Source: Cymodocea nodosa
Lineage: Eukaryota; Streptophyta; Magnoliopsida; Alismatales; Cymodoceaceae
Reading direction: 5' to 3'
DNA length: 64,000 bases
Assembly (NCBI GenBank): GCA_036874045.1
Contig: CM072341.1
Location: 12,412,501 to 12,476,500 of the forward strand
Shown: positions 1-64,000 of the stretch, piece after piece
How the letters are laid out: each line of letters opens with the position of its first letter
Position numbering within the stretch: the stretch's first letter is position 1
The notes under the pieces: generated by a model
Databases searched by the model: none
Seen by the model: only the letters and a program-made list of their open reading frames with translations
What the model was told of the DNA's origin: nothing
Made by a program: the position numbers and the translations under genes

Positions 1-1370
1 CACCCTCTTATGATATGCTTGAAGAACTTGCTATTACCAGAAACCACAAAAGTATGTAAGATTTATGAGTAGTTGTTACATATAGATAGGGTAGGTGATA
101 TGCTCAAGAGTTCTACAGTACTCTTTGGGTCCTGTTGTTGAGATATACAATTTTCAAAAATGACGTAGAGATTTACCTGTCATTGATATCGTCAAAATAA
201 ATTGTATAGAGCTCCATTTTTATTAGCCACTATCTACATATATCTAGAAGCAATGGGAGGAATTGAAAGTATTATTGTTTGCTAGATAAAGTGTAAACTT
301 CCTCTTTCTCTTTGATCCATATATTGATTATCAATATAAACCTAGCCAAACGTAATCCACATTCCAGATATGGTGTCCAAAGTCAAGGACAGATCCTTGG
401 GATAAGACACAATGCTTAAGTCCACTTTTTCACGAACTAGTGGATTTTGAACACTACTCTGATGGTCATGTTAGATCAATCTACAACAGTATGTTCAAGT
501 AGAGGTTGCGATGTCCAAGGTGATTATGTTCATGTAGATCCTTTGGTGGAAGTTCAATTGTCAATTGATGTGAGCACTGTGAGAGGACAAATCACACTAT
601 TGATAGGTGTTGGCACAAATATGATAGACCTCCTATGGCACAGCATGCTTCCTACAAGATTGTATTAATCATTCAGTAAAACAATTATCTCAAATTAATG
701 ATGACAGGTTTCTCTGGCTACAAGCCAACCAACCTACAGCTTCTATCAACTAGTCTACTACTTCAAGTACTAATACTTTGCTAATCTTTAGGCATAGTTC
801 TTGGATAATAAGCTTTGACACCTCTTCCCACATTTCAAGTACACATGACATTTTCACTCATCTTTCCCAAGTCATTCTATATCCATTGTGTTGCTATTGT
901 TGATGGTTGTAGTTGTCAAGTCTTGAGTAAAGAGGTTGTTCATGTATCTACCCGATTAACCTTGAAAAAGTTTTTTTATATCAAACTTTCCTGACAATTT
1001 TCCTTTCACTAGTTCCATAAACAATTCTATTCCTCTGTAACATTTTCACCTTCCATTGTTCAAGATCTACAGATAGAATAGAGGATTAGCTTGGGTTCTA
1101 ATTTTAAATGAGATGTGAACCAAATTAATCATGATGAGAGACACTTTATGAACCAGCATTTGTTGCCTTTACCATCAAGTCTTCTCTCTTATGGCATTAT
1201 CATGAACACACTTCTCAATGTAAGCTTTAGCAGGCACTTCCTTAGGCATCTGTTGAGTTTTTTAGTTATGAATCAGATCAACTAGGTAAACAACATCATG
1301 CTACCTATATATGTTTGTCTTCGTTCAGTATTCAGAGTCCATTTAAGTTGGTTCGTTGAACAAAAAAGCA
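1..1370 (+). pseudogene. Degenerate Ty1/copia gag-pol relic (gag, zinc knuckle, protease, pre-integrase)
   Basis: Translating across several frames gives a copia-type polyprotein in the expected order. A gag helix region lies near the left edge (reads like DMLEELAITR). A clean CX2CX4HX4C zinc knuckle sits at 569-610 (CEHCERTNHTIDRC followed by W), then a protease-like stretch near 790-830 (SSWII followed by a lost catalytic D) and decayed protease and GAG-pre-integrase parts up to about 1350 (ending around LSYGIIMNTL and RVHLSW). Stops and frameshifts occur throughout, so nothing is translatable as a whole. The element enters from the left edge. I see no LTR. The assignment rests on the knuckle plus motif order; lineage is not assigned. 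Confidence 0.75.
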
Positions 1371-2109
1371 GAAAAAAGGGTCATTTAGACACCCTCTAAA
1401 TGCTTTTCTCCTGAATCCATTTTGTTCTTTGAAGAAATGGGAAAAAGTGTCATTTTTCTCTTTAAACAGAAATTTTTCACTTTTCTTGAGAAAAACAGCC
1501 ATGCTTCCATTTTTGGTCATTTAAATGGCCATTTTTTATTTTTTTGGATTTCAACTTTTGAGCTATTTTCATCAATATAATTTCATTATTTTGTTACTTT
1601 TTTGTTGTTTATAATTTTAATTGTACATTTTATATATTTATTTATGTTTTAAAATTAAATTATTTATTCTTGAGTGATAATTACACATAATAAAAATATT
1701 TTTTGAAATTGTAAAATAACAAACAACAATAGCCTATGTCATAATCCCACTACATTGGCTACATCAATCCATTTCTTACAAATATTTCTATCTATAGTCA
1801 AATTTTCAGTTAAATTACATAAATTTAAATCTTTTCTCACAATCCCTAAGTAGTTTTAAGTCTTTTTCTACTACTTTTAATTTCTTCTACACTAATTAAT
1901 AATTGAATTATAATTTATTTTTTAATTATTTTGATAATTGAGAAGGTTGTATATTCTAAATATATTCATAGTTATTCATTTTTTATTTATCCTTTTTTGT
2001 AAAAAATGCCTGTTTAAACCCCCTTTTTAAAAACATTTTAATTTTATATCTAATATAATGTCCATCGATGTTATGTTATCAATTTGATATTGTGTATTGA
2101 CAACTAAAG
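1371..2109. other. AT-rich intergenic or intronic stretch, no gene
   Basis: No coding signal found. The part at 1333-1545 is A/T-homopolymer rich and contains the palindrome GCCATTTAAATGGC near 1525, possibly a remnant of a small DNA transposon, but no terminal inverted repeat pair or target-site duplication could be shown. Confidence 0.4.
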
Positions 2110-2945
2110 AAAAACTTCAACCTTCAGAAAATATTTGCATTTCCAAATTGACTTGGCTCATCTTCACCTAGCAACATTTTACTGTAAAGACCCCATCACC
2201 TTTCCCTGACCAAATAAGTGAACGAAGGATCATCCCTGGACAATTATTCTAGCAGCTCTGTAACATCGTCAATCTCATTGTCTTTTTAAGTTACATCTGA
2301 AATTAAAAGTCTATACCACTTAGCATTGAAACGACCCTCCTCACCAACCTTTACTTCAGGGTTGTTGGCCAGTTTATACAGTTCTGGAAAGCTTTCCCAA
2401 AATCTACAATTATGAATCCACACATCTTTCCCAAAAAAATCCAGTTGCCTGATCCAACCTTCTATTTTGTGTGTTGACCAAAAAGGCCCTGAGGGTTCAG
2501 AACATTCCTCCAGAAACATGAAGTCGTTATATTGACATTATTGAACCTGGTGACATGCTTCTGATGATTTTCACCCAGAAACCGTGCTATTCCTTTTTCC
2601 AGCACCATATCCACTTACTCAGGAAGGCCTTGTTAAAGTTTTCCGATGATCTTGTTCAACAAGCCATTTTCCAATTTATTAAATGCAGTCCTTCATAAAT
2701 CTAGTGTGATTCTCCCTCCAAAACATAGACACTTGGAATCTACATTCCACTTTATCAATGAGGAAAACCTCCAGTCTCTAATCCTTGGACTCTTTGATGT
2801 CAATTGTAGCCCTAGGTAAGCAGGAACACTAAACTCAATTATACAATTCAGAATTGATGTCAGCCTAACTCCAAAGGTTAACCCCTTCATAGCCAGTCCC
2901 AAGCCAAGGTAAGAGAGTAGGGTTAGAATTAAGTAGACAGTCAAC
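2110..2945 (-). pseudogene. L1-type LINE ORF2 C-terminal relic
   Basis: Read on the minus strand from right to left, the sequence has the plant L1 ORF2 tail. The post-RT segment is at 2944-2693 (PAYLGLQLTSKS, then the hallmark SLGGR-type motif as CFGGRITLDL). It is followed by a decayed stretch and then the zinc-binding reverse transcriptase C-terminal region at 2519-2286 (FFGKDVWIHN, ELYKLANNP). A final GDGVFTVKC-like segment near 2170-2200 matches the usual FSVKSAY box. The two main open segments are in different frames, so there is at least one indel. RT core and endonuclease are absent. The relic could lie in an intron of the PUMILIO-type gene to its right. Confidence 0.75.
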
Positions 2946-3219
2946 TACAAAGACTTATTAATCCTTCATGAACATTAATCCTAAAATTGATTCATAGAAG
3001 TGTAACTCTCTTAGTGATGTGTTGCACTAGACCTTAAGTGCAATGAAAAGAAAACAAGAAGAAAATGTTATGCACCTTAAGTGTAACATTCTTAAGATAG
3101 AGGCTATGCATCGAAGCTTGCATGCAAATGAAAATAAACAAAGGTTCTTACATCTTACTAAATGGAAGTAAGTAAAAAAAAATAGTCTAAAACACCACAA
3201 CTAGATTAGGGATTTAGAA

Positions 3220-4290
3220 TATATGAACCTTGACTAGTAAAGGTATGGAATTGGTAGGTTTAATGATAAAAAGGAAAATTAGCATATTATGATATTGAGA
3301 AACTAAATAGGAAAGAGAAAAATCTAGGTTAATTGAGGATAGTGGTTTTAAATTGTGGTATACAGGAAAAGATAAATATAGAAATGAAGTTGGAATAATA
3401 ATTAATAAAAGTTTAAAAGATGAAGTTGTTGAGGTAATAAGGATAGAAGATAGAATTATAATGATTAAGCTTATAATAGAAATGAGATAGTTAATATAAT
3501 CAGTGCATATGTCCCACAAGTAGGCTTAGGAGAAGCTATTATACAGAAATTTTTGGAAGATTTAGGTAGTTCACTTCATGATTTACCTATTAATGAAAAA
3601 CATTTTATTGCTGAAAAATATAATTAGTGCATGCACTCCATAAGTAGGTTTAGGAGAAGCTATTAAATAGAAATTTTGAGAAAATTTAGATAATTTACTT
3701 CATGATTTACCTATTATTGAAAAACATTTTATTGGAGGGATCTAAATGGAGTGTAAGAAAGAAAAACATAGGATATGAAAGAAACCATGGAGGATTTGGT
3801 TTTGGTAGTAGAAATGAAGAGGAAAATTCAGTTTTAGACTTTAACATAACTTGCAACCTTTTAGTAACTAACACTTATTTTAGAAAAAAAGAGGAGCATT
3901 TAGTTAAATGGATTTTTTACTTACTAGAAAAATAGAATAAAGATGTGTAAAGATTACAAGGTTATTCCTAAAGAAAATTTAACTACATAACATAGATTAA
4001 AAAAAAACAAGAAAGTGATATTTAGAGATGATAATATCAAGATTAAAAAAAGAAAGGCTAAATACATAAGAACCCAAAAATTACATGGTAAAATCTAAAA
4101 ATCTAAAAGAAAATGATATTTAGAGATCAGTTTTTAAAAGGAGGAATATGGGAACTAGATGAAAAGGTAAATAAACTTTGAAATAAAATAACTATTTGTA
4201 TTAAAAATATTGCTAAGAAAATTTTATAAAACTTGTGGGGTAGCTCCTCTAGGTAAAGAAAGTGGGGAATGAAGATGTATGAAAGACAAT
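3220..4290 (+). pseudogene. RTE-type LINE endonuclease relic
   Basis: The translation matches the apurinic endonuclease half of plant RTE LINEs (often annotated as craniofacial-development-protein-2-like). The order is KGMELVGLMIKRK near 3235, SGFKLWYTGKDKYRNEVGI near 3340, IISAYVPQVGLGEA near 3500, then HGGFGFGSRNEEENSVLDF at about 3790-3850 and RKKEEHLV near 3890. It continues as CKDYKVIP (3950) and a decayed NKLWNKITICIKNIAKK-like part near 4170-4230. The catalytic GGDLN/GHVG part is damaged. A 124-bp internal tandem duplication and many stops show it is dead. No RT domain follows. Confidence 0.8.
3493..3734 (+). repeat. 124-bp tandem duplication inside the LINE relic
   Basis: AATATAAT-AGTGCAT, the AAGTAGG-TTAGGAGAAGCTAT block and GATTTACCTATTA-TGAAAAAC recur at a period of 124 bp (copies at about 3493-3616 and 3617-3734). 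The period is not a multiple of three, so the duplication shifts the endonuclease reading frame. The copies differ at several positions, so it is not recent. Confidence 0.8.
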
Positions 4291-4379
4291 AAAAAAAAGA
4301 AAGAATATTTATATATCTAAGTGACTTAGAAAACAATAGAGCTAAAAATATACATAATTCATACATAGACACACGCACA

Positions 4380-4432
4380 AGTATATATATGTATGTGTGT
4401 GTATACATGTGTGTGTGTGTGTATGAGTGTTC
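4380..4432. repeat. TG/TA-rich microsatellite
   Basis: An imperfect run of TATA and TGTG dinucleotides. The apparent minus-strand reading frame across it (histidine, threonine and tyrosine repeats) is a by-product of the repeat. Confidence 0.85.
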
Positions 4433-4440
4433 ACATGGCA

Positions 4441-5103
4441 CTCAAACAATCTAGCTTACCACTAAGGCAGCTTAATAATTATGGTTACTTGAGCATTGAG
4501 CCCTAGATGCCACTCCTGAAACTTGAAAACAATTGTCTAACTTTAAATTTTATGTGAAACAATAAGGCTCCAACACAGGGAAACATGAAATTTTTACATG
4601 AACAATGAAATATGTAAAATTCCAAAAGTCAGATACCATAACAAAATTTCCATGGTACAATATCACTTGACTAACTAGCATATGTATTTAAAAGAGGCAA
4701 ACATATCACAGTGTAACATAAAATTCAAGTATAGAGAAGGCATTTGCCAATTTCAAGATCCTAGAAACTGCGGATGTGTTTGGAATCAACAAGTTAGGGC
4801 TCAGAAAGACCTTCACAACAAGCAATCTCATTATGTAAAATACGACAAATAAAAGTTTCCATTACATTATTAACCATACGCCTACTCAATAACAATTGAG
4901 CCCAAAGAAATAAATAGATGATGGAACACATTGCAGTATTACCACAAATTTTCCTGATTCCTAAACCATCAAATAGATGATAAAAAACTACCAATTTATA
5001 TCAAACACACCAGAAGAAGGAGCTACAGAAATATTGTACCTGCAATTTCCATTATAAATATTTACAACTGTAAAATTTTCTAAATTCAAGGAGCAAAAAC
5101 CAC
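4441..5103 (-). other. Presumed intron 1 of the PUMILIO-type gene
   Basis: The sequence begins at a consensus donor (CAG then GTGGTTTTTG on the minus strand, donor GT at 5103-5102) and is AT-rich without recognisable coding motifs. No acceptor or second PUMILIO exon was found to the left. The LINE and copia relics at 1-4.3 kb may therefore be inside a very long first intron, or may mark where the gene was broken. Confidence 0.5.
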
Positions 5104-5763
5104 CTGAAGAGCATCAGCAAAACTCTTCCTTCGTGGTCCAAACTCAAAACTCGTGGAGCCATTGTTCCCCCTATCATCCCACTCCGCTGCTTCAGGTCGA
5201 ATGGAGTTCCTTGGTACGCTTCCCATCATTCTCAAATCCCTGTCCCGATCACGTGCCGCTGAAACGCCAGACTGCAGAGAAAACAACGAATTGGTCCCCA
5301 CATCACCCCCACCCATCATCTCTCCCTTCCTCCAATCACCAAGCACACCATCAACGTGGGAAAACTTCGCCCCCGGCCCAACCCGCTGGGCCACCCTCCA
5401 ATCCTCCCTCGAGAGCGCAGGCGGCAGAAGCCTCGGATTGCGATTCTCGCCGGTGTAATGGTAGGGTAGATACGCCGGACGGGATCTTATCTCTTCCTCG
5501 CACGACAGACCACCACCAGCACCAGCTTCACCCACCCCAGGGCTCCCCATCAGACCACGGATGGCACTCAGCGACCCCTCTACCGTCGGCGGGGCGCTGC
5601 CGCTCCTCTGGATGTCAACAAAAGCCCTTCCACCACCATTCCTTTGTTGTGGCAGCGGCGGCGTCGGCGATGACGGCAAATCCCGGAGCAAAAAATCAAG
5701 GTCCCTCTCGAAGTGCTCGAGACCGCCCCTGTCCTCCTCGTCCTCCAGGTCCGACGGTGACAT
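5104..5763 (-). CDS. PUM: PUMILIO-type RNA-binding protein, first coding exon only (NABP region)
   Basis: Exon 1 of a plant PUMILIO homologue; proteins of this family bind 3'UTR motifs and control mRNA stability and translation. The 220 encoded residues carry the N-terminal signature of the Arabidopsis APUM1-6 group: RSGSAPPTVEGSLSAIRGL (residues 53-71), AYLPYHYTGENRNPRLLPP plus SREDWRVAQRV (97-128), GDWRKG (142-147), SLFSLQSG (159-166) and RRKSFADALQ at the end (211-220). The ATG at 5763 opens the frame, and the exon ends on a codon boundary at a GT donor (5103-5102). The RNA-binding PUF repeats, which lie far downstream in the family, are not present to the left in this window. The exon is strongly GC-rich, unlike everything around it. 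It is either a gene with a giant first intron or a truncated gene fragment. Antisense frames here are shadows. Confidence 0.82.
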
Positions 5764-5961
5764 GGCAAGTGTTACCGAACAGGAAGCGATCTGATCGAAC
5801 GATGTTGCCCCCAGGCGGAATCAAACCGACGTGGGAGAGAAAGGCAGTTAGCAGAGCAGCACGCACCAATCGAGCGAGAGAGAATGGGGAAGTGATGATT
5901 TGGGAATGGAGATTGGAATTAGGCTAATGTGATGTGATCGAGTGGCGGCGACGACGACGAC

Positions 5962-5993
<32 letters not shown>

Positions 5994-6075
5994 TAGTGAC
6001 CGTGGGAGGAAGGGGCAGGGATTAGATAGGACATGAGGAGGAGGACGCACAGCCGGCGAAGAAAATTATTTTTTA
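5764..6075 (-). promoter_or_regulatory. 5' leader and proximal promoter of the PUMILIO-type gene
   Basis: The GC-rich composition of the exon continues for about 290 bp upstream of the ATG and stops sharply near 6055, where AT-rich sequence begins. This fits a transcribed leader with the start site near 6050-6080. The leader contains a trinucleotide repeat (see the separate entry). The exact start cannot be read from sequence. Confidence 0.4.
5944..5994. repeat. GAC/GAT trinucleotide repeat in the leader
   Basis: GGCGGC followed by runs of GAC and alternating GATGAC units, about 50 bp. On the transcribed strand it reads as GTC/ATC repeats between the putative start site and the ATG. Confidence 0.9.
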
Positions 6076-6105
6076 TTTGTATTTTATTAATAATTATTTT
6101 TCAAA

Positions 6106-6112
6106 ATTTATA
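6106..6112 (-). promoter_or_regulatory. Candidate TATA box (TATAAAT)
   Basis: TATAAAT on the minus strand about 345 bp upstream of the PUMILIO-type ATG and 40-50 bp upstream of the composition boundary. The surrounding sequence is very AT-rich, so chance occurrence is likely enough to keep confidence low. Confidence 0.3.
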
Positions 6113-6631
6113 TTTGATATTAATTCCAAAACTAATTCACTTTTAAACGTTACGTCAAAATTAACCTAAATTTCAAATTTCTTTATTTTTCTGACATAAG
6201 TGCAAAAGATAAAAAAAAATTAAATGAATTACTTTTCCATTTTCCTTAAATTCCGATTGTTTTTAAAAAATTTTCTTTGCATCACTTTCAAAACCTACAA
6301 ATACTTCATTAGTTGTTACCTTAATACATTAATTACGGAAATAAACTAATAAGAATTATAAAATTCATGTTTTTGATAACATACGAGTAAATATAAATTT
6401 TTGCAAGTAATTATCAAATTACTTTACCGTTGTTGAAAGAAAAATGACCCATTAATCTTGGCAGGGACAAAACCCTCAAGAATTCTTGTTACAAGATAGG
6501 AGGGATCATGCCCATCCATCAATCAGCTCCTTTAGGAAGAACACAAGTTACTCAAAGATCTCAAACAAGAGCTCTGACAATAAAGTAGGCAATCGTTCTA
6601 ACTCAAGTTAGATATTTTAAGTATAAATACT

Positions 6632-7722
6632 TGAAAGTAAGGATCAAAATAGCTTGGAGAAAGTAAATTATGACTACAAAAATTTAACTTTAAATTTTAC
6701 AAAACATACAATAAAAATCTTTTCTAAATATTTTATCTATTATGCACATGATTTTTACAATTTATTACAACAAGGTACAATTTATAATATTTTTGGAATT
6801 TACCCTTGAATAATAAAATAACTACATAGAGAACTTACACCTTTTGATTTTCTAATTCATTACATAAAACTTCTTTCTTCAAGGTTTTCCTTAACAACTA
6901 TTGGAACATTGCTCTTCTCAATTTCTCGTTAATCTTCAACTTTAATTCCTTTTAACCTCTAGTTCTTTAGATTGATCTCGTGTAGCATAAGTGATTGTTG
7001 GTGTGAGTGGAGGTTTTCTCTCTCACTTTGAATAAGGACATTATACTAGATTGGGATGCCTTAAAGTATAGCTTATATCTTTTATTTATAGTAGTCAAAT
7101 TAGAATTTCACGTTTAACACATTTATCCATTTTTTCTAAAATTTCATGATCTCATATTCTTTTGAATTTTGAAATATCCATGTTCATTATATTCTTGTAT
7201 GATGCCTATGTTCATTATATTCTTGTTGTAGATTTATCGAGAATGTTATTTTTGGAAAAATGTAGAGTTTTTTTCCTAAGTTGCCATTTTAATTAAACAT
7301 TTATCATATAACATTTGTAAAATCTCAAATACTTATTTGATAGCTTTTCAAATTTTTTACATACAAAATATTGGACTAAAAAGGAAAACTTAACATTACA
7401 TTAGTCATTTATAAAACTCAAACAATTATCCAATTTATGCGTAAAAACTTGAATAATTATCTAACTCTTGGATTTCTTTAAAGAATGTACATAAAAAATA
7501 CGTGAAAACTGAAATCATTTAAAACACATGTGTAGATAACTATAACTAAACGAGTTTTTAATAACTCTTCGACTAACTCGAAATGTTAACCATAGCTATA
7601 TGACTTTTCAAAAACTTGTTAATGTATAACTATACAACTAAAGTAAAGACTTATACTTAGACTTATCTTGACCTACTTTTAGACTAAGTAAAATATACAT
7701 TATCAAAATAAAATCCTTAATA
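6632..7722 (-). mobile_element. Copia LTR (same family as 32534-33679 and 51727-52800)
   Basis: The sequence is recognisably colinear with the two other LTRs of this family: AAGGATCAAAATAGC at the 3' end, ACATAGAGAACTTACACC, TTTATTTATAGTAGT (TATAAATA box on the minus strand near 7078), and AGTAAAATATACAT-ATCAAAATAAAAT at the 5' end. On the minus strand it runs from about 7722 (TATTAAGG, for TGTTAGG) to 6632 (CTTTCA). The internal sequence to its right starts with AATCTCTTCC-TTTTTTG, the polypurine-tract side in this family, so this is the 3' LTR of a decayed minus-strand element. Confidence 0.75.
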
Positions 7723-9379
7723 ATCTCTTCCTTTTTTGTAACGACAAAACCTAATAAATCTAACATTCAAAAAAATATATCTCTCCCATTTTGTCATTCA
7801 ACAAAAACATGAAATCAAGTGAGGATAGAAAAAGATAAAACTTTGAAAAATATGCTAAGTATAAAATCCATAAAATAGATTTTCATTGAAAAACTCAAAA
7901 ATGTGGATTCACAAAAATGTTTCAATAAATCATAAAATCGTTATTACAAGCTTCTAACAAATTACATAAGGTTTTTATAATTCAGTACATAATTTGCCAC
8001 AAGATACTTATAAAATTTTTGTGTCTCCTTAAGATATTTAACAAAGTCTCTAAAATCTTCTATGTAATTTTTACACCAACTCTGTTAACTTGATCAATTA
8101 TCTCTTGACTTAAATCTTCTATTCTAACCTATGGAGGTTGTTGTGGCTGATCTATAATATCAATTGGTTCAAGAATTTCATCTTGTTGTTGGTCTTGCTA
8201 TTGGTGTTGTTGTTGTGCCAGTCATTGCTGTACTTCAAGTAAATTAGTAGCTTGGTATTTTTAAAGTTCCTTTGTAGAGAAATATTTGGATTTTATCTTT
8301 TTCTATGACCAAAGTGTTATATCTATCTGACTTATCACAATTCTCAATATAGCATTGCTATAAAATAGTTTACTTTACAAATTTAGAATATGATAAATGA
8401 AAATATCATACCAATTCACCTAAATGTGATTGATAATAACATACATTATGTACAACTTTATGAACAAATTTTTGAAAAATAAGGGTGTGTAACACTTTTG
8501 CAATAAACCTTATCTAGCCATGTGAATCATTTAAGAGACTTAGTTCACTATTGACATCAAGATTTCTTCCTAATTATTGTAAGTCCAAGCTTAGTTGATA
8601 AACTTGTCGTCTTTCTAATAGTTTAACTCCTACATTTTTCAATCCTAATACTTAATATAACAACTAGGAGTTAATTGAATATTTGTATACTTCAGATAAG
8701 AATATCATTCACAATCGTTAAGTTAGAATAAAAACAACTAATAATATCTTGAATGTATAAATGACTTAGTTGTTGTGGCAGTAACAACCCTTAGAATTGA
8801 AACATTTCTCTTATAATTTAAAAAATTTATCATAACAAGGGTTATCTCTAAATCAAAGTAACGTACCATCTTCTAAATCCTACTTAGGGTTTGGAATTCT
8901 CTTGTTATGTTGTTCTTCAAACCTAGGACTTTTAACATTATCAGAAAATTCATTTCCTTCATTTGCAACTTCATTTTTAGAATTCTCAAAATCATCAACA
9001 ATGTTGTCATATTCTATGTGAAATTCTAAAAGATCAACAACTATCATATCGATTATTTGATCAACATCTATCTAAATATTTTCAAAATTTTTAGCAATTG
9101 TAATCTCTTCCATTTGTTCTTCAATATGAATAACAATCCCCAACAACTGTCTCTAGATATCAAAATGCTCAAAACCATAAACTGATTGATTAATAATATA
9201 TACCACATGATAATATAAATTGTTTGATCCTCAATCGAGACTTCAGTAATATTGTATTCTAATTGTAATAAACTTATATTGTGTTGAATATAGTCATTTA
9301 TCAACCAAATACATGTAATCCTTAATAGCCATAATCAAATATTTACAAAATTATCTAAGTAACCAAAAAATAGAGTCTT
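7723..9379 (-). other. Decayed internal sequence next to the copia LTR, no gene
   Basis: Starts with a polypurine tract region (minus strand GGAAGAGAT before the LTR). No gag or pol motif could be read on either strand. A CAA/TTG-rich patch near 8160-8230 (glutamine repeats on the minus strand) is the only notable composition. Short frames such as 9068-9304 show no similarity I recognise. Confidence 0.45.
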
Positions 9380-10207
9380 GTCTTGTGACACTAAAATGGA
9401 TTGAAGACTACACAAGAGAGGGTGACTTGTGTTTTCCAATTATAAGGAACAATTAAGACTTTGATTTCAACTATTAGTAATAATTTTTATTCAAAAATCA
9501 ATTTACAAAGTTTCAATCAAGATATACAATTCTACAATCTCTTGAATTCTAAGTGCTATAATCTAACAATCAAAATTATACTTCAGCAATTCACTATAAC
9601 TTGTAAAATAGGAAAACAAAAATGCAAAATTTAAATCTTTTTACCCATTCACAAATTTCTTCTCTTCCATTCTACAAATCTTCAATGACTAACTTCTTAA
9701 TTTTCACCAAAGTTGAGAATCCTAAAGAGAATCTGTTCCTAAGAGGCTTGAGTAAGTGACTATTCTCTTCTATTCTCATGTGTTCTAATAAGCCTATGAT
9801 CAACATAGATGCATGCCTTTAAATAATCAATGATCGACGTATGCACATTTTCACATTCATCCATGACTTGATCAACATCCACTCTTCACGTCTTCATCCA
9901 CATCCTTTTTAATTTGATCTCAATCTTTCATTCAAATTTTGAAATAACTTAAAAGATCTCTTTCATAAACATCATATGTTTTGTTTCATGTTTCTTCAAA
10001 ATTCATCGATCTATATCATTCAAAAAATTCTCTATAAAATAAACATTCTTGACCAAATTTTTCATCAAGTGTGATAATATCTCATTACATTAATACTAAC
10101 TTAACGTGTAATAGAATGTAAAATTTTAACTTGATGCGACTAACTCAACAAGTTTAGTATGTGACATACACGTGACATTAATCAAATGTTTTACAATAAG
10201 TATTTAT
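9380..10207 (-). mobile_element. Left part of a split minus-strand copia LTR (outermost layer of the nest)
   Basis: On the minus strand it ends with CAAGTCACCCTCTCTTGTGTAG near 9400-9420, the usual CACCC-CTCTTGTG tail of this copia LTR group. It is interrupted at 10207 by the solo LTR that begins at 10208. Its other part resumes at 31478 after the TTTAT duplication and ends at 31988. The left boundary is uncertain by tens of bases. Confidence 0.5.
10203..10207. repeat. Target-site duplication TTTAT (left copy)
   Basis: TTTAT directly precedes the solo copia LTR at 10208 and recurs directly after its end at 31478-31482, more than 21 kb away. This pairs the two LTR parts across the nest. Confidence 0.75.
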
Positions 10208-10562
10208 TGAAAGGACCTCTAGATTTTGATAATGTAAATATCAATGTGAGGAATCATCTTTTGTATTTCATAGGTTGACAGATAAATAGTTACAGACAAT
10301 CAAAAGTAGGTCATTCAAAGCTGACAAATGAAAATAGAATGTTCAAATAGTTCTCAGCTTAAGTATCTGGAAGAAGTGGATTTTCGAAAGGTTAACAAAT
10401 TAAGTATTCAAAATATGTGGATTTTCAGAAGGTTAACTTAAATATCTGAAAGACCACTTAAAGGAAGCATCAGAAAGTTGCAAGGCTAACTATCTAAAAA
10501 TAAGAAGTCTTTTGGAAAGTTAGAAAAAGGCTTGAGTTCTTTGGAAAGTTAGGAGAGCTAAC
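10208..10562 (+). mobile_element. Left part of a copia solo LTR (TGAAAGGACC end)
   Basis: Begins TGAAAGGACC; its partner at 30139-31477 ends GGTCCTAACA, giving short inverted ends. It is flanked by TTTAT on both sides with no internal domain, hence a solo LTR of about 1.69 kb when the inserts are removed. It contains scattered CGAAAGGTTA and GCTAACTATC modules like those of the right part. It is split at 10562 by an Athila-like LTR with target site CTAAC (10558-10562) versus CTAGC (30139-30143). Confidence 0.7.
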
Positions 10563-11185
10563 TGTTTAGAATGAAAAAATGTATAATATTAATGATTAAA
10601 TAATGGTTAATTGCATAGTATTTAGTTTATCATATGAGAATTAAGCCATTATGTTATAATTGCACGATTATATGTCTTAATGAAAGAATCTGCATAATTT
10701 CAAAGAATTAGTGTTAATTAAGTATATTTTTGAATTGTCGGTGAGTTATAGGCTTTGCAATACCTAAGTATCTGAAATGTCTGTTATTTCGAAGAGTTAC
10801 ATTTCATGTACTGGATAGTTATGTTTTGAATGCTTAAAGAATACTTTATTATTTTATGAAGGACATGTGTTGTAATCTTAATACATGATTTAAGTAGATT
10901 TACGGTAAGTTAGACGATAACTATCCGAAATGTGTTTGAGCATCGGATAGTTAGGTTTGCAAGTATCCAAAATACCTTTTTTATCATAAGAATTATTGAG
11001 GACATGTGTCGTGATCTAAAAACTTAACTTAAGTTATCTTTTGGAAGGTTAGGTGCTAACTATCCAAACTGCATATAAGTTTCAGATACTTATAGTTTGT
11101 AACTATCCAAAATATCTAAACTCGTTAAGTTAGAAATATGCACGTGTTGAATTTAAATACTTTATTATGTCATGTGAGTTGCACG
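10563..11185 (+). mobile_element. Left part of an Athila-like solo LTR
   Basis: Begins TGTTTAGAATGAAAAAATG and matches the start of the intact element's LTRs at 11186 and 26410 for its whole length. It breaks at 11185 and continues at 28598-30138 (total about 2164 bp, against 2190 and 2188 bp for the inner LTRs). No internal domain is attached, so it is a solo LTR into which the full element later inserted. Confidence 0.8.
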
Positions 11186-13375
11186 TGTTTAGAATGAAAA
11201 AATGCATAATATTAACGGTTAAATGATGGTTAATTGCATAATATTTAGCTTATCATATGAGAATTAAACCATTATGTTATAATTGCATTGTTATAAGTTT
11301 TAATTAAAAAATCTGCTTAATTTTGGGGAATTAATGTTAATTTAGTACATTTCTGAACTGTCGGTAAGTTGCAGGCTGTGAAATCCTTAAGTATCCAAAT
11401 TTTCTGATATTTCAGACAGTTATGTTTAACATACTGAATATGTATCGGATAGTTATGTTTAAATTATCGAACAGTTATGTTTTAAAAGAATATTTTATTA
11501 TTTCCTGAAGTACATGTGTCGAAACTATAATGCATGACTTAAGTGAACTTTCGGTGAGTTATCTATAACTATCCGAAATTGCAACTAGGCATCGGATAGT
11601 TATATGTGTAACTCTCCGAAATCACCTTTTATTTATAAAATAGCTGTGAACACGTGTCATGTTATGGGAAAATGACTTAAGTGGATTTTCGGTGAATTAT
11701 CTCTAATTATCTGAAATGCATTTAAGCATCGGATAGTTAGACCTGTAACTCTCTGAAATGTTTCTTTTATTATTAAACTGCTACTGACACTAGTCGAGAT
11801 CTGGTAGATTTACTTAAGTTATATATCGGTGAGTTATCTGTAACTATCTGAAATGCATCTAGGCATCAGATAGTTAAGTTTGTAAGTATCCAAAATACAC
11901 CTGAGCATCAGATAGTTAAATTTATGCACGTGTTTTATAGTTAAATCAACAAAGCAAGTTCGTTGAGTTATCTGTAACTCCACGGACTATTTATTTTCTA
12001 ATATGCCACTGTAGTGGTTGCAGAAACAGGACAGTTGGAAGGAAAAACCACAATCGCACGTATCGCGTAGAGAGAAGAAATCATCGTCGTTGATATGAAT
12101 GAAGGAAATCCAACCGACCATTCAAGCAGAAGCAGTTACCACTGAAGAAATATAAAAGAAAAGAAGAAAAAGAAGTAAAGGGTGTGTGATCGATGGGTGT
12201 GGCCAGTGTGTATAGAGGAGCACCGAACTTTCTACAGACAGTGTCGGTAATTCTCTGAAGTACCACACCAACCGTCATCACCACCACCATAATCACCAAC
12301 CATCGGAGGTCTGTAAGAATACTTTCCTGATATTGGGTCGATTTCGAGCCAAACATAGTGCCTGACAACCACTGTGAGGAGTGATCGCGCTGTGGGAAGG
12401 GAAGCCATTTTCACCAATCGTCGACTCATATCTCAAGAGATCGTAAAACTTCTAGCCTTGGTTTCAGGTTGATGTCTGCATGCTGAAGAAGAGATCATTT
12501 TGCAATTCTGGACTCACGATTCTATAGGGAGAGGAGACAGAATTGTAAGTGGTTTAATTTTCAGTGGTGTAATCGCGTCGCATATAGTGATGAAAGTATT
12601 TACTGTCGATTGAGATTACTTTACATTTCACCTTTCGCCCATTTCCATGTTCATATTAAAACAAAAATACCAAAACAATTTATCTGTGTTTGTATTTTGT
12701 ATTTGAGTGTTGTGTTGTATCGTGATTAATGTTATCTTTGTCAGTGTTGTGATTGTTTTATGTTTGTTTTAGTTTTATAGTTTACTGAAATTGGTTCGTT
12801 CAAAAGACTTAAAGATTTTAATGGTTATTGTTTGAATTATCTGAATGTTAGTATGCTTAATGATAAATCCAGTGTTTACTAACATTTAAGAGCTTAATTG
12901 ATGTTATTTACAATCTATGGAACCGCCCAATGGTTGGCCGAATTCCTCTGTAAATAGCAGTATTAAATTGGAAAGACAGGCTCGTGGAGTTAACTTAAGT
13001 CCACAAGGTTAGTCCGTTGAGTTAGCCATAACTCAACGAACTTTGTCCGTTGAGTTAACTGTAATTCAATGGAGAACTTATTGAATATATAAATTTGATT
13101 GTTCAAAACGGAACAGTTCTCAATTCTTAAGCAATTCCCTGTGGGATCGACTTGTATTTGCACACTAATATAGTAGACATTGTGCACTTGCAGTTAAAAT
13201 ACAAATTGGAATTAATATCTAATTTGTGTGAAAGGTTGTTTGTTTACTTCTACAAAAGGAATAGGCATAAAGATAAATTAACTAAGTAAAAACAGAAGTT
13301 AACAAATTCAAGTTTTTCTAGTGCGTTGCTGGAGATCCAAACAAGTTTTCTAGTGTCGTGTTGGGTAACCAAACA
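11186..13375 (+). repeat. 5' LTR of the Athila-like element
   Basis: Starts TGTTTAGAATG, ends AACCAAACA. U3 contains four to five imperfect modules, each pairing AACTATCCGAAAT-like and CATCGGATAGTT-like arms (11360-11930), then a TATA box at 12151. The 3' portion carries CGTTGAGTTA/TAACTCAACG palindromes (12980-13078). Small minus-strand frames inside it recur in the 3' LTR only because the LTRs are copies. Confidence 0.9.
12151..12158 (+). promoter_or_regulatory. LTR TATA box (TATAAAAG)
   Basis: GAAATATAAAAGAA is conserved at the matching place in all four LTRs of this family in the window (12151, 27375, about 28947, about 36260). This supports it as the core promoter, although the rest of the LTRs has diverged. 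Confidence 0.65.
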
Positions 13376-13382
13376 AGTTTTA

Positions 13383-13400
13383 TGGCGCCATTGCCGGGGA
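13383..13400 (+). other. Primer binding site complementary to tRNA-Asp
   Basis: TGGCGCCATTGCCGGGGA, seven bases after the 5' LTR end. It differs at one position from the TGGCGCCGTTGCCGGGGA site typical of Athila/Tat gypsy elements. This fixes the LTR boundary and the element's orientation. Confidence 0.93.
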
Positions 13401-13476
13401 ATTAATATAAGCAACTGTTAGAACTGTTTTGTTTTAATAGCTAGAGTGTTGTGTGTTTTCTTCTGTAATTGAGAAT

Positions 13477-16400
13477 ATGACATATGCTTATGCTCAAAGA
13501 TTTCTGAAACCTATAATTAGCATATGTGAATTCTGCAATTCTGAAGGTCATGTCATTTCTGACTGTTTGAAGCTGAGACGTTTGCAGATGGCTAAATCTC
13601 ATGAACAACAAATGAATTATCCTCAATATAATAGAGTCGAGTATGAGAATCCTATAGTTTACCCAACTGATGGTTAGTATAAAATGTGTAATATGTTGAG
13701 AGACACGAAAGTTTGGGATATGTATGATAGATTGGAGAATAGTATAGAGCAAAACCTAGACAAACTAGAATACTTTATGTGTCGGCAACAAGAAGTCAAC
13801 CAATTAAACTATAAGGAAGCATATTCAGAACCTAAAATGGATATAATTTACGAAACTGAAAAAACCATAATGAAAATTGATCAAAAATTGAATGCAATGA
13901 GATTAGATGATCTGGAAAGAAAATTAAAAGCATTGGACGAATATACAATGAAAATACAAGTTATGCAACAGAACAATGAAAATTATAATGTTATAGATTT
14001 ACATAATTTGCAAAATATATAGTAAAAAGAAAATATTAATGCAAGAGAATTTAAAGAATGCACTTTAAAACTAAAAATGATTGAAGATCATAATCACGAA
14101 AATGATATACAAAAACATCATGAGAGTAACGAAAATCTTGAAGATGTATGTGTAACATTAAGATCTGAAATTGATATACCACCAAGAACTCAAAATGAAA
14201 ATAATATGAAGATGGATAAGAGTAAAAATCAAAACGATAATGAAAATGTAATAGCTTAAAATCTAGAAATCACTAAAGAATAATCTGAATCTGCTAATGA
14301 AGTTAAAAATGATCAAACAAATCAAACGAAAGAAAAAGAATTTTTTAAATCACAATCTTTAGCACCCTATCCTGAAAGATTACAACAAACAATACTTGAA
14401 AAATAAGAAAAAATCAGAGAAATTTTTGAAAAAGTACAAGTTAACATTCCTTTGTTAGATCTATTGCAGAAAATGTCACCTTGTGCTAAATTTCTGAAGG
14501 ATTGGTGTACTAAGAAAAGAGAACGAAAGGTTCTTAGGAAGGTCTTTTAGCTGAGCAAAATAGTTCCCTATTTTTGCCACAAATTCCTAAAAAGTTATCT
14601 GATCCTGGAATCCCTGTTATATCATGTACCATAGGAAATATCATTCTAGAAAGAACCTTAATAGACTTAGGTGTAGGTATAAATGTTATGCCAAGTGATA
14701 TATTTGCATCCTTAGGATTAGAAGGCTTAACTCCTACTAGTACGGTTATTTAATTAGCTGATAGAAGTATAAGATTCCCTAGAGGAAAAATAGAGAATGT
14801 TTTAATTAAAATCAAAAACTTTATATATCCTATTGATATTGTAATTTTGGATTCCCAACAAATTAAGCATAAAAATAGTGATACATCTTTAATTTTGGGA
14901 AGGCCATTTTTAGCAACATCAGGGGCTGTTATAAATTGTAAAACTGGAGTAATAAAGTTATCATATGACAATGATGATACTCAATTAAATATTTTCAAAC
15001 CAGAAAGGTTTGAGGAGTTAGAAATGTCCTTACATACCATAGACTTTTTAGAGGATGAAGGAGATATGTTAGATGATGTGATTCAAGAAGAATTAAATAG
15101 GCAAATCAATTCTGAAACTTTAGAGGAAAGTGAAAGCATAAATATAGAAGGAGATTTGGAAGAAATTAATTTAGAAAATGATGATGTTCAATTAGGAGCT
15201 CTAGCTTCTGATGGGAAACATTTAAAATTAAAATATTTACCTCCTGAATTAACCTATATATTTCTGGAAGAGAAACGAACCTATCCAATCATTATTGCTT
15301 CAGATTTAAAAGAGGATCAAATAGCTAAATTAATAGATGTAGTGAAAAGTTATAAAGAAGCAATAGGATGGACTATGATTGATATAAAAGGGTTAAGTTC
15401 AACTTTATGCTGTCACCACATATATTTAGAAGAAAATGCTAAACCTGTTAGAATTTCTAAGAGGAGATTAAATCCAAACCTTAAAGAAGTAGTTAGGAAG
15501 GAAATAGTGAAATGGTTAGATAATGACATAATTTATCCGATTTCTGATATCTCATGGGTTAGTCCAATCCATGTAGTTCCCAAGAAATCAGGATTAATAG
15601 TTATTAGGAATGAAAGTCAAGACGTGATACCTACTAGAATTCAATCAAGCTGGAGAGTATGTATAGACTATAGAAAGCTGAATGTTGTGACTAGGAAAGA
15701 TCATTTTCCTTTACATTTTATAGATCAAATGCTGGAAAGATTAGTAGGGCAAAAATATTTTTGTTTCCTAGACGAGTATTCAGGTTATAATCAAATTCCA
15801 GTAGCATTGGAGGATCAAGAGAAAACAACTTTCACTTGTCCTAATGGAACTTATGCTTTTAAGAGAATGTCATTCAGACTATGCAATGCACTAGCCACCT
15901 TTCAAAGGTGTATGCAAGGCATATTTACTAGAATGACTGAAGATTTTTTAGAAATATTTATGGATGATTTTACTGTATATGGCAACTCATATGAAGTTTG
16001 TTTAAAAAATTTAGACCTAATATTAAAACGTTGTGTGGAAAAAAATCTAGTTTTAAATTGGGAAAAATGTCACTTCATGGTTAAACAAGGAATAGTTTTA
16101 GGGCATGTTATTTCTAAGAAAGGGTTGGAAGTAGATAAAGCTAAAATAGAAGTAATTTCTAATCTACCAGAACTTAAATAAGTAAAAGATATTAGATCAT
16201 TTCTAGGACATGCTGGTTTTTATAGAAGATTTATTAAAAACTTTAGCAAAATAGTTAGACCTTTAACTAATCTATTAAAAGATGTTCCATTTAACTTTGA
16301 TAAAAATTGCAAGGAAGCATTTTTCAAACTTAAAACTAACTTAATTTCAACTCCTATAATTCAAGCACCTGATTAGAGCCATCCATTTGAATTAATGTGT

Positions 16401-18121
16401 GATACATCTGATTTTGCTGTAGGAGCAATGTTGGGATAGAAGATAGAAAAATCTCCTAAAGTGATTTATTATGCAAGCAAAACCTTAAATGATGCTCAAG
16501 TTAATTACACAACTACTAAAAAAGAACTATTAACTATTGTGTTTGCCTTAGAAAAGTTTAGATCATATCTGATTGGAGCTAAAGTAATAGTATACACGGA
16601 TCATTCAGCTTTAAAACAACTAATAAAAAAAAAGAAACTAAGTCTAGATTGATCTGATGGATATTATTATTACAAGAATTTGATCTAGAAATTAAAGATA
16701 AAAAAGGTTGTGAGAATGTAGTAGTGGATCATTTATCAAGATTACAAATAGAAAAATCAAATATTGAAATTAAGGATAATTTTCCTGATGAACAATTAAT
16801 GACCATCAACATAATACCTTGGTATGCAGACATAGTTAATTACTTAGTTATTGGTTTAACACCTAAGGATTGGAATAGACAAGATAAGAAATTCTTTTTC
16901 TCAAGAGTAAAATATTACTATTGGGAAGACCCATACTTAATTTAAGAAATGTCCTGATCTGGTTTTAAAGAGGTGTGTTCTAGAAACTGAATATCCGAGT
17001 ATATTGTCTTTTTGTCATGACCAAGCTTGTGGAGGGCATTTTGGTTCAGGGAAAACTGTTGCAAAAATTCTACAATGTGGATTTTATTGGCCAACACTAT
17101 TCAAAGATGCTCATAAATATTGCTTAAATTGTTTAAGATGTCAACAAATATGAAGAATATCAAAGAGGAATATGATGCCTCTTAATCCCATTGTTGAGGT
17201 TGAAATCTTTGATATGTGGGGAATAGATTTTATGGGTTCATTTCCTATGTCTAATCAATTTAATTACATATTGTTGGGGGTGGATTATGTATCTAAATGG
17301 ATAGAAGCTATTCCTACAAAAACTAATGACAACAAAGTGGTAATACAATTTATAAGAACCAATATATTTGCTAGATTTGGAATACCTAAAGCTATTATTA
17401 GTGATAGAGGAGCTCAATTCTGTAATAGAAGTTTTGAAGCCTTAATGAAGAAATATGGAGTAAACCACAAAATTGCAACATCATATCATCCGTAAACAAG
17501 TGGACAAGTAGAAAGTGCAAACAAACAAATTAAGTTAATCTTAGAAAAAGTAGTAAATCCTACTAGAACAGATTGGGCTAATAGATTGATAGATGCACTT
17601 TGGGCTTATAGAACTGCTTATAAGACAAGCTTAGGTATGTCACCTTTTAGGCTAGTATATGGAAAAAGTTGTCATTTACCAGCTAAAATAGAACATAAAG
17701 CTTATTAGGCATTAAAAACTCTAAATACTAATTTAAATCAAGCTTTTGAAAATAGGAAAATGTAATTAATTGAATTAAAAGAATTTAGAAATGAAGCTTA
17801 TTCGAAGATTGTAAGAGAAAAAGAGAAAATGAAATTCTGGCATGATAGGAAAATTATTCCAAAAAGCTTTGAAATAGGACAAGAAATATATCTTTATATG
17901 GCTAGACTCCATAACCATCCAGGAAAATTAAGATCTAGATGGGTAGGACCTTACATAGTTTGAAATATTTATCCTTATGGAGTATTGAGATTGAAAATCC
18001 TCAAAATCAGAATATATTTAAAGTAAATGGACAAAGACTTAGACCTATTCTGAAAATACCAAAAAGTTCTTTTGGAATTATAGAAGAAGTCAGAGTAGAG
18101 GACTACTTGAGCTTTACTTAG
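13477..18121 (+). pseudogene. Athila-like pol with N-terminal zinc knuckle (PR, RT, RNase H, integrase), decayed
   Basis: The ATG at 13477 begins a frame with a CX2CX4HX4C knuckle (CEFCNSEGHVISDC, about 13534-13575) followed by a lysine/glutamate-rich coiled region to about 14350. Protease lies at 14560-14990 (LIDLGVGINVMP, then LILGRPFLATSGA). RT is at 15560-16150 with WRVCIDYRKLN, PFGLSNA-type FRLCNALATFQ and the active-site FMDD. RNase H is at 16380-16720 (VIYYASKTLNDAQ). Integrase is at 16990-17990 with the HHCC finger (CHDQACGGHFG...CLNCLRCQQ) and D,D,E catalytic residues ([30 protein letters not shown]). There are about ten in-frame stops and at least two frameshifts; the longest open piece is 14847-16181. 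There is no capsid domain in front of it: only 76 bp separate the PBS from the ATG. Confidence 0.9.
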
Positions 18122-18428
18122 TAAGAAATCAGTTTTTGTTTTATGTTTACATATAAAAAAAAAATTTATAAAATATAAAAATTATTGCGGTTTAATCGAC
18201 CGGATCCATCGGTATGACTGGAACATAAAAATATCTATATTAATTTTTAGTAAAAAAAAAAATTTTGGTTTTACCGAAACATAGTATCGGTTCAACCGGT
18301 AAAAAAATTAAAAAAATTAGGTCTGACCGAAACATAGTATCGGTTAAACCAGTAAAAAAAAAAAAGAAAAATTATTATCTTAAGTATTTTTATTTTATTT
18401 TATTTATTATATCTATTTGTACGGGAAG

Positions 18429-18523
18429 TCCGTTGAGTTACGCTTAACTCAACGAGCTTACTCCGTTGAGTCTTGAGTTAGTCAACGAGCTTATTCCGTT
18501 GAGTTAACTGTAACTCAACGGAG
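18429..18523. repeat. Palindrome array between pol and ORF2
   Basis: Three successive CGTTGAG/CTCAACG hairpins. The first has 10-bp arms (18431-18440 and 18445-18454, loop CGCT). The last has 11-bp perfect arms CCGTTGAGTTA (18496-18506) and TAACTCAACGG (18511-18521, loop ACTG). The same unit occurs in the LTRs and between the later ORFs. Confidence 0.92.
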
Positions 18524-18703
18524 TACTGTAGCTAAGACCGCAGATAAGAGAGCAATAGTTGGTTCGGGAAATGACCCGATTACCCGCCTAAACTTAGGGC
18601 TTATTTAAACTAAAACCTAGGGTTTTGAGGGCATTATCCGACAAACCATTTAGAATTTAGAACAGTAGAGATCAGAGCGATTCTGTGTCGTTGTGTAACT
18701 CCA

Positions 18704-20972
18704 CGATGAGGGAGATGACACTTGAGTTCTGGGAAGATGCAGTGGACATAACACAGTTTCTGAAAGTGTCAGACGATTGACACACACGGTAGAAGATTCG
18801 GAACATGACAAGAGAAAAAGAGCTACAAAAGGTAGAATCAGAACTTTTCAACTTAAGGAAATTTTTGGTTGATTTGGGTATACAAACACCCCAAATAGTA
18901 GAAACAAAAATAAAAGTAGTGACAGAAATTGCTTTAAGCAAAGAAAGAAAAATAAGGCCAAACAATGAAGTAGCCCTAAAACTAATCCAACGCAAAGCCA
19001 GATTATGGTTCAAAAGGCGCATTGCTGGTCGTGCAAGGGGTGCAATAAGGCGGCAACAATAAGCAGAGGAAGAACAGGAGGAGCCGACTACTGAAAGACC
19101 TATTCCTAAGGAACAGCAGTCAGGACCTTCAGTTCCATCATTTAAGCCGTTAACACGAGTAGAAATGTTGGGGCCTTCGACTAAAGAAGAATTAAAAGAA
19201 TTTCAAGGACTAGTTCAAGTTGGAAGAAACCAAGGGGAACTAGAAGATTTAGTAGTAGCCAAAGCACATCTGGTGTTTAATGCACTATGCAAAAAGAGGG
19301 CTGCAGAGAAATTGCAAGCCCAATATAAAATTAAAGTGGAACAACATTGAGAAGCTATTGCCAGAATTGCTGTCAGATTTGCTGCAAAAGAAGCTGAAGC
19401 TGGTCCTTCGAGACCAACAATTATTGAAAAAATTAAACAGGAAGAGCCAGTACCTGTGGCTCAAAGGTGTGCAAGCCTTTGTTTTTAGATTTAATCTTAG
19501 AAGAAGAAGAGGAAGACTAGGCACAATTAATCACACGAAGGAAAGGAAAAGAGATAGTGCTTGAATGTCAAAAGGAGATTAAATCTGAAGTACCAATATC
19601 AACAGGGTCTATGGAGCCAATTTTTATAAACTTGCTATTCGATTCTGAGGAGGAGCAAGAGCAGCAGCAGCAAGAGCAAAGAAAAGAAGAAAATCAGGCT
19701 GGAATTCAAGAGCAAAGAGAAGATGAAAAATAGGTTGAAATTAGTTTGCAGCCTATACAAGAAAAAAAAATAGAAATTAGGGTAGAAACTGAATTGCCCG
19801 TGACTCCATCCTAATCTGCCACAGAATTAGAAAGAACAGTGACAGAGCAGATTGGTAGTTAGGAGGAAGAAGAAAGAACAGAAAGTGAAAAAGAAGCTGA
19901 ACGAAGCCATTTGGACAAAAATGACTTTGCAGATTCCACTGAAGAGCAAGAAACTCTTCAGCAATTTATGGAAAGAATTCAAGACAGAGTGGAGAGTTCT
20001 GCTGGCTCTCTACCACAGACAAAAGTAGAAGCAAAAATTCAGGAATCTGCAAAATATGTTCAACTTCAGCATATGGAAGAGGAAGATCAAGAACAAACCT
20101 CTTTAGAATAACAAAGTCACATTCCTAACCCGACTAAAGCAACAGTTTTGAATGAAGTACATTTTTGGAGTTAGGAAGTATATCATAAATACCAAGAAAT
20201 TAGGGGTTATGATATTATATACAGTAGACCAGTAAATTGGGATGGAATGCAAGAAATCAAAGAATTATTTGAATTCCAAGGTCTACTGAATTTTATTTCT
20301 AAAGAAAGAGGGCATGTAGTATATGAGAATCTAGTGTCCTGTTTTTATGCAAATTTAAGAGAAGAAGGAAAATTAATTTCCAACGTGGAGGAAGCAGATG
20401 TACAGATAACACCTAAGCTTCTCCATAACATTTTTAGGTTAAAAAATGAAGGATAAGAAATTTTGGAAAGTATAACTACCGTTGAATGGACAGAACAGGA
20501 AATCAAGGACAGTTTAGCTACCAATCCTGGTGTGCCTTTATTAAATAGACTGAAGCATTTAAATGGTAAAGCACACATGATAGCCAACATTTTGATTAAG
20601 AATGTCTATCAACAACAAGACCATGACATAGAATTGAGTCAATTTGTCAAATGAGCCACGTTTGCAGTTGTAAATAAAATTCAAATAAATTGGTCTGTAG
20701 TTTTTATCTCCAAGCTGAGAACAGTAAAGAAGAAATTAATTTATGGAGATTTGATTCCACTACTGATGGTGGATTGTATCGATTTCACTAAATGGGCATA
20801 AAAAAGGATCAAATCAAGAACCATTTCAGTGAAAGAGTATAGAAATTTTGTAGCTGCATAGATTGCTGTACCTTCTAGAGGCAATACAAGAGTTGTAGAA
20901 AGAATTAATCAATTAGAGCAACAATTAGAAAAACTTCAGAAGGAAGTAGATGAACTTAGGAATAGAGGCTAA
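18704..20972 (+). pseudogene. ORF2: Glu/Gln-rich plant-transposon-type protein, decayed
   Basis: From about 18805 the frame encodes a basic helical segment (LIQRKARLWFKRRIAGRARG near residue 55, IQ-motif-like), then a long Glu/Gln-rich linker (to about 20110). Next comes a folded-looking domain at 20190-20780 with GYDIIYSRPVNWDGM, GHVVYENLVSCFYANLREEG and VEEADVQITPKLLHNIF. This layout resembles the uncharacterised putative plant transposon protein domain found as an extra ORF in many plant LTR elements. It ends in a heptad coiled coil (RINQLEQQLEKLQKEVDEL) and a TAA at 20970. About nine in-frame stops and one frameshift are present. Function unknown; it sits where other Athila elements carry an env-like ORF. 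Confidence 0.65.
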
Positions 20973-21400
20973 TTGTATTGTTCGTCTATTTTTACATATT
21001 TGTATGAAAAATATCTGATTTGATTGTACTGTAATTGATTCATATGAATGAATATAAATTTTCAAATATACTTTTCATGTGTGTTTAGAATGTGGAATGA
21101 ATGGAATATATTGAATGTTATATAATTTGTGGAACATTATGAATGAATGTTTAACAGATTTACAATTTGCTAAATGACAAGATAGATGCTTGAAAATTTC
21201 TGCATGTTGCAAGGTAAAATGTAAATTCTGCATAACATAAAATGACCTGCAAGTTAAATATTTATATAATGTTTAGATTTAAACGAATTTTGATTAGAAT
21301 GATGCATTAATGACATAGATTTAACTTTATTTTAGTAGCAGAATGCAGAGAAAAAAAATAGAGAGGTACTTACTAAGAGTAAACTTAGAAGTTGCCAAGT
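20973..21400. other. AT-rich spacer downstream of ORF2, no gene
   Basis: No reading frame or motif found. It leads into the second palindrome array. Confidence 0.5.
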
Positions 21401-21576
21401 GTTAACTCAACGAAGTAAGTTCGTTGAGTTAAACTTAACTCCACGAGGTTAGTAATATAATATAAGGTCACTCCGTTGAGTTACAGATAACTCAACGAGG
21501 TTAGTCCGTGGAGTTAGCAACAGTAACCAACTTTATTCCGTTGAGTTATCTGTAACTCAATGAGGTTAGTTCGTGG
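21401..21576. repeat. Palindrome array between ORF2 and gag
   Basis: Several copies of the CGTTGAGTTA/TAACTCAACG hairpin, one perfect with 10-bp arms at 21474-21483 and 21488-21497 (loop CAGA), plus degenerate CGTGGAGTTA variants. Confidence 0.9.
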
Positions 21577-21693
21577 ATTAAGCAGAACGGTTATTCTTTT
21601 AACCACGAACGAAACTTCGTCGGTTTAGCGGTTACCAAAATTTGAAATTAATAATGGTACACGTACCCATAAAAATAGGAACCACGATGCACG

Positions 21694-21894
21694 TTGCAAA
21701 ACATGTTCTTGCAACGAGATTTATTCACTTTATGGATGTGCATTATATATATAAAACATAATGTTATTTACAAGTTACCAACACTTTTAAAAGTAAGGAG
21801 AAAAGCGTTGGGGGAACTGGAAGGAGAAGCAGCTGATTCGACTTCATCTGTCAACAAATATTTACTGAATGGAAAGCTTCAGACTGGTATGTAA
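21694..21894 (+). other. Possible short 5' exon of gag
   Basis: An open frame ending NKYLLNGKLQTG runs into a strong donor-like site (CAGACTG then GTATGTAAT, GT at 21887-21888). A CTCTTAG acceptor-like site follows near 21940, before the gag ATG. This would fit a spliced leader or N-terminal exon, but the piece has no recognised domain and its apparent start codon is not ATG. Confidence 0.25.
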
Positions 21895-22072
21895 TTAATC
21901 TTCTGCTATTTATTTATGAGCACATGGACTCATTCTCTTAGCACTAAACGATTAGTAAGAACACCTACCCAGGAATATTCAACATAGAGATGTACTGAAA
22001 CATTTTTCTGAATTGGACTTTAACAAAATTCTTTGGGGTGTAGCTAACCTTTCTTTAAAAGAGAACGTAAAG

Positions 22073-23260
22073 ATGGCTGCTCCAGTAGAAAAACCATTAG
22101 GAGAAATTCTGTATCTTGAATTAGTTGATGAAACTTCATGTATTCGATTGCCAAACTTTGAGGGAGATAGGTTTGAACTGAAATCTAATTATATTAGTCA
22201 ATTGCCACATTTTCATGGATTAGAAAGAGAGGATGTTTATTATTTCCTTAGAGAATTTAATGAAGTTTGTCAAATGATGAAAATGCCGAACATGAGTATA
22301 GATGCTATTAAACTTAGATATATCTTTTTTGCTTTAAAAGGCACAGCTAAGAGATGGTTATATACTCTGTCGCCCGATTCAATTTCTGCATGGACCGAAT
22401 TTTACTCTATTTTTCTGGAAAAATATTATCCAATACATCAAATGATTAAAAAGAAAAAAGAAATATTAATGTGTAGCCAAAAACAAGGTGAATCATTTTG
22501 GAAATATTTTGAAAGATTTAAAGATTTACTGACTCAATGTCCACATCATGCAATGAGTAAAGCACAATTAATAGGTATAATTTATGAAGGCATAGATGTT
22601 TCAACGAAATCTTTATTAGAATCTACTTGTCAAAATGGATTTTTGAAACTATGTAGTGAAGAAGCATGGGCATATTTAGAAAACTTTGCAAAAAGAACTG
22701 CACAATGGGAAAACTCGGCTGAAGCTATTACAGATAAAAGAATATTGCCAAGAGGAATGCGTGAAATAGATTCAAGTACTATGCTTGAAGTGAAATTAAC
22801 TAAATTAACAAAGAAAATAGAAGAGTTATCATTAAATCAAAAGCTAGCAGAAAAGAATGCAAACATTAATGATTTAGATATTATTTATGCTAGAAACCAG
22901 AAAGATAACTTTGGAAATTCTTATAATCCTAATTGGAGAAATCACCCGAATTTATCTTGGAGAAACAACAATTTCTAGGGAGGAGAAAATGTAAACGAGA
23001 AGAATATAAGTTATGAAGCATTACTTGAACAAGGATCTAGAATAGAGAAATTAGAAAAGATAATCCAACAATTAAACAATCGTCTGGATTTTGTATTTAG
23101 AAATGCTGCAATTCAAAATCAGAATAGAAATATACCACTTAGATAGAAGGAATCAATGGAAGTTAGACCTACTAGAGGATTGTCAGTACAAGCAATACCT
23201 AACCCTGTCAATAGAACTGTTAATGAAATTGATACCTCTTCTAGGAGGATAGCTGAATGA
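22073..23260 (+). pseudogene. gag: Athila-like gag (capsid), downstream of pol
   Basis: The ATG at 22073 (AAGATGGC context) opens a 396-codon frame with the retrotransposon gag capsid fold: FLREFNEVCQMM, AIKLRYIFFALKGTAKRWLY, SAWTEFYSIFLEKYYP, GESFWKYFERFKDLLTQCPHH and EEAWAYLENFA. A coiled segment follows (LTKLTKKIEELSLNQ), then the Athila-type NPNWRNHPNLSWRN box and a second coil. In typical Athila gag a zinc knuckle sits between the first coil and the WRNHP box; here that stretch has none, and a knuckle is found instead at the start of pol, 8.5 kb upstream. The frame is interrupted only by two TAG codons (22976 and one near 23143) and ends in TGA at 23258. It lies between two palindrome arrays. 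Confidence 0.88.
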
Positions 23261-23316
23261 AGCAGTATAATTGAAGCAACTATCTGTATATATATGTTTA
23301 TTTATAGTTAATAGTA

Positions 23317-23380
23317 TCGTAGAGTTAGTCCTTAACTCAACGAACTTAGTCTGTTGAGTTATGCCCTAACTCCACGAGGG
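23317..23380. repeat. Palindrome array between gag and the F-box-like ORF
   Basis: Two hairpin units (CGTAGAGTTA...TAACTCAACGA and TGTTGAGTTA...TAACTCCACGA), 57 bp after the gag stop and 75 bp before the next ATG. Confidence 0.88.
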
Positions 23381-23406
23381 TGTGCAGTAGTTATGTTAAT
23401 TTTTAT

Positions 23407-23436
23407 CTCTGCTAAATTTTTGTTTGTGTTATACAG
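23407..23436 (+). promoter_or_regulatory. Candidate 3' splice site just upstream of the F-box-like ORF
   Basis: A branch-like CTGCTAAA, then TTTTTGTTTGTGTTATACAG (AG at 23435-23436), lies 18 bp before the ATG at 23455. It would let the last ORF be made from a spliced subgenomic RNA, as is known for downstream genes of retroviruses and some env-bearing plant elements. The donor is not identified. Confidence 0.4.
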
Positions 23437-23454
23437 AATCGACAAATAGAATTG

Positions 23455-24576
23455 ATGCAATTATCGTTGGATGCACTAAGGGAAGTACTGAGTAACTTGT
23501 TAGCTAAAGATCTGTATAGGCTGTGCTGTGTATCAAAAGAAATTAAAGACTGTATTGAAGAAAAATATTTTCATGGACTACAAGCTGCAAAAATGACTAA
23601 GATTAGAGATGGATTCATATGGAAGTCATTTAATCGTAGTTCAATTACCCATGAATATCTGAATATGGAAGAAACTACTGGAATTCCACCCAATACATTA
23701 GAAGGAATAGATCATGTTATGGGGATAGATGAAGGATTAATCATATATAGACCAAGGTATGCAAGTCTATTACCTAATATTTTGATAAGAAATCCTATAA
23801 CAAGAGAAGAATGGAATATAGGAAGACCTAATAGATATGAAGTACCAACTGTAAATTGTGGGCCAGCTTTAATATTTTCTGATAAAAATTCTACCATTCC
23901 TGAAAAATTATATTATTGGAGACCTACAGGAAATTGGGATAAAGATTTTTGCTTAAGTGTGTATAATTTTCTGAATAGATCTTTGACTGAAAATATTATG
24001 ATATATCTAGGACATAAATTATTAATTAACAACATGCATGTCATACTTGATGGATATATATATCTTGTCACAGATATATCAGTTGCATTTAGATCTGATT
24101 TATACATAGTGAGTATAGACAATTATGATGAATATATAGAAATTTTACCTATACCGAGAGAAATAGTTAAACCACCATCTGCAGAATTTGATAAAATTCA
24201 AATAGGAATGTAGTATAATGAATATGATGATCCTACTTTATGTCTGATAAGATGGTGGGATGAATTGATAAAATTTCAAATATAGAATATGAAAGACATA
24301 AATGAATGGAAGTGGGAAGAGGAATATATTGAAATAGATGTAGAAATAGAAACTGCTACATTACCTTGGAACCGAAAAGGATCCCTTTCTGCATTTCATT
24401 TCATTAATGGTAATACACTTGTATTTAGCATTGATAATATATTACAAGTTTACAAATTAAGAAGGAACAAGAATGGCATTAAAACAGAATTAATAGCAAG
24501 AAGAATTGTGCCTAAAAAGTTTGCTTGGACTGACACGTTTATTCCATTTGTTTCTACTTTTCAATCATATTCTTAA
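23455..24576 (+). pseudogene. F-box-like protein carried by the retrotransposon
   Basis: A 373-codon frame with an N-terminal F-box-like motif (residues about 2-40: LSLDALREVLSNLLAKDLYR then LCCVSKEIKDCIEEKY), matching the Leu-Pro-x-Asp/Leu...RxxCVSKxWxxxI pattern of plant F-box proteins. The remainder resembles the F-box-associated beta-rich C-terminal half of plant F-box proteins (LIRNPITREEWNIGRP, residues about 103-118; repeated Trp/Tyr strands). F-box proteins recruit substrates to SCF ubiquitin ligases through SKP1. Only two defects are visible, both TAG (codons 253 and 277), and the frame resumes unchanged after each. No gag or pol motif is present. The ORF lies inside the element between a palindrome array and the 3' conserved region, in the env position. 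Best read as a captured host gene; a chance-like divergent env cannot be excluded. Confidence 0.7.
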
Positions 24577-26402
24577 GTTGTGATTTTGTGTGTTTAATAT
24601 TGTGTGCCTTCTGCATTTATTTTTAGAAAAAAAAATGTTAGTTTTCATTTTATGTTATAAAAGAAAACAAAAACAAAATATCAATCCAGTTTATTGGTAT
24701 CTGTTTTGGGAAACCAACTGGCTTGCTTGTAAGCCACCAAAGGTGTAGGAGCCTAGGTTCCACAAAAAACACTAATTTATCAATATCTGTTAAATGTTAT
24801 TTTGTTATATATTCTGCTTTTATTTGTGAATGAAAAGTTTTTTAGAATCAAAAAATCGGAATATGTAGAAGGAGATACAAACGAAACAAGGTATGTAATT
24901 GATTACTTATCCTGAATTTAGATTTAAACTCATTTGTTGAGTTAGGTGCTAAATCAACGAAACTGTATTCATGCTTACCACAATTATTGTACTTATTATC
25001 AAATCTTTTACATTGAGGACAATGCAAAATGTAGATATGGGGGGGAGGTAATTAAAGTAACAGCCATGTAAGTTTGTTAATTAAAGGAATTAAAATGGTA
25101 CTGCAAAGTTTTGTGGAAATTGAAAATTTTTATGAACTTGTTGTAACTATCTGATAATTGAGACTGTAAAATTTTTATAAACTGTAACTGTTTGACTGTT
25201 ATATTTAGAAGGCTATATAATATGCTATAGAATTTATTATTTATGCAAATCTAGATATAGTATTTTATGTTTTTTTTTTTTCTGAATTTTATGAGTTTAA
25301 CAGTTTCACGATTTTAAAATGAAATCAGAATGCTTAATGAAAAAAATTATCTGAAGTCTTGAAGGAGCGAAAATATGAATTCTAGATTAAATGAAACAAT
25401 ATGATTAAAGATACATTTAATTTGACTGATTAAACTTGTAGAATGATTTATGTGTAGATCTTATTAAACTACATAAAAAGTATGAGCTTATTGTTATGGA
25501 TTCATATTTTTAGTAAATGATAGAAGCATGACTATATGAGATTAGTGTTTACTACATCTGTATTAATGAAATACGTACATATACAGTATGTGATTAATTT
25601 TTTTGTTTTGTAATATGAAAAGAAAAAAAGAAGAAAAAAAAAGAAAAGAAAGAAAGAAAAAAAAAGAAGAAAAAAAAATAAAATTTTGAGAGTTTATTGA
25701 CTTGTTTGATCACGAGCCTTTTGTACTTGTGCAGATAGGTATGTAAGGATTGTTGACTTGAAAAATGACTCTTGAAATCTGGCAACCTAAGATCCTGATC
25801 AGATCTGGGATTGTTGACTGAAAGCTTGTTACATGGGTACATTAGAAAGCTCTTGTATGATTCAAGCTTGTCAAATTAACTTTTAAAGTACAAAAATACA
25901 TATACTGTTCTGAAAAGATACAAGTGTTTTGTGAAATACAGATATCTTATGAATCGAGTATACTTTCTGTTATCTAGAATTACTGAAATATGAATCTAGA
26001 ATTGACTTTTAAAGTTGTTTAATGGAGATACAATTCTTTATTCTACTTGTCTTAATCATAATGAATTGGATTGTACTTTGATTCATATGTTGTTGAAATT
26101 TCTTCTAGAAATCTTATTGGAAAATTCAGGATGACAGATGATGAAAAGAAGAACAAACGATAATATAATTAACACCTATGTGATGATGATATACTTTGTA
26201 TGTAATTTGCATATATTCTAAGTATATTTGCAGGTTGAAGAGGAGAAAACAATATTACTGAAACATACAGAATATCTATATAACAATACTAGTTCTTATG
26301 CTGAACAGAAAAAAAAAATGGGGAAGAATTAATTCTAGCACTTTTAGAAGGACCCATTAATGAGATCTTAGTTTGCTAAGGGACTAACAAAATTTAGGTA
26401 TG
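24577..26402. other. 3' non-coding region of the Athila-like element
   Basis: No gene. Contains one more degenerate palindrome (TTGTTGAGTTAGG...TAAATCAACGA, near 24928-24960), the conserved block at 25013, an A/G-only tract at 25614-25680 and a second purine run (A10 then TGGGGAAGAA) near 26308. Confidence 0.6.
25013..25047 (+). promoter_or_regulatory. Conserved ATTGAGGACAATG...GGGGGGGAGG block
   Basis: ATTGAGGACAATG followed about 15 bp later by GGGGGGGAGG. I recall a near-identical arrangement downstream of the coding region in many Athila/Tat elements; its role is unknown. It supports the lineage call and marks the end of the coding part. Confidence 0.6.
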
Positions 26403-26409
26403 AGGGAAG
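26403..26409 (+). other. Polypurine tract
   Basis: GAGGGAAG-type purine run directly abutting the 3' LTR start (TGTTTAG at 26410), the expected plus-strand primer. Confidence 0.7.
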
Positions 26410-28597
26410 TGTTTAGAATGAAAAAGTACATAATATTAACAGTTAAATGATGGTTAATTGCATAATATTTAGCTTATCATATGAGAATTAAACCATTATG
26501 TTATAATTGCACTGTTATAAGCTTTAATTAAAGAATTTGCTTAATTTTGGGGAATTAATGTTAATTTAGTACATTTTTGAACTGTCGGTAAGTTGCAGGC
26601 TGTGAAACCCTTAAGTATCCAAATTTTCTGATATTTCGGACAGTTATGTTTAACATACCGAACATGTATCGGATAGTTATGTTTAAATTACCAAATAATT
26701 ATGTTTTAAAAGAATATTTTATTATTTCCTAAAGTACACGTGTCGAAACTATAATACATGACTTAAGTGAACTTTCGGTGAGTTATCTATAACTATCCGA
26801 AATTGCAGCTAGGCATCGAATAGTTATATGTGTAACTCTCTGAAATCTCCTTTTATTTATAAAATAGCTATGAACACGTGTCATGTTCTGGGAAAGTGAC
26901 TTAAGTGGATTTTCGGTGAGTTATCTATAACTATCCGAAATACATCTGAGCATCGGATAGTTAGACCTGTAACTCTCCGAAATGTTTCTTTTATTATTAA
27001 ACTGCTGCTGACACGTGTCAAGATCTGGTAGATTTACTTAAGTTATATATCGGTGAGTTATCTATAACTATCCGAAATACATCTAGGCATCAGATAGTTA
27101 AGTTTGTAAGTATCTGAAATGCACCTGAGCATCGGATAGTTAAATTTATGCACGTGTTTTATAGTTAAATCAACGAAGCAAGTCCATTGAGTTATTTGTA
27201 ACTCCACGAACTATTTATTTTCAAATATGCCACTATAGCGGTTGTAGAAACAAGACAGTTGGAAGGAAAAACCACGATCGCATGTATCGCGCAGAGAGAA
27301 GAAATCATCATCATTGATATGAATGAAGGAAATCCAACCAACCATTCAAGCAGAAGCAGTTACCACTGAAGAAATATAAAAGAAAAGAAGAAAAAGAAGT
27401 AAAGGGTGTGTGATCGATGGGTGTGGCCAATGTGTACAGAGGAGGAGCATTGAGCTTTCTGCAGATAGTGTTGGCAATTCTCTGAAGTACCACACCAATC
27501 GTCATCACCACCACCATAATCACCAACCATCAGAGATTTGTGAGAATACTTTCCTGATGTTAGGTCGATTTCGAGCCAAACATAGTGCCTGACAACCACT
27601 GTGAGGAGTGATCACGTCGCGGGAAGGGAAGCCATTTTCACCAAGCGCCGATTCATATCTCAGGAGATCGTAAAGCTTCTAGCCTTGGTTTCGGGTTGAT
27701 GCCTGTATACTGAAGAGGAGATCATTTTGCAATTTTGGACTCGCGATTCTATAGGGAGAGGAGACAGAATTTTCAGTAGTGTAATCGCGTCGCATGTAGT
27801 GATGGAAGTATTTACTATCGACTAAGATTACTTTACATTTCACCTTTCGCCCATTTCCATGTTCATATTAAAACAAAAATACCAAAAATAATTTATTTGT
27901 GTTTGTATTTTATATTTGAGTATTGTGTTGTTTGTGTTGTATCGTGATTAGTGTTATCTTTGTCAGTGTTGTGATTGCTTTATGTTTGTTTTAGTTTTAC
28001 AGTTTACTGAAATTGGTTCGTTCAAAAGACTTAAAGATTTTAATGGTTACTGTTTGAATTATCTAAATGTTAGTATGCTTAATGATAAATCCAGTGTTTA
28101 CTAACATTTAAGAGCTTAATTGATGTTATTTACAATCTATAGAATTGCCCAATGGTTGGCTGAATTCCTCTATAAATAGCAGTATTAAATTGGAAAGATA
28201 GGCTCGTGGAGTTAACTTAAGTCAATGAGGTTAGTCCGTTGAGTTAGCCATAACTCAACGAACTTTGTCCATTGAGTTAATTGTAATTCAACGGAGAGCT
28301 TATTGAATATGTAAATTTGATTGTTCAAAATGGAATAGTTCTCAATTCTTAAGCAATTCCCTGTGGGATCGACCTGTACTTGCACACTAATACAATAGAC
28401 ACTGTGCACTTGCAGTTAAAATACAAATTGGAATTAATATCTAATTTGTGTGAAAGGTTGTTTATTTACTTCTACAAAAGGAATAGGCATAAAGATAAAT
28501 TAACTAAGTAAAAATAGAAGTTAACAAATCCAAGTTTTTATGGTGCGTTGCTGAAGATCCAAACAAGTTTTCTGGTGTCGTGTTGGGTAACCAAACA
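26410..28597 (+). repeat. 3' LTR of the Athila-like element
   Basis: 2188 bp, matching the 5' LTR end to end (TGTTTAG...CCAAACA), with the TATAAAAG box at 27375 and the same U3 modules and palindromes (27176-27210, 28203-28300). Confidence 0.9.
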
Positions 28598-30138
28598 ACA
28601 TGTTCAACTTGTTAAGTTAACATAACTATATGTGTTGAGTTACTTGAATATATACCAAGGTAACATGTTGTGTTAGTATTATAAGTTTAATAGTTATCCC
28701 TTTATTGCACATGTTTTATGGTTAAGTTAGTATAACTATACGTGTTGAGTTACACTAACTCCATGGACCAGTTACTTTCTAACATGCCACTGTAGCAGTT
28801 GCAGAAATAGGAAATTCGAAGGAAAACCACAATTGCACGTATCACGTAGGAATTAACTTGTGGAATGAAGAAGAACACACCATCATTGATACGAATGAAG
28901 GAAATCCAACTAATCATTTAGGTAGAAGTAGTTACTATTGAAAGAAATATAAAAGAAGAGGAGAAAGACGAAGAAGGTGTGTGTGAAGGTGGAGGACCAT
29001 GCTAATTGTAGGAAACGTCGGAAGTTCCTTGAAGCTCCACAACACCACCAAAATCACCAACCATCAGAGGTCTGTGAGGATACTTTCTGGATGTTGGGTC
29101 GATTCCAAGCCAAACATGGTGACTAACAACCATTATGAGGAGTGATCGCATCGTAGGAAGGGAATCCATTTTTACAAAGCACCGACTCATATCTCAGGAG
29201 ATCGTAAAGCTTCTAGCCTTGGTTTCGGGTTGATGCCAATATACTGAAAAGGAGATCAACTTACAAGTCTTGATTTGTGATTCTATAGGGAGAGGAGGCG
29301 TGACTATAAGTGATTAAGTTTTCAGTGGTGTAATCATATCGCATGTAGTGACAGAAGTTCTTATTATCGATAGAGAATTTTTACATTTCATATTTCATTC
29401 AACTTCAGGAACATATCAAAACAAAAATACCAAAAAGAACTAATTATTTGTGTTTACATTTAGTATTAATGTGTTGTATTGTTTGTTTTGTATCGTGATT
29501 AATATTATCATTATTAGTATTATGAATGTTTTATGTTTAGTTGATTTAGAAAATAGAAAATAGTTTTATAGATTACTGAAATTGATTCGTACAGAATACT
29601 AAAAAATCTTAATGGTTACTATTTGAAGTATCTGAATGTTAGTATTGATTAATGATAAATCTTAGATTAACTAACATTAAAAAGCTTAATTGAGGTTATT
29701 TACATTCTGTGGAACCACCCAATGGATGACCAAATTCCTCATGAATAGCAATATTTAACTAGAAGTTACTAGGTAGGCTCATGAAGTTAACTTAAGTCCA
29801 CGAGGATAGTCCATTGAGTTAACCGTAACTCCACGAACTAAGTCTATTGAGTTAATTGTAAATCAACAGAGAGCTTAATTGAATACATATAAACTCTAAT
29901 ATAGAAAATCAAAATAGTACATAATTCTTACTTGATCTTTGTGGGATCAACCTGTACTTGCACACAAATACAATATACACTGTGCACTTGCAGTTAAAAA
30001 TACAAATTAGACTTAATATCTAATTTGTGTGAAAAGTTGTTTGTTTACCCTAAAAGAATTTATTAATATATGCATAAAAACAAATCAAACAAGTTCTCTA
30101 AATAGACAAGTTCTGATTTAACTTTTCACAACCATACA
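28598..30138 (+). mobile_element. Right part of the Athila-like solo LTR
   Basis: Continues the LTR interrupted at 11185. It shares with the inner LTRs the GCCACTGTAGCAGTTGCAG block, the TATA box near 28947, the CGTTGAGTTA-type palindromes at 29790-29875 and the CTTGCAGTTAAA-ATACAAATT block. It ends ACAACCATACA, after which CTAGC (30139-30143) pairs with CTAAC at 10558-10562. Confidence 0.78.
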
Positions 30139-31477
30139 CTAGCTATTCAAAAGTTTAAGAAAATCAGAGAGTTAGAAAAGCTAACTATCTAAACAGTTAA
30201 GTCATTCAATTATGCATGTGCAGAAATTAAATTAGCAGATAGAAGCTTAAAGGATTTTTTAGTAAGTTAGGAAAGCTAACTACCTAAAAAACAAGAAGGT
30301 TGTAGATTTAACTATCCGAAACTTAAGTTGTTCAAATACACAGGCGTAGAAATTAGAAAATAGCAGTCGAAAGCTTAGAAGGAGAATCGAAAGGTTACTG
30401 TAGCTAACTATCCGAAAGTTAATAGTTATAACCATCTGAACTTAAAGACACACATGAGAAACCTAAATACTCATGTGACAAGCAGTTAGAAGTTTTTGAA
30501 AAAAGCTTCGGAAGGTTTAGAATGTAACTATCCGAAAGAAGAGACTTTTCAATGAGTTACATTTGTTAAGTGTCCGAACTTAAGACACCTCACGTGCATG
30601 ACTTAAAATCTCACGTGACAAACTTAAGAGAAGCATTTATCCATTAAAAAGTTATAGATTAGTCATTTGGATTTTCAGAAGGTTACAATAGTTAACTATC
30701 TAAAAATCAAAGGGAATCAGAAGGTTAAATAAAGGATAGTATATAGAACGATAACTTACTATTTTTGAGACTGACTACATAGTAAGTACATCAAAATAAA
30801 TCTGTTGAAGAAAAAAAATGATTGTTGGACTTACAAGTATAAATACAAACAGATCATTTAAAATCAGGCAGAGCTAACAAGTGAGATTACATATACAAAT
30901 ACATACAGAGATACAAGATACATTGTAGATTAGCTACTTTTACAGAAGAAAGTTCAATTCAGATTAAATGCAACAAAGAATAGATTGAAAGCTGGATTTA
31001 CACGAAGATTCTTAAAACTCTCCAAGTGTTGAAAGTCTGATCCAAGAATGATCATTTGGTTTGTGGCTTCAACCTTAAAGCTACACTCAAGTTGTTGGTT
31101 TGAGTTTTAACCTGAAAACTCAAGAGGTTGGTTTACTGAAGTTTTTACTTGAAAACTTCTGAGTGGTTTGCTAGAGCTATGACCAAAAAGCTCAAGTGAA
31201 TGGTTGGTTCTTGCTTCGACCTGAAAGTAAGTGTATGTAAGTGTTAAAACACTTAGTAAAGCCCAAGTAAACCTTAGGGGTGGACTAGCCTAGTTGGTGA
31301 ACCACCTAAAAACTCCCTTATGTTTTATTTACATTTCTGCTGTGCATGATTTACTTACTTGCTTAATATTTGTGCATATTGATTATTCAATATCAATTAG
31401 TTAAAATAGAAAAAGGTTAAAATTATACATAGATCTCCATTCACCCCTCCCCTCTAGTGAGTCATAAGGTCCTAACA
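30139..31477 (+). mobile_element. Right part of the copia solo LTR
   Basis: Resumes the LTR broken at 10562. It contains repeated modules of the form TCG-AAGGTTA...GCTAACTATCCGAAA (30160-30760), a TATAAATA box near 30838, and the tail TTCACCCCTCCCCTCTAGTG...GGTCCTAACA. The TTTAT duplication follows at once. No primer binding site follows, which supports a solo LTR. Confidence 0.72.
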
Positions 31478-31988
31478 TTTATCATGAGCAAAAATAACTC
31501 TTTTATAACATTAACCTAACACATTGCCTTAATACTTAAATACGTAAATTAATGTGTACAGTTATACTAACTTAACAAATTAAACATGTGCAACTCACGT
31601 GATACTTAATAACATTTGTAAAATGAAATTCAACACATGTATTATACTAACTTAACGAGTTATAATATACAACTTGAATACAAATTGTAACATAACGTTG
31701 TTAACGAGTTACATGCACAACACATGATACACAAATATGCGATTAAAACATATTATGCTTAACATTATAAAAATACACTAAATAACAAGTTGTACAAAAA
31801 TTAGTCTAACTAAATGATATGCTATTTAACTTAGCAACTTTTATGATCCAATATAGACAAATATATAACTTTTAAACATTTTATGTAAATATCGATGCTT
31901 TTAATTTTACTTCTTAAATAATAAAATTAATTGATTAAATATAATTAATTGGCATTTTGCATACATCATTAAAACATAATTCTTAACA
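31478..31988 (-). mobile_element. Right part of the outer minus-strand copia LTR
   Basis: On the minus strand it begins TGTTAAGAAT at 31988, preceded by a polypurine region (GAAGAGAT, with TTTTTTGATGATGATAAA on the plus strand) of the copia internal 3' end. It is cut at 31478 by the solo LTR and continues at 10207 down to about 9380. Confidence 0.5.
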
Positions 31989-32533
31989 ATCTCTTCTTTT
32001 TTGATGATGATAAAAACATATTAAATCAATTAACACATTTTATTTTTGAACAAACAACTTAAACAAATAAAGCTCATAACTATATAACAAACTTGGATAG
32101 TTATCAACAACATAACACTTGCAAGTAGAAGTACTGATAGAAAATATAACTTAAACTTCTCCTAGTAACTATTCGAGTTTAGTAGATAGATATGCTAAAA
32201 AGTCAAACAATTAAGTGTAACTATTCAAGTTTTCTATAGGGAATAATCAAATAATAAAAATAGAAAAACTCAACTATAAAGATAACTATATGAGTTTGTA
32301 GTAGAGTTATGTGCATAATAGATCAACAAACTCAAAAGATTATCTATAACTTAATCGAAATGCCAAATCTAAAAATGATAGAGGTTATAAACACACTTTA
32401 AAACTATGAACCACTGTCCCCTTACATTAATGCATTAGTAATAACATTAAAAGCATAACTAACTTCTAATGGGTTGCCAAGTCCCATAAAAATGAGACAG
32501 CTAAACTAATTTTGGCTAACTTAAGTGGGTTGC
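31989..32533 (-). other. Internal 3' end of the outer copia element, no gene
   Basis: Polypurine side followed by AT-rich sequence with scattered AACTAT/AGTTAT words. No coding similarity recognised. A new plus-strand copia LTR starts at 32534. Confidence 0.45.
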
Positions 32534-33679
32534 TGTTAGGAATTTTATTTTGATGAAGTGTATTTCACTTAGTCTAAAAAATAGATCTAAATAAGTCTAA
32601 GTGTAAGTCTTTACCTTAGTTGTATAATTAGACATCAATAGATTTTTAAAAGTCATATAGTTATAGTTAATGTTTCGAGTTAGTTGAATAGTTATGTTAA
32701 AAAATCATATAATTATAGTTATCTATATGTGTGTTTCTAAATGTCTTAAGTTTTCACATGTTTTCCATATACGTTCTTTAAAGAAATCGAAAAGTCAGAT
32801 AACTATTTGAGTTTTTACACATTGATTAGATAACTATTAAAGTTTTATAAGTGACTAGCGTAACATTAAGATTTCTATTTAAGTCAAATGTTTTACAAGT
32901 GAAAAACTCAAAGAGTTATTGAATAAATGTTTAAGTTTTACAAGCACTAAATGATAAATATTCAACTAAAGTAATGACTTAAGAGATAAACTCTACAGTT
33001 ATTTAGAAAGAGCACTCTCAATGGATCTACAATAGGATAACATGGGCATCATCCAAGAACATGATGAATGTGAATATTTCAAAATTCAAAAGAACACGAG
33101 ATCATGGAATTATGGAAAAAGTAGATCAACATGTTAAGCGTGGAACTCCAGTTCGACTACTATAAATAAAGGATACAAGCTGCACTTCAATCATCCTAAT
33201 TCAATACAGAGGAATCTCAATCCAATATAGAGGAATCCAAACTAGAATACAATCCAAAGCATTTAGAGAGAAAGTGTTTCCATCTAGTAAGAGAGAAAGC
33301 TTTCATACACACCAACAACCACTTACATCACATGAGATCAATCTAAAGAGCTAAAGATTAGAAGGAATCAAAGCTAAAGGTCAACAAGGAAATCAGAAGA
33401 GGAAAAACTTGGAGAAAGAAAGGTAAAAGGTTTCATGTAGGAAATTAGAAAAGTCAAAAGGTGTAAGTTCTCTGTGTTGTTATTGTTATTACTTAAGGGT
33501 AAATTCTAAAAATAATATAAATTGTACCCTATCATGTAATAAAGTGTAAAAATATTGTGCATAATAAATAAAGTTTTTAGAAAAGATTTTTACATTGTAT
33601 TTTGTATGTTTTGATTACATAAATTTTAAGTCACAATTCACCCTCCTCTTGTGAAGCTATTTCTAATCCTTCATTTTCA
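32534..33679 (+). mobile_element. 5' LTR of a copia element (1146 bp)
   Basis: TGTTAGGAATTTTATTTTGA at the start, TTTTCA at the end, TATAAATA at 33161 and the AATTCACCCTCCTCTTGTG tail. It is homologous to the minus-strand LTRs at 6632-7722 and 51727-52800. A primer site follows directly. Confidence 0.85.
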
Positions 33680-33680
33680 A

Positions 33681-33693
33681 TTGGTATTAGGGC
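33681..33693 (+). other. Primer binding site (initiator tRNA-Met type)
   Basis: TTGGTATTAGGGC, differing slightly from the TTGGTATCAGAGC typical of copia elements, one base after the LTR. Confidence 0.75.
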
Positions 33694-33735
33694 ATTAGGT
33701 TTATTTAGTAAAGGGTTTAACAATTTTAAATAGAA

Positions 33736-35689
33736 ATGGCTTTTAACAACAATTTTTTATTTAAAGGGTAGAACTTAAATAGGCCACCACTATTTGACAA
33801 TTCTAATTATGCTTATTGGAAACGTAGAATGACTATGTTTATAAAATCAATAGATTTTAAATTATAGAGCATAGTTAGTAAATCATTTATTATTTTAAAT
33901 ATCTCTCACACTACTTGGTGTTGTTGAGAGAAAGAATAAGTCAATCCAAGAAATGGAAATGACCATGATACTCGAAAATATGATTACACAAAATTTTTAG
34001 GTTGAAGTAGTTAATATTACATGTTATATTATTAGTAGCGTTCACCTAAGGCCAATATTAGATAAAACTCCTTTTGAAATTTGGTTTGGCAAAATTCATA
34101 AAATTTCGTATGTGAAAGCATTTGGCTATAAATGTTATATTTTGAATACTAGTGAAAAATGAGATAAATTTAGAGCCAAATCAGATGAAAGAGTTTTTGT
34201 TAGTTATTTATTTAGGAGTAAAGTCTACCAGATTTATAATAAATCAACAAAAACAATCTAAGAATATCTACATGTTAAATTTAATGAAAATTCTTATTTA
34301 GATTTAAATAAATTTCGTGAGGATAGTGACAGTGAACCTATTCAACTAGAATTTTTACCTGAAATAAATGAAAATGTTGTAGATAAGGTTGAAGATGATG
34401 CATTACCTAATGAAATAGCTAGGTCTTGGTGTTATTCTTCATCTCACCCATAGACCAAGTTATAGGAGATATAAATGAGGGTGTTCAAACTAGATCATTT
34501 AATCTGTGTGCAAAACAAGTTTTTGTTTCTCTAATAGAGCCTAAAATTATTGATGATGCATTATTTAATGAATTCTAGTTTGAAGTTATGTAAGATGAAC
34601 TTAATCAATTCATTAGAAATGATATATAGGATCTAGTTCCACTACTTAAAAATCAATCTATGATTGGTACATGGTGGGTGTTTAATAACAAAATAGATGA
34701 GACTGATCAAATTATAAAAAATAAAGCTAGATTAGTTGCTCAAAATTTTAAATAAGAGGAGGGCATTGATTTTGATGAAACATATGCTCTTATTGCTAGA
34801 TTAGAATCTATTAGAATTTTATTGTCTTTTGCATGTTACATAAATATTAAATTGTTTCAAATGAATGTTAAAAGTGCTTTTCTTGATAGTTTTATAAAAG
34901 AAGAAGTATATATAAAATAAACTCTTGGTTTTGAAAATTTTAAAAATCCTAATTATGTTTTTAAATTAAAGAAAACTTTATATGGTTTAAAACAAGCTCC
35001 AAGATTATGGTATAAATGATTATCTAATTTTCTTATTGAACAAGGATATGTTTTGGGTAAAGCTGACCATACTTTGTTTATTAAGAAAATAAACAATGAT
35101 ATTTTAGTTATTCAAATAGACATAGATGATATAATTTTTGAATCAACTAATGAAAAATTATTTAGGGAATTCTCAAATGACATGACTAGTCAATTTGAGA
35201 TGAGTATAATGGGAGAGCTTTCCTATTTCTTAGGCTTATAGATTAAGCAAGGTAAAAATAGAATTTTTATTAATTAGGAAAAGTATACTCATAACTTACA
35301 AAAAAGATTTGTTTTTAGTGAAACTAAAGTTATGAATATGCTTATGAGAACTACTATAAAATTAGATAGAGATGAGCATGAAAAATCAGTAGATATCAAA
35401 AATTATAGAAGTATGATAGACTCTTTATTGTATTTGATAATAAGTAAACTTGATATTATATTTAGTGTTTGTTTATGTGCTAGATATCAGTTTAATCCTA
35501 AAAAGTCACATCTTGTTGTTGTTAAAAGAATATTTAGATATCTAAGTGGAACTGCAAATTTTGGCTTATTTTATTCTAAGAATAGCTCATTAGACCTAAT
35601 AGGATATAATGATGCTAATTTTACAAGTTGTAAATATGAGAGAAAGAGTACAAGTGACACTTGTCAATTATTAGAAAATTCTTTAGTGT
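33736..35689 (+). pseudogene. Copia gag-pol relic with internal deletion (SIRE/Maximus-like)
   Basis: Gag starts at ATG 33736 (LNRPPLFDNSNYAYWKRRM, FIKSIDF). At about 33925 it jumps straight into the C-terminal integrase (VERKNRSIQEMEMTMI, near 33930), so most of gag, protease and the integrase core are deleted. Integrase tail (ISYVKAFGYKCYILNT) follows. RT is at 34620-35290 ([36 protein letters not shown], active-site IDIDD), then RNase H at 35400-35689 (SMIDSLLYL, KRIFRYLSGTANFGLFYSK). Many TAG/TAA stops. RNase H is cut at 35689 by an Athila-like solo LTR and resumes briefly at 37277. Confidence 0.85.
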
Positions 35690-37271
35690 TGTTTAGAATG
35701 TAAACGTACATAATTCTTAAAGCTTAAATTAACGATTAATGGCATGTTATATGGCTAATCAAATAGGAATTAGGTCAATATGTTCCATTTGCGAAAATTT
35801 GAGGCTTCATTGAAATATATGCATAATTAAAAGGAATTAATGTTAACTAAGTGTCATTTTGGAATTATTGTAAACTATCCCCTAAAAATATTATTAAATG
35901 TTGTTTACACCTGTGTAGTACATGCATTATTTACATAACTCATTTTATTATATGTTTATTTTATTGAACTACGGGACCGAACTAAATCCATGGAGTCATT
36001 GCGTAACTCAACAGAACTAGTCCATTGAGTTAGCAATTAACCTAACGAAATTAGTCTGTTGAGTTATGTTAACTCCATAGACCAATTATTTTATCTAATA
36101 TGTGATTATGAGTAGTTACAAGAATTGCATCGGAAACCTACATTGCATGATTCACGCCATGATCTCTGTCATAGAATGAAGAAGGTATTACAACCATTGA
36201 TGCACAGGAAAGAAGAATCCAACCATTCATTTTGACACCAACAATTGTTATTGAAAAGAAATATAAAAGAATTGAAAGAAATCAATAGAAGAGGGAGGAA
36301 TGAGTTCTCACTATAGAGAGCATTAGATGTTCCTTAAGATATCCTTCTTCTACTACCATTCATCGGAGGTCTGTAGAGCCATTTCCTGAGTTGAGTCAAT
36401 TCTGATCAAACTATGGTGACTGACAATTACTACGAAGGAGTAATTGCATCACAAGAAGGGAATGTTTCTCCACCAAGCATTGAATCATCTCTCAATAAAA
36501 AGATTAAAGCTTTCAACCTTGGTGTCGGGTTGATATTAATTAGCCAAAGAGGAGATCACCTTACAAAAGTCTAGGTTTACAATGTAGTAGGGAGAGGAGA
36601 ACTTGACAGTAAATGATTCAATTTTCAAATGTGCAACCATGTCGCATATAATGTTGGTTGATTTTCAATAGAGAGCACTATCATTCATTTATCATCCACC
36701 TTAAGGAACATTAACATTAACGCTTACAGTTACATATATTCCATGTTTTTCTTATGTATTGTTTGTTTGTGATTGTCAAATATTTTGTATTTATTTTTCA
36801 TTTTAGTATGAAACTATATGACTTTATTTTGGAAACTAGTTAATTTTAAGTCTTTAAAATCGTGTCTTGACTGATTATTATTTGAGATCATTTGGATATT
36901 AACTCTATTCATTGTAAAATCTAAGATAAGTGACAATAAGAGTGTGTAAAGCGAGGTATTTGCATTCTTAGGGATTGCCTAATGGTTGGCTGAATTCAGG
37001 TGCAAACAACTGTAGTAAACTTAAGTCCATAGACTTGTTTATTGAGTTAAGTGATAACTCAATGAAGTGAGAGACTTAATTAGTAGAACACTACCACCAA
37101 CTAAAAGAAACCTAGAAACTAATTCTAATCACTCCTGATGGTTTGACTTATACTTGCACACTTTTACAATAGATGTTGTACACTTGTAGTTAAGTAAACA
37201 AATGAATTTAATTAATTTAAGTCTCATTCAAGAATTGCTTCGTAACTTGAGCAAGACCAACAATTCAAGCA
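35690..37271 (+). mobile_element. Athila-like solo LTR inserted in copia RNase H
   Basis: TGTTTAGAATG start, AAGCA end, TATAAAAG near 36260 and CATTGAGTTA-type palindromes at 36000-36080. It is a diverged, shorter (1582 bp) member of the family at 11186 and 26410. A perfect 5-bp duplication AGTGT flanks it (35685-35689 and 37272-37276), and the copia sequence resumes directly after it. Confidence 0.85.
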
Positions 37272-37276
37272 AGTGT

Positions 37277-38450
37277 CATAGTTTTTTGAAAAAGTTTTGT
37301 TTGTATTTTATCATTACCTTTTGATGTAGTAGATTTAAATTCATATTTGCTAGTTGAAACAAGTGATGCATACCTTTAGCATAGAAGGGTTGGACACATA
37401 AATATGAAATTATTGCATAAATTATCTAGTAAAAGCTTTGTTAAAGGTTTACTAAAGATAAATACTCAAAGGACTTTATGTGCGATGCATGTGAATTAAG
37501 TAAACTTTAGAAAAGCTCTTTTAAATCTATTAATGATATAGCAAGTAAGAGAGTCTCAGGACTTATACATGTGTATTTATTTGGACCTACAAGAACTTTA
37601 AGTCTTGGTGGTAGATGATATGTATTTGTTTTAATAGATGACTTCTCTAGATACACTTGGGTATACTTTCTTACATCTAAAACTGAAGTTTTTAAAAAAT
37701 TTAAGACTTCTTGTAATCTTGTTCAAAATGAACAAGAAATTTCTATTCAAAAACTTAGGAGTGATCACAACATTGAATTTGATAATGATCAAATAGATAC
37801 ATATTGTGTTGAACTAGGCATTGATCATAAGTATTCTTTTCTAAGAGTACTATCTTAAAATAGTGTTATTGAGAAAAAGAATCGATCACTTTAGGAAATG
37901 GCCATAACTATGTTAAATAAACAAAAATTGCTACAAAATCTTTTAACTAAGGTAGTTAACACTGCATGTTACGTTATTAATAGAGTTCATTTAAGACCTC
38001 TTGTTAATAAAACTCCTTTTGAGATCATGTATGACAGGGTTCCAAAAATTTCTTATATGAAACTTTTTTAGATGTAAGTATTTTATTTTAAACACTAAGG
38101 ATAAAAGAGACAAATTTTAAGCCAAAGTGGATGAAAATTTTTTTGTAGGCTACTCAACTAGAAGTAAGGTTTATAGAGTTTTAATAACATTTCTAAGACC
38201 ATAGAAGAGACCCTACATGTGAGTTTTGATGAAAATTCATTTAAGGAGTTAGAGTCTAAAGAAAAACATGTAATAATTGATGATAATGATGAAGATCAAC
38301 TCTTAGAAAATCTAGGAACTACTTTTGAACAATTAGTTGACCAACCTAATGAATGAGGTGATGAAAATCAAGGTGATGATGAGAATAATGAGGAGAATCA
38401 TAAAAATTGACATTATTCTTCATCACATCTCATCACTCAAGTCATCAGTG
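37277..38450 (+). pseudogene. Copia integrase relic
   Basis: After about 20 bp of resumed RNase H the sequence changes to the pre-integrase and integrase of another copia copy: HRRVGHINMKLLHKLSSK (37390), TLCDAC-type finger, SRYTWVYFLTSKTEVF (37650, DDFSRYTWV catalytic D just before), KLRSDHNIEFDND (37755, second D) and the tail RVHLRPLVNKTPFEI (37985). Then an acidic linker (NDEDQLLENL) breaks at about 38450. The order relative to the preceding RT shows rearrangement or a second insertion. Confidence 0.78.
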
Positions 38451-38479
38451 ACACAATTCACCCCCCCTTTTGTAATATA

Positions 38480-39620
38480 ATGATCCTAGAGTTGCTATTT
38501 TTCTTTGTTCCATACTTAGATTAGTAGAACAACATACATTATCTTCTTTAACATTGTTAATAAATTTCTCATTCAATACAACATTTTCTTCATGTAATTC
38601 ATTTGCTAGATCTTAAAGTAAGTCTCCTCAATCTACTATTCTAATGAAATTATGGACAAGAAAACATGCTAAAATAATTTTAACTTGTGTTTCAAATGAA
38701 TATGTCATGTAACCTTGTAAAATTGTAAATTGATGCCTGATCACTCCAAATGTACGTTCAATAACATTTCTTGATTGAGAATGTTTGTAATTGAAATTCT
38801 CTATCGCATTACTTGAACTTGATTTCGATCATATTCTGATGGATGATATCGTGTACCTCGAAATGGAGAAATAAATTCTAGATGATTTAAGAATCCTGCA
38901 TCTACTAGATAATACTTACACAATATACATAACATTTAGCACTTTCTATTATTTATATTTATGTAAACAAATAATGTTAATGAAAGTAATGTCATACTAG
39001 TGACACTTCAAGCCTATGTGGTTAGGAAGTCGTATCTTATAATATCCTTGCATCTACAACTAATCCTTCCCAATCATTAATTACATATGTGATTTCCATG
39101 TCAAAATTACAAGCTACTAATACATTTTTTGTTAATTATTCTTTCCAATTCTTGTATCTAGTATTCTTGTTTATAAATTGTGGCATTGACATGTATACCA
39201 TCAATAGCGCCAATGCAATCCTATATTAAGAACATGTAAAAAATGCATTGTCAAACATCTATGCAAAATACATTCAATGAAATAGAAGAACAACATAATA
39301 TAATTTACATTTTACCATAAAATATGGGTAGACCTTTGGATCATTACGAATTCTACTTGATGTTGATGATGAAGGTTTTGCTATAAGTATATCATGTAAT
39401 CTAATTATAGCATTGACAACCTCATTGAAATATATGTTAATTGTTTAAGCAGATCTCCCAAAATGCTTAGTAGTTACTTTATATCATCGGTTTTGACCAA
39501 CTGTAACAAGAAAAATTGTCAATTTCTCTTTTACACTTGTATCTCAACTATCTTGTATAACTCTTTCTCTTCTAAGCAACTCACAAAATTACATAAAAAT
39601 AGTTTGACTCATGAAATATA
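38480..39620 (-). pseudogene. PIF/Harbinger transposase relic
   Basis: On the minus strand the N-terminal helical part (VKEKLTIFLVTVGQN, NEVVNAIIRLHDI, IRNDPKVYPYF) is followed by the DDE nuclease: DCIGAIDGIHVNA (first D, about 39210), NFDMEITYVINDWEGLVVDAR (second D, about 39080; a G to V change in the usual GSAHD) and YYLVDAGFLNHLEF, FRGTRYHPSEY. The ERTFGVIRHQF segment carries the catalytic E near 38755. Stops and frame breaks are few but present. The neighbouring SANT-like ORF is the usual partner of this superfamily. Confidence 0.85.
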
Positions 39621-40120
39621 TTTTTTGACAGTTATATGATTGGTGAGGTATTGATGAATCTAATAATGTCCTAGTATATCATTCTCCCTCTTTACTATAT
39701 ATTTGTTTAGTAGAATGATTTCTGATCTGTGTAATATTATGTGCAACTACTCCACACATTTGAGTAATTATGTTGCATATCTGTCTTCATCTTTGCCTCT
39801 TTAATCATTGTTGGAAACTTTCATTGTAGTTATCCATGTAGAGAATAACTACATGTAAAAAAACAAATATGTGAAATATATCAAAAATTAACCAAATGCA
39901 AATACCTAATAATAAAAGTAGAGTGCATAATCGATCAATGAAGTCAATAAAGCAAAGAAGGAAGGTACTCAATAATAACAATAATGTTTGAATGCAATTA
40001 ACAACCAACAATAAAGTCCAACTACGAATTATTACAACATTATAGTAAAATGTTCAAAGAGGCATGTTCATAATAGATAGTAGTTCACATTTTTACAATA
40101 TGATGTCTTAACCACTTAAG
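39621..40120 (-). other. Spacer between the two Harbinger ORFs
   Basis: AT-rich; the small minus-strand frame at 39805-40011 (leucine/isoleucine-rich) has no recognised similarity. Confidence 0.4.
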
Positions 40121-41050
40121 TCACATAGCATTAGAAGGTAACCCTAAAAAAATAGCTCTTTTCACAAGTTGTTTTAGCAATTCCAAGTCTAATATTTGCT
40201 CTGCATCTGTAAGACCTTCAATATTAAAGATTTGGGGAATAGCTTTATTTATTTCTTTCCTGAGTTCTGATTTCTTCTCCTTCTCATCATTTTCTGCAAT
40301 CTTCTGCATACTTTTACTTAGTTCATTCATTGATATAGCAATTGATTGAGATGATTCAACATGTGGTTGGACTCTTTTCCTTGAGTTCCTACCAACATTT
40401 TTACTTGTATAAGGGCTTGACGTATTTTCAGCCTCTCCATTATCAAGAAGTATTGGACGAACTTGAGTATTGAATAGAGGAAAGGTGTCCACAAGTTCTT
40501 GGGGATCCACATGTCATGACTCTATGAAATCTTGGGAAACTTGGCTGCTCACTCTAGTTGTCATATTTCCATCAAACATTGTATACAGATCACACATATT
40601 GTACATGACTTTTCCTAGCATGCTTTACATTTTGGATGTTGCTATAAGAAGTAAATGAAGGAGATGACTTATTATATGAAAGTTCAAAGAAATAAATGAA
40701 TGCCACCAAATAAAATATTTCACCTACACAAATTCATCCCAAATTTCTTTAGGAATGTTAGTATGTCCATGGATGTAGTCCTACCCCCATCCACTTTGTT
40801 TGGAAATCTTTGTATAATTTTTATACATTGTCCTCCATGTTTTCATTCTACTTTCTTTTTTTTTTTTTCTCAACATTGGCATTAGTTTTATCATTATATT
40901 CGACAATCACTTTTTGCCATGTCTTAGCTCTAAACTTCCCATCATGTGCTTTAGCATTTCTTTCTCTTATTTCTAATGCTACGATACCTAAAAAAATTTC
41001 ATCTTATCTGATTCTCTAGTTCACGTATTTCTTTTTCTCAAAAGTCATAT
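40121..41050 (-). pseudogene. Harbinger-associated Myb/SANT-like ORF relic
   Basis: Read leftward, 41030-40890 gives a Myb/SANT-like helix region (RERNAKAHDGKFRAKTWQK, VIVEYNDKT). Near 40760 comes NIPKEIWDEFV, then GKVMYNMCDLYTMFDG (40620). The open C-terminal part at 40510-40121 (129 codons) has an acidic/lysine helix and SMNELSKSMQKIAEND. PIF/Harbinger elements encode such a DNA-binding protein next to the transposase, needed for transposition. Introns or frameshifts separate the pieces; terminal inverted repeats were not found. Confidence 0.65.
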
Positions 41051-43182
41051 TCTTGTATTGTGTTCATTAACAAAGCTAGAAATTAGAAAATAAAAATTTT
41101 ATGAGACAAATTTTCAAATGAGAAATTATATTTTGTAGTTATCAAAAAAAATATTATGATAGAAGATTATCATATCTTATTGTTGCCATGCACAAATAAC
41201 ATTATGATTTATGGAAGATTCTCTACATTGAATTCATTAACTAAGACCCAATCAACTTCCAATGGAATGTTATTAAGAACCTGATGATCATATAGAAGAA
41301 TGGGAAAAACCTCACAATTATGATCACTTCTCTCATTGTTACAAAACAAAATTTGAAGAAATCATGAATTGGATGAAAATCTGAGACCACAATTTTTCAT
41401 TATTAGATTGAATGATACAAGGCCACATTTTCTCAAATTAGGACCAAAAGTAGGTTGGATTGATAAACCAAAAGTAGCACCCTACAAAAGAAATAAGTTA
41501 CAAGAATTAACAAATTTATAAAAAGAATATTGACTACCTTGAGTGATCATAAACATAAAAAAGGAATTGTTACTAGCGGTAAAGGTGCATGACTTGTAAA
41601 ATTTAAATCACAATACAATTAGATGAAAGTTGAATAATTGTGAACTACATTATCTTTACATTGAGTTCTACTTCAATAATTCATAATTTGTGCTACACAA
41701 CTTAGATTTTAGCAATTAAACTCTCCTTGGAAAAATTAAGAAGAGCACAATTCAAAAAAAATTACAAAAAAAACTTGGGTTCCATACATGGAAAAATTTA
41801 TGAAACACATGCACTTGCAGAATTGTAGAGATTTGAACTTAGAGTGCCAACTTTCAAAAATTGTATCTCATGTTCTATTGTATGAAATTCATTATTTTTA
41901 ACTATTTACAAAAATATTTAAGAGAGTACTATCACATAAAATTAGTTTTAAGTATGAAAACTAGACAAAATAGATGAATACAAATAATAGAAGTATAAAA
42001 ATTCTAGTGCAAAAAATGACACTCTACTTCAATTTTCAAAAATCATATTTCCTTGCGTACAAGTCTAAAAATTACAAACTTAGTCTTAGAGATAAATATA
42101 CTATATGGGAAAAATATGCTCGCATTCAACCATATACCATAATTGCAACATATGTTAAAGAATGACACTTATGTAGATATGTAATGTTATCACATTTTAT
42201 ATGAGGCCATCACATTCTTATATCCAAAGTTGTAACATACCAAGTGACTACATAGAAAGCACATAAATAAGAAAGAGAAACCACAAATATAAAGTAATAG
42301 ACAAGCTTTCATTTAATAAACCAAGTTTTCACCCATCAAGGATCAAAAATAGTGATGCTAACAAGAACTAAATTTCTTCTTTCTATTTCATTAAAATAAT
42401 TATTACATAGCATAATCTCAAACTCAATAATAATAATAGTATTGATGAGACATTTGAGACTGTCACATAAAACTACTAATTGTGACATAGAGAGTGAACG
42501 TGTCATTATTATAACCAAAGTGTCTAACTTTTGATGAGTGGTGGCCCAACAAAATTATGAACACAGATAAAGCACTTACAATGAATGATAACTGAACAAA
42601 TCTCCTTGTTTTTGTCTTCAATTTGTAATGCATATTATAGTATACATTTTCCTAAACATATGCATTGATATTATGCTAACAATACAAGATCCTCATACTT
42701 ACTACTAACTCACATTTTTAAACAAAAGGCACAAAGAGTTATGAAGGTGTTCTTAAAAATCTTTTAGCTCCAAAGTTTTGTTCCAGAAGCATGAAAACAT
42801 AATATTTAATCTAACAATTCAACAACTCCCATATTAATTTGGTACCAAAAGATGTGAAACCATAAAATTGATCAATGCAAAATTTAGGTGATAATTATAA
42901 AGGAGGTACATTTACCATTTAAAAGAAATAACTTGTATGAAATCTTAACTCTTAAGGCTAGTGACTTCCTAGATCATTCCAAGAAATGGATATGAAGCTT
43001 GAGGAGATGTCATGCTATGGACTTGGCCTCATCAAAGAACATGCACATATTTTGTTATACATAATGTAACAAATAAAAGCAATATCATATAGCTTGTTGA
43101 GTGATCACAAATAAGTAGGAAACTACAAGAATTGAAATTTAATGAATAAATTGTTTTCAACATTGTGACTACTAGATGTATT
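41051..43182. other. AT-rich stretch, no gene recognised
   Basis: May include the right end of the Harbinger element, but no inverted repeat matching the left side could be found by eye. Short frames at 41974 and 42336 show no family similarity. Confidence 0.45.
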
Positions 43183-43317
43183 TGTTGGAGTATTATATTA
43201 TTTTAGATTGGGCCATTTTTGTCTAGTTAGGCATATTACAGCCCAATTACTTTTCTATATATATATATTCATCTTATCAATGAAATCACACATAATTTTG
43301 GGAAATTAACTTTAACA
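43183..43317 (+). mobile_element. Short copia-type LTR (135 bp)
   Basis: TGTTGGAGTATTATATT start and TTTAACA end form a TGTT...AACA inverted end pair. Inside are ATTGGGC/GCCCAAT arms and a TATATATATATA box. A degenerate primer site TGATATCTGACC (43318-43329, compare TGGTATCAGAGC) follows. Confidence 0.6.
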
Positions 43318-43560
43318 TGATATCTGACCTAACTACTATGCCCTCTTTGTAATTATTCAGGTGAACCCTTCTTCTTCTCCAGTGATGGTTCACTAGCTGC
43401 TCTTTTGTCATCCTTTTCATGAAGTCTTCTAAAGATGAATGGACTTCCAAACTTACAATGACAAGAGTCAAGCTTAACCCAAATGATTACCATTTGTGAG
43501 CAAGTGCATTTGAAATTTTCCTTACTACCCACATGTAAAAACATCATCTATGTGATGATC
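43318..43560 (+). pseudogene. Copia gag N-terminal relic behind the short LTR
   Basis: Near 43460-43550 a frame reads TRVKLNPNDYHL-ASAFEIF, fitting the KLNGxNYxxWxxxxxxFL start of copia gag. The rest is lost. Confidence 0.45.
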
Positions 43561-44539
43561 AATCTAACACAACCCAACTCAGCACAACTCAATCCATGCA
43601 ACACCCCCCAACCTAGTTTGAATCATAAAACAAAGCATAAAGAAGAAGATGGACATGAACGAGTATCCATCCAAAGATGTTGATGATTTCGACAAAAACA
43701 AAGCATAAGAACAAAATAATGATTTGCACACAAAGATCAATGGTTGACAAAAAAAATCAACCAGACAAATGCACTTGGGAGATTTTTCAAAGATTTCGGC
43801 AAGGGAGAAGCGAACACACATCAAAGTTTTGGTGAAGAAAGTGATGACAATGCAAGACATACCAGAGTTTCAAGTTTTCCTGCTCAGGTGGAGTTTGGGG
43901 GTGACAAAATCAAGAGTTTTAAGCTTTCCTAGTCAAGGTGGAGGCAAAGTTTTGGGGGCGACAAAATCAAGAGTTTCAAGCAAATTCTAGGTGTTTCGAA
44001 AGGGGGGACAAGGGGAAGGAAAAATTAAAGGATATTTATATCAAGGTAATAGGGGGAAATGTTTTCCCCCCATTTTCCTTATGCACAAATAGGGGAGACC
44101 ATGGGAAATGAATTCCCCCTATTTCTTTTCCTTATGTTTCCCATGGTTTCTCCCTTGCACAAACTCCTCCTTAATTGTTGATTATTGTTGAAAAACACAA
44201 TTCACCTCCTTCTTGTATAGCTTTCGATCCATTTCAAATTGAACATACTTTCTATGTATTTTCTAGTTAAAATCTTCATGAAAGCATATACATAAGTATA
44301 AAAACACACGTTGCACTCATATTTAGAATAAATAGTCTTTCCTCAAGTAATCTTTTTGAAAATTTACTTAAGTAAAACAGTTTCAACTAAACTAGAAATT
44401 CAAACTTTAGAATTGTAATACAACAAAAACCATAAAGCAGGTAATATGATTTTTCTGAAAATATATAAAACAATTAAAAGTTATTAAAAATAAATAGGTT
44501 ATAGCTAAGATGGACTAAGATTGAATTTTCAAAGCATTT
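43561..44539. other. Low-complexity and hairpin-bearing spacer
   Basis: Holds a direct repeat of GACAAAATCAAGAGTTT (near 43904 and 43960), a long inverted repeat (44093-44156) and a copia LTR-like tail (ACACAATTCACCTCCTTCTT, near 44195). No gene. Confidence 0.45.
44093..44156. repeat. Imperfect inverted repeat
   Basis: GGGAGACCATGGGAAA (about 44093-44109) pairs with TTTCCCATGGTTTCTCCC (about 44138-44155), with AATTCCCCCT in the loop; the arms match except for one or two positions. Confidence 0.75.
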
Positions 44540-47500
44540 GACAATCTACAAATGCCAATATTTAACCTTAACTTGTAGAATTGATTTTTATCTAAAGGTT
44601 TTGTAAATAGATTTGCAAGTTGTTCAATAGTGGACACATGATCTAACTTAATATTTTCTTTAATCACATTGTCTCTTAAAAATGATGTTGAACATCTCTA
44701 TGTTTGGCTCTATTATGCAAAATAGGGTTCTTAGACAAATTTATTGTTGAACTACTATCATAGAAAATATATGTAGAACTATATGATATACTAAAATCAT
44801 TTAAGGTTATTTCATTTAGAGAATTTGAGTACAACACAGTGTAGCTACCACATATTCAGCTTTTGTTGTGGACAATGCTATATAGTTTACTTTTTATTAA
44901 ACCATGATACTAAAGAATTTTCCAATAATTGATAAGTGTCACTTGTACTCTTTCTCTTAGATTTATAGCCTACAAAATCAACATCACTATATCTTACTAT
45001 GTCTAATGAGCTATTCTTAGAATAAAATAAACCAAAATTTTCAATTTCACATAGATATCTAAACATTTTTTTAACAATAAGATGTGACTCTTTAGGATTA
45101 GACTGATATCTAGTACATAAACAACTACTAAATATAATATCAGGTCTACTTACAGTTAAATACAATAAAGAGTCTATCATACTTCTATAGTTTTTGATAT
45201 CTACTGATTTTCTATGCTCATCTCTATTTAATTTTGTAGTAGTTTGCATAGGTGTATTCATAACTTTAGTATCACTAAAAACAAATCTTTTCAATAAGTT
45301 ATGAGTATGAAAGTTGGGTATGGGACCAATAGTCTCACTCACAATAGAGAACGTAATTGGCCTCGACTCAAATATGCCATAAGTCTCACTACTAATCGCC
45401 TTAAGAGGACACGTGACACCCTCATTACCAACTTGAGCTTTTAGTGTAGTGGCAACATGATCCACCTTCTAGGATGAGGTCACATGTTTGAGGCCCCAGT
45501 ATTGCACTATGGGGGGGGATGTTGGGTATGGGACCAATAGTTTCACTCGTGATGGAGAGCGTAACTGACCTTGACTTGAACACATCATAAGCTTCATTGA
45601 AAATAAATCTTTTCAATAAGTTATGAGTATATTTTTCTTGATTAATAAAAATTTCATTTTTATTTTGTTTAATTTGTAAGCCCAAGAAATAGGAAAGTTT
45701 TCATATCATACTCATATTAAATTGACTAGTTATGTCATTTGAGAATTCCTCAAAGTAATTTTTCATTAGTTGATCCAAAAATAATATCATCATATACTTG
45801 AACAACTAAAATATCATTATTTATTTTCTTAATAAACAAAGTATGATCAACTTTACCCATAACATATCCTTGTTCAACAAGAAAATTAGATAATCATTCA
45901 TACCATGATCTTGGAGCTTATTTTAAACTATATAATGTTTTCTTTAATTTAAAAACATAATCAAGATTTTTAGAATCTTCAAAACTAGAAAGTAATTTTA
46001 CATATACTTCTTTTATAAAATCATTAAGAAAAGTACTTTTAACATCTATTTGAAATAATTTAATATTCATGTAATATGCAAAAACCAATAAAATTCTAAT
46101 AGATTCTAATCTAGCAATAAGAGCATATGTTTCATCAAAATCAATGCCTTTCTCTTGCTTAAAACCTTAAGTAACTAATCTAACTTTATTTTTGGTAACT
46201 TGACCAATTTCATCTTTTTTGTTTTTAAACACTCGCTGTCTACCAATCACAGATTGATTTTTAAGTGGGGGAGCCAGATCCCATACATCATTTTTAATGA
46301 ATTAATTAAGTTTATCTTGCATAGCTTCAAACCAAAATTCATCAGATAATGCATCAACAATAGTTTTAGGCTCTACTAGAGAAACAAATACATGTTGTGC
46401 ACATAGATTAAATGAGGATTTGGTCTGAACACCCTCATTTATATATCCTATAACTTGATCTATAGGGTGAGATGAAGAGTAATGCCAAGACCTAGCATTT
46501 CATTAGGTAATGCATCATCTTCAACTTCAACAATATTTTCATTAATTTCAGGTATAATTTCTGGCTAAATAGGTTCACTATCACTATCTTCATGAAATTG
46601 ATTTAAATCTAAATAATAATTTTCATTAAATTTAACATGTAGAGATTCTTGAATTATTTTTGTTGATTTATTATAAATCTGATAGGCTTTACTCCTAGAT
46701 GAATAACTAACAAAAATTTCTTCATCTGATTTGGCTCTAAACTTATCTCTCTTTTTGCTAGTATTTAAAATATAACATTTACAGCCAATTACATTCATAT
46801 ACAAAATTTTAGGAATCTTGCCAAATCAAATTTCAAAAGGGGTTTTATCTAATATTGACATTAGGTGAACCTTATTAATAATATAACATATAGTATTAAC
46901 TACTTTAGCCCAAAAAATTTGTGCAATCTTATTTTCGTGTATCATGGTCCTTGTCATTTTCTAGAATGACCAATTCTTTCACTCAACAACACCATTTTGT
47001 AATGATACTTTTGGAAAAGAATATCTATGATCAATTCTAAGACTCTAATAGTAACTATCTATTAGATCATTGTCAAACTCAATACCATGATCACTTTTTA
47101 ATTTCTATATGGTCAAGCCATTTTCATTTTACATTTTATTGCTGAAATTCTTAAAGACATCAAATTCTTTAATTTTGCTAGATAGAAAATACACTTAAGT
47201 AAATTGTAAATAATCATCAACTAGAACAAAAACATATCTTTTTCCTTCTAAACTTTGAGTTCTAGTTAGTCTAAATAAATCCATATGTATTAATTCTAAA
47301 ACTTTTTTACTTGTTACCTCATTTAAAGATTTTTAAAAAAAAAATTGTTGTTGACCTAATTCACATGCATTACACATAAATTACTTAGAATATTTAATTT
47401 TAGGTAAACCTCTAACGAGTTCTTTTCTATATAGCCTATTTAATAATTTCATATTAGTATGTCCTAATCTTCTAGGTCACAAGTAAGGTTCACTAGATTT

Positions 47501-48590
47501 AATAATTAAGCAAGAATTATAATCAATGGCACTAGATGACAATATCAACAGATGACTTTGAGATGATAAAAACTTTATTATCATCAAAAAGTAATTTATA
47601 CCCTTTATCTTGCAAGTCACTAGTACTAATCAAATTGAAACTTAAGTCTTTAACAAGTAAAACATCAAAAATAAAACTTGTTTCTGTTACATTGACCTTG
47701 CTAATACCTAAAATCTTACTTTGGCTTTTGTTTCCAAATATAATTGATCATTTCTTGGAATAGTCTATGTCTATCAACAATTCTTTATCTCTTGTCATGT
47801 GGCTTGTTGCTCTACTGTCTAATATCCATCTCGAGCTATATACCTATATCAAAATAAAATGTTAGTCCTTGGTACCCATACTTGCTTAGGACCAAGTTTC
47901 TCAAAGGGAGAAACAATTGTTCTACTAACAGTATTTAATTTATCTTTTAGAATTCATTTAGTATGACTTTTTCTTTTATGATTTACAAAAGTTTTATTTT
48001 TATTAGTCCATATATTCTTTTAGAATAATGCTTATGCTTCCTATAATTAAACCTAGTAAAAGTAGTAAATTTTTTTGAAACTCTGTACGGATAAGCATAC
48101 CCGAAATTAGGACTATCATGATAAAATTCTTTCCTGAAAACATATTTATCTTTAATAAAAACTTTCCTTTTATGGTTATTATTGATTTTTTATGATTATC
48201 ACTATCATGATAATATCCATCATTATTCATTCTAACATACTTATCTCCTTTTTTAACAACAAAAAGAATGACAATTTTAGTAGCATTTTCAGAACTACTA
48301 ATAAACTTATTGTTGTTTTCAAAAACACCAGAAATTTTAGAGCATGTAGATGTTGAAATATCAAATTCTATTCCACATTTAGTTCTATCTAATGACATGT
48401 TAGTATTATCAATAATATCATTAATTATAGACTGGTTGGAATTCCATTTACTAATTATAGTAGTTAATTCACTTACTTTTAACTTCAAAGAACTAATTTC
48501 AACATGATTTTCAGCAATCTAGTCATTTAAAGCACATATCTTTTCATCATTCTGGAATTTTATAGTTTGTAGATTTTTTATTTCCAAATG
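44540..48590 (-). pseudogene. Copia pol relic (integrase, RT, RNase H), minus strand
   Basis: Reading leftward: a gag-pol linker (48488-48003), integrase with KSDHGIEFDND (about 47085) and its tail VIGCKCYILNTSKKRDKFRA (46800), an acidic linker, RT with the VYDDIIF active site (near 45800), then RNase H (SMIDSLLYL, MFRYLCEIENFGLFYSK at 45200-44900, with the SKNPILHNRAKHRDV-type box near 44700). It belongs to the same family as 33736-35689. Stops and frameshifts are numerous. A 290-bp foreign piece sits inside the RT/RNase H junction (45308-45596). Confidence 0.85.
45276..45631. repeat. Insert in copia RT flanked by a ~30-bp duplication of copia sequence
   Basis: AATCTTTTCAATAAGTTATG, part of a ~30-bp copia sequence, occurs at both edges (about 45283-45307 and 45605-45629). 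Between them lies non-copia sequence with two diverged copies of GTTGGGTATGGGACCAATAG (45312 and 45522) and a run of eight or nine G (near 45511). The two internal copies differ mainly by transitions. Origin unknown. Confidence 0.6.
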
Positions 48591-49943
48591 TAGACTTTTC
48601 TCAACAAATAATACACATCATTGATTTTCATTCTCATTCTTAAACTTATCAAGTATAGTATTTAGAAAATCATGGTCATTTGAATTCTGTATAGCAGAGT
48701 TTTTTAGATTTTTAAACTCAATTGTAGCCTTTTTATACTTTTGAGCAAGCTTATTATAACTCATCAAGAATTCATCATAATGATCAAAATTTATATTAGA
48801 AATAGAAGTTACCTTATTTGATTTTGCCATTAAGTATAGGTTGACCACTTCTTCCTTCTCAAATTTTAAGGTTGACGAGGCTATTTCAAAATTGGTTGTA
48901 TCTGAACTCTAACTGGAATCATCCCATGAAACCTTCAAGGCTCTCTTTTTCTTGAAGATCTTTTTTTTTGCTTTTTGAAATTTGTCCCAACTTTCTCCAA
49001 TTTCAATAATAGACAACTTCTAGAAGTGTCCTGGCTTGTTGCATTTGTAGTAGATTGTCTTTTCAACTTTTGCAGATTGACCTCATTTTTCTCTATTGAT
49101 TCTTATAGCTTTGTTAGCCCTTCTTTTCTTCCATGTTTTCTTGAATTTGTTGGTCAACAATAGTAAGTCTTCATCTGAATCTAATAGTATCTTAGAGTCT
49201 GGGCTAACTTCAAAAGCCAAATCTTTACTTGCATGCTTTCCTTTTGATTACTCTAGCTTTTCTTACATTTATACTTCATATGCCGTGAGATTCCTAATCA
49301 ACTCATTTAAAGAATATAAATTTAAATTTTTAGATTCTTCTATAGATGTATTTTTATGAGTCCATTAACTAGTTAGAGATCTTAAAATTTATCTAAAGAG
49401 ATCATTTTCTTTAAATGATTTTCCTAAACTTTTCAAAGCATTTGTAATCTCAAGAAACCTAGAAAATATGTCAGAAATGGACACTCCTTCATGCATTTTG
49501 AACAACCCATATTTATGAACCAATATATTAATTTTAGATTCTTTAACTTGATTAGTTCCTTCATTTGTGATTTCTAATATATGTCAAACTTCATAAGCAG
49601 AATCAAATGTAGATATATTATTAAATTGATCAAATGATAATGCACATAATAGAATATTTAGTCCTTTAGCATTTAAGCTTTGTTTTTCATTTTCATCAAA
49701 TGTCCACATAGTATGAGAGATATGTAAAATAGTAAATGATTCACTAACTATACTCTATAATTTAAAATCTATTGATTTTATAAATATAGTCAACCTTTTT
49801 TTCTAATAAGTATAATTAGAACCATCAAATAGTGTGTAGCATATTTAAGTTCTACCCCTTAGATAGAAAATTACTACTTGAAGCCATTTCTATTTAAGAT
49901 CATTAGATCCTCTACTAAATAAACTTAATGCTCTGATACCAAT
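48591..49943 (-). pseudogene. gag: Copia gag relic, copy 2 (inner)
   Basis: UBN2-type copia gag read leftward from about 49890 (start next to the primer site GGTATCAGAGC, 49930-49942), through the helical domain, a knuckle remnant (YYKCNKPGHF, near 49040) and a coiled segment (MSYNKLAQKYKKATIEFKNL, 48790-48730). It is a diverged duplicate of 50396-51726. Confidence 0.8.
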
Positions 49944-50395
49944 TGAAAGTAATGATCAAAAATAGCTTTATAAGAAGGGGGGTAAATTGTGATTATAAAA
50001 ATTTAACTTTAAATCCCACAAACACACTGTAAAAATCTTTTCTAAATACTTTATTTATTATGCACACGACTTTTACAATTTATTACAATAGGGTATAATT
50101 TAGAACACTTTCAAAATTTACTCTTGAATAATAAAATTAACTACATAGAGAACTTACACCTTTTGATCTTCTAATTCACCACACGAAATCTTTTCACCCT
50201 TCCTTCTCTAAGCTTTTCCTTAGCAATTGTTGGAACCTTGCTCTTTTGAATTCCTCATTGATCTTTAGCTTTGATTTCTTCTAACATTCAGCTCTTCATA
50301 TTGATCTTATGTAGTGTAAGTGGAAGCTTTCTCTCTCACTCTGAATAGGGACATTGTACTAGATTGAGATGCCTTGAAGTGCTACTCATACCCTG
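49944..50395 (-). mobile_element. Partial copia LTR (3' part) at the duplication junction
   Basis: Matches the promoter-distal 450 bp of the LTR at 51727-52800 (TTGAAAGTAATGATCAAAAATAG..., ACATAGAGAACTTACACC). It stops abruptly near ACTCATACCC at 50395, where it joins gag coil sequence of the first copy. Confidence 0.8.
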
Positions 50396-51726
50396 AATGG
50401 CTTGATTTTCATTTTCATTCTTAAACTTATTAAGTATAGTATTTAGAATATCATGGTCATGCAAATTATGTATTGCAAAGTTTTTCAAATTTTTAATATC
50501 AAGTTTAGCCTTCTTATACTTTTGAGCAAGCTTATTATAACTCATCAATAATTCATTATAATCATTAAAATTGATGTTAGAATTAGAGGTTACCTTATTT
50601 GATTTTGTCATTAAGCAAAGTTTGGTCACTTCTTCCTTCTTGGATTTTGAGGTTGATGAGGTTGCTTCAAAACTAGTTGTATCTAAACTATGATTGGAAT
50701 CATTTCATGAAACCTTCAAGGCTTTCTTCTTCTTGAAGATCTTCCTTTTTTTCTGCTTTTTGAACTGTCCTAGCTTTCTCCATTTTCAGCAATGGATAGC
50801 TTTTCTGGAAGTGTCTTGGCTTGTTGCATTTATAGTAGATTGTCTTCTTAGCTTTTGTAGATTAATCACATTTTTCTCTATTGATTCTTATAGCTTTGTT
50901 AGACCTCCTTTTCTTCTAAGCCTTCTTGAATTTCCTGGTCAACAACAATAAGTCTTCATTTGAATTTGATAGTATCTTGGAGTCTGAGCTAACTTCAAAA
51001 GCCAAATCATTCCTTGCATGCTTTCCTTTTGATTCTTCTAACTTTTCTTACATCTGTACTTCATATGTTATGAGATTCCCAATCAACTCATTTAAAGAAT
51101 ATAAATTTAAATTTTTAGATTCTTTTATAGATGTAGTTTTATGAGTCCATGAACTAGTTAGTGAATTTAAAATTTTTCTGACAATATCACTTTCATCAAA
51201 CAATTACCTTAAGCTTTTCAAAGCATTTGTAATTTCAAGAAACCTAGAAAATATGTCAGAAATGGGCTCTCCTTCATGCATTTTGAACAACTCATATTTA
51301 TGAACCAACATATTACTTTTATATTCTTTAACTTGATTAGTTCCTTCATTTGTAATTTCTAATGCATGCCAAACTTCATAAGTAGAATCTTATGCAGATA
51401 TTTTATTAAATTGATCAAATGGTAATGCACATGATAGAATATTCAGTCTTTTAGCATTTAGGCTTTGTTTTTCTTTTTCGTCAAATGTCTAAGTAGTATG
51501 AGAGGTATTTAAAATAGTAAATGGTTCACTAACTATACTCCATAATTTAAAATCTATTGATTTTATAAATACAATCATCCTTCTTTTTAGTAAGCCTAAT
51601 TAGAACCATTAAATAGTGGTGATCTATTTAAATTCTGCTCCTTAGATAGAAAATTGCTATTTGAAGTCATTTCTATTTAAGATTGTTAAATCCTCTATTA
51701 AATAAACTTAATGCTCTAATACCAAT
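50396..51726 (-). pseudogene. gag: Copia gag relic, copy 1 (outer)
   Basis: Reads leftward from the LTR-proximal primer site (TTGGTATTAGAGC, 51725-51713) and MTSNSNFLSKEQNLNR, through a recognisable UBN2 domain (RLNILSCALPFDQFNK, HKYELFKMHEGEPISDIFSR). A degraded knuckle (YYKCNKPRHFQKSYP, two of the CCHC residues lost) and the coil MSYNKLAQKYKKAKLDIKNL follow, ending at 50396. Confidence 0.82.
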
Positions 51727-52800
51727 TGAAAGTGAGGATCGAAAATAGCTTTACAAGAGGAGGGTGAATTGTGACCATAAAAATTTAACTTTAAATCCCA
51801 CAAAACACACTGTAAAAATATTTTCTAAATACTTTATCTATTATGTACATGATTTTTACAATTTATTACAACAGGGTATAATTTATAACACTTTTGAAAT
51901 TTACCCTTGAATAATAAAAATAACTACATAGGGAACTTATACCTTTTGATCTTCTAATTCACTACACGAAACCTTTTCAACTTTCTTTCTCCAAACTTTT
52001 CCTCAGCAGTTGTTGGAACCTTACTCTTTTGAATTCTTTGTTGATCTTCAACTTTAATTGCTTCTAAACTTCAACTCTTCAGATTGATCTTGTGTGGTGT
52101 AAGTGATTGTTGATGTGTATGGAAGCTTTCTCTCTCACTCTAAATAGGGATTGGGATGTTTTGAAGTACTACTTGTACCCCTTATTTATAGTAGTTGAAC
52201 TAAAGTTCTACATTCAATACGTTCATCCACTTTTTCTATAATTCTATGATCTCATGTTCTTTTGAATTTCAAAGTATCCACATTTATCATGTTTTTGCAT
52301 GATGCTCATGTTCTCCTGTGAGAATGCTCTTTCTAAAGAAATGTAAAGTTTTTCTCTTAAGTCATTACTTTAGTTGAGCATTTATTTTATAACTCTTGTA
52401 AAAACTTAAACACTTATCCAATAACTCTTCAAGCTTTTCACCTACGAAACATGTGACTAAAAAGGAAAACTTAACATTATATTAGTCACTTATAAAACTC
52501 AAACAATTATCTAATTTCTAAGTATAAACTTGAATAATTATCTAACTCTTTGATTTCTTTAAAGAATGCATATGGAAAACATGTGAAAATTTAAATTATT
52601 TAAAAACATATATGTAGACAACTATAACTATATGAGTTTTTGATGTAACCCTTCGACTAACTCAAAATGTTAACCATAACTATACAACTTTTCAAAAACA
52701 TGTTAACGACTAACTATACGACTAAGGTAAAGACTTAGACTTATCTAGACCTATTTTCAAACTAAGTAAAATATACATCATCAAAATAAAATTTCTAACA
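51727..52800 (-). mobile_element. 5' LTR of the minus-strand copia element (1074 bp)
   Basis: On the minus strand it begins TGTTAGAAATTTTATTTTGA at 52800 and ends CTTTCA at 51727, with a TATAAATA box (52190-52183). The primer site follows. No matching 3' LTR is present at the 44.5-kb side. Confidence 0.85.
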
Positions 52801-53689
52801 ACATTACCTTAGAAGCGAAGGTTGTCTTCAAGGTTATTAATTAAAAAGAGACATCTAAAGAAAGGAAGGAAAACTACAACCCAACTTGCTGGCTAATTCA
52901 ATCCAAACAAATGCCTGGAGCAATCAAGCAAGCCAACATTTACAAAATGTGATGGGAATATTGGGTGCCATATGATTGCCATATATCATCTCTACCAACC
53001 AGTTGAAGGGGAGGCCATGAGCATAAGAGGAGGGTGTTTGTAGGAATTTTACCATGCTAGCTAGAAACACACCAAGTAGTTGACCTTTGCATCTTGCCAT
53101 CTAACCTCCTTGTTGACATTTGCAAGTTTTAATGCTTTGCCCAAATGCAACTACACCCTAATTCTATCCATATATCATTGCCTGCTATTGTGTTTCAAGG
53201 TTTGACAATCTCTCCTTGGCTTCCAAAAGATGTTCAACAAGATAAAGCTATTTTTTCATAATAAATAGTTTATAGTAGAATCAATTAAGGAGAGAGGCAA
53301 ACTACTCTACATAGGTAGGAGTGGCTAGAGGAGCCAACATTTACTACAATTAGTTAGGATGAGTAAAGATTATAGTTTAAGTAACCAAAGGCAAATGCAT
53401 TACTCACAAGAAGCGGCCAAGCTACAATTAATTGTTATCATTGAAATCCTGGCCCACTACCCTTAAAAGATTTAAGTGTAGGTAGAGGTGGAGCTTAGCT
53501 TAGGGAAAAAGGCAAATACTTGAGTTGAGTTACACCAGTGGACCAATCAATTCTATTAAAGAGGAGTTGTATGACTAAATGATGCACCTCCATGAGGAGG
53601 GAGGGTATTAGAAGCATGAGGGTTGGGGCCTTCTCCTTTCAGTCAAAAGGTTAGGCTAGTAATATATGGTCTCCCACCTATTTTATTTT
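52801..53689. other. Spacer, no gene recognised
   Basis: Less AT-rich than the copia elements on its left. It may be decayed gypsy sequence continuing from the relic on its right, but no domain motif could be read. Confidence 0.4.
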
Positions 53690-54840
53690 CAATCTATCTT
53701 TTCCTCATATTTTTTTCAATTGACTGTTTGAATGCCCTGATTTTTTGTAGACACCCACCTTGAAGTCCACTAGACAAGAAGATTTGTTGAGACCTTGATC
53801 TTTTCTCCCCCTCCCCCCACCTTTGAAGAGGCCACACAAGTTGCTTTGCATGAACCCCAATCAAGAGAAAAGGCCTATACCATCCAAGAGAGCCTTGTAC
53901 TCCAGTGCATTGTTGGTGGCCTTGAAGTTTAGCCAAATCAAGCTCCCCTTCAAGTTGATGGGCAAGACCCTAGTGCCCAACCCTTCTCTAGCTAGTAGAG
54001 GAGCCATTGATTAATTGACTCTAACACAATGTTGAGTCGTTGTACACACCCAACTCAACCAACCACTTCAAAAATTGATCAAGCACCCCTAGCTTAGTAG
54101 AGCATTTGGTGGAGCAACTAATTAATTAATCTATCGTGACGATAATGGAGTGCGCTTGAAAATTTGGTCGAAGCCTCGGTGCAGATTGTCACTGGAAGGC
54201 TTTGTTACGATTTTCCTCTTTGACAAGCACATTAATGTCGAGAACCCAATCAATGACAACCAAGAAGGGTAGCAGCTCTTCCCTTGGTATCTATCAAAAT
54301 GAGCTTTGGTAGATTAGATAGATGGGCCTTTTGCTACTTGAAGGCATGCCAGTGTTCCTCCATCCATTCAATCTTTCCATCTTTGCGTTTCTCCCCTTCA
54401 TGGTAGAGTGTGATTGCAAGCCTTGATCTTGGAGAATGGTTAGGATTTAGGGTTTATCTCCTTCAAGGGCATTGAAAAATGACCTACTCTTCATGGTGGA
54501 GTCAGACGATGTAGTTGAACACAGCTTTATTGATGGTGGAGGGTGGTTGCATGTCTAATATTGCCTTAATTGTGAACATGTTTACCTTAATTTATTAGTG
54601 GGTGGTAAGGCAGCATAGGAACTTGCCGTTGACATTAGTACTTTATTAGAGTTGGGGTTTAGCTATAAACGTCTCCTTTGGGTCCCTCGCTGTTCTCCAT
54701 CTAGTTGACTTTTAATGATCATATCATCAACATAAGCTTCCACATTATGTCTCATTTAATCCTTGAAACCTTTAGCGACCAGGGGTCCACACATTGTCCT
54801 AGTGTTTTTGAGGCTGAAAAGGCATCTACCATGACATTAC
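53690..54840 (-). pseudogene. Ty3/gypsy RT-RNase H relic
   Basis: Reading leftward, RT palm motifs (FKD-MRHNVEAYVDDMIIKS, 54780-54720, intact YVDD) are followed by the RT C-terminal part (VNMFTIKAILDMQPP near 54590, KIEWMEEHWHAFK near 54390). RNase H follows (LNFKATNNALEYKALLDGIG near 53930-53870; compare the LDFxATNNxAEYEAL motif). Several stops and frame breaks. This gypsy pol differs from the Athila-like one above. No LTRs recognised. Confidence 0.78.
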
Positions 54841-55447
54841 TAATGTGTCATGTTAGCAAGATTTGATTTTAGCCTAATGTTCTTATTTAGATCTAAAACT
54901 TACAAAAGAATAAGGTCTTACATTTAAATCTAAACGAAAACATTACTAATGTCAGAAAAACAAAAAAAAGTGCAAAAAATGTTGTAGGTGCTTACAAGAA
55001 TTTTTCTTTCCTATAGGCACTACTTTTAAAAATATTTTACTTTTCCAAATAGAGAATACTTATATAGATAGTTAATCTATAACATAATCCACCATTGATT
55101 AAAATATGAACTTAATCCGAGTTTTATTAATTAAGATTTTTGAGTCTGATAGAACAAAAATTGACCAATTTTAATACCTCTAAATCAAGGATCAATACTT
55201 GTTTAAATTAAATGAGAATTTTATCATGTATTTATATTCGTCTAGTAATAATATCTATATGGACACTTTTACCTTGCATACATATATATGGACCAGTAAC
55301 ATTAACATTAACCTCACAGCAAGATGAACTTCAGAGACACAATAATGAAAAAGTACATTGCATTGCTCATATTATTACTTGAATTACAAATGACAAATAC
55401 AGAAAAATCAGGCATATGCCAACAAAAGATAAGCATCGACAGTTCCA
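54841..55447. other. Intergenic region downstream of the TFIIE-alpha gene
   Basis: AT-rich. It should contain the 3'UTR and polyadenylation site of TFIIE-alpha, but no clear AATAAA on the minus strand could be assigned. Confidence 0.45.
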
Positions 55448-58400
55448 TCAACCTTCCTCCCAGTCAATTTCATCGTCTTCATCTTCAGAAGCATTTGCTG
55501 GAACATTTAGATCATTTAGTTTAACCACCTCGTCTGCAGCACCTGCAATACCATAAAGCGTGAATCACACTCGTCCCAAAATAGGAAAGGGGTTGATCCA
55601 CATTGCCACCAAAGAATACTTGCTTCTTCTACTTGATTCGCCTTTTTAATTTTTTTTTCCGTCAATTGATGAACATGTTTCAGGTGTCAGATGTGGATCA
55701 TTCAAAAATCAGGAAAAAGTGACGAAAGTATAAACGAAGGAATTTTCAAATTTTAAAAAATGAGCAGAGAAAATTCAAGACAATGTACTGAAAAATATTA
55801 TCATAAGGCAAGGAAATGCCATGCAATAATGGTCGAGCCTAAACCCATCAACTCTTTTTTGTGAGATAACCAAATTTCCCATCACTCATACATGGATTTC
55901 TAAAACTTTTCAGATTTGCATGAGAGAAGATTCAAACATGCGATCAATTGCCTACCAAGCTAGCAATTTTCATTGTCTAATTATAAATATATATTACTTT
56001 AACATCTTTATAACCATTTCCCAAATCATTCTTTTTATCATCGAAAATATCTTCCATTCTTCAGATTATAGTCACCTTTTAACTTAATCTTTATTTTTCA
56101 AATCATAAATCGTACAATTTACAAGTACATTATATTAAGTCAACTACCCTGATGTGATCAGTTATTTACTATGAAGTACTGAAAAAGCCACTAACTAAAA
56201 ATGAATTCTAATTTCCCATCACTTAAAATCAAGTTGAAAAATTATCCTACTTTTTTTGAATATATTGCCTGAATATAAAATACTTCACATGTGCAACTTA
56301 CACGTGTTTTTTACTAGGAGTTATAATACAAGAACCCCAATGTCGTGAAATATGATTTCATACTCTTCCATAATTGTATGTCATGTAATAAATTTATGAA
56401 ATCAATGATCGTTAAGTTTCTTTAGCAAGAAAACAATAGATGTTATGGTGCAAGCAGATGTGGCATCAAATGTATTTTATGTGTGATCATTCATTCAGAA
56501 AACAAATATATTAAATGCAAATCTTTGTGCTAATCTGCTAATTGAATAAAGATGAAATAAAAATCCAACATGCCACATTAATCAACTCTAGCTTCTGTTT
56601 GGATGAGAGAAAAATTGGACAACCTAAACTAACCAAATACATGTCAATAACATGCGTTTTTCAGTTAGCTAGAACAGAAAAAGATGTAATAACGGAAAAG
56701 GGAACAAGCTATTGAACAAATGCAATATTTATCATCATTCTCTCCACCTAATTTAGCATTCATAGATTTATCAGAAAAAAGAGTTTTCCAATTATACCTC
56801 CAGTTGAAGCATCTTCCCACTCTACATTATCTTCTTCTACTTCCTCTCGCTTTGCTTTCATGCCAATTTGACGTTCAGAAGTTTGTTCAAAATTTACATT
56901 TGAGAGATTAGCTTCTTGCTGCAATTTTCTTGCAGCTTCTGCTTGTTCTTGCTGCCTCTTGAAGTATGCAGCATAATATGCCTTAATATATTCATCCTAG
57001 AGAAGTAGAAATGCATTTTTTTCAATTATATTTCATATGGGAAAACATAGTAAATCAAATTGTTACCTATTTCAGTGAATTCACATACCTGGATAGTCTT
57101 ATCATCTTCCTTCTCATCTTTGGGCTTCTTCTCATCAGGTGTTGAACTGCCCCCACTCTTTAAGTCAGATTTGACCTCGCCACGTTGCTCTCTGGTAAGG
57201 CTCATCCCTTCCTTTATCATCCATGGAGGCAAAACTTTCAAGGATGTGGTTGTTGTATCATCTACATTATTATTATCTTTTACTTCAGCACCTGATAAAT
57301 CAACTTCAACCTGAAAAATTACTAAAATTTGTTAAATATTTGAAAGGTCAAAATCACCAAACACAACTACTAAACTCTAAACCCTAAACCTTATTACCAT
57401 CAACCATTGGGAGAACCTCCCAGCTTCTTTAAGCACAATATAGTTTTAGATGTAGCTTCTAAAGAACTTTCATTGTCAGCATTTCGCTAGAAGTTGATAT
57501 TCTAAATTTTTATTCTCAAAAATGTCCTTACAACTTAATGATGTTTTCATGCAAAACTAAAACTTACATGAAATGTCATCCAAACATTACACATCTTTCC
57601 CCTTCATTTTCCTTTTCCTTCCCTTGAAATGCTTATTTGAAGTTTTTAAAGTTGACAAAATATAATTTTTTTAAGTTTGTGTCGAATTAAATTTCTAAAT
57701 TATTGTCTACATACTAACTAATTTTATATCTAGTCTTGATGTCATATATGGCATTTTCTGATGTAGCACCAAACATCTATTAGATGAAAATTGCAGATTT
57801 ATCATGACTAACAATTTGGTAAATTTTTGTGGTAGGAGTTATTATTGCTAGTGTAAAATTAAAACTAAAAATTTTTATGTATAAAAGTTATTAAGATTCT
57901 CAAGCTATACCAAATGAGATTCTCAAATTCTTAAGAAATTAGCTTCTCAGAGAAGCTGTAAAAGTTAACTTCTACATTCAACTAAGAAAGTAGCTTCTAC
58001 AAGTAGATAAATCCAAATAGACCCTTAGGTTTCATATAGTAATAAGAATCCAAATACAAATTCTTGAAATAATCCTTGTCTCTCTTGCTTTTATTAGATT
58101 CTATTCTCACTCTCTTATAGGATTTTAGGCTTCTTCACAGCATGTTGTTCGACAACATAAATTCTTCTATCCAGTACCAATCTTCAAATTTCCAAAATGT
58201 CTAAGAATAATTATTTTATAGTATCATTTTTTAAAACTAACAAAAGAATATAATAAAATGAAATATAAAATTTTATTGCAATTATGATTTTTATCAGTTA
58301 ACATTGAAGGGTTAGAAATCAATAGTAATTAACAAATTTGTAAAATTATTAAAGATCACATAATTATAGTTTGTGTTAGAATAAATAGATTTTAATCACA

Positions 58401-61400
58401 TTAAAAAATATTGGTAAAGATAGATATCAAAACCAAGAAAAAAATTATTAATGGCACTCTTGTATATACAAAATACTTGTTGATGTAAATAACATGTTCT
58501 TATAATAATAAAATAGTATCATGGAATTTAGCATCAACATGTTTCAGCTTTCCAAATTGTCAAAATGACATCATAAAACATGGAAATTATTAACAAAAGG
58601 TCATTTCTTTACCATATTTACACCGATATGACTTTGACATTAGAAAATTTTACCGACACATGTTTTTTAAACATACTGAAGTCCAACATGTAATTGAAGT
58701 TGAATTCCTTGAATGGTACAAGCAAATGATATTTTTCATGTAAACATCACAAGAAGTAAAACAGTAAAATTATAAGGTTAGAATCCAAGAATCAAAAAAA
58801 ACAAAAAATTTCTACTTCTACTTTTACTATTCATCCTCTCATATTTCTCTCTCCTAATCCTGTGGATTTTTTAGCTGCTTTTCACTTCAATTGTTGGGAA
58901 ACAGAATCTGTCCCAAAATGGAGCAGAAACAAAAAGAAGCTGGAACCATTGTTGCCAAACTGACCCTTAGTCTAGTCCTGATCCTAAGGCTATTTAAATA
59001 TTTTAAATCAACTCTAGCTTCCTTTAGTTGGCAATTGAACAACATAAACTAACCAAATATACATGTCTATAGCAGCACAATGTAGGGTATCAATGCAAAA
59101 TTTTCACTTCTACCCTATAAGGTTTTAAACCATAAAAAACTGCCCCATTCAACGGATGATCAGTGTGACCTCTGGATCTGTAAACATGCTCCACCAGGTT
59201 AGGCTGTTTCAAGTATTTATTTTAGTAAATAAATAGTTTCAATCGTCGATCTATCTAGCATGTTATTATTTTAAAATACAGACTTCAAAATAATCTCTCT
59301 ATTCAGTTAGCAAACTCCTAAAATTTTAAATTATATTAAAAACTTTAGTTAAAAATCTAATTATCTAATCTCCATGTTATCCATGCATTTCCAAACCTTA
59401 ATAGAAATACCATCAGATCTAATAGTTTTCAATATTTTATTTTCTTAAAAGCATATTTTATCTCAAATATGCTATTAGAATATATTTGAGGTAAAATTTC
59501 TTTCAACCATTGTGTTTCTTTAGATAGTGATCCTATCCCTTTGATGCTTAAAAGTTAAAATTTCCTTAACAATTGGTCATTTCAGTCATCTAGTTCATCT
59601 AATTCTCATCTTTATTCTTTTACATCTTATACTTAAAAAGGGTATTCCAAGAGAAAACTATACAACAAAGGTTATTTGTGTAAGATATTAATATTAGAAT
59701 TAGGAAGAAATGATGTAATCATGCTACCAAATCCATCTAGGGTCCACGCTTCTGTTAGCTCTCCTCATCTCTGCTACCAAATCCTTAAGATCAATCCAAG
59801 TCTGACAAAGACATGATGCAATCTGAAATCATGACATGGACAAATCAATCTTATTTATCATTCCATCAAATATAATGAAAATTTTGATGGATTTGGAAAA
59901 AATAAAAACAAATCAGTAAGAAAATATATGAAAAGTAAAAAATTGTAGATCTATGCATGAATCTTCACATATACAAAAACACCTTAGATCTATGCAAGTA
60001 ATATACTAAACAGCAAAAGAAAAGTAAAATATACTGAAAAACAACAAAAATAGTAAAATGAATCAGTAATAATTTAATCAAGGCACTTAGAAAGCATCCA
60101 AACTTGCAGTGAGGTGTTGCTTTCAATCTGGTGGCTAATTGAGGTTCTCTGGCAAGGGATGGAGGCAGATTCAACAAAGAAATTGAAACTCCGTGGAGAC
60201 TATTCTTCCAGCAAGAAGCTTTATGTGAAAACAAAAATATCAAGTGGAAACTAGCAGAGATGATGCTAGAATAGGAGGAGGGAGGAAGACCTACATTACA
60301 TGACATGGCTACAGATGCAAATGTCGATGATATCAAGAAAACTTCACCAGAGAAGGTGGATGCAATGAAGCCAGGAACTCTGGATGGTTATGGTGGGGTA
60401 TCCGCTCCATGAACCTGATGAATGGAATCTAAAGGTAGGTGATGACATTAGAGTCCACATTGGCCAAACTTGTCTCCTCAAATACGAGAAGCTTTATGTG
60501 AAAACAAAAATATCAAGTGGAAACTAGCAGAGATGATGCTAGAATAGGAGGAGGGAGGAAGACCTACATTACATGACATGGCTACAGATGCAAATGTCGA
60601 TGATATCAAGAAAACTTCACCAGAGAAGGTGGATGCAATGAAGCCAGGAACTCTGGATGGTTATGGTGGGGTATCCGCTCCATGAACCTGATGAATGGAA
60701 TCTAAAGGTAGGTGATGACATTAGAGTCCACATTGGCCAAACTTGTCTCCTCAAATACAAGAGGGCAACAAGGAGCATGAAGGGGTGGCGGTAGCAACAA
60801 GGGTTGGGAGTTAACACTAAAGAACATTTTTTAATTTTTAAAATCAAGTACTAGTTAATAAACGATTCAGATGAAAGGCCTAAAATTATCAAGATGAGAT
60901 CCAACCTCACCAGATAATGCCTCTCTCTATACACATACACAAACATATATATATATAGCAATTATTTATACTTTTAACTCTACTATTTTCTAAATAACAT
61001 TGAAATAAACAAATAATCATAAGATAACATAAACATATAAGTGTAATAATGCTAAAATATATTTGAGCAATATATCTTTGAATAATTATGTATATTTCAC
61101 CAAAATTCCATAAAAAATATATATTTTTAGTTTTATTACAGGATAAAACATTAAAAGTATATATATTTAATTAAATTAATTTGACAAAAAACTGCTTAAT
61201 TAAAACAAGGAGAGATGAGTCTGCAAGGAGTGACCAAAACATGCATGGACACCTCGGCATCTACTTAAATATAGTAAAATCCCAAAATTGAATTTTCTTC
61301 ATTTCTATTATCACACTTAAATTCATCATGATTCCCTTCATACCTTCAATTCCATTTTCCAACATGATGGTGTAGATTTACTCTAATAAAGAGTTTTCTC

Positions 61401-62180
61401 TAACTGATAAACCTTTAACTAAATTATCTATATCTTCCCAAATTTTTTTAATGACTTCTAAACCTAATTGTAGTGCATATGCACTAGTAAACTTAATTAT
61501 TGTTTCTCCTATTACAAGTTTAATCATTATAATTCTACCAACTACATTTTTACCTCAATAATTTCAGCATTTAGGCTTTGATCAACTATTATCCAAACTC
61601 TATTTCCATGTTTACCTTATCCTGTATGCAATAATTTATGACCACTATATTGAATTAACTCAGATTTTTCCACCCTTCTAATCTCTTGCAAACACATTAT
61701 GTAATTTTTTCTTTTTATCAATATGTCAACTATCTCCATACTCTGACCTGTCAAGAATCCTGTATTCTTTATAACTAACTTAATTTTAATGCATTGGAGT
61801 TTTAAGTTGTTAAAACTTCATTGAAAATTGCTTAACTACACCTGGCCATAAATTGGTACTGAACCAAAAAACTATTCTTCTCTCATCCCAACTACTTGAA
61901 ATGAAAAGGACGAAATATAAAAAGGCAGTGGATGCCATATAAGATGAAAAATCTAAACAAACAGCTAAAAGAAAGGTACCCTTGTTTCACCCAAAAATGG
62001 CATTGAAGTTCCACCGTATCCTTGGCCTTGAGAACTCCTAGATGAGTCATTCACACCAGAGTTGCTATTTGAAATCTGACCAATAGAATTCCTGGCTTCC
62101 CATGCTTGGAGACTTCCAAACTCCGGAACAGGTAAATCTTTTACTCTAGCAAGCTGTTGTGCCAATGGTTTGAGTTGCTC
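55448..62180 (-). CDS. GTF2E1: Transcription initiation factor IIE subunit alpha, last four exons
   Basis: TFIIE-alpha recruits and regulates TFIIH in the RNA polymerase II pre-initiation complex. Exons (minus strand): 62180-61980 (EQLKPLAQQLARVKDLPVP, FGSLQAWEAR, GYGGTSMPFLGETR), 57310-57089 (KVLPPWMIKEGMSLT, REQRGEVK), 56996-56798 (DEYIKAYYAAYFKR, then an acidic tail with NVEWED) and 55542-55448 (VVKLNDLNVPA, ending DEIDWEEG, stop TGA). All junctions are GT-AG and the reading phase is consistent; the four exons encode 238 residues plus stop. This is the plant TFIIE-alpha C-terminal half. The N-terminal winged helix and zinc ribbon exons must lie right of 64000 or beyond the long intron that starts at 62181. 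Introns are 4669, 92 and 1255 bp. No disabling change is seen. Confidence 0.93.
57895..58025. mobile_element. MITE-like end
   Basis: On the minus strand it begins AGGGTCTATTTGGATT and continues with AGAAGCT-rich hairpins (AGCTTCTCAGAGAAGCT), a layout common in hAT-type miniature elements. The opposite end could not be identified, and no target duplication is shown. Confidence 0.35.
58870..58975. mobile_element. Second MITE-like end
   Basis: On the minus strand AAGGGTCAGTTTGGCAACA, then CAGCTTC and TTTGGGACAGATTC, again typical of hAT-like miniature elements. It is not obviously the partner of the end at 58025. Confidence 0.35.
60214..60759. repeat. 273-bp tandem duplication in the TFIIE-alpha intron
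   Basis: The copy at 60214-60486 and the copy at 60487-60759 appear identical by eye, apart from the last base; both start AGAAGCTTTATGTGAAAAC and end TCTCCTCAAATAC. The unit has no recognised coding content, although it is less AT-rich than its surroundings. Confidence 0.93.
61290..61800 (-). pseudogene. RTE-type LINE endonuclease relic in the TFIIE-alpha intron
   Basis: The minus strand reads NTGFLTGQSMEIVDILIKRK, CLQEIRRVEKSELIQ, SGHKLLHTG, FTSAYALQLGLEV and a decayed HHVGKRNRRYEG part, aligning with the same domain as 3220-4290. Several stops. No reverse transcriptase part. Confidence 0.75.
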
Positions 62181-62779
62181 CTGCAACCATGATATTTAAA
62201 GATTTAGATACATCTCCTGTTAATCTAGAAATGTTTTTATAAAGTTTCCATAACATAATACTTGGTAGCATCTAGAATATAATTTTTTCAATTTATAAAT
62301 CAAAATATATAAATGTTAACTTAATTGCATGAAAAAACATCACTGGAAAATATAAACCTCTGGGCTATTTGCTGAAAGCTCATGAGACTGAAATGCAAGT
62401 AGCAAAGTCATATATGATACAGGAAATTTGGATACACCATCATTTGGGCCTCAGGGATTCAATAATTTACAAAAACTTAGGGTTCAACTCAGCTTGGAGA
62501 CAACATTAAATAAATAATATATTTCAATATAAATATTAAAATTTTAAAATAACACATTTAAATACATCAAATATGCATATAAGTCAAACATAACATGATA
62601 CTATAACAGTAAAATATGCATAAAAATATCAAAAGAGATATCTCATGTTATTTTAGTAATGTGCAACTAAAAAATGTTTTGCCAAATCCTTGTAATCTCG
62701 AGTTAGTGTTGTAATCTCGATTTGGGCCTGAGTGTCATTCACAGCTACAAGGACAATTAATTAATAATATAGGTGAGAT
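62181..62779 (-). other. TFIIE-alpha intron upstream of exon 62180-61980, no gene
   Basis: The acceptor ATGGTTGCAG borders the exon. The previous exon, expected to end with a lysine/arginine-rich helix, is not found in the window. Confidence 0.6.
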
Positions 62780-62930
62780 TAAAAGAAGTAGAGGATGACC
62801 AAAACTACTTTGTTAAAAATAATGAAAAAATATTTAAAATTACACGATTTATTAATAGATATAGAAACAAATGAAAAGAAAGAATTCATGTGGCCAACTC
62901 CACATAGTGTGATAAAGGCATTGATTGTTG
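62780..62930 (+). pseudogene. LINE (RTE-type) 3' end relic
   Basis: Reads RSRG-PK then TLLKIMKKYLKLHDLLIDIE and KKEFMWPTPHSV, matching the RGRPKxTWxExVKxDLxxxxL...KWRxxIHVADP tail that ends plant RTE ORF2. Only the C-terminus remains. Confidence 0.55.
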
Positions 62931-63098
62931 TTATTAGAAGCCTTAAACACCAATTGAGTAAGAGTTGCACCAATTGAAACTAAAATAAGATAATTTGATC
63001 ATATCCATAGAATACTTACAAATACTATTGGAGTTAATTATCATTAAGTGTCATTAAATATCATTAAGTGTTTTTAAGGATTGTTATTCTAACATAAT

Positions 63099-63315
63099 TG
63101 TTGGAGTTCCTCATATGTCAATTGAAGTTCCCCACATGTCTATTGGAGTTCCCTATATGTTCGTTAAGGTTTCCCATATATCTGTTGGAATTCTCCATAT
63201 ATTCATTAGGGTTCTTCATTTGTCTATTGGTTGTACTTAGCTTTTATATAAGAAAACCCCCTTTATTCCTTAGCAATACATAATTTCCTTCTTTCACTAA
63301 ACTCTTTCTCTTAAC
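63099..63315 (+). mobile_element. 5' LTR of a short-LTR copia element
   Basis: Begins TGTTGGAG, like the 135-bp LTR at 43183. It has six 21-bp tandem repeats, then TATATAA (63244-63250), and ends just before the primer site TTGGTATTAGAGCA (63316-63329). The exact 3' end (TTAAC) lacks a canonical CA. Confidence 0.65.
63101..63226 (+). repeat. Six tandem 21-bp repeats in the LTR U3
   Basis: Unit consensus TTGGAGTTCCCCATATGTCTA, six copies with 2-6 differences each and exact 21-bp spacing, ending about 18 bp before the TATA box. Confidence 0.92.
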
Positions 63316-63329
63316 TTGGTATTAGAGCA
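63316..63329 (+). other. Primer binding site (initiator tRNA-Met type)
   Basis: TTGGTATTAGAGCA, one transition from the usual copia site. Confidence 0.8.
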
Positions 63330-63544
63330 AGAATTGTTAGGGTTCGAGGTTTTCGACAATCTCCTTCAACATCGAAGTCTTTCTCAACATGAGAGTCATA
63401 CATTCTCACATTATAGGTCAACTTCAGATCTTATGCACTCTTGTGAAGTCACCATTGGAACATGGCGCTAAGTAGGTCAACTCTTGAGTTAGTTGACTTC
63501 TCTTGATGTCATCTCTCTTTTCAACAATAATTGTTGAAACTTCA

Positions 63545-64000
63545 ATGGCATCATCATCCTCCAATACTTTTATGGACTCTTTCAAACTTATGGTTACCAA
63601 AGTTAAACTCAATTATCATCATTGGACTCTTTCCTTCAAGACCTTTGTCATATCACAACAATGAGAGGTTCATCTCTTTGAAAATCTACCAAATGTCAAG
63701 TCAAAGGCCTACACAAATTGATGAGCAACCAATGCTATAGTAGTATCATGGCTCATCAATAATGTTAATGAGCATATCACAAGAAGTTTCTCCTAGATTC
63801 ACCCTACTTGTTGGATTTGGGAAAACCTATGTGACATGTATGGGAATGAGAATATCTAGGGTTTGTGAAATGTATAAAACCATTTTCATCCATAAGTAAG
63901 ATGATGGGACCATCCATGCCTTTTATACTTGGCTACAGGCTCTCTTAAACAAGCTTCATGTTTATCAACTTTCTACTCTTGATTTTGCCACCCAACGTTG
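63545..64000 (+). pseudogene. gag: Copia gag relic running off the right edge
   Basis: The ATG at 63545 (MASSSSNTFMDSF, then TKVKLN) begins copia gag. Downstream, in shifted frames, are YHHWTLSF, AIVVSWLINNVNEHITRSFS and CEMYKTIF-HK-DDGTIHAFY, ending LNKLHVYQLSTLDFATQR at the window edge (UBN2-type domain). Frameshifts and stops show decay; it may continue into pol outside the window. Confidence 0.72.

Follow-up and report, generated by a model that had tools for sequence, protein, structure and literature searches.

The window, as the whole stretch of 64,000 nucleotides of Cymodocea nodosa DNA analysed here is called, contains a 17.4-kb Ty3/gypsy (Athila-like) LTR retrotransposon, the features of which are given in Table 1. 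Comparison of the two LTRs at 2177 aligned sites revealed 127 differences that are transitions and only 9 that are transversions, a divergence that was interpreted as typical of the decay of methylated C. The flanks of the element (GCACG and ACATG) are alike at three of five positions, and both mismatches are transitions. The primer-binding-like site presumably resembles the tRNA-Asp site of Athila/Calypso elements; a search of the window found no tRNA sequence. A spacing of 5 bp between LTR and primer site is described for a relative (PMC1142308). An older LTR of a related subfamily occupies 10563-11158 and 28701-30048 and was apparently split by the insertion of the element, and a remnant related to the env-like region lies on the minus strand at 8306-8814 (tblastn E about 1e-5).

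Table 1. Positions in the window of the features of the retrotransposon.
Feature	Position	Strand	Remarks
5' LTR (TG...CA)	11186..13375	+	about 93% identical with the 3' LTR; termini read directly
Palindromic arrays in the LTRs	12974-13080, 28196-28302		
Primer-binding-like site	13383..13400	+	7 bases past the LTR
ORF1	13477..18118	+	opens with a CCHC zinc knuckle, followed by protease-like, RT, RNase H and integrase regions; interrupted by several stops and frameshifts in the window copy
Further palindromic arrays	18423-18529, 23318-23380, 24935-24960		in the gaps around the downstream genes
Env-like region, broken	18793..20969	+	PF20167 in one piece, 16.4 bits, below the cut-off of 45
33-bp palindromic repeat array	21402..21586	+	upstream of CA
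TATA-like box	21748..21760	+	upstream of the intron; read from the sequence
GT-AG intron with the whole CA gene	21887..23436	+	exact loss in L084 and L040; 198 junction matches
Relocated gag capsid (CA) gene	22073..22975	+	PF03732, E 1e-18; without zinc knuckle
F-box gene	23455..24576	+	two in-frame stops in the window copy
F-box domain	23458..23571	+	PF00646, residues 2-39
3' LTR	26410..28597	+	pair of the 5' LTR

Profile searches of ORF1 located the reverse transcriptase (PF00078) within 14847-16178, followed by the integrase (PF17921 and PF00665). The frame opens with the knuckle CEFCNSEGHVISDC (13477-13674; knuckle at 13525), which scored 17.8 bits with the zf-CCHC profile and is therefore below the cut-off of 20.8. 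The CA frame runs on to about 23257 with two stops, and the knuckle pattern is absent from the three forward frames of 22073-23455. In Athila-like elements both capsid and knuckle precede the protease; this order was not found, since CA is located at 22 kb and the protease region at 14.5 kb. Accordingly, the CA part of the Tasmannia protein P0002, which has the normal layout, aligns at 22091-22828 and its protease part at 14580-15077; the alignments of P0012 and P0013 are split between the two regions in the same way, and in 4 of 14 gag relatives the exact knuckle pattern and CA occur together in one protein. In another copy of the family (L044, piece L071), ORF1 also begins at the knuckle behind the 5' LTR, and across the 5' LTR this piece is colinear with the window; this is one of three 5' pieces fetched, and the other two did not reach or show ORF1. 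The gag of this element is thus reorganised, with the nucleocapsid knuckle at the start of ORF1 and the capsid gene downstream of the env-like region, followed by the F-box gene. The earlier note had placed the F-box frame between gag and the 3' end of the element, which is correct, the capsid gene itself being abnormally 3'. Its description of an F-box in the env position was accurate in that the gene is carried by a retrotransposon downstream of pol, yet env was not simply replaced, as an env-like region with weak profile support persists at 18.8-21.0 kb. Searches of the openly licensed PMC literature turned up no case in which the capsid gene is relocated downstream of pol.

In the window copy, the first 252 codons of the F-box frame matched PF00646 with an E-value of 3.3e-6 and 27.2 bits (Pfam cut-off 20.5), confirming the F-box pattern that had been noticed at the start of the ORF. 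A codon model trained on the pol and CA pieces of the same element scored 32.8 before the first stop and 14.9 after it, each value being higher than those of all 1000 shuffles, and the other five frames at the locus had negative scores. The GC content by codon position (0.373/0.324/0.196) was near the values of CA and RT, and the synonymous codon use correlated with that of CA, RT and INT of the element (r 0.86-0.89), as compared to r -0.30 with a single host exon, which is GC-rich and thus a weak stand-in for host genes. Two stops were found in the frame against 2.27 expected when scaled to the decay between the LTRs; the corresponding numbers were 1 against 1.10 for INT, 2 against 0.63 for the CA tail, 0 against 2.03 for CA and 0 against 2.11 for RT, none of which was significantly off expectation. 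Since the stop count of the F-box frame is about that expected from LTR decay, the gene was probably open when the window copy arrived.

A search of 5.8 billion proteins with the damaged window piece gave 254 candidates, none of them a relative at E<=1. The NCBIfam profiles had no match to the F-box, the IMG/VR scans gave nothing, and the PDB sequence searches returned no relative, a single row at E 1.6 being noise. The single-sequence structure model of the 252 amino acids had a pLDDT of 33, and that of a 52 amino acid piece reached 74.8, yet consisted of two helices and not of an F-box fold. Neither model was usable as a query for fold searches.

In the host genome (374.6 Mb), the F-box query had 6025 candidates, of which 150 were scored as matches. 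Almost all of these matches span the whole 252-residue query, with 86-91% identity, the window itself excepted. Sixty of the 149 non-window matches (rows 2-61 of the match list) were studied; their choice by protein similarity to the window introduces a bias toward conserved frames. CA is present upstream of the F-box gene in 58 of these copies, in several with frameshifts or stops, and the C-terminal part of the F-box gene is present in 59. The F-box gene is therefore not a capture seen in one copy but is carried across the family. A complete open frame of 374-396 codons was found in nine of the 60 copies, all of which matched PF00646 above the cut-off (34.2-42.7 bits). The earlier note had also proposed an F-box-associated C-terminal region; seven of the nine open copies matched FBA_1 within residues 201-335 (E 0.0012 to 0.069), all below the cut-off, whereas the other two and the window copy had no FBA match, so that the support for this part of the proposal is sub-threshold. 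No kelch or LRR matches were listed for the nine open copies.

The genome search with PF00646 itself gave 150 scored matches of 4219 candidates. Eleven of the 12 loci supplied from it belong to the same element type, and the remaining one (L079), which has a frame of 452 codons, is apparently an F-box gene of the host and is not related to the F-box of the element (blastp E 0.41). In this comparison with one host F-box gene, no host parent gene was found. The LTR of the family was detected at the expected distance on one side of all three copies checked, namely 3' of L018, 5' of L044 and 3' of L059, and the second LTR was absent from the fetched pieces of L018 (5') and L044 (3'). The piece on the 5' side of L059 (L073) contains LTR parts in both orientations and the 3' end of another family copy, in a nested or tandem arrangement, and these LTR parts may belong to the neighbour.

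The intron that separates the leader from the F-box frame is 1,550 nt long. In a rough splice scan of 13.4 kb with self-set weights, which was run before the spliced copies were known, the donor at 21887 ranked third and the acceptor at 23436 joint third. The acceptor had already been named in the earlier note as a 3' splice site 18 bp upstream of the ORF, and natural copies proved to be joined exactly there. The L084 locus runs from the equivalent of window position 21886 straight into 23437, and L040 has the identical junction position with one base different. Among the 60 copies, the spliced junction was found in one (L040), the donor border in 53 and the acceptor border in 59, allowing 6 mismatches of 24. 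As L040 is only the 33rd of 58 copies in closeness to L084 (93.06%, median 93.09%), the two are not sister copies. When up to 3 mismatches were allowed, the 31-base junction was located at 198 genomic places, compared to none for the backwards control and a chance expectation of 7e-5, and it was seen by eye directly upstream of at least 6 of the 150 F-box matches. Among the places listed of the 198, one junction variant is common to at least 20, which suggests that the spliced, CA-less lineage has itself multiplied. Spliced copies without a capsid gene are common, and the data suggest a multiplied, non-autonomous lineage.

Since the intron contains the whole CA gene, one RNA can yield either a CA or an F-box message, and the natural spliced DNA copies show that splicing swaps the capsid for the F-box. 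These genomic copies record RNA processing without RNA data. The spliced loci retain upstream sequence to about 20427 (L084) and 19519 (L040), indicating that the template RNA extended beyond what a transcript starting at the TATA-like box (21.75 kb) would cover. In that template the F-box frame would be far from the 5' end, and its efficient translation would need a putative internal promoter, a function that the TATA-like box could serve, judging from its sequence. A TATA-like string is located at the corresponding site in 51 of the 60 copies.

The palindromic motif CGTTGAGTTA/TAACTCAACG was found 19 times in 13400-26400 with one mismatch, as compared to 0.78 expected, in four clusters located before the env-like region, before CA, before the F-box gene and after it. 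The motif is also present in the LTR, where it precedes a TATA-like string identified by eye. When an array was defined as at least two matches with up to 2 mismatches, arrays occurred upstream of CA in 52 of the 60 copies and between CA and the F-box gene in 59, with 405 matches upstream of CA, 240 between the genes and 68 inside both genes. RNA folding of six repeat stretches gave z values between -6.5 and -4.6 for four of them, and -4.2 and -2.0 for the others. The arrays may act as shared promoter elements, or else may provide binding sites comparable to the VANC targets described in PMC10398659.

Selection on the F-box frame was analysed with a transversion-only omega, using L044 as reference and ten diverged copies with 58-83% amino acid identity in the F-box protein. 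The values were 0.33 for L076 (P 2e-5), 0.33 for L082 (P 1.8e-5), 0.34 for L080 (P 4.8e-4), 0.45 for L075 (P 1.7e-4), 0.59 for L085 (P 0.029), 0.45 for L078 (P 0.065), 0.67 for L077 (P 0.096), 0.80 for L086 (P 0.31), 0.89 for L081 (P 0.48) and 1.15 for L083 (P 0.77). Four of the ten comparisons therefore had P < 0.001 and six missed P 0.01, with no constraint seen in L083 and L081; the purifying selection that the earlier note had named as a sign of function was thus detected in part of the copies. Since L076 and L082 are near-identical to each other, their two results amount to a single line of evidence. The wrong frames gave 0.62 to 3.93, and for CA the values were 0.16-0.17 in L076 and L082, with wrong frames of 0.23 to 2.23 based on few changes. 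Closer copies compared with L044 had omega values of 1.88 (L018) and 0.92 (L059), and differences within the family were mostly attributed to decay after insertion. These comparisons support purifying selection on the F-box frame relative to diverged copies, weaker than that on CA. In several copies the F-box protein also diverged faster than CA, as in L077 (67% against 88-91%), with the opposite in L086 (80% against 76-82%), the F-box being measured against L044 and CA against the window.

Other estimates carried less weight. The NG86 ratios against L044 were 0.22-0.63 for the F-box and 0.12-0.48 for CA, and were not used alone because a strong transition bias is estimated to lower the ratio even without selection. 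With a minimum of 2, 4 and 6 of 61 copies sharing a variant, the transversion omega was 0.57, 0.40 and 0.34 (binomial P 0.014-0.018; Fisher test against wrong frames 0.0025-0.013), and shared stop variants were not clearly depleted (10, 3 and 1, respectively). L040 and L057 were left out of the CA version of this test on account of gaps or stops. On account of this stop count and of the bias from the protein-based choice of copies, the comparison with diverged copies was preferred to the shared-variant test. The ratio of shared to singleton N/S within the family was rejected as evidence of selection, since wrong frames fall similarly, probably due to repeated loss of C at the same sites.

The reading that we favour, with a probability of about 0.7, is that the element encodes a resident and selected accessory F-box protein, that CA and F-box are exchanged by splicing, and that the protein likely acts as an SCF receptor against a host factor or the element's own Gag. 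According to this model, unspliced RNA would offer CA, and removal of the intron 21887-23436 would delete CA and set the F-box frame beside the leader. A long residence under selection is supported by the transversion constraint against the diverged copies. The F-box part would most likely bind host SKP1, and the variable C-terminal half would bring a target to the SCF ubiquitin ligase; this target would most likely be a host factor that restricts the element, for instance a component of silencing, or else the Gag of the element. The gene most likely is a resident, accessory one that codes for a substrate receptor of the SCF type, and the element may in this way steer host protein disposal. 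A more specific version, which we hold tentatively and at somewhat short of even odds, is that the receptor produced through the splice switch removes a host silencing or defence factor, that its C-terminal half is engaged in an arms race, and that the spliced RNA founds capsid-less lineages needing capsid in trans.

A recent capture of a host F-box gene, carried as a functionless passenger, is very improbable in view of the layout shared by 58 of 60 copies, the persistence of the gene in copies down to 58% amino acid identity, the purifying selection in four of ten comparisons, the element-like codon usage, the lack of any relative of the window piece at E<=1 in the search of 5.8 billion proteins (254 candidates), and the unrelatedness of the single host F-box gene compared. 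Even less credible, to the point of being negligible, is a second nested element or a rearrangement in one copy, to which the abnormal position of gag downstream of pol might point; no further LTR pair was seen in the internal region, the CA/F-box layout is identical in 58 of 60 copies, and L044 (L071) is colinear with the window from the 5' LTR into the knuckle-first ORF1. The shared layout and this colinearity refute the one-copy rearrangement. It is rather unlikely, albeit the most serious of these alternatives, that the F-box protein acts as a regulator of its own element, whose copy number might, for example, be kept down through degradation of Gag or Pol, in a role like that of Ty1 p22/p18 by another mechanism. 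As alternative products of one RNA, CA and F-box form a natural switch point for self-limitation, and Ty1 is described as encoding its own restriction factor, which is produced from a subgenomic transcript (PMC8458377). The faster divergence of the F-box than of CA in several copies, L086 not being one of them, fits better with a changing target outside the element.

Polerovirus P0 and crinivirus p22 are plant-virus silencing suppressors with F-box-like motifs. They share with the present protein a parasite-encoded F-box-type motif and differ from it, as far as these proteins are described, in that the latter has a full F-box and a long C-terminal part and belongs to a genomic retrotransposon. 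To our knowledge, few of the accessory genes of plant retrotransposons encode a domain that can be recognised, and their function is a long-standing question. Plants control AGO1 through the F-box protein FBW2 (PMC2914764). Together with the viral precedents, this control makes a silencing factor a reasonable first guess for the target, and only a guess.

The element resembles the Athila/Calypso lineage of Ty3/gypsy, as described in PMC1142308, in having RT followed by integrase, a CX2CX4HX4C knuckle, a primer-binding-like site a few bases past the LTR, a putative env-like region 3' of pol and long TG...CA LTRs. Unlike the elements described there, its capsid gene is 3' of pol, split from the knuckle and inside an intron, and it has an extra F-box gene as well as repeat arrays common to the LTR and the gene gaps. 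A flax copia element with an F-box coding gene is presented as one example of gene capture (PMC5142383); that case concerns a copia element and a single example, and family-wide presence, selection and splicing are not mentioned for it there. The Retand/Grande and orchid 2-ODD elements likewise carry an extra gene between pol and the 3' LTR family-wide, and no F-box is among the extra domains named for them in the passages concerned (PMC7264820, PMC11963269, PMC9289625). Among 25,565 consensus sequences of 121 angiosperms, 15 extra domains were reported, and the F-box is neither one of the nine named nor mentioned in the main text (PMC9289625). The VANC proteins of VANDAL transposons are also accessory proteins encoded by transposable elements with family-specific repeats in non-coding parts; VANC binds DNA motifs, and no F-box is stated in the portions describing it (PMC10398659). 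In nematodes, F-box and transposon meet too, in the opposite direction, as host F-box genes took a Tc1-mariner HTH domain (PMC12062965), and a TE-rich pine gene with an F-box is described in PMC7602945. The term F-box does not occur in a 2026 review of gene capture (PMC13317346). One case, the flax copia element, was found in the openly licensed PMC literature, which yielded no description of a retrotransposon F-box gene that is family-wide or under selection. An F-box gene that is present across a family and shows signs of selection offers a testable biochemical handle (SKP1 binding, target and ubiquitination), and the split gag with its capsid/F-box splice switch is an unusual solution to the Gag-to-Pol ratio.

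Outside the element, the window contains related dispersed repeats with Ty1/copia-like frames, classed by eye, at 6631-7714, 32531-35687, 44909-46994 and 48621-52803, the last including a tandem pair (48621-50393 and 50402-52180) of 85.6% identity. An exon-like frame on the minus strand at 5086-5820 presumably resembles the N-terminus of a Pumilio protein, and a tandem duplication of 273 bp with 99% identity is located at 60212-60762.
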